From NCBI GenBank assembly GCA_026261815.1, contig JAMPIT010000511.1, positions 2,899,001 to 2,963,000 of the forward strand: a stretch of DNA of 64,000 bases, written 5' to 3'. Positions 1 to 64,000 of the stretch are shown here, piece by piece. The translations under genes were made by a program, and so were the position numbers. Under the pieces are notes generated by a model. That model had not been told where the DNA came from and did not search any database. It worked only from the letters and a program-made list of their open reading frames with translations. Origin of the DNA: Monarcha castaneiventris obscurior. Lineage: Eukaryota; Chordata; Aves; Passeriformes; Monarchidae. Every line of letters starts with the position of its first letter. The stretch's first letter is position 1.

Positions 1-1308
1 GTGTCTCGGGGGCCAACCGAGCAGCAACTCTGCTGCCTGTGGGTGCTGTGAGCAGGGCCGGTGACGTGAGGCTGTACTTGGCACCCAGTGGCTCCTTGCA
101 GGGAGCTGCGGCGCGTGTGGCCACGGCTCCCGGCGCTGAGTCACGGCCACAGCACATCCGGCCAGCCCCGCATCCCTCCTGCCCACGGCCGGGCCCCCCG
201 CGCACCCCTCACTCCCCTGTCCAGGGAGGGAGCAGCCCTGGGAACCCAGGGACACTCCCTGTACCTGCCACTGTCCCACTCCAGCTGCAGATTTAGGGGC
301 GGGAAGGTCACTGGGGTCAAGGCACGTTTGGGTGGTGGTGACACTCATCCCCTCTGTCACCCTGTCCTGGCCAAGCTGTGCTGGGGTCAGGGAGCCCCCC
401 GCAGCCCCATTACGGTCTCAAGCCCCTGAGCTCTCAGCTGAACCACTCCTCCCATGGCCAAAGGCATCTCCAGCCTTCCCTGTCCACAGCTGCTGCATGG
501 GGAGGGGTTGGGAATGGCCCAGACCCCCGTGTCCTTCTCCTGACCCTGCAAACGAGGTGAGCAGGGGCATGGGGGTGTGGGAGGTCGGTGTCCCCTGAGC
601 TGGCCCAGCTGCATTGACTGGGAACCGCTGCTCAGGCACATGGACAGGGGGATTTGGGGTGTGGAATGTCCTGGGGTTGCAGGGTGGCAGGGGAGCGAGT
701 TGGTGCATCCTGACCCGGCGCAGCAGCTGCAGGGGGGACCCCTGCCAAGGCGAGAGCCAGGGCCGAGGGGGATTCCCCCTGTGGAAGTGGCTCCAAGCAC
801 AGGTGCCCACCCCTGCCATCCATCCGTGCTGGCCCCTGTGGGCTCACGGGACTCGGCCCTTGGCTCTGCCCCCATCTCCTGGCGGATGCAGCTCCCCAGG
901 TGCCCCCGCAGCCCAAACCGCTGAGCCTCGGCTGCATCCTGGAACATCCCATCACCCACAAGGGCAGGCAACCCCCAAACACCAGCCTGAGCACCCTCCA
1001 GCCGCCTAGGGACTCTGGGTCCAGGGCACACAGGCTGGCCACGGTGCTGTCTTGTCCTCCAAACACGGGGATCTCCGTGCTCCGGGGGCCAAATGGGCAG
1101 TGCCTCCACCTGCGCTGCACCAGGCAGAGGCCGAAGACGGGACTGGGGCTGGGCAGGAGGTGCTCCCCACAGCCGCTGCCCGGTCTCGGGTTTCACCACG
1201 GCCACTGGCTCCTTCCAGGATCTCACTGGAGCTGGAGGGCACGGCCGGGAGAGGGACAGCCCCGTGCCCCGTGCCCCCAGCCCCACACCGCCCGCCTCTC
1301 CCTCCCAA

Positions 1309-1380
1309 CCCTACATACTTCTTCATATGCCCATATGGAGCCGGCCGGCCTTATGGAATGTTAAGAAGTATGTATTTTTG
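1309..1380 (+). ncRNA. mir-1b: mir-1b microRNA precursor, copy a
   Basis: A hairpin whose 5' arm TACATACTTCTTCATATGCC pairs with a 3' arm holding the miR-1 family mature sequence at 1354-1375. Seed bases 2-8 are GGAATGT. The mature form has TTAAG where canonical miR-1 has TAAAG, which is how I remember avian miR-1b. The loop is GC rich (around 1338-1350). miR-1 is a muscle microRNA that represses growth and non-muscle transcripts in heart and skeletal muscle. The precursor sits about 600 bases upstream of the ISRE of the interferon gene in the same orientation, and 70 bases upstream of the mir-133c hairpin. This copy has the normal 5' U. Confidence 0.95.
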
Positions 1381-1446
1381 GGCTGGGACCCCCACGCCGG
1401 GAGCCCCCATCACCAGCACGGTCCAGACGGCGCCTCCGGAGAGACG

Positions 1447-1530
1447 ATGCGTCCCTGGGGCTGGTAAAAAGGAACCAGATCAACTTGCAACTGGATTTGG
1501 TCCCCTTCAACCAGCTGCAGCGGCGCATGA
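1447..1530 (+). ncRNA. mir-133c: mir-133c microRNA precursor, copy a
   Basis: Hairpin with 5' arm CTGGTAAAAAGGAACCAGAT (from 1461) and mature miR-133 family strand at 1496-1517, beginning TTTGGTCCCCTTCAACC and ending CAGCTG followed by C. miR-133 acts with miR-1 in muscle. The two mature strands start only 142 bases apart, so one primary transcript must carry both. The mature strand is identical to the second copy at 19469-19490. Confidence 0.95.
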
Positions 1531-1972
1531 GCTACGGCACCCGCTGCTCCTCACCGCCCCGGCCCAGGGCGCTGCCACCGTCCTGCCCTGAGCGGGATCG
1601 GGGTCAAGAGTGGGTGCAGGGAGCGGGAGAAAGGGGGGGTGCGGAGTGGGGCTTTGGCTGGCTTTTTGAGGCTGCCAGGTGGAGAGGAGGCAGGCGGAGC
1701 GGCTTCAACTACGATTTCCAGACTTGCCCGAGGGCGTCGCCAAAACCGCGGAGTTTCAGCAGTCGGGAAACGCCCCGTGAAGCCACAGGAGCCCCGGCAC
1801 AGGCGTGAGGAGCCCCCAACCCGGAGTGTCCTTCCCCTCCAGCCCCTGCACCTCCCGTCCGAGGCGGTCGGGGCGAAAGGGCTCCCTGCGGGGACAGCCC
1901 CAGGCTCCGACCCCGAAGACGGGCGAGCTCCAGCCCCGCTCTAGCAGAGGCGGCAACATCAAGAGGTAATGA

Positions 1973-1984
1973 GAAAGTGAAACT
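1973..1984 (+). promoter_or_regulatory. ISRE of mini-ISG12 copy 1
   Basis: GAAAGTGAAACT is a perfect match to the interferon-stimulated response element GAAANNGAAAC(T/C), the ISGF3/IRF binding site. It lies 449 bases upstream of the start codon and recurs at the same place in all six units, so it is the likely interferon switch. I see no clear TATA box between it and the first exon. Confidence 0.85.
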
Positions 1985-2421
1985 TGGCAAGCGGTTTTCG
2001 AAGTCTCGAAAATTCCCTGTCCCGACAGTCACTCTGCGTCGACCTTCTCGGCAGCCATTTGCCCCTCAGACAGAGCACAGGCTGGTGGTGTGGGGTGCTG
2101 CGCTCCCGCGGTGGGTGTCTGGGGACAGCGCCCTTTCTCTGAGGGGGGACGATAACGGGGGGCTGCTCACCTCGCTGCACCGGCGGAGCAGCCACGGAGC
2201 CCTGGGCCGGGCAGGAGCCTGGGCGGAGGTTGAGGGGTCTCTGCTTCTGTGGGGTGGCCGGGGGCTCCTGGAGGGGAGAGGGGTGGCTGGGGGCGTTCGT
2301 GCAGGGCAGCAAAGCCCAGCCGGCCTCACCCGCTGCCCACGGAAGAAAGTTTTGTTCTCTTTCCCGGAAGGACCAGGCTCACAGAGGACCCGGAGCAGCT
2401 CTCGCTCCCCGCCAGCCTACC

Positions 2422-4750
<2,329 letters not shown>

Positions 4751-4953
4751 CTCTGCCCTGCAAGCAGCAGCCGATGCCATGCTCTCTGCAGGAAGAACTC
4801 CCAATGGGCAATGCAAGTCAACACAAGCAAGTTTCCTTCCTTCCAAGCAGCCTGATTTGTCTTCACTGTCAGGCACTGGAAAGCCCACTCAGACACCCAC
4901 ATGCCCCTTTAAAAGATTTGGATTTCCTTGAGCAATAATCTATTGAAATCTTT

Positions 4954-4959
4954 AATGAA
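4954..4959 (+). terminator. Degenerate poly(A) signal, copy 1 (AATGAA)
   Basis: At the place where copies 3-5 have TTTAATAAAAGTGC, copies 1 and 2 have TTTAATGAAAGTGC. AATGAA is a weak hexamer, and the upstream AATAAATGC of copies 3 and 4 is also changed (AATAATC). 3'-end formation may be inefficient here. Confidence 0.6.
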
Positions 4960-5817
4960 AGTGCATTATCGATCTGTGTGTGTGGTGAGCTTGGTGTGTG
5001 TCGTGGCTGAGGTACCTGCCCAGCACCAGGGGATTTGCCGTGCTCCAGGAAGGGATTGCAGCAGGCAGCATCTCCAGCCTTGCTCCCTCTCCCCTGCACA
5101 GTGAGGGGCTGACCCTCACTGAACCCTGACAGCCCTGCCAGACCCTGGAACACCGACAGTGCTACAGCAAATCCTCACGGCAGCATCACGCTGCACTGCA
5201 GGGCCGACACAGCCCCAGGGCTTAAGTGGGTGCATCTCTGCAGCGTCGGGACTCAGGACACCCACTCAGTTTGATTTGAGGTGGGACAGGGGTGCTGGTC
5301 CAGCCAGACACGCTCTGCCCCACCACTGTTGCTGGGCTGGGGACTTGTCTTGGGTCCTGGGAGCCATGTCTGGGATCCTCAGGGCCAGATCATTGAGACC
5401 GCCCATGCGGGAGCTGCTGGGGTGCTGGCAGAGCATCCTGGGGGGACCATGGCTGTGTCATGCTGTGCCCCACAGAAAGGTTTGGTGTCTCGGGGGCCAA
5501 CCGAGCAGCGACTCTGCTGCCTGTGGGTGCTGTGAGCAGGGCCGGTGACGTGAGGCTGTACTTGGCACCCAGTGGCTCCTTGCAGGGAGCTGTGGCGCGT
5601 GTGGCCACGGCTCCCGGCGCTGAGTCACGGCCACAGCACATCCGGCCAGCCCCGCGTCCCTCCTGCCCACGGCCGGGCCCCCCGCGCACCCCTCACTCCC
5701 CTGTCCAGGGAGGGAGCAGCCCTGGGAACTCAGGGACACTCCCCGTACCTGCCACTGTCCCGCTCCAGCTGCAGATTCAGGGGCGGGAAGGTCGCTGGGG
5801 TCAAGGCACGTTTGGGT

Positions 5818-6090
5818 GCGGGTACACCCTCCGTAGTGTGGACTTCGACGGCACTCCCCGATCCACTGGTGGTAACTCCTGCTTTTTCTCTCTGTCTTCC
5901 CTCTCTCTCTCTGTGTCCCCGCCTCCATTCCTTTTCCATTTTCCTTCCTCCTTCTCTGTCTTTTCTAGCCCTTTTTAGTAGGGTAAATTCTTTTTTGTTG
6001 TTGTTGTTTTCATTATCAATCAATTTCATTATCAATAAACACTTTTCAGATACACTTTTGTCTCGGTTGACTTCACTTCGTTCCAGACCA
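5818..6090 (+). mobile_element. 3' remnant of LTR-like segment, unit 2
   Basis: It starts GCGGGTACACCCTCC, equal to unit 4 from about 14584, joined directly to spacer sequence that in unit 4 lies at about 13200, so about 1.4 kb has been deleted. It keeps AATAAA at 6034-6039 and the following GTTGACTTCACTTCGTT. Confidence 0.6.
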
Positions 6091-6235
6091 TCTATTTTGA
6101 AAGGTTCCTCGCATTTCCCCACAGTGGAACGCAGCAGGCTCCCTGCGGGGATACCCCCAGGGTCCGACCCTCTGGGGATGAGGGAGCCCCAGCCTCGCTC
6201 CAGCAGAGACAGCAACATCAAGACTTAATGAGAAT

Positions 6236-6247
6236 GAAAGTGAAACT
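6236..6247 (+). promoter_or_regulatory. ISRE of mini-ISG12 copy 2
   Basis: GAAAGTGAAACT, perfect ISRE, 443 bases upstream of the start codon. The promoter region around it (TCCAGCAGAGACAGCAACAT) matches the other units, although the upstream flank here is LTR-derived and not miRNA-linked. Confidence 0.85.
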
Positions 6248-6689
6248 CAACTATCAAGCAATTTCTCATAAATTACCTGTCCCGACATTCCCTGTCAGGA
6301 TCTTTCCTGCATTGCTTTGACCCTCAGAGCACAGTACACTCAGCACAGGCTGGTGGTGTGGGGTGCTGCGCTCCCGCGGTGGGTGTCTGGGGACAGCGCC
6401 CTTTCTCTGAGGGGGGACGATAACGGGGGGCTGCTCACCTCGCTGCACCGGCGGAGCAGCCACGGAGCCCTGGGCCGGGCAGGAGCCTGGGCGGAGGTTG
6501 AGGGGTCTCTGCTTCTGTGGGGTGGCCGGGGGCTCCTGGAGGGGAGAGGGGTGGCTGGGGGCGTTCGTGCAGGGCAGCAAAGCCCTGCCGGCCTCACCCG
6601 CTGCCCACGGAAGAAAGTTTTGTTCTCTTTCCCGGAAGGACCAGGCTCACAGAGGACCCGGAGCAGCTCTCGCTCCCCGCCAGCCTACC

Positions 6690-7322
6690 ATGGGTAAGTT
6701 GGGTAGCTCGTGGGGTGGGGGGCACGGGCCCTGCAAGGGGACAGCACGAGGGACACGGGGACTCTGTGCTTTGCTCCCTCTGCCCTCTCCTCCGGGCTGT
6801 GGGGGCAGCGGGGCCGTTCCCGTCGCCGGTCCCGTTCCCGGGCGTCTGCAGGGCTGAAGGAGGGTGGGGCTGGGAGAGCTGCTGCTGCCACCGGGCCCCT
6901 GCCCTGCCCTGCCCGGCACAGGGCGCTGGGCTCCAGCCGGGAGGAGCTTTAGTGCCCGCACTTCTGCCCTTCTGTCGTTTTCCTTCTTAGGTGCCGGTAT
7001 AATCACTGCTGCATTCTTCCTTGGAATCATCATTGGAGCTACAATTGTAGGTGAGCGTCTGTCACGGGCGGAGCAGTACTCGGGTTCACTTTGGGAGCTG
7101 CTGAGAGGGAAGGGGCAGCCCTGGCCTCTGCCTGGAATTCTGCCTGCAAGTGCTGCTGCAGCCCTGCACACTGTTCCTCTCCTGCCGGCCATGGGGTGTT
7201 GTTAAGATCCGATTATTAGGGTGCTTTAGAAATCCCTGTGCCTGAATTAAGGTGCAAACGAGACCATACACCAGTCAACAGTATGGATTTTTTTTTACGA
7301 TAAATGTGAGAGAGAGAGAGTG

Positions 7323-7421
<99 letters not shown>

Positions 7422-8990
7422 AGAGAAAGAAAGAAAGAAAGAAGAGAAAGAAAGAAAGAAAGAAAGAAAGAGGAAGAAAGAAAGAAAGAAAGAAAGAAGA
7501 AAGAAAGAAGTAAAAAGAAATAGAGAATAGGTATGGGGGATGGAAAGAAGGTGACAGGGACAGAATAAGGAAAATATCACCACTCCATGGATCCCAGCGA
7601 TGCTCCATTGATCCTCTGCAGGTGGTCTTCTTGGTAGTGCAGGTCCCTCCAAAAGCATGGAATCTGCTGGGTTAATATACGCTCAGGCCATGTAGGAAAG
7701 TCCAGGCACGTCCCTGGTGGGGGGGGGGGGGGGGCAGTTTGCCATTGTCTCTTAAAACAGACTCCAGGTTTGTTGCATCACATGCAGTCCTGCAGTGCAA
7801 GGCCTCAGGAATGGCTCTGGGGGGCACTTGGGAGGTCCTTGATGGATTATGACACCCCCCCAGCTGCTTCCCACACGAATGTCCCCTGGATGCAGCCTTC
7901 CCAGAGTTGGGGGTTCCGCAGCTGGGCCAGTTGTGTAACAGGGAGGATAGGTGTTCACTGTCCCTGAGCAGGGGTTACACCTGAAACCTCCTCCCCCTGC
8001 CGCCTCGTTTCAGGAGGGAGTCTGTGTAAACCTGGCTTCTGTGGGCTGTGGTCTCCCCCACCCCAAATTCAGCCGGGGATGATTCGTAGCACGGCTGCTG
8101 GGTTTGGCTCACATTCTTTTGTTTGTTTACTTGTTTATTTCTCCTTGGGCCTGAGGTTGATGAAATAATGGATCTTCCCTTTATATAATCTCAGTAGTTT
8201 TACTTACAGTCCAAAGTTCTTCAAGGAGGTTTCCATGGTTGTAGCTTCTTTAAAACATTCTATCAATGTTTGAGGCGTGAACTATTTTCAGCCTCTGACA
8301 GAGGTCCCCGTCCCTGCACCCCCAGCCCTCACTCCCCACTCTGGTCCCTGGGTCCTTTTGGGGAGGCCGGTTCTGGTGCTGGTGGCAGGGGGAGAAGTGG
8401 GTCACAGAGAGAACCCTAACGCTGCTCTGTCCTCCCTGCAGCAGTGGTAAATGGTGGGCCAATTCGCAGCGGTGCAAAGAGGTCTCGCAATGGGTCTTTT
8501 ATCTTCTGTTTTGACATTGGTGAGTGGGGAAGACAGGGGAGCTGGGCTGTGCTGGGTGGGAACACGGGGTTGTACCCTGGGCTTACTCTGAAGCCAAACC
8601 AGCCCTTTAACTCCTCGCTGGTGGGAGTGTCCCAAAACTGTGGGAAAGGGATCAATCCCCAATGTGGTGGGAAGAGTCAGGACCTGCTGGGGCAGAGGTC
8701 AAGGCTGAGGGCCTCAGGGGCGGTGCAGGCAGGTGACTGCTCTGTGACAAGAACAACACTTGTGTCCACTGGCAGCAGTGGCCAGAGGCAGACAAGGACA
8801 GCAGAAAGGGGTTGGGTGTGCTCAGGGAGCAGAGCTCGCTGCAGGCCACCTCCCTGGCACAGTCTGGGGAGACCCTTGTTGGGGAGACATTGTTGGCTGT
8901 CCCTGCCTTGTGCTCGTCCCTCAGCAGGCAGCCTCAATGCCTCTGGGACATCACACTTCTGTCTTTGCAGGGGGAAAACAAAAGGCCTGA
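6690..8990 (+). CDS. Mini-ISG12 (IFI6/IFI27-like) gene, copy 2
   Basis: Predicted exons are 6690-6693, 6991-7050, 8442-8519 and 8971-8990 (TGA), giving 53 residues, with the same phases and sites as copy 1. Exon 2 is identical to copy 1 in protein. Exon 3 differs at several residues (for example PIRSG for PICGG, SRNG for SRSG, FCF for FYF), mixed changes that keep the frame. The tail is GGKQKA. It is probably a hydrophobic N-terminal membrane segment followed by a basic loop and a second hydrophobic patch. Copy 2 shares with copy 1 the 1.1-kb intron insertion and the weak poly(A) hexamer, so the two are the most recent duplicates in this part. Function is inferred only from the ISG12 context. 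Confidence 0.7.
7197..8300 (-). mobile_element. LTR-like insertion in intron 2 of copy 2
   Basis: Same element and same boundaries as in unit 1 (TGTTGTTAAG ... CTCTGACA). It is slightly shorter because of the GAAA tract, so it was present before these two units separated. Confidence 0.5.
7322..7509 (+). repeat. Interrupted (GAAA)n microsatellite
   Basis: Equivalent of the tract at 3056-3268 but with GAAGAG, GAGGAA and similar interruptions. The pure run is about 100 bases. Confidence 0.95.
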
Positions 8991-9193
8991 CTCTGCCCTG
9001 CGAGCAGCAGCCGATGCCATGCTCTCCACAGGAAGAACTCCCAATGGCCAATGCAAGTCAACACAAGCAAGTTTCCTTCCTTCCAAGCAGCCTGATTTGT
9101 CTTCACTGTCAGGCGCTGGAAAGCCCACTCAGACACCCACATGCCCCTTTAAACGATTTGGATTTCCTTGAGCAATAATCTATTGAAATCTTT

Positions 9194-9199
9194 AATGAA
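9194..9199 (+). terminator. Degenerate poly(A) signal, copy 2 (AATGAA)
   Basis: Same TTTAATGAAAGTGC variant as copy 1. No AATAAA lies nearby downstream. Confidence 0.6.
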
Positions 9200-10057
9200 A
9201 GTGCATTATCGATCTGTGTGTGTGGTGAGCTTGGTGTGTGTCGTGGCTGAGGTACCTGCCCAGCACCAGGGGATTTGCCGTGCTCCAGGAAGGGATTGCA
9301 GCAGGCAGCATCCCCAGCCTTGCTCCCTCTCCCCTGCACAGCGAGGGGCTGGCTCCCACTGAACCCTGACAGCCCTGCCAGACCCTGGAACACCGACAGT
9401 GCTACAGCAAATCCTCACGGCAGCATCACGCTGCACTGCAGGGCCGACACAGCCCCAGGGGTTAAGTGGGTGCATCTCTGCAGCGTCGGGACTCAGGACA
9501 CCCACTCAGTTTGATTTGGGGTGGGACAGGGGTGCTGGTCCAGCCAGACACACTCTGCCCCACCACTGTTGCTGGGCTGGGGACTTGTCTTGGGTCCTGG
9601 GAGCCGTGTCTGGGATCCTCAGGGCCAGATCATAGAGACCGCCCATGTGGGAGCTGCTGGGGTGCTGGCAGAGCATCCTGGGGGGACCATGGCTGTGTCA
9701 TGCTGTGCCCCACAGAAAGGTTTGGTGTCTCGGGGGCCAACCGAGCAGCGACTCTGCTGCCTGTGGGTGCTGTGAGCAGGGCTGGTGACGTGAGGCTGTA
9801 CTTGGCACCCAGTGGCTCCTTGCAGGGAGCTGCGGCGCGTGTGGCCACGGCTCCCGGCGCTGAGTCACGGCCACAGCACATCCGGCCAGCCCCGCGTCCC
9901 TCCTGCCCACGGCCGGGCCCCCCGCGCACCCCTCACTCCCCTGTCCAGGGAGGGAGCAGCCCTGGGAACTCAGGGACACTCCCCGTACCTGCCACTGTCC
10001 CGCTCCAGCTGCAGATTCAGGGGTGGGAAGGTCGCTGGGGTCAAGGCACGTTTGGGT

Positions 10058-10330
10058 GCGGGTACACCCTCCGCAGTGTGGACTTCGACGGCACTCCCCG
10101 ATCCACTGGTGGTAACTCCTGCTTTTTCTCTCTGTCTTCCCTCTCTCTCTCTGTGTCCCCGCCTCCATTCCTTTTCCATTTTCCTTCCTCCTTCTCTGTC
10201 TTTTCTAGCCCTTTTTAGTAGGGTAAATTCTTTTTCGTTGTTGTTGTTTTCATTATCAATCAATTTCATTATCAATAAACACTTTTCAGATACACTTTTG
10301 TCTCGGTTGACTTCACTGCGTTCCAGACCA
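10058..10330 (+). mobile_element. 3' remnant of LTR-like segment, unit 3
   Basis: Same deletion junction as unit 2 (GGGTGCGGGTACACCC), so the deletion predates the duplication of these units. Confidence 0.6.
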
Positions 10331-10475
10331 TCTATTTTGAAGAGTTCCTCGCATTTCCCCACAGTGGAACGCGGCAGGCTCCCTGCGGGGATACCCCCAG
10401 GGTCCGACCCTCTGGGGATGAGGGAGCCCCAGCCTCGCTCCAGCAGAGACAGCAACATCAAGACTTAATGAGAAT

Positions 10476-10487
10476 GAAAGTGAAACT
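10476..10487 (+). promoter_or_regulatory. ISRE of mini-ISG12 copy 3
   Basis: GAAAGTGAAACT, perfect ISRE, 443 bases upstream of the start codon. Confidence 0.85.
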
Positions 10488-10929
10488 CAACTATCAAGCA
10501 ATTTCTCATAAATTACCTGTCCCGACATTCCCTGTCAGGATCTTTCCTGCGTTGCTTTGACCCTCAGAGCACAGTACACTCAGCACAGGCTGGTGGTGTG
10601 GGGTGCTGCGCTCCCGCGGTGGGTGTCTGGGGACAGCGCCCTTTCTCTGAGGGGGGACGATAACGGGGGGCTGCTCACCTCGCTGCACCGGCGGAGCAGC
10701 CACGGAGCCCTGGGTCGGGCAGGAGCCTGGGCGGAGGTTGGGGGGTCTCTGCTTCTGTGGGGTGGCCGGGGGCTCCTGGAGGGGAGAGGGGTGGCTGGGG
10801 GCGTTCGTGCAGGGCAGCAAAGCCCAGCCGGCCTCACCCGCTGCCCACGGAAGAAAGTTTTGTTCTCTTTCCCGGAAGGACCAGGCTCACAGAGGACCCG
10901 GAGCAGCTCTCGCTCCCCGCCAGCCTACC

Positions 10930-12118
10930 ATGGGTAAGTTGGGTAGCTCGTGGGATCGGGGGCACGGGCCCTGCAAGGGGACAGCACGAGGAACACGGGG
11001 ACTCTGTGCTTTGCTCCCTCTGCCCTCTCCTCCGGGCTGCGGGGGCAGCGGGGCCGTTCCCGTCGCCGGTCCCGTTCCCGGGCGTCTGCAGGGCTGAAGG
11101 AGGGTGGGGCTGGGAGAGCTGCTGCTGCCACCGGGCCCCTGCCCTGCCCTGCCCGGCACAGGGCGCTGGGCTCCAGCCGGGAGGAGCTTTAGTGCCCACA
11201 CTCCTGCCCTTCTGTCGTTTTCCTTCTTAGGTGCCGGTATAATCACTGCTGCATTCTTCCTTGGAATCATCATTGGAGCTACAATTGTAGGTGAGCGTCT
11301 GTCACGGGCTGAGCAGCGCTCGGGTTCACTTTGGGAGCTGCTGAGAGGGAAGGGGCAGCCCTGGCCTCTGCCTGGAATTCTGCCTGCAAGTGCTGCTGCA
11401 GCCCTGCACACTGTTCCTCTCCTGCCGGCCATGGGCTGTCCCCGTCCCTGCACCCCCAGCCCTCGCTGCTCGCTCTGGTCCCTGGGTCCTTTTGGGAAGG
11501 CCGGTTCTGGTGCTGGTGGCAGGGGGAGATGTGGGTCACGGAGAGCACCCTAACGCTGCTCTGTCCTCCCTGCAGCAGCGACAAGTGGTATGCCGGTGTG
11601 CGTCGGTGCAGCGGGGATTACCAAGACCAAGGCTCTTGCCTTCGCTTTCACAGTCGGTGAGCGGGGAGGGCAGGGGAGCTGGGCTGTGCTGGGAGGGAAC
11701 ACGGGGTTGTACCCTGGGCTTGCTCTAAAACCAAACCAGTTCTTTAACACCTCACTGGTCCAAATCTCCCCTAAATGTGGGGAAGGGATCAATCCCTGAT
11801 GTGGTGGGAAGAGTCAGGACCTGCTGGGGTAGAGGTCAAGGCTGAGGGCCTCAGGGGCCGTGCAGGCAGGTGACAGTTCTGAGGCAAGATCTCCCGTGTC
11901 CACTGGCAGCAGTGGCCAGAGACAGAAAGGAACAGTGGGCAGGGGCTGGGTTTGCTCAGGAGCAGAACTCGCTGCAGGCCACCTCCTTGGCACAGTCCAG
12001 GGAGACCCTTGCATCTCCCTGCCCAGGAGAAGTCCTTGGCTGTCCCTGCCTTGTGCTTGTCCCTTAGCAGGCAGCCTCGATGCCTCTGGGACATCAAACG
12101 TTTGTCTTTGCAGGGTAA
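10930..12118 (+). CDS. Mini-ISG12 (IFI6/IFI27-like) gene, copy 3
   Basis: Predicted exons are 10930-10933, 11231-11290, 11576-11656 and 12114-12118, giving 49 residues. The stop TAA comes one codon after the last junction. Exon 2 is the same as in copies 1 and 2. Exon 3 (81 bases) is of the other class and contains SGMPVCVGAAGITKTKA then a hydrophobic end AFAFTVG. GMPVCVGA matches GIPVCIGA of the full ISG12 gene at 28849-28872, which ties the mini genes to the family. The rest of the ISG12 repeat ([11 protein letters not shown]...) is missing from the exon. Two consensus AATAAA signals follow. This copy is a hybrid of the unit 1/2 and unit 4/5 types. Confidence 0.72.
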
Positions 12119-12335
12119 AAACAAAAGGCCCGACTGCCCTGCGAGCAGCAGCCGATGCCAGGCTCTTCACACGAAGAGCTCCCAATGGCCAATGCAAGCC
12201 AACACAAGCAAGCTTCCTTCCTTCCAAGCAGCCTGATTTGTCTTCAGTGTCAGGCGCTGGAAAGCCCCCGCTGACCCCCATCTGCGCCTTTAAAAGATTT
12301 GGATTTCCTTGAGCAATAAATGCTATGAAAGCTTT

Positions 12336-12341
12336 AATAAA
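12336..12341 (+). terminator. Poly(A) signal, copy 3
   Basis: AATAAA in TTTAATAAAAGTGCATTG. A second AATAAA lies at 12315-12320. The GTGTGTGTGG stretch just downstream (about 12355) is a typical GU-rich downstream element. Confidence 0.8.
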
Positions 12342-13589
12342 AGTGCATTGCACACGTGTGTGTGTGGTGGAGTTTGGTGTGCGTCGTGGCTGAGGTGCCC
12401 GCCCAGCACCGGGGGATTTGCCGTGCTCCAGGAAGGGATTGCAGCAGGCAGCGTCTCCAGCCTTGCTCCCTCTCCCCTGCACAGCGAGGGGCTGGCTCCC
12501 ACTGAACCCTGACGGCCCTGCCAGACCCTGGAACACCGGCAGTGCTGCAGCAAATCCTCACGGCAGCATCACGCTGCACTGCAGGGCCGACACAGCCCCA
12601 GGGGTTAAGTGGGTGCATCTCTGCTGTGTCTGGCCTCAGGACACCCACTCAGTTTGATTTGGGGTGGGACAGGGGTGCTGGTCCAGCCAGACACGCTCTG
12701 CCCCACCACTGCTGCTGTGCTGGGGACTTGTCTTGGGTCCTGGGAGCCGTGTCTGGGATCCTCAGGGCCAGATCATTGGGACCGCCCATGTGGGAGCTGC
12801 TGGGGTGCTGGCAGAGCATCCTGGGGGGACCATGGCTGTGTCATGCTGTGCCCCACGGGAAGGTTTAGTGTCTCGGGGGGCCAACCGAGCAGCGACTCTG
12901 CTGCCTGTGGGTGCTGTGAGCAGGGCTGGTGATGTCAGGCTGTACTCGGCACCCAGTGGCTCCTTGCAGGGAGCTGCGGCGCGTGTGGCCACGGCTCCCG
13001 GCGCTGAGTCATGGCCACAGCACATCCGGCCAGCCCCGTGTCCCTCCTGCCCACGGCCGGGCCCCCCGTGCACCCCTCACTCCCCTGTCCAGGGAGGGAG
13101 CAGCCCTGGGAACTCAGGGACACTCCCCGTACCTGCCACTGTCCCGCTCCAGCTGCAGATTCAGGGGTGGGAAGGTCGCTGGGGTCAAGGCACGTTTGGG
13201 TGGTGGTGACACTCATCCCCTCTGTCACCCTGTCCTGGCCAAGCTGTGCTGGGGTCAGGGAGCCCCCCGCAGCCCCGTTAGGGTCTCAAGCCCCAGAGCT
13301 CTCAGCTGAACCACTCCTCCCATGGCCAAAGGCATCTCCAGCCTTCCCTGTCCACAGCTGCTGCGTGGGAGGGGTTGGGAATGGCCCAGACCCCCGTGTC
13401 CTTCTCCTGACCCTGCAAACGAGGTGAGCAGGGGCATGCGAGTGTGGGAGGTTGGTGCCCCCCGAGCTGGCCCAGCTGCATTGACCGGGAACCACTGCTC
13501 AGGCACACAGACAGGGGGATTTGGGCTGTGGAATGTCCTGGGGGTTGCAGGGTGGCAGGGGAGCGAGTTGGTGCATCCTGTCCCAGTTG

Positions 13590-13613
13590 CAGCAGCAGCA
13601 GCAGCAGCAGCAG
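13590..13613 (+). repeat. (CAG)8 run, variable between units
   Basis: Eight CAG units here, six at the matching place in unit 6 (about 23060), four in unit 5 (about 18673) and a broken pair in unit 1 (about 720). It lies in spacer with no supported coding frame. Confidence 0.9.
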
Positions 13614-13808
13614 GGGGGACCCCTGCCAAGGCGAGAGCCAGGGCCGAGGGGGATTCCCCCTGTGGAAGTGGCTCCAAGCACAGGTGCCCACCCCTGCCAT
13701 CCATCCGTGCTGGCCCCTGTGGGCTCACGGGACTCGGCCCTTGGCTCTGCCCCCATCTCCTCGCAGATGCAGCTCCTCAGGTGCCCCCACAGCCCAAACT
13801 GCTGAGCC

Positions 13809-14877
13809 ATTTTAGTTTTGATTTGTCTCAACACTGGTTGTCAGAGGCATGTGGAGAAGGGGTGCACATGTGCCACGTGCAGGAGGAAGCCTTGTCTCTG
13901 GGAGACTTTGCCTGGCAACCACTTCCCATCTCACATGGGACAGGCAGTCAGCAGGGGAACACCAAAGAGACTGTACCCTCCAGAGAGGCTTCTCCAGTCA
14001 GATGGCAAAAGGTCTCCACCAAGGTACTGCAGTGGAAGGTTGGACTGGGCCAATGGTCTCCTGCCAGCTGGCAGAGGAGACAGGGGGCATAAAAAGTAAC
14101 TGCACCACAAGCTCTGGGGGGCTTCTGAGACTTGCTTTTTGGCTGGGGGCTTTTTTGAGCGGGGCGGGGGGTTTGTGCTTTTGCTTTTGCGGCTTGGTGA
14201 CTCTGGGTCTGGGGGCCTTTGGGTCTCGTGTTTTTGCTTTGCCTCCAGCCTGCCGAGCTTCTGTGCCTCTTTGCTCTGGCCCTAGCCTGCTTTTTGTCCT
14301 TTTTGCCCTGGTTCCAGTCTGCCTTTTGGCTCTTCTGCCCTCGCTGCCTCTTGCTCGCCCTCGTGTCTCTCCTGCCTCCCTGTGTCCCTGACCAACACCC
14401 TGCCGCTTCACCCGTGTGTTCCTGCCTGAGCCACCTGCGTCCAACCCTTCCCGCTCCGATCCAGTCCGCAGCCGCCATTCCCGCCGTGACCTTGCCCAGG
14501 GTCCCACACCTCCTGCCCAAGAGGCCACTCACTCACCTCCTGCCCAGTCATCCGTGGCTGCAGGAGCCGTCTGCAGGCAGGCAGCGGGTACACCCTCCGT
14601 AGTGTGGACTTCGACGACACTCCCCGATCCACTGGTGGTAACTCCTGCTTTTTCTCTCTGTCCCCCCTCTCTCTCTCTCTGTCCCCCGCCTCCATTCCTT
14701 TTCCGTTTTCCTTCCTCCTTCTCTGTCTTTTCTAGCCCTCTTTAGTAGGGTAAATTCTTTTTCATTGTTGGTGTTTTCATTAGCAATAAACGCTTTTCAG
14801 ATGCACTGTTTTTGCGGTTGACTTCACTTCGTTCTATTTTGAAGAGTTCCTCGCATTTCCCCACAGTGGAACGCGGC
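13809..14877 (+). mobile_element. LTR-like segment replacing the miRNA cluster, unit 4
   Basis: Unit 4 departs from the miRNA-type units after GCTGAGCC and rejoins at GGCTCCCTGCGGGGA. In between are CCAAT (14050-14054), a TATA-like CATAAAAAG (14089-14097), a pyrimidine-rich stretch and AATAAA (14785-14790). This order of CCAAT, TATA and poly(A) signal is what an LTR would show, but I could not define TG/CA ends or a target duplication. The swap removes about 980 bases present in unit 5, so it is a replacement and not a simple insertion. Confidence 0.55.
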
Positions 14878-14982
14878 AGGCTCCCTGCGGGGATACCCCC
14901 AGGGTCCGACCCTCTGGGGACGAGGGAGCCCCAGCCTCGCTCCAGCAGAGGCAGCAACATCAAGAGTTAATGTTCTCACTCT

Positions 14983-14994
14983 CAAAGTGAAACT
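14983..14994 (+). promoter_or_regulatory. Mutated ISRE of copy 4
   Basis: Reads CAAAGTGAAACT: the first G of the first GAAA half is C. The bases before it (TTCTCACTCT) also differ from the AATGAGAATG of other LTR-type units. The second half GAAACT is intact. ISGF3 binding is probably weakened. Confidence 0.7.
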
Positions 14995-15439
14995 CAGCTA
15001 TCAAGCAATTTCTCATAAATTACCCGTCCCGTGGTTTCCTGTCAGGATCTTTCCTGCGTCACTTTGACCCTCAGAGCACAGTACACTCAGCACAGGCTGG
15101 TGGTGTGGGGTGCTGCGCTCCCGCGGTGGGTGTCTGGGGATAGCGCCCTTTCCCTGAGGGGGGGGACGATAACGGGGGGCTGCTCACCTCGCTGCACCGG
15201 CGGAGCAGCCACAGAGCCCTGGGCCGGGCAGGAGCCTGGGCGGAGGTTGGGGGGGTCTCTGCTTCTGTGGGGTGGCCGGGGGCTCCTGGAGGGGAGAGGG
15301 GTGGCTGGGGGCGTTCGTGCAGGGCAGCAAAGCCCTGCCGGCCTCACCCGCTGCCCACGGAAGAAAGTTTTGTTCTCTTTCCCGGAAGGACCAGGCTCAC
15401 AGAGGACCCGGAGCAGCTCTCGCTCCCGGCCAGCCTACC

Positions 15440-16627
15440 ATGGGTAAGTTGGGTGGCTCGTGGGATCGGGGGCACGGGCCCTGCAAGGGGACAGCATGAG
15501 GGACACGGGGACTCTGTGCTTTGCTCCCTCTGCCCTCTCCTCCGGGCTGCGGGGGCAGCGGGGCCGTTCCCGCCGCCGGTCCCGTTCCCGGGCGTCTGCA
15601 GGGCTGAAGGAGGGTGGGGCTGGGAGAGCTGCTGCTGCCACCGGGCCCCTGCCCTGCCCTGCCCGGCACAGGGCGCTGGGCTCCAGCCGGGAGGAGCTTT
15701 AGTGCCCGCACTCCTGCCCTTCTGTCATTTTCCTTCTTAGGTGCCGGTACAGTCACTGTTGCAATCGTCGCTGTGCTCATCATTGGAGCTGCATTTGCAG
15801 GTGAGCGTCTGTCACGGGCGGAGCAGCGCTCGGGTTCGCTTTAGGAGCTGCTGAGAGGGAAGGGGCAGCACTGGCCGCTGCCTGGAATTCTGCCTGCAAG
15901 TGCTGCTGCAGCCCTGCACACTGTTCCTCTCCTGCCGGCCATGGGCTGTCCCCGTCCCTGCACCCCCAGCCCTCGCTGCTCGCTCTGGTCCCTGGGTCCT
16001 TTTGGGAAGGCCGGTTCTGGTGCTGGTGGCAGGGGGAGATGTGGGTCACGGAGAGCACCCTAACGCTGCTCTGTCCTCCCTGCAGCAGCGACAAGTGGTA
16101 TGCCGGTGTGCGTCGGTGCAGCGGCGATTACCAAGACCAAGGCTCTTGCCTTCGCTTTCACAGTCGGTGAGCGGGGAGGGCAGGGGAGCTGGGCTGTGCT
16201 GGGAGGGAACACGGGGTTGTACCCTGGGCTTGCTCTAAAGCCAAACCAGTTCTTTAACACCTCACTGGTCCAAATCTCCCCTAAATGTGGGGAAGGGATC
16301 AATCCCTGATGTGGTGGGAAGAGTCAGGACCTGCTGGGGTAGAGGTCAAGGCTGAGGGCCTCAGGGGCCGTGCAGGCGGGTGACTGTTCTGAGGCAAGAT
16401 CCCTGTGTCCACTGGCAGCAGTGGCCAGAGACAGAAAGGAACAGTGGGCAGGGGCTGGGTTTGCTCAGGAGCAGAACTCGCTGCAGGCCACCTCCTTGGC
16501 ACAGTCCAGGGAGACCCTTGCATCTCCCTGCCCAGGAGAAGTCCTTGGCTGTCCCTGCCTTGTGCTTGTCCCTTAGCAGGCAGCCTCGATGCCTCTGGGA
16601 CATCAAACGTTTGTCTTTGCAGGGTAA
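15440..16627 (+). CDS. Mini-ISG12 (IFI6/IFI27-like) gene, copy 4
   Basis: Predicted exons are 15440-15443, 15741-15800, 16086-16166 and 16623-16627 (TAA), giving 49 residues. Exon 2 is diverged from copies 1-3 (VTVAIVAVLIIGAAFA) but keeps length, phase and hydrophobicity, a sign of selection on character more than on exact sequence. Exon 3 is SGMPVCVGAAAITKTKA followed by a hydrophobic end. Intron 2 is short (285 bases) with no insertion. The promoter ISRE is mutated. Two AATAAA signals follow. Confidence 0.72.
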
Positions 16628-16844
16628 AAACAAAAGGCCCGACTGCCCTGCGAGCAGCAGCCGATGCCAGGCTCTTCACACGAAGAGCTCCCAATGGCCA
16701 ATGCAAGCCAACACAAGCAAGTTTCCTTCCTTCCAAGCAGCCTGATTTGTCTTCAGTGTCAGGCGCTGGAAAGCCCCCGCTGACCCCCATCTGCGCCTTT
16801 AAAAGATTTGGATTTCCTTGAGCAATAAATGCTATGAAAGCTTT

Positions 16845-16850
16845 AATAAA
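16845..16850 (+). terminator. Poly(A) signal, copy 4
   Basis: AATAAA, with a second at 16824-16829 and a GTGTGTGTGG element downstream. Confidence 0.8.
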
Positions 16851-17961
16851 AGTGCGTTGCACACGTGTGTGTGTGGTGGAGCTTGGTGTGCGTCGTGGCT
16901 GAGGTGCCCGCCCAGCACCGGGGGATTTGCCGTGCTCCAGGAAGGGATTGCAGCAGGCAGCGTCTCCAGCCTTGCTCCCTCTCCCCTGCACAGCGAGGGG
17001 CTGGCTCCCACTGAACCCTGACAGCCCTGCCAGACCCTGGAACACCGGCAGTGCTGCAGCAAATCCTCACGGCAGCATCACGCTGCACTGCAGGGCCGAC
17101 ACAGCCCCAGGGGTTAAGTGGGTGCATTTCTGCTGTGTCTGGCCTCAGGACACCCACTCAGTTTGATTTGGGGTGGGACAGGGGTGCTGGTCCAGCCAGA
17201 CACGCTCTGCCCCACCACTGCTGCTGTGCTGGGGACTTGTCTTGGGTCCTGGGAGCCGCGTCTGGGATCCTCAGGGCCAGATCATAGAGACCGCCCATGT
17301 GGGAGCTGCTGGGGTGCTGGCTGAGCATCCTGGGGGGACCATGGCTGTGTCATGCTGTGCCCCACAGAAAGGTTTGGTGTCTCGGGGGCCAACCGAGCAG
17401 CGACTCTGCTGCCTGTGGGTGCTGTGAGCAGGGCTGGTGATGTCAGGCTGTACTCGGCACCCAGTGGCTCCTTGCAGGGAGCTGCGGCGCGTGTGGCCAC
17501 GGCTCCCGGCGCTGAGTCACGGCCACAGCACATCCGGCCAGCCCCGCGTCCCTCCTGCCCACGGCCGGGCCCCCCGTGCACCCCTCACTCCCCTGTCCAG
17601 GGAGGGAGCAGCCCTGGGAACTCAGGGACACTCCCCGTACCTGCCACTGTCCCGCTCCAGCTGCAGATTTAGGGGTGGGAAGGTCGCTGGGGTCAAGGCA
17701 CGTTTGGGTGGTGGTGACACTCATCCCCTCTGTCACCCTGTCCTGGCCAAGCTGTGCTGGGGTCAGGGAGCCCCCCGCAGCCCCGTTAGGGTCTCAAGCC
17801 CCAGAGCTCTCAGCTGAGCCACTTGTCCCATGGGCAAAGGCATCTCCAGCCTTCCCTGTCCACAGCTGCTGCATGGGGAGGGGTTGGGAATGGCCCAGAC
17901 CCCCGTGTCCTTCTCCTGGCCCTGCAAACGAGGTGAGCAGGGGCATGAGGGTGTGGGAGGT

Positions 17962-18532
17962 TGTACAGGGACAGGCTCCAAATGTGGCAGCTGTCTGTCA
18001 CTCTGACACCGCCTCCGACCCCGCCTCTGGGGAGGAAGACTCCTCCTGGGAGGAGGGTTCTGTGGGCAGCACAGAAGTCTAGTGTCAGCCCCTTCGTCTG
18101 GAAGGTTCTCCAAAAGGCGTCGTGTGGTTGGCTAACCCATGATTGATGTGTTCTGTAGACCCCCCCCGTTTTTCGATTTGTTCTCTGTTCGTGTCTCCCC
18201 CCTTTGTCTGATGTTCTATTGGTTTGCTATCCGGCGCCCCTCCCATTCTTGCCCCCCTTATGAGGCTGTGCACCCCGTCCCCCCCTCGGGATCTCCCCTG
18301 GACTTCTCCTCGGAGCCTGATCCTTACCCTACAATAAAGGAGTTCACGGGGACACCCCCTCTCGCAGCCCTTTGCCTCCTCGCCTTATTTGCGCCTTGCC
18401 TCTCCTCGTGAGGAGCCGCCCCTGTCTGCGGGAACCAGCCCTGCCTAACCCACGGCACCGAAGCCTGTTGAGGCGCCCAGGGTTCTCGGGCCGGCGTCCT
18501 ACGCTGAGGGCAGCTGGGACAGCCAGGCGACA
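17962..18532 (+). mobile_element. Solo LTR with 6-bp target duplication
   Basis: The element begins TGTACAGGG and ends GGCGACA, and is flanked by the direct repeat GGAGGT at 17956-17961 and 18533-18538. The empty site is seen in the matching place of units 1, 4 and 6 (GGGAGGT(T/C)GGTG). It has AATAAA at 18333-18338. A 6-bp duplication and TG/CA ends fit a retroviral LTR of the ERVK/alpharetrovirus type. No internal retroviral sequence remains. It inserted after the array formed, since only unit 5 has it. Confidence 0.88.
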
Positions 18533-19281
18533 GGAGGTCGGTGCCCCCCGAGCTGGCCCAGCTGCATTGACCGGGAACCACTGCTCAGGCACACGGACAG
18601 GGGGATTTGGGGTGTGGAATGTCCTGGGGTTGCAGGGTGGCAGGGGACCGAGTTGGTGCATCCTGACCCAGTGCAGCAGCAGCAGGGGGGACCCCTGCCA
18701 AGGCGAGAGCCAGGGCCGAGGGGGATTCCCCCTGTGGAAGTGGCTCCAAGCACAGGTGCCCACCCCTGCCATCCATCCGTGCTGGCCCCTGTGGGCTCAC
18801 GGGACTCGGCCCTTGGCTCTGCCCCCATCTCCTCGCAGATGCAGCTCCTCAGGTGCCCCCACAGCCCAAACCGCTGAGCCTCGGCTGCATCCTGGAGCAT
18901 CCCATCACCCACAAGGGCAGCCAACCCCCCCAAACACCAGCCTGAGCACCCTCCAGCCGCCTAGGGACTCTGGGTCCAGGGCACGCAGGCTGGCCACGGC
19001 TCTGTCTTGTCCTCCAGACACGGGGATCTCCGTGCTCCGGGGTGGCTGCGGGCACAGGGGGCCAAATGGGCAGTGCCTCCACCTGCGCTGCACCAGGCAG
19101 AGGCCGAAGACGGGACTGGGGCTGGGCAGGAGATGCTCCCCACAGCTGCTGCCCGGTCTCGGGTTTCACCACGGCCACTGGCTCCTTCCAGGATCTCACT
19201 GGAGCTGGAGGGCACGGCCGGGAGAGGGACAGCCCCGTGCCCCGCGCCCCCAGCCCCACACCGCCCGCCTCTCCCTCCCAA

Positions 19282-19353
19282 CCCTACATACTTCTTCATA
19301 TGCCCATATGGAGCCGGCCGGCCTTACGGAATGTTAAGAAGTATGTATTTTTG
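19282..19353 (+). ncRNA. mir-1b: mir-1b microRNA precursor, copy b (5' base changed)
   Basis: Second copy of the mir-1b hairpin, mature strand at 19327-19348. The only difference I see inside the hairpin is at the first mature base: C instead of T (TACGGAATG versus TATGGAATG at 1352-1360). Seed bases 2-8 (GGAATGT) are unchanged. The change turns an A-U pair at the end of the duplex into an A-C mismatch. Argonaute prefers a 5' U or A, so loading or 5' processing of this copy may differ. Confidence 0.93.
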
Positions 19354-19419
19354 GGCTGGGACCCCCACGCCGGGAGCCCCCATCACCAGCACGGTCCAGA
19401 CGGCGCCTCCGGATAGACG

Positions 19420-19503
19420 ATGCGTCCCTGGGGCTGGTAAAAAGGAACCAGATCAACTTGCAACTGGATTTGGTCCCCTTCAACCAGCTGCAGCGGCGCA
19501 TGA
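19420..19503 (+). ncRNA. mir-133c: mir-133c microRNA precursor, copy b
   Basis: Mature strand at 19469-19490, identical to copy a, with the same 5' arm CTGGTAAAAAGGAACCAGAT. The distance to mir-1b copy b is unchanged (142 bases between mature starts), so the pair was duplicated as one block with the interferon gene downstream. Confidence 0.95.
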
Positions 19504-19946
19504 GCTACGGCACCCGCTGCTCCTCACCGCCCCGGCCAAGGGCGCTGCCACCGTCCTGCCCTGAGCGGGCTCGGGGTGAAGAGTGGGTGCGGGGAGCGGG
19601 AGAAAGGGGGGGTGCATAGTGGGGCTTTGGCTGGCTTTTTGAGGCTGCCCGGTGGAGAGGAGGCAGGCGGAGCGGCTTCAGCTACGATTTCCAGACTTTT
19701 CCGGAGGGCGTCGTCAAGACCGCGGAGTTTCAGCAGTCGGGAAACGCCCCGTGAAGCCACAGGAGCCCCGGCACAGGCGTGAGGAGCCCCCAACCCGGAG
19801 TGTCCTTCCCCTCCAGCCCCTGCACCTCCCGTCCGAGGCGGTCGGGGCGAAAGGGCTCCCTGCGGGGACAGCCCCAGGGTCCGACCCCGAAGACGGGCGA
19901 GCTCCAGCCCCGCTCCAGCAGAGGCGGCAACATCAAGAGTTAATGA

Positions 19947-19958
19947 GAAAGTGAAACT
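19947..19958 (+). promoter_or_regulatory. ISRE of mini-ISG12 copy 5
   Basis: GAAAGTGAAACT, perfect ISRE, 443 bases upstream of the ATG and about 445 bases downstream of the mir-133c hairpin. Confidence 0.85.
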
Positions 19959-20400
19959 CGTCAAGCGGCTTTCGAAAAGTCTCGAAAATTCCCTGTCCCG
20001 ACAGTCACTCTGCGTCGACCTTTTCGGCAGCCATTTGCCCCTCAGACACAGCACAGGCTGGGGGTGTGGGGTGCTGCGCTCCCGCGGTGGGTGTCTGGGG
20101 ACAGCGCCCTTTCTCTGAGGGCGGGACGATAACGGGGGGCTGCTCACCTCGCTGCACCGGCGGAGCAGCCACGGAGCCCTGGGCCGGGCAGGAGCCTGGG
20201 CGGAGGTTGGGGGGGGTCTCTGCTTTTGTGGGGTGGCCGGGGGCTCCTGGAGGGGAGAGGGGTGGCTGGGGGCGTTCGTGCAGGGCAGCAAAGCCCTGCC
20301 GGCCTCACCCGCTGCCCACGGAAGAAAGTTTTGTTCTCTTTCCCGGAAGGACCAGGCTCACAGAGGACCCGGAGCAGCTCTCGCTCCCGGCCAGCCTACC

Positions 20401-21590
20401 ATGCGTAAGTTGGGTGGCTCGTGGGGTGGGGGGCACGGGCCCTGCAAGGGGACAGCACGAGGGACACGGGCACTCTGTGACTCTGTGCTTTGCTCCCTCT
20501 GCCCTCTCCTCCGGGCTGTGGGGGCAGCGGGGCCGTTCCCGTCGCCGTTCCCGGGCGTCTGCAGGGCTGAAGGAGGGTGGGGCTGGGAGAGCTGCTGCTG
20601 CCACCGGGCCCCTGCCCTGCCCTGCCCGGCACAGGGCGCTGGGCTCCAGCCGGGAGGAGCTTTAGTGCCCACACTCCTGCCCTTCTGTCATTTTCCTTCT
20701 TAGGTGCCGGTGTAGTCGCTGTTGCAATCGTCGCTGTGCTCATCCTTGGAGCTACAGCTGCAGGTGAGCGTCTGTCACGGGCAGAGCTGCGCTCGGGGTC
20801 ACTTTGGGAGCTGCTGAGAGGGAAGGGGCAGCACTGGCCGCTGCCTGGAATTCTGCCTGCAAGTGCTGCTGCAGCCCTGCACACTGTTCCTCTCCTGCCG
20901 GCCATGGGCTGTCCCCGTCCCTGCACCCCCAGCCCTCGCTGCTCGCTCTGGTCCCTGGGTCCTTTTGGGGAGGCCGGTTCTGGTGCTGGTGGCAGGGGGA
21001 GAAGTGGGTCACGGAGAGCACCCTAACGCTGCTCTGTCCTCCCTGCAGCAGCGACAAGTGGTATGCCGGTGTGCGTCGGTGCAGCGGCGATTACCAAGAT
21101 GGCGGCTTTAGCCTTCACTTTCACAGTCGGTGAGCGGGGAGGGCAGGGGAGCTGGGCTGTGCTGGGAGGGAACACGGGGTTGTACCCTGGGCTTGCTCTA
21201 AAGCCAAACCAGTTCTTTAACACCTCACTGGTCCAAATCTCCCCTAAATGTGGGGAAGGGATCAATCCCTGATGTGGTGGGAAGAGTCAGGACCTGCTGG
21301 GGTAGAGGTCAAGGCTGAGGGCCTCAGGGGCCGTGCAGGCGGGTGACTGTTCTGAGGCAAGATCCCTGTGTCCACTGGCAGCAGTAGCCAGAGACAGAAA
21401 GGAACAGTGGGCAGGGGCTGGGTTTGCTCAGGAGCAGAACTCGCTGCAGGCCACCTCCTTGGCACAGTCCAGGGAGACCCTTGCATCTCCCTGCCCAGGA
21501 GAAGTCCTTGGCTGTCCCTGCCTTGTGCTTGTCCCTTAGCAGGCAGCCTCGATGCCTCTGGGACATCAAACGTTTGTCTTTGCAGGGTAA
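20401..21590 (+). CDS. Mini-ISG12 (IFI6/IFI27-like) gene, copy 5
   Basis: Predicted exons are 20401-20404, 20704-20763, 21049-21129 and 21586-21590 (TAA), giving 49 residues. The first exon ends ATGC instead of ATGG, so residue 2 changes from Gly to Arg and the base before the donor is no longer G, while the donor GTAAGT is intact. Exon 2 is VVAVAIVAVLILGATAA and exon 3 is SGMPVCVGAAAITKMAA plus a hydrophobic end. Loss of Gly2 and of G at -1 may lower splicing and would change any N-terminal modification. Confidence 0.7.
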
Positions 21591-21807
21591 AAACAAAAGG
21601 CCTGACGGCCCTGCGAGCAGCAGCCGATGCCATGCTCTTCACAGGAAGAGCTCCCAATGGCCAATGCAAGCCAACACAAGCAAGTTTCCTTCCTTCCAAG
21701 CAGCCTGATTTGTCTTCAATGTCAGGCGCTGGAAAGCCCCCGCTGACCCCCATCTGCGCCTTTAAAAGATTTGGATTTCCTTGAGCCATAAATGCTATGA
21801 AAGCTTT

Positions 21808-21813
21808 AATAAA
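21808..21813 (+). terminator. Poly(A) signal, copy 5
   Basis: AATAAA. The upstream second hexamer of copies 3 and 4 is here CATAAA. Confidence 0.8.
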
Positions 21814-23274
21814 AGTGCATTGCACACGTGTGTGTGTGGTGGAGCTTGGTGTGCGTCATGGCTGAGGTGCCCGCCCAGCACCGGGGGATTTGCCGTGCTC
21901 CAGGAAGGGATTGCAGCAGGCAGCGTCTCCAGCCTTGCTCCCTCTCCCCTGCACAGCGAGGGGCTGGCTCCCACTGAACCCTGACAGCCCTGCCAGACCC
22001 TGGAACACCGGCAGTGCTACAGCAAATCCTCATGGCAGCATCACGCTGCACTGCAGGGCCGACACAGCTCCAGGGCTTAAGTGGGTGCATCTCTGCAGCG
22101 TCGGGACTCAGGACACCCACTCAGTTTGATTTGGGGTGGGACAGGGGTGCTGGTCCAGCCAGACACGCTCTGCCCCACCACTGCTGCTAGGCTGGGGACT
22201 TGTCTTGGGTCCTGGGAGCTGTGTCTGGGATCCTCAGGTCCAGATCATTGGGACCACCCATGCGGGAGCTGCTGGGGTGCTGGCAGAGCATCCTGGGGTG
22301 ACCATGGCTGTGTCATGCTGTGCCCCACAGAAAGGTTTGGTGTCTCGGGGGCCAACCGAGCAGCGACTCTGCTGCCTGTGGGTGCTGTGAGCAGGGCTGG
22401 TGACGTGAGGCTGTACTTGGCACCCAGTGGCTCCTTGCAGGGAGCTGCGGCGCGTGTGGCCACAGCTCCCGGCGCTGAGTCACGGCCACAGCACATCCGG
22501 CCAGCCCCGCATCCCTCCTGCCCACGGCCGGGCCCCCCACGCACCCCTCACTCCCCTGTCCAGGGAGGGAGCAGCCCTGGGAACTCAGGGACACTCCCCG
22601 TACCTGCCACTGTCCCGCTCCAGCTGCAGATTTAGGGGCGGGAAGGTGGCTGGGGTCAAGGCACGTTTGGGTGGTGGTGACACTCATCCCCTCTGTCGCC
22701 CTGTCCTGGCCAAGCTGGGCTGGGGTCAGGGAGCCCCCCGCAGCCCCATTCCGGTCTCAAGCCCCTGAGCTCTCAGCTGAGCCACTCGTCCCATGGCCAA
22801 AGGCATCTCCAGCCTTCCCTGTCCACAGCTGCTGCATGGGGAGGGGTTGGGAATGGCCCAGACCCCTGTGTCCTTCTCCTGGCCCTGCAAACAAGGTGAG
22901 CAGGGGCATGGGGGTGTGGGAGGTCGGTGTCCCCTGAGCTGGCCCAGCTGCATTGACCGGGAACCACTGCTCAGGCACATGGACAGGGGGATTTGGGGTG
23001 TGGAATGTCCTGGGGTTGCAGAGTGACAGGGGAACGAATTGGTGCATCCTGACCCAGTTGCAGCAGCAGCAGCAGCAGGGGGGACCCCTGCCAAGGCGAG
23101 AGCCAGGGCTGACGGGGGATTCCCCCTGTGGAAGTGGCTCCAAGCACAGGTGCCCACCTCTGCCATCCATCCGTGCTGGCCCCTGTGGGCTCACGGGACT
23201 CGGCCCTTGGCTCTGCCCCCATCTCCTCGCAGATGCAGCTCCTCAGGTGCCCCCACAGCCCAAACCGCTGAGCC

Positions 23275-24342
23275 ATTTTAGTTTTGATTTGTCTCAACAC
23301 TGGCTGTCAGTGGCACGTGGAGAAGGGTTGCACATGTGCCACGTGCAGGAGGAAGCCTTGTCTCTGGGAGACTTTGCCTGGCAACCACTTCCCATCTCAC
23401 ATGGGACAGGCAGTCAGCAGGGGAACACCAAAGAGACTGTACCCTCCAGAGAGGCTTCTCCAGTCAGATGGCAAAAGGTCTCCACCAAGGTACTGCAGTG
23501 GAAGGTTGGACTGGGCCAATGGTCTCCTGCCAGCTGGCAGAGGAGACAGGGGGCATAAAAAGTAACTGCACCACAAGCTCTGGGGGGCTTCTGAGACTTG
23601 CTTTTTGGCTGGGGGCTTTTTTGAGCGGGGCGGGGGGGGGGGGGGTGTGCTTTTGCGGCTTGGTGACTCTGGGTCTGGGAGCCTTTGAGTCTTGTGTTTT
23701 TGCTTTGCCTCCAGCCTGCCGAGCTTCTGTGCCTCTTTGCTCTGGCCCTAGCCTGCTTTTTGTCCTTTTTGCCCTGGCTCCAGTCTGCCTTTTGGCTCTT
23801 CTGCCCTCGCTGCCTCTTGCTCGCCCTTGTGTCTCTCCTGCCTCCCTGTGTCCCTGACCAACACCCTGCCGCTTCACCCGTGTTCCTGCCTGAGCCACCT
23901 GCGTCCAACCCTTCCCGCTCCCATCCAATCTGCAGCCGCCATTCCCGCCGAGACCCTGCCCAGGGTCCCACACCTCCTGCCCAAGAGGCCACTCACCTCC
24001 TGCCCAGTCATCCGTGGCTGCAGGAGCCGTCTGCAGGCAGGCAGTGGGTACACCCTCCGTAGTGTGGACTTCGATGGCACTCCCCAATCCACTGGTGGTA
24101 ACTCCTGCTTTTTCTCTCTGTCTCCCCTCTCTCTCTCTGTCCCCCGCCTCCATTCCTTTTCCATTTTCCTTCCTCCTCTGTCTTTTCTAGCCCTTTTTAG
24201 TAGGGTAAATTCTTTTTTGTTGTTGTTGTTTTCATTATCAATAAACGCTTTTCAGATACACTTTTGTCTCGGTTGACTTCACTTCGTTCCAGACCATCTA
24301 TTTTGAAGAGTTCCTCGCATTTCCCCACAGTGGAACGTGGCA
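23275..24342 (+). mobile_element. LTR-like segment replacing the miRNA cluster, unit 6
   Basis: Same segment and same breakpoints as in unit 4, including GGCATAAAAAG and the CAATAAACGC poly(A) signal. It has a run of about 15 G near 23633 and small deletions. Confidence 0.55.
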
Positions 24343-24441
24343 GGCTCCCTGCGGGGATACCCCCAGGGTCCGACCCTCTGGGGATGGGGGAGGCCCAGCC
24401 TCGCTCCAGCAGAGACAGCAACATCAAGACTTAATGAGAAT

Positions 24442-24453
24442 GAAAGTGAAACT
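24442..24453 (+). promoter_or_regulatory. ISRE of unit 6
   Basis: GAAAGTGAAACT, perfect ISRE, 433 bases upstream of the ATGG exon. This is the last ISRE that I see before the full ISG12 gene at 28421. Confidence 0.85.
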
Positions 24454-24874
24454 CAACTATCAAGCAATTTCTCATAAATTACCTGTCCCGACATTCCCTG
24501 TCAGGATCTTTCCTGCATCGCTTTGACCCTCAGAGCACAGTACACACAGCACAGCCTGGTGGCGTGGGTGTCTGGGGACAGCGCCCTTTCTCTGAGGGGG
24601 GACGATAACGGGGGGCTGCTCACCTCGCTGCACCGGCGGAGCAGCCACGGAGCCCTGGGCCGGGCAGGAGCCTGGGCGGAGGTTGAGGGGTCTCTGCTTC
24701 TGTGGGGTGGCCGGGGGCTCCTGGAGGGGAGAGGGGTGGCTGGGGGCGTTCGTGCAGGGCAGCAAAGCCCTGCCGGCCTCACCCGCTGCCCACGGAAGAA
24801 AGTTTTGTTCTCTTTCCCGGAAGGACCAGGCTCACAGAGGACCCTGCGCAGCTCTCGCTCCCCGCCAGCCTACC

Positions 24875-25241
24875 ATGGGTAAGTTGGGTGGCTCGTGGGG
24901 TGGGGGGCACGGGCCCTGCAAGGGGACAGCACGAGGGACACGGGCACTCTGTGCTTTGCTCCCTCTGCCCTCTCCTCCGGGCTGTGGGGGCAGCGGGGCC
25001 GTTCCCGTCGCCGTTCCCGGGCGTCTGCAGGGCTGAAGGAGGGTGGGGCTGGGAGAGCTGCTGCTGCCACCGGGCCCCTGCCCTGCCCTGCCCGGCACAG
25101 GGCGCTGGGCTCCAGCCGGGAGGAACTTTAGTGCCTACACTCCTGCCCTTCTGTCATTTTCCTTCTTAGGTTGGTTTCCACTTGTCATTGCATTCACCCT
25201 TGTACTCGTCCTTGGAATCATCATTGGAGCTACAATTGTAG
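24875..25241 (+). CDS. 5' exons of ISG12-family gene, unit 6
   Basis: Exon 1 is 24875-24878 (ATGG, donor GTAAG). Exon 2 is 25170-25241, 72 bases against 60 in the other units. It encodes WFPLVIAFTLVLVLGIIIGATIV in two parts: a new hydrophobic start WFPLVIAFTLVLV and the LGIIIGATIV end shared with copies 1-3. The donor GTGAGC is intact. No matching exon 3 follows before the array ends. Both exons are phase 1 at their 3' ends, so they can join in frame to the exons at 27080, 28421 or 28831. It may be the start of the full gene at 28421-29466, with exon 2 optional, or a truncated copy. Confidence 0.55.
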
Positions 25242-25653
25242 GTGAGCGTCTGTCACGGGCTGAGCAGCGCTCGGGCTCACTTTGGGAGCTGCCGAGAGGG
25301 AAGGGGCAGCACTGACCACTGCCTGGAATTCTGCCTGCACGCGCTGCTGCAGCCCTGCACACTGTTCCTCTCCTGCCGGCCATGGGCTGTCCCCGTCCCT
25401 TCACCCCTAGCCCTTGCTCCCCACTCTGGTTCCTCTGCTCCCCTGCCTGGTCTTGGGCTTCACCAGGGCCACTGGCCCCCACCCAGGATAGTTTCGTTAT
25501 AAACTATGTTTGATTCACCTTGTGCTGGTGGCAGGTGACAGACTGGGTTGATAAGTGCTGTGTGTCCCGTACTCTGCCCCATGTGTGTCCTCAGGGCTCA
25601 CCCCGCACTCAGCTGAGTTTCAGTCTCTGTATTCTCTGTATTTAATTACCTCA

Positions 25654-25659
25654 AATAAA
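25654..25659 (+). terminator. Candidate poly(A) signal after unit 6
   Basis: AATAAA in TCAAATAAATGCC. The sequence before it (about 25505-25575) recurs near 28070-28140, so this is a segment shared within the locus. Whether it ends a transcript of unit 6 is inference. Confidence 0.4.
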
Positions 25660-25936
25660 TGCCTTATGCAACAGTGTTGGTAAACAAGGCAGAACAGTAT
25701 TTCCCCAGCACTCTGTGCTTTGGCCTCTCCGGGCAGTGCCAGCAGCGTGTCCAGGGCCTGGGGTGGCCATGGGAGCAGGGTCCGGGCTCAGGGGTACCCT
25801 GTGTGGCCCTACTGCCTGCACTGCCCTGTGTGTGGGGCCACCCGATGGCAGCAGGGAGGTGAGGCCTGGGGGATCTGCTCCTCCTTGGGGTGCTCCCCCT
25901 GGCTAGGCGAGGCCTGCTGGGGGCCCTGGGTTGATT

Positions 25937-26034
25937 TCTCTTCCTCTTCCTCTTCCTCTTCCTCTTCCTCTTCCTCTTCCTCTTCCTCTTCCTCTTCCTC
26001 TTCCTCTTCCTCTTCCTCTTCCTCAGGACTCCTC
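25937..26034 (+). repeat. (TTCCTC)n hexanucleotide repeat, about 16 units
   Basis: Nearly perfect TTCCTC pyrimidine tract. It gives an artefactual poly-Ser frame on plus and poly-Glu on minus. Confidence 0.97.
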
Positions 26035-26053
26035 ACAACCACAGGGTCTGTCC

Positions 26054-26632
26054 TGTTGGCCATTGCGGTGCTTTGGGCTGGGGTAGAGTTCATGTTCCTC
26101 CCAGGGGCTGCTCTGGGGCTGTGTTTTGGGTTTGTGACGAACACGGGGTTGATGATACAGAGGTGTTTTGTTAGTGCTGAGCTTGCCCAGAGCCAAGGCC
26201 TTTCCTGCCCCTCACACGGCCATGCTGGGGAGGGATTTGGGGGTGTGTGGGAGGAGACATGGCAGGGACAGGTGACCCCAAGTGACCAATGGGGTATCCC
26301 ACACCATGTGACATAAAAGGAATGGACGAAGGAGGGAGGAGGGGACATTTGGAATTGATGGCGTTTCTCTTCCCGGGTCTCTGCTCCATGTGAAGGGGCC
26401 CTGGGCTCCTGGAGGTGCTGAGCACCTGCCTGCCCACGGGAAGCAGGGAATGAATTCCTGGGTTTGCTTCGCTTGCGTGCACGGCTTTTGCTTTCCCTAT
26501 TAAGCTGTTTATTTCAGCCCAGGAGTTTTCTGGCTTTTACCCTTCCATTCTCTCCCTGGTCCCGATGGGGGTGTGGGTGGGTAAGCGAGGGGCTGCGAGG
26601 TGCTTGGGGCTGGCTGGGGTTAAGCCGCGACA
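26054..26632 (+). mobile_element. Avian ERV solo LTR
   Basis: It begins TGTTGGCC and ends CCGCGACA. In order it has CCAAT (26286-26290), a TATA box in GACATAAAAGG (about 26310-26320), and an R/U5 part with GCTTTCCCTATTAAGCTG and GAGTTTTCTGGCTTTTACCC. Its end, GGCTGGGGTTAAGCCGCGACA, matches, from memory, the widespread avian ERV LTR ending TTAAACCACGACA. No retroviral internal sequence adjoins it. I see no clear target duplication, so ends may be a few bases off. Confidence 0.75.
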
Positions 26633-26910
26633 GCCACCAAGGCTCTGGGCTCTGGTTTGGCTGCCGTGCCGTGACCCCGCGGATCCACGCCGGGACCCTC
26701 GCAGTTGTCTGCCGTGACCCCGCACTCTGGACCCCCCGGTACCCCGGCTGGGACCCTCACCTCTGTCCCGTGCCCCCCTTGTTGTATCTGACCTCCCAAA
26801 TAAAGACTCACGCTCAGCCCTCTGCCTCCTGCCCGGGCGGGACGCGCCGGGCGCGGCTGGGACGGGGCAGCCCCGGGGCGGGCACCGGTCCCGTTCCAGT
26901 CCACTGGGCA

Positions 26911-26968
26911 CTGCGGGCAGGTGAGCAAGGCTGCGGGCAGGTGAGCAACGCTGCGGGCAGGTGAGCGG
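26911..26968 (+). repeat. 20-bp minisatellite, three copies
   Basis: CTGCGGGCAGGTGAGCAAGG repeated three times with small changes. Each copy contains CAG/GTGAGC, a strong splice-donor-like word. Confidence 0.85.
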
Positions 26969-27079
26969 CACGGACAGCGCTGCTCCCTTTCCTTTTCCAC
27001 CTTCCCTGTCCTCTTCCTCTTCGTTTTCCTTTTCTTCTTCCTCTTCTCCCTCCTGCCCTCCTGCCTTTTTCTCTCTTAG

Positions 27080-27673
27080 ATGTGAGACGCAGAGGCGAAG
27101 GGGCTGCCACTGGAGCAGCTGCCCAAAAAGGTAAATCTCTGGCACTTGGGTTCACTGCCTGGTCCCAGCCCCGTTAGGGACCGGGCCAGGCTGGGAGCTG
27201 CGAGTGCTGGGGCCAGGGAGACTCAGGGTGCTGCTGTGAGGGAGGGGCAGCATTGACCTGGAGCTGCAGGTTTCTCTCTTGGTGCCAAAATTGGGCTGAC
27301 ATCTATCCTACTGTCACTCGGTGCAGCAGACTCTGCTAAGATGTCCGAGAAGAAGCTAGCTCTGGATGAGGAACCCAAAAAGGAGACAATTTCAGATGAG
27401 GAATCTGGGGAGGAGACAACTCCTGGTGATGAACCCAAGAAGGAGACCATTTCAGATGAGGAATCTGGGGATGAGAATCCTCATGATGAACCCAAGGATG
27501 AGGCTGGTCCAGGTAAAGTCCAGGGGAAGTTTAGGTTAGACATCAGGAAAAAATTCTTCACTGGAAGAGTGATTGGGCACTGGAATCATCTGCCCGGGGA
27601 GAGGGTGGAGTCACCATCCCTGGACGTGTTTAAAAAAAGACTGAAATGGCACTCAGTGTCATGGTTTAGTTGA
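27080..27673 (+). pseudogene. Broken ISG12-family copy with CR1-derived tail
   Basis: A 51-base exon at 27080-27130 (AG acceptor, GTAAAT donor, phase 1-1, encoding DVRRRGEGAATGAAAQK) matches in place and length the 51-base exon at 28421-28471 of the full gene. After a shortened intron, sequence homologous to the last ISG12 exon follows (GCAGGTTTCTCTCTTGG, about 27266), but its acceptor is gone and an in-frame TGA lies just upstream. The exon carrying most of the domain is deleted. A downstream AG at 27325-27326 would open a frame of acidic repeats ([15 protein letters not shown] twice). That frame runs through a CR1 insertion to a stop at 27671-27673. The poly(A) signal is lost (GCAAAAG). It is most likely a pseudogene, though the frame is open for 115 codons. 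Confidence 0.6.
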
Positions 27674-27752
27674 TGAGGAGGTGTTCGGTCACAGGTTGGA
27701 CTTGATAGTCTCAAAGGTCTTTTCCAAACTAGTTCATTCTGTGATTCTGTGT
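27516..27752 (+). mobile_element. CR1 LINE 3' end inside ISG12 copy
   Basis: It matches the CR1 3' end in order: TTTAGGTTAGACATCAGG, an ATTCTTCACTGGAAGAGTG motif, GTGGAGTCACCATCCCTGGA, GGTTGGACTTGATAGTCTC and the terminal ATTCTGTGATTCTGTG repeat. It separates GAGGCTGGTCCAG from CCCAAGAGAAGCCAAGC, which are close neighbours in the gene at 29519. Confidence 0.88.
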
Positions 27753-28420
27753 GACTTCCCAAGAGAAGCCAAGCATATGCCTGATCCCAAGATCTCTGAC
27801 AGGCAGCCTGGTAGGCACTGGGAAGCCCCAGCAGCTTGGCCACCCTCTTAAGAGCTGGGGATGTGCTGGAGCAATGAGTGCCCTGAAAGCAAAAGTGCAT
27901 TGCAGGTGGTGGTGGGTGTGCAGTTGGGGCCCCGGTACCTGCCAAGCACCTTGGGATTTGCCATGCTCCAGGAAGGGATTGCAGCAGGCAGTGTTTCCAG
28001 CCCTGCTACCTCTCCCCCTACACAGGGAGGAGCTGGCAAGGCAGTGGGTGTGTTGGTTATGGCCTGTGTTTGATTGATCTTGTGCTGGTGGCAGGTGACA
28101 GATGGCTGATATGTGCCATGTGTCCCGCGCTGTTCCGGGTTGGTGGGTGTGGTAGGCAGGGCAGGGTGGGTGGGCACCCCGGGGTGTGCCCCTTATCCCT
28201 TTTCCTCCCAGCCTGGGGGGGCAGTGGGACCCACCCCACCAGTGGCCTCTTCCCAGGGGTTTTCAGGGGCCAGGGGCAGATGAAGGCAGGGGGAGGCTGG
28301 AGGAGCTGCTGCTGGCACTGGGACCCTGCTCTGCCTGGCACAGGGTGCTCAGCACTGCTCAGGGGAGCTTTACTGTCCATGCTCCTGTCCTTCCTACCCT
28401 CCTGCCATTTTCCTTCTCAG

Positions 28421-29466
28421 GGAAGAAACGGAATGTCATTAGACCTGCCATTGGAGCCGCAGTGGGAGCAGGTGAGGGTCTGGCACTGGATGAGCAGCGC
28501 TCGGGTTCACTGCCCGGTCCCAGCCCTCGTGGTCCTGAGGACTGGACTGAGCTGGGGCTGCAAGTACCAGGGCTGGGGAGAATTGGGGTGCAGGCAGAGT
28601 GGAGGAGGGGCAGCACTGGCCGCTGCCTGGAATTCTGCCTGCACGTGCTGCTGCAGCCCTGCACACTGTTCCTCTCCTGCCGGCCATGGGCTGTCCCCGT
28701 CCCTGCACCCCCAGCCCTCACTCCCCACTCTGGTCCCTGGGTCCTTTTGGGGAGGCCGGTTCTGGTGCTGGTGGCAGGGGGAGAAGTGGGTCACAGAGAG
28801 CACCCTAACGCTGCTCTGTCCTCCCTGCAGGAGTGGCCCTGGTTGGCATCCCGGTGTGCATCGGCGCACTGGGGTTCACAGGAGCCGGCATCGCCGCTGG
28901 CTCCATCGCTGCCAAGATGATGTCGGCAGCTGCCATCGCCAACGGCGGCGGAGTGGCCGCCGGCAGCACCGTGGCTGTGCTGCAGTCGATCGGTGAGTGG
29001 GGAGGGCAGGGGAGCTGGGCTGCCCTGGCTTCGTCTCCATGGGAGGGAACACAGGGTTGTACCCTGGGCTTGCTCTAGAGCCAAACCAGCCCTGTAACTC
29101 CTCACTGGTCTGAATTGCCCCAAACTCTCCAGGTTCTCCCTGCCCAGGAGGAGTCCTTGGCTGTCTGTGCCCAGTGCTGGGTCCCTCAGCAGGCAGCCTC
29201 GATGCTCCTGGGACTTCACACTGTGATCTGTCTTTGCAGGAGCTGCAGGTTTCTCTGTTGGTGCCAAAATTGGGCTGACATCTGCCCTGAGCGCAGTTGG
29301 TGGAGCAAGCGGTGCCTTGCTGTCCAGGCGGAAGGAACCTCCAAGTGACAAATCCAAGGATAAAAATCCAGGTGACAAACCCAAGGATAAAAATCCAGGT
29401 GACAAACCAAAGGATAAAAATCCAGGTGACAAACCCAAGGATAAAAATCCAAGTGACAAACCCTAG
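28421..29466 (+). CDS. Full ISG12 family gene (IFI6/IFI27-like)
   Basis: Exons are 28421-28471, 28831-28992 and 29240-29466 (TAG), all phase 1 at their joins. With an ATGG first exon the product is 147 residues. Exon 1 here encodes [17 protein letters not shown]. The middle exon carries the ISG12 signature with [17 protein letters not shown] and [13 protein letters not shown]. The last begins [11 protein letters not shown] and ends in a tail of DKPKDKNPG repeats. ISG12 proteins are interferon-induced, very hydrophobic, and sit in mitochondrial, ER or nuclear membranes, where they affect apoptosis and antiviral defence. I cannot find an ATGG exon or ISRE between 25242 and 28420, so its start probably lies in unit 6 (24875). 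Human synteny with ZMYM4 favours IFI6, but I do not assign a symbol. Confidence 0.85.
29347..29463 (+). repeat. Coding 27-bp repeat (DKPKDKNPG tail)
   Basis: A little over four copies of a 27-base unit, GACAAACCCAAGGATAAAAATCCAGGT with small changes (written here as one unit in two parts: GACAAACCCAAGG and ATAAAAATCCAGGT), encoding DKPKDKNPG. It gives a lysine/aspartate-rich hydrophilic C-terminus, unlike mammalian ISG12 proteins, which end near the hydrophobic domain. Confidence 0.9.
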
Positions 29467-29657
29467 AAAAAATAACTCAGATGACAAACATGAGGAGGAG
29501 ACAACTCCAGACGTGGAACCCAAGAGAAGCCAAGCAGATGCCTGATCCCAAGGCCTTACCATGCATGATGGCAGGTGCTGAGAAACCCCCACTGACCCCT
29601 CAGAGGCTCTCCTTTTAAAAGCTTTGGATTCTCCTGAGCAACGAGTGCCCTGAAGCC

Positions 29658-29663
29658 AATAAA
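29658..29663 (+). terminator. Poly(A) signal of the full ISG12 gene
   Basis: AATAAA in GCCAATAAAGGTGC, 192 bases after the stop codon, aligned with the AATAAAAGTGC of copies 3-5. Confidence 0.85.
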
Positions 29664-30214
29664 GGTGCTTTGCCTGCAGCAGAGGTGGTGTTTCTGTGTC
29701 GCTGCAGCTCTTGGGTGATGGTGGCATTAGAGGGTGACAGAGCACAGGGGATGTTCAGTCCCCAGGACTGACCCGCTCGCTGATGGGTGCCACCAGTTCC
29801 CCTGCACTCGGCTGGGGGGAGGTGCATAGTTACTGCCCATGCCAGAGGAACAAAACCGAGTGTGAGTGGGAACACCACGTGGGAACCACCAGGTCTTTCT
29901 GTGCAGGTGATCAGCTGCAATTTTAACGGCAGCTTAAAAACAACTGAGCCCTCCCTGTTTGAAATCTCTGAGATTCTGCTCTTAAACTTAGATTCCAACA
30001 TCATACAGGAAAGGAGGATGCAGTCTTTTATTAAGGTTAAAGGTTTTTAATCACTTTTCCAGAATACAGATATGATTGAAACAAAAACTATTTTGAAGGG
30101 TCTCAAGAATTCACTTATTAATACCATACATTGAACTCTATAAATTCTCATATAAGAAATGTCTGTTTAATATAGGTTATGATGCACTGGTGACCTAGTT
30201 ACATCTTCTGAAGT

Positions 30215-30420
30215 AACACTTTGCAGTTATATAGCACCTTTCATCACGGGGCTGCAAAGCATCCTATGGAATTCTGCCTCATAATGCCCAAACGAGGTAG
30301 GAAAGTCTGGCCAATTTACAGAGGGTACAACCGAGGTACAGACTGGAAGGGACAAGACACGAGGTGTCACCGATCCAACAGGACTGATGGGAAGTGTGCG
30401 CTGGGGCTGGGGGATGAGTT
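30215..30420 (+). repeat. Ancient SINE-like relic
   Basis: GTTATATAGCACCTTTCATC, then GGCTGCAAAGCATCC, then CGAGGTAGGAAAGT, then a degraded CAATTTACAGAGGG and GAGGTACAGAC. These follow, in order, the pattern of old amniote interspersed repeats (tatagcacctttcatc ... gaggtaggaaag ... tttacagatgggg). The subfamily cannot be named by eye. Confidence 0.45.
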
Positions 30421-32474
30421 GGTGGCTTAGCTGGGGAGAAAGATCAGGGGCCATCACCCTCATCCTTCTCTCCAAAGCTGCAGCCTGGCTCCCAGCAGGT
30501 CAAAAAGACCTTTTCAAATTGCTCTGGCTGTTTGTTTTATAAATATGCAGAAGAGAGGATAAAAAGCCCAGGACTCGCGGGCCCAAGCCCCTTTGTTGAC
30601 TTATCCAAAGGCTGACTAATAATCAAAACAACCAAGCTGGGGTGTGTGGCTTGTGCTGCCCACATCCACTTGGATCTGCCAAGATTAAAACCATGTCCTT
30701 GGGATTCATTTTGAGATTTGGGGTATAAAGCTCTGTCCAACTTCACTGTTTCATTGTCATAAATTCCCTTCTCCCACCCAGCAGGTGAAAGTCAGGTATC
30801 CCAGGTCTTGTTTCTTTAATAAAAACTGAATCTCTGCTGAAAATCCATCAGCTTAGGGAATGTGATCTCCAGTGGACATTTCAGTTCTGTTGCTAGAGGA
30901 AGCAAGCTGCCCTTTATTCCTTTGAGCCTTTATGACTTTAAAAACCATTCTGCAACTGTGCAACACTCCCTGGAGCAGAGCCAGCACCAGTGCCAGTGGC
31001 TGAGCATCAAGGACCTCCTCAGTGAGATGTTTTGAATATAAAACCATGAACCTTAGGGACTTAATATTTATATTAATGTTTTGTCATGTACCATCAATTA
31101 CCTGCCTGCCCAAAGCACCTTCCCAGCCTTGCAACAGCTCTTCTGCCACTTGCTCTTCCTGGCATGTCCAAAATTGTTCCCTCAGAAAGCACAACACAAC
31201 AGAAAACTTCTGGAATGCTTATTGAGATTGTGGTGGGGGAACTGAAGATAAAAAGGCAAGTTCTTACAGCTCTGCTGCTGGAAGAAGTTTGTGTCAGTGG
31301 TCAGACTAAATGAGTGATTTCATCCTTAGTTTAAAAAAAATCCACCTAAAAAAGGACTGGGGTCAACTTCATAACAAACCAATAATATTGTGCAAAACCA
31401 TTTGACCCCCTCATTGTTTCCAAGGCAATTGTTTCTTCCTGGGGAAGATGCAAAAGCAGAGTCAGTCCCACCTGCCCAACTCTGTGGCCGTGGTGCTGGA
31501 CCAAAGGGATTTCCCTGGAGCAGCTGAGCCCTGTAAGGCAAAGGAGAGGATCCTGTGGGGACTCCTCTGTTACATCACCCGCTGCAGGTGTGAAGCTCTG
31601 AAACATGAAACAAGACCTGCAGCTCTCAGAGGCACAACACACCCATTTCAGTGCTCCCCAAAGCCCTTCTAGCCTTTCTCCTCAGCAATGGCCTGTGATT
31701 TTTACACACTTTTGGTGCTCATACACAGGTACAAAAAAACCCCCAACAGTTAATGCTCGGGAGCTCAACTGCTCAAAACTTATTTCTTACTTATCATCTT
31801 ACAAGGCTGATGATGCTATAGGGGAAGTATTGCCAGGGAGCAGCTCCTTAATGAAGACAGTAAATCTTAGTTTTGCCTCTGGAATGTTTAAAATGGATAA
31901 CAGGTCAAGGAAGAATGGGGAGGAACCTGTTGTGCTTAGGGGAGCAAAGCTCCAGCCATGCCAGGTGGTTACGAGCACGGTAAGCATTCAGTGCACGAGC
32001 ACTTGTTCTGGGTTCTTTGGTTGTTAAGGCAACAGTGAAACTACTGCTCAAGGGACTGGGGAGTTACTGAGATTGTTACCAAAAAAACCAATGATTTTAT
32101 TGCACATTTCTCTGAGTCACCTCTGTGAGCCCTGGCACTGTACCAGCAGCACACCTGCAGACACGTGATGAGGGACTTTGCTGCTCTTTTAAGTCTCCGA
32201 GGAGTTGGAAACTATTCCAGAGAAATCCTGGGGTGTTTTTTTAGCAGTAGTTGGCAGAATAATTCCCAAGGTAATTTAACTTCCTTTTGCACATAATTCT
32301 GTGGTTTCCAGTGTGCTCCCAGTTCCCTTCTTTAGTAAACTGAAGCCAGGATGGAGCAGCAGGTTTGCATCGAACACCTCCTGCACTGGGACCTGCTGGC
32401 ACCCTGGTAGCAGAAAGTTTTTTATTTTTCTTTCTCACACCCATCTTTATTGCTCCTCTGTCCACACTGAGACT

Positions 32475-32602
32475 ACAGTATAAGAAAAGACTGGATGAGG
32501 CACTCAGTGCCATGGTCTGGTTGACAAGCTGGTGTTGGGGTCTCAGGGTGGACTCGATGATCTCAGAGGTCTTTTCCAGCCCAGTTATCTCTGTGATTTT
32601 GC
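32475..32602 (+). mobile_element. CR1 LINE 3' fragment
   Basis: AAAGACTGGATGAGGCACTC, GTGCCATGGTCTGGTTGAC, GGACTCGATGATCTCAGAGG and TCTTTTCCAGCCCAG are the usual CR1 3' end words in order. Confidence 0.85.
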
Positions 32603-33819
32603 AGGACACAGCATGATTTTTCTGTTTAAAAGAATATCTCAATAAACTTTGGTGGTGTGCTCAGCAACTGAGTCAGAAATGTTGATTACAAACAAGTTTA
32701 TGTTCAGAACTTTGAGCTTGTGTGTATAACTTACAGATACATTTTAATCCTTCAAGGTTAACCTTCTTGTGCGTCAGCGTGAACTTGAGCTGGACTGACA
32801 AGAAATCCCTCAAGAGGCAAAAACAGCCCAGGCAGGCCCTGGAAAAAGCAGATCATTGCCAAAGGGCCTCCAAGCAGAAGTGAAATTGAAACTAAAACTA
32901 CTTACTGTGTTAATTATTACCATGGAACTGCAATGAAATGTTTCTCACATCACAGCCACCAAGTCAAAGGAGTTTCCACAATGTTTAACAACTTTGCTTT
33001 CAGCCAGTGAAAGTTAAAGGGATTTCGCTTTCCTTGCTGAGAGAATCTGAAAGGCAAATATCTTTTGTTCTAAGTGCCTGCAAAAAATTAACTTCAGTGA
33101 AAGTGTTCCCAGACAAGAAACAGTGAGGATGCTCAGAGAAAGAAAAGTGTTTCTCATAAGGTACAAACATCCTACATTATTCTATGGGAATATTTCTGTT
33201 AATGTCTATTAAGGAACACTCAGCTGTGGGATTGCTTTTCACACCATCCCCACCCAAGGAAAGGCTACCCTCCCTGCTGCCTTGCTCATTCCCAGGGGCA
33301 TCAGGGAAGGAGGGAGCAGGCAAGGACATCGTGCTGCACCCCCAGCAGCTGCCCAGGAGACACAGGAATTCCTGGAGCCTCCCCTGTGCTACGGATGCCG
33401 AGGTCCTGGGCACACCTGTGTGCAGCAGATACACCTCGGACCTTTTTAATCCCCTACAAACGGATCTTTCCAGAATAATTTTGTTTTCCCTGAACCTTCC
33501 CAATCCAAACCACTCTGCCTGCAATTTCACAATTTAGTGTAACAACGGGGAGAGGCAGGTTGGTGTTCAAGGAGCAAGAACTGAGCCTGATGGAGCATCC
33601 CTGAGCCTCCAAGTGCCAGGGAGTGGCCAAAACATCTCCCCTGGGAATGCCAGGCCATGCAGAAAGCAGAACCTTTGCTCAGAAATGACAGACACAGATG
33701 AGCTTTGGTCAGACAGAATCAGGGGCAGGTTTTACTTTTCACATAATTTTCTGTATTAAAAAATACATCAGTGAAATCTGTTACAGGCAGGGACAGGACT
33801 ACCGAGTACACAACGTCAA

Positions 33820-35307
33820 TAGACTACTTTCTGATTTTATTTTTGTTAAATTACTTTTGTAACTGCTAAAAAAATAATTAAAAAAACAAAACAAAAAAAA
33901 ATCCCAACCAAACAAAACAAAAGAAAACAAAAAAGGAAATATTATTCAAGGCTGTTGATTTTCATCTCTTGAAATTTTAGTGACAAGCTCAAATATCAGA
34001 TCCCTGTTACAGAAGATGGATAACTGACCAGAGCTAGATAAAAACCATACAATTCTCTTCTTTAAAAATAGTTTGGATTTCCAATGACTTTGTGACCACT
34101 GGTCATTAGAAATACACACCTAGAGTTTGAGAAAACAGAGATATAGACAGTATCTGATAATGCCCTGTCCTCTAAACATCACATGGGAGCTTTTCTCTTC
34201 CAAAAGACTCAGTAACAGCCAAGCCTTAAAAAAAAAAAAATCTCTTTCAATTTCCAACACTATGACTAAATTTCTTTGGGTGGGGTGGGATAAAAACACA
34301 CATGGTCATTTTCTACCACAGTTCTGTTGTCAGAAGTAATACTGCATCCTTTGTACAACACTGCTCGTGTTTCAAAGGTGGAAAGAGTGTGTGTGTATTT
34401 CTGTTTGAAATGACAAAGCCCTCTCTAGATTTGCCTTACAAAATAATCAAAACCATAGGAGTAGGGAAAGAGGAGAAAGGAAAGCTGCCTTAAGGGAAAT
34501 AAACTTTCCGTGCACCACAGTATTTGCTGGGTTATATGGACAGACTGCAGAGCTACTGGGCTGGGAAAGGGATTCTGCAGAGCCTAGGACATCCCCCCCT
34601 GGACAGCCCCCCGAAAGGTCACTCAGAAGTTTGACCTACAGCACCTCTTCCAACAGAGCGAGAGTTGGCGCGAGCCTGGAGCAGGAGCCGGCGTTTGGCC
34701 TCGCGTGACCACTTAACAGAGCCAGAGTTGTCCCTCGGGATGGCCAGCAGCTCCTGCCTTCTTAACATTTGATCCCAGTTTCCAAAAAAAAAAAAAAAAA
34801 AATTATAAAAGTGTATGTGTAGGTGTATTTATAACGGAAGGTGTCTGTCTAAACCTCACCCCTTTCTCTCGTATCCTGTGGAAGAGCTCAAGGATCTCCA
34901 CGTGTTCCTTGGCAGCAAGGGCTGCCAGCCAGCAGGCTGAGAAGTCACCTGAGCCACAATCTAGCTCTCCATGCCCAACAGTGTGAGGATAGATTTTACA
35001 CAACCATTTTCCTTAAAAATATCTCACAACTTTTAAAAATCCTAAACAGATCAAGGATTTATGCACCATTCCAGTAGATGAGTTCCACTTAGATTTGTTC
35101 TGAGGATTGATTGGTGCCACAGGACGTTGGGATTTGCAGCTTACACAGCTTGCTTCCTTCCAGTTCCAGTTTGTACATCCACTGTGGTACAAAATCTGCC
35201 TGTAGGTGACATTATCTTGGCTTACTTGATACACATTTTCCAAAGGCTGGACATATTCACATTTTGGTGCTTCTGATACGTATTCAAAGGAAAATACCCC
35301 ACTGCAG
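33820..35307 (-). other. ZMYM4: ZMYM4 3' untranslated region (probable extent)
   Basis: Follows the ZMYM4 stop codon at 35308-35310 on the minus strand. The first AATAAA on that strand is at 33836-33841, which would give a 3' UTR of about 1.5 kb. A 17-A run at about 34784-34800 and an A-rich stretch at 33870-33940 lie within or near it. The extent is inferred. Confidence 0.5.
33836..33841 (-). terminator. ZMYM4: Candidate ZMYM4 poly(A) signal
   Basis: Plus strand TTTATT, minus strand AATAAA; the first such hexamer that I find downstream of the stop codon. Confidence 0.4.
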
Positions 35308-62155
<26,848 letters not shown>

Positions 62156-64000
62156 CTGTAAAAAAGGAAAGCACTGTGTCATTGTCTTGGTCAGCTGCCA
62201 TGTACTTTGCTAAAAAGTATCTGATCAAAACCAAAACCAAGCAGAAGGATCATAATTCCTCCTCCTCTTTCCTTCCTTGCCCCAAGCAAATTTTTATGAA
62301 TTATGACTGTTATATCACTGAGAAGCCACGCTTACCCTAATGAGTTCAGAATACATAGAAAAGGCACACAAGGAAAATTTAGAAATAGTGCTGCTTCCCA
62401 GAGGAGAGAGGGAAGGGAATGTCAATTTTCTCTTCTACTTGGGATACTGGTACCAGGTCAAGGCCACAGATTCTGCCCTGACACTCTGTGAGCCTTCATT
62501 CCCTCTGAACATCATAAATGAAAACCAGGAGCACATGCAGCTCCCACTGCCATGGGCTGCACAGATCCATGGAACCTCTCCTACAGGGAATGTCCTCTTT
62601 CCAGGAACAGGAAAATGTAATGCTTAACTTCCCAACACAGATGATGAGTGTCAGTGTGAGCATAATCAAAGAAAAACCAGATGATGACTAAGTGCTGTGC
62701 AAACATCTGTCTGCATTAAACATCCTCTGACAGATGTTGACATTGATGGCATGCTTGGATGCTGCCTGGAAAAGAATAATTAAAGTTTCCTTCAGAATGT
62801 CCAACACATTAGCAGCCTTCCTTTCTGCCCAAGAGATAACAGTAATTCATTTAAGCCCTCTCTCCTTTCTCTGCGTTGCCAGCTCTATACTTCCTTTCCT
62901 GGTAGATCCTGCTCACACTGCAATTCTTAAGCCATCTTAGGGAAAGTAATGGGATTTGATAGCAAAGGGATGAGCCCTAATTTCATTTAACTCAAGTAAT
63001 TTAGTTGATAAATCCAGTATTTCTCAGGACTGGGAACTATCAGTGATGGGAACTATCTGTTTGGTAGCAGCCAGCTCTAGGAAAGGATGACAAATGTCCC
63101 AGAGGTCATTTGACAGCAAAAGTCCCTTTCCAATACCACTTGTATATCTACAGAGACAAGGTAGCTCCTTCAGCTTAACTGGACACACATGGAATAGTGA
63201 GGACCTGTCCAGCATGGTATCAAGTCAGTCGGACACTGCACCAGAACTTTCTAGTTTCTCTGAGCAGACCCTTGAGGCTGGAAAAGTGAAATACAGAACC
63301 AAAACAAACAAAAGTTACAGTTCCACAAGGCTGGTGCAAGTCTCCTCCCTGTAATTATCTACAGGGAAAAAGAGTAAAGAAACACCTCCCAGGAAGGTTT
63401 GCAAGGCCTGAACTCTGTTCCTGCTGTAATGAATCTCAGGAGTGTCTGGGAGATGGAGGTTTAATGTTGATCTAGAAGCCCATTCATAGTCAACTAAGTT
63501 TACACAGGTGTAACACTAATCCCCATAAATACTGGATATACCAAGTGCTCATACAAGCTGCCGAGGACAAGGACAGCAGAGGTAGGCTGCTTTTAGAGGA
63601 GAACATGGAAAGAAACTTGTTGCCATTTGATAATAGTATCAGAATATGAAGTTTTGGAAGGCAAAAACAATAGCCCAGGTCCTTGACTCTACACTGACCT
63701 TTTTCAATCCTTTTTTGCTTCCTGTCAGTAATTCTCTATCCTCTCCAAAAATGTCCCAACAGAATTTGATGGTAGGATGAAGGAAGTTTTCAGTTGAGAT
63801 GAAGCATGAGCTCATCCTTTTCTCTGAGTAGATTTGTATCAAAGTAATTCCTTAACTCTTTTGAGAGCCAGAGTACCTGTGGGAAAGTATTCCAGATCCT
63901 ATACAATCCTAGTTGCCTTATACATTCTAATCCTAGGTATTCCTCCTTCTCTTCCCATGGTAACAAATCTTTTGCCAACAGCTGACAACCCCAGGAATGC
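62156..64000 (-). other. ZMYM4: ZMYM4 first intron (part)
   Basis: AT-rich sequence upstream of the exon 62113-62155. I find no exon encoding the expected N-terminal residues and no CpG-rich promoter, so exon 1 and the promoter are past the right edge. Confidence 0.7.

Follow-up and report, generated by a model that had tools for sequence, protein, structure and literature searches.

Two diverged copies of a mir-1b/mir-133c hairpin pair in a mosaic ISG12/FAM14-related array

The window studied here, a 64 kb stretch of DNA from Monarcha castaneiventris obscurior, contains the mir-1/mir-133 microRNA pair in two places within an array of units related to interferon-stimulated genes (ISGs). How did a muscle microRNA locus come to be there twice, and does its number or its expression depend on that setting? 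The window starts within the array, and the counts of units and spacers given below are those within the window, units further left lying outside it.

Two mir-1/mir-133 hairpin pairs

We searched the window using Rfam cmscan at curated thresholds (gathering scores of 45.6 bits for RF00103 and 55.5 bits for RF00446). The whole 64 kb gave four matches above threshold, all on the + strand, and these comprise two hairpin pairs. In copy 1 a mir-1 hairpin of the miR-1b type at 1304..1382 (RF00103, 60.0 bits) is followed by a mir-133 hairpin of the miR-133c type at 1452..1523 (RF00446, 68.9 bits). The corresponding hairpins of copy 2 lie at 19277..19355 (RF00103, 51.8 bits) and 19425..19496 (RF00446, 68.9 bits), with E = 7.7e-14 for mir-133 at both places. 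Like members of the two families, both mir-1 hairpins exceed the RF00103 cut-off and both mir-133 hairpins that of RF00446. All four fold better than 200 dinucleotide shuffles each, with z from -4.29 (mir-133, copy 1) to -5.35 (mir-1, copy 1, MFE -40.8); for mir-1 of copy 2 the MFE is -36.7 and z = -4.30. A blastn search with the hairpins (word 7, E <= 0.01) found these two places only, and when positions 1-30000 were searched with Rfam at a lax cut-off (E <= 5), no further mir-1 or mir-133 place was listed. The minus-strand matches from this second search were rejected as the mirror of the same hairpins, below the gathering score.

Both pairs are located upstream of the ISRE core and exon 1 of their own unit on the same strand, with about 450 bp from the hairpin end to the ISRE. 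The two cores, at 1973..1983 and 19947..19957 (both +), have the exact sequence GAAAGTGAAAC (pattern GAAANNGAAAC). Over the 440 bp surrounding the pair the copies are 98.4% identical. The first-pass annotation had described two pairs on one strand, each upstream of an ISRE, and the Rfam matches, the folding and the exact cores all bear this out. The copies are diverged and correctly folded, and the duplication looks real.

The closest known counterpart is the chicken mir-1b/mir-133c cluster on chromosome 23, in which mir-1 is likewise followed by mir-133 and which spans 218 nt, compared with 220 nt here (PMC2777939). A single such cluster is tabulated for chicken in that source, in contrast to the two found here. 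To this extent the earlier statement that vertebrates normally have one such locus agrees with chicken; the wider family has several loci, with chicken mir-1a-1 on chromosome 20, mir-1a-2 on chromosome 2 and mir-206 on chromosome 3 (PMC2777939). Among the matches listed from the open-licence literature, titles and abstract openings contained no report of a duplicated mir-1b/133c pair or of a link between the pair and an ISG array. When viral contigs were scanned for 20 bases of miR-1b, no match was obtained.

The array and its spacers

Six units were delineated in the window, all on the + strand. Unit 1, which bears a miR pair, spans 2371..4990 and has four exons, placed by exon anchors, splice sites and an exon model. 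Exon models place unit 2 at 6639..9230, unit 3 at 10879..12375 and unit 4 at 15389..16885, each lacking a miR pair upstream, and unit 5, downstream of miR copy 2, at 20350..21850; the 3' ends of units 1, 2, 3 and 5 are approximate. The predicted ORFs are of 53 aa in units 1 and 2, and of 49 aa in units 3, 4 and 5. In unit 6 (24824..29690), exons 1 and 2 lead into a complete ISG12/FAM14 gene, with PF06140 found in the joined exons (87.4 bits against a threshold of 29.1, E 6.2e-25); a longer model includes an acidic exon. In a protein search the top three matches to this last gene came from Corvus and Catharus, followed by other birds (best 120 of 631 matches). With PF06140 and an upstream ISRE core at 24442 it resembles the ISG12/FAM14 family (IFI27L2, IFI6), from which units 1-5 differ in that their modeled products of 49-53 aa end before the FAM14 body. 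When the products of two of these five units (1 and 4) were scanned, there was no Pfam match at E <= 0.1, and a word-based protein search with two of the five, which is weak for such short queries, found no homologue. By their exon models, units 1-5 thus appear not to be complete ISG12 genes. The exact ISRE core is present in five of the six units, unit 4 having an ISRE-like sequence with one mismatch at 14983. These data support an array of ISRE-bearing, ISG12/FAM14-related units that carries a diverged duplicate of the miR pair.

A chicken gene named IFI6 has been placed on chromosome 2 (PMC10687481).

The right part of the window contains a ZMYM-like gene; we take the ZMYM genes of human 1p34 to be syntenic with chicken chromosome 23, in which case this neighbor would fit the old avian mir-1b/mir-133c locus.

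The promoter segments fall into two classes. Those of units 1 and 5 are 2.7% apart and those of units 2, 3, 4 and 6 differ by 1.2-4.5%, compared with 6.0-7.7% between classes. The two units preceded by a miR pair therefore have a common promoter class, indicating that the pair travels with the promoter block. Other segments group differently. For the 3' spacer piece, I5 is nearest to I4 (0.9%). Exon 2 has the same sequence in units 1, 2 and 3, but 15 of its 60 sites are different between units 1 and 5; in exon 3, units 1 and 5 differ at 34 of 78 sites. The array is a mosaic, and within it are two promoter classes and two diverged, correctly folded miR pairs.

Of the six spacers seen, only spacers 1 and 5 hold the pair. 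At the place of the miR region the other four have another segment, either in full or shortened. This segment, LTR-like by eye only, occupies 13808..14879 in spacer 4 (no strand assigned), with a shortened part in spacers 2 and 3; the same miR-less segment is found in spacer 6 at 23274..24343 (no strand assigned). Neither blastn (word 7, E <= 0.01) nor the lax Rfam search of 1-30000 detected decayed mir-1 or mir-133 sequence in these four spacers. The number of microRNA pairs therefore does not follow that of the units, and a tight coupling of miR copy number to that of the antiviral gene is not supported by this distribution.

Could the second pair arise from the assembly, there being one locus per haplotype and the other copy representing the second haplotype or a mis-joined repeat? 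The array is highly repetitive and the left end of the window lies within it; moreover, units 2 and 6 differ by only 1.7% in their promoter segments, which is the pattern expected if a two-unit block (1-2 / 5-6) had been duplicated. However, unit 2 is nearer to unit 3 (1.2%) in this segment, spacers 2 and 6 are structurally unlike, and the unit bodies behind the two miR spacers are strongly different in exons 2 and 3. The miR spacers themselves show 51 differences over 1861 aligned bases. In addition, spacer 5 contains a 571-bp insertion at 17962..18532 (no strand assigned), 745 bp upstream of copy 2, with the hallmarks of a solo LTR (TG...CA ends and a 6-bp target duplication); in spacers 1, 4 and 6 the corresponding site is cleanly empty. 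An artefact is accordingly an unlikely explanation of the duplicate.

We consider it probable that an old avian mir-1b/mir-133c locus has hitchhiked passively in a mosaic array of the ISG12/FAM14 type. From a single-pair ancestral state, the pair would have occupied the spacer immediately upstream of an ISG12/FAM14-type gene, and expansion of that gene's promoter and 5' region through unequal crossing-over and gene conversion would have carried it along as passenger DNA. Of the six spacers seen, two would have kept it, and in the rest it would have been lost or replaced. Both pairs would be transcribed in muscle as their own pri-miRNA, and not from the downstream ISG promoters. One study of chicken muscle counted 1 and 0 reads of miR-133c where 133a had 126 and 67 (PMC3107184), a rarity in keeping with a locus at which changes in copy number are tolerated. 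Should both copies be expressed, the dose of miR-133c could vary with array length between birds, regardless of the need of the muscle. The window offers an instance of a conserved developmental microRNA locus drawn into the turnover of an immune-type gene array. It is also a caution for bird assemblies, in which the number of microRNA copies counted depends on the quality with which such arrays are assembled.

Interferon and the microRNA pair

The first-pass annotation proposed that transcription running through from an ISG unit further upstream could make the miRNAs responsive to interferon, tying myomiR dose to the antiviral array. The strand is the same, and copy 2 lies downstream of the 3' end of unit 4. 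Yet each pair of hairpins precedes the promoter of its own unit, and AATAAA signals occur at 16824, 16845 and 18333 (the last within the insertion), between the last exon of unit 4 and copy 2. Positions 1-1310, the 1.3 kb preceding copy 1, contain neither AATAAA nor ATTAAA, as read-through would allow, the unit preceding this copy lying outside the window, which limits what can be deduced for copy 1.

In favor of read-through, one chicken study counts IFI27L2 among 51 interferon-regulated genes common to all three platforms (PMC4974698). The chicken infection data are inconsistent. A rise of miR-1b-3p occurred in influenza trachea and, with an adjusted P of 0.0496, in the trachea of one group infected with IBV (DMV/1639, 4 dpi), whereas miR-133c-3p fell in three of four IBV-infected epithelial groups and miR-1b fell in influenza lung. 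Furthermore miR-1a, which is encoded on other chromosomes, rose far more in influenza trachea (~9-fold), and this larger rise suggests an altered muscle content. Five miR-1/miR-133 7-mers were sought in the 3' exons as delimited and none was present, a result that also counts against read-through; a feedback loop acting on the array, considered as a candidate, was dropped on the same result. Nothing in this analysis shows interferon control of the miRNAs; the proposal is unsupported, and we regard it as very improbable.

The second copy and muscle regulatory sites

The mir-133 hairpins of the two copies are identical (72/72), and the mir-1 hairpins differ by a single substitution, T>C at 19327 in copy 2. 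Copy 1 retains the U of the Rfam consensus at this position; copy 2 has C, and the change opens the apical stem of its predicted fold. From the flanks 4.0-4.4 hairpin substitutions would be expected against the one observed (P 0.09 local, 0.07 overall). At sequence level this low count may be a hint of constraint, which a pure passenger would not need.

We take position 19327 to be the first base of the mature miR-1b strand, and in this respect copy 2 would differ from the mir-1 family; the location in a tandem ISG-type array is a further difference. With passive hitchhiking, miR-133c would then have two identical sources, and miR-1b one normal source and one altered at its first base. The altered source probably yields less product, or one with a shifted 5' end.

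Work in fly lysate showed that Argonaute loading benefits from a 5' U (PMC3127740), and the position altered in copy 2 is one that probably matters for this step. Has this copy acquired a new role? The altered first base and a loosened Dicer end could favor another 5' end and seed, or the other arm, and the LTR-like element upstream may alter transcription. The sole hairpin substitution does fall on what is presumably the first mature base, with loss of the apical stem in the fold. Nevertheless it is one among 51 substitutions in the aligned block, for which selection is unnecessary, and loss of output is simpler. We give a new role little credence. It is equally hard to credit the broader proposal that the pair is part of a copied promoter block in an antiviral array, whose turnover shifts myomiR dose, has already given, downstream of a new LTR-like element, a miR-1b gene whose 5' end is altered, and has placed the pair where interferon-driven transcription, by read-through or antisense from the ISG promoter, could raise or lower it.

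Muscle regulatory sites were also sought in the miR spacers. Neither spacer 1 nor spacer 5 contains a match to MEF2 or to a strict CArG box, which weighs against transcription of the pairs in muscle as their own pri-miRNA. The segment 580-1303 contains five E-boxes where 2.6 are expected (P 0.12), and a relaxed CArG match is found at 18383, within the inserted LTR-like element.

The two mir-1/mir-133 pairs

The mir-1 (miR-1b type) and mir-133 (miR-133c type) hairpins occur as a pair at two places in the window, both on the plus strand. Rfam places mir-1 at 1304-1382 and mir-133 at 1452-1523 (copy 1), and again at 19277-19355 and 19425-19496 (copy 2). All four matches lie above the curated score, and at threshold no other match is found in the whole 64 kb. 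Folding of each hairpin beats that of its own shuffles (200 per hairpin), and blastn finds no third hairpin-like place in the window. The hairpins at both places are real, as the first-pass annotation had claimed.

The surroundings of the two pairs are 98.4% identical over 440 bp. The mir-133 copies are identical at all 72 bases, and the mir-1 copies differ at a single base: copy 1 has T at 1354, and copy 2 has C at 19327. The Rfam consensus holds a U at this position, immediately 5′ of GGAAUG, which would be base 1 of mature miR-1b. The change in copy 2 opens the apical stem of mir-1, taking the folding energy from -40.8 to -36.7 kcal/mol. Because a 5′ U favors Argonaute loading in fly lysate (available text of PMC3127740), mir-1 copy 2 is likely to give a weaker or shifted product. 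The hairpins carry one substitution where 4.0-4.4 are predicted from the flanks (P 0.09 and 0.07), a deficit insufficient to claim constraint.

By family these are ordinary mir-1 and mir-133 hairpins. The chicken chr23 mir-1b/mir-133c cluster has the same order and spans 218 nt, compared with 220 nt here (available text of PMC2777939). What is new is the second copy, the altered first base and the location within a turning-over immune-type array; among the titles and abstracts listed by searches of one open-licence library, none reports a duplicated mir-1b/133c or the pair linked to an ISG array. The effect of the copy change may be small, since miR-133c is nearly absent in one chicken muscle study, with 1 and 0 reads (available text of PMC3107184).

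Spacer types in a mosaic array

The first 30 kb of the window is mostly GC-rich and contains six similar, ISG12/FAM14-related units, all on the plus strand, with exon 1 starting at 2371, 6639, 10879, 15389, 20350 and 24824. The array is already under way at the start of the window, so that units further left lie outside view. An exact ISRE core stands upstream of five of the six units; that of unit 4 has one mismatch.

Alignment of the six spacers, each numbered after the unit that it precedes, places the pair in spacers 1 and 5. At its position spacers 4 and 6 have another segment of about 1.07 kb (13808-14879 and 23274-24343), reduced to a part in spacers 2 and 3 (5818-6137 and 10058-10377). 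A lax Rfam search listed no decayed pair in spacers 2, 3, 4 or 6. The replacing segment is pyrimidine-rich with an AATAAA close to its 3′ end, and by eye it looks LTR-like; its origin may account for the absence of the pair from four spacers.

The segment that begins a short way 5′ of the ISRE and reaches into intron 1 exists in two classes, which match the spacer type. Differences are 2.7% between units 1 and 5, 1.2-4.5% among units 2, 3, 4 and 6, and 6.0-7.7% between classes. The pair thus follows promoter class, not unit number. The coupling of its copy number to the array units proposed in the first-pass annotation is not supported, for only two of the six spacers in view carry it. The link between spacer type and unit goes no further than the promoter segment: units 1, 2 and 3 share an identical exon 2, whereas between units 1 and 5 this exon differs at 15 of 60 sites, and in the 3′ spacer piece common to all six, spacer 4 groups with 5 and spacer 2 with 3 (0.9% each). 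The array is a mosaic.

An assembly artefact would be an alternative source of the second pair, and we consider it unlikely. Units 2 and 6 are just 1.7% apart in their promoter segments, as expected from a duplicated two-unit block, but the segment of unit 2 is nearer still to that of unit 3 (1.2%), and spacers 2 and 6 are unlike in structure. Moreover, spacers 1 and 5 differ at 51 of 1861 bases, the unit bodies behind the two pairs are strongly different (34 of 78 sites in exon 3), and only one of the two spacers contains a 571-bp insertion.

This insertion, at 17962-18532 in spacer 5, begins with TGT, ends with ACA and has the same six bases on both sides. The uninterrupted site is present in spacers 1, 4 and 6, where 22 of 24 bases match the joined flanks. 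Such marks are those of an endogenous retrovirus solo LTR. The right end of the insertion is 745 bp upstream of mir-1 copy 2, and the insertion contains an AATAAA at 18333; it could add a transcription stop or start signal near that copy.

Interferon and the pair

The proposal that read-through from an upstream ISG unit could make the pair interferon-responsive is, in our view, improbable. In its favor, one study with three platforms found chicken IFI27L2 to be interferon-regulated on all of them (available text of PMC4974698). Some 450 bp separate the hairpins from the ISRE that follows, which by position probably puts them outside the transcript of their own unit. Read-through from unit 4 to copy 2 would meet AATAAA at 16824, 16845 and 18333; before copy 1 no AATAAA-type signal is present in the visible 1.3 kb, the preceding unit lying beyond the window.

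Infection data from chicken are inconsistent. With IBV, miR-133c-3p is down in three of four infected epithelial groups, likewise miR-206 (chr3), miR-133b is down in all four, and miR-1b-3p is up in one trachea group (PMC11896067). With influenza, miR-1b is down in lung (ratio 0.29) and up in trachea (2.16), the tissue in which miR-1a increases about 9-fold (PMC2777939). These observations, from another species, are better explained by altered muscle content or general myomiR levels than by control through interferon.

Array units, the FAM14 gene and the flanking DNA

In exon models predicted from sequence, the splice sites of units 1-5 are intact and the putative ORFs measure 53, 53, 49, 49 and 49 aa. 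In unit 5 (20399-20412) exon 1 ends ATGC instead of ATGG, which replaces G with R at residue 2 and preserves the splice donor. Long (GAAA)n arrays in the introns of units 1 and 2 (3050-3280, counterpart near 7310-7630) are probably prone to misassembly and to unequal exchange.

The coding exons, which encode short products in units 1-5, are much more diverged than the adjacent introns in certain unit pairs. Exon 2 (2724-2783, 6991-7050, 11231-11290, 15741-15800 and 20704-20763 in units 1-5) differs between units 3 and 4 at 13/60 sites against 7/240 in flanks (Fisher P 6e-6), and between units 4 and 5 at 7/60 against 6/240 (P 0.006). For exon 3 the values are 7/81 against 2/240 in units 4 and 5 (P 0.001) and 5/78 against 3/240 in units 1 and 2 (P 0.02). 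Other unit pairs lack the excess, exon 2 being identical among units 1, 2 and 3, and units 3 and 4 differing at 1/81 sites of exon 3. Most changes replace a residue (12 against 1 silent between units 3 and 4 for exon 2), a bias not significant alone (P 0.07, 0.06 and 0.23 in three unit pairs). This divergence could reflect positive selection acting on the tiny hydrophobic products or, alternatively, mosaic conversion, and may merit more attention than the microRNAs.

A FAM14 gene that reads as complete takes its first two exons from unit 6; it includes an N-terminal hydrophobic exon (25170-25241) and an acidic repeat exon (27327-27512). Its joined exons encode 171 aa matching PF06140 (E 6.2e-25); the best three protein matches are from Corvus and Catharus, then other birds, among 120 of 631 matches listed. 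A longer 233-aa model with the acidic exon is 56% identical over 255 columns to a Pseudopodoces humilis protein. As that protein aligns to the FAM14 model along most of its length, its name, 'TonB-like', is probably wrong. An intronic fragment at about 27530-27770 resembles the 3′ end of an avian LINE, presumably CR1.

To the right of the array the DNA has lower GC. Three of six minus-strand ORFs scanned there match MYM-type zinc fingers (zf-FCS) or the DUF3504 end above the Pfam cut-off, and we therefore place a ZMYM-like gene at 35308-53136 (minus strand); a ZMYM4-specific model matched below its cut-off only. ZMYM genes, on human 1p34, are in synteny with chicken chr23. Judged by the genes in the window, the DNA is avian, perhaps passerine.
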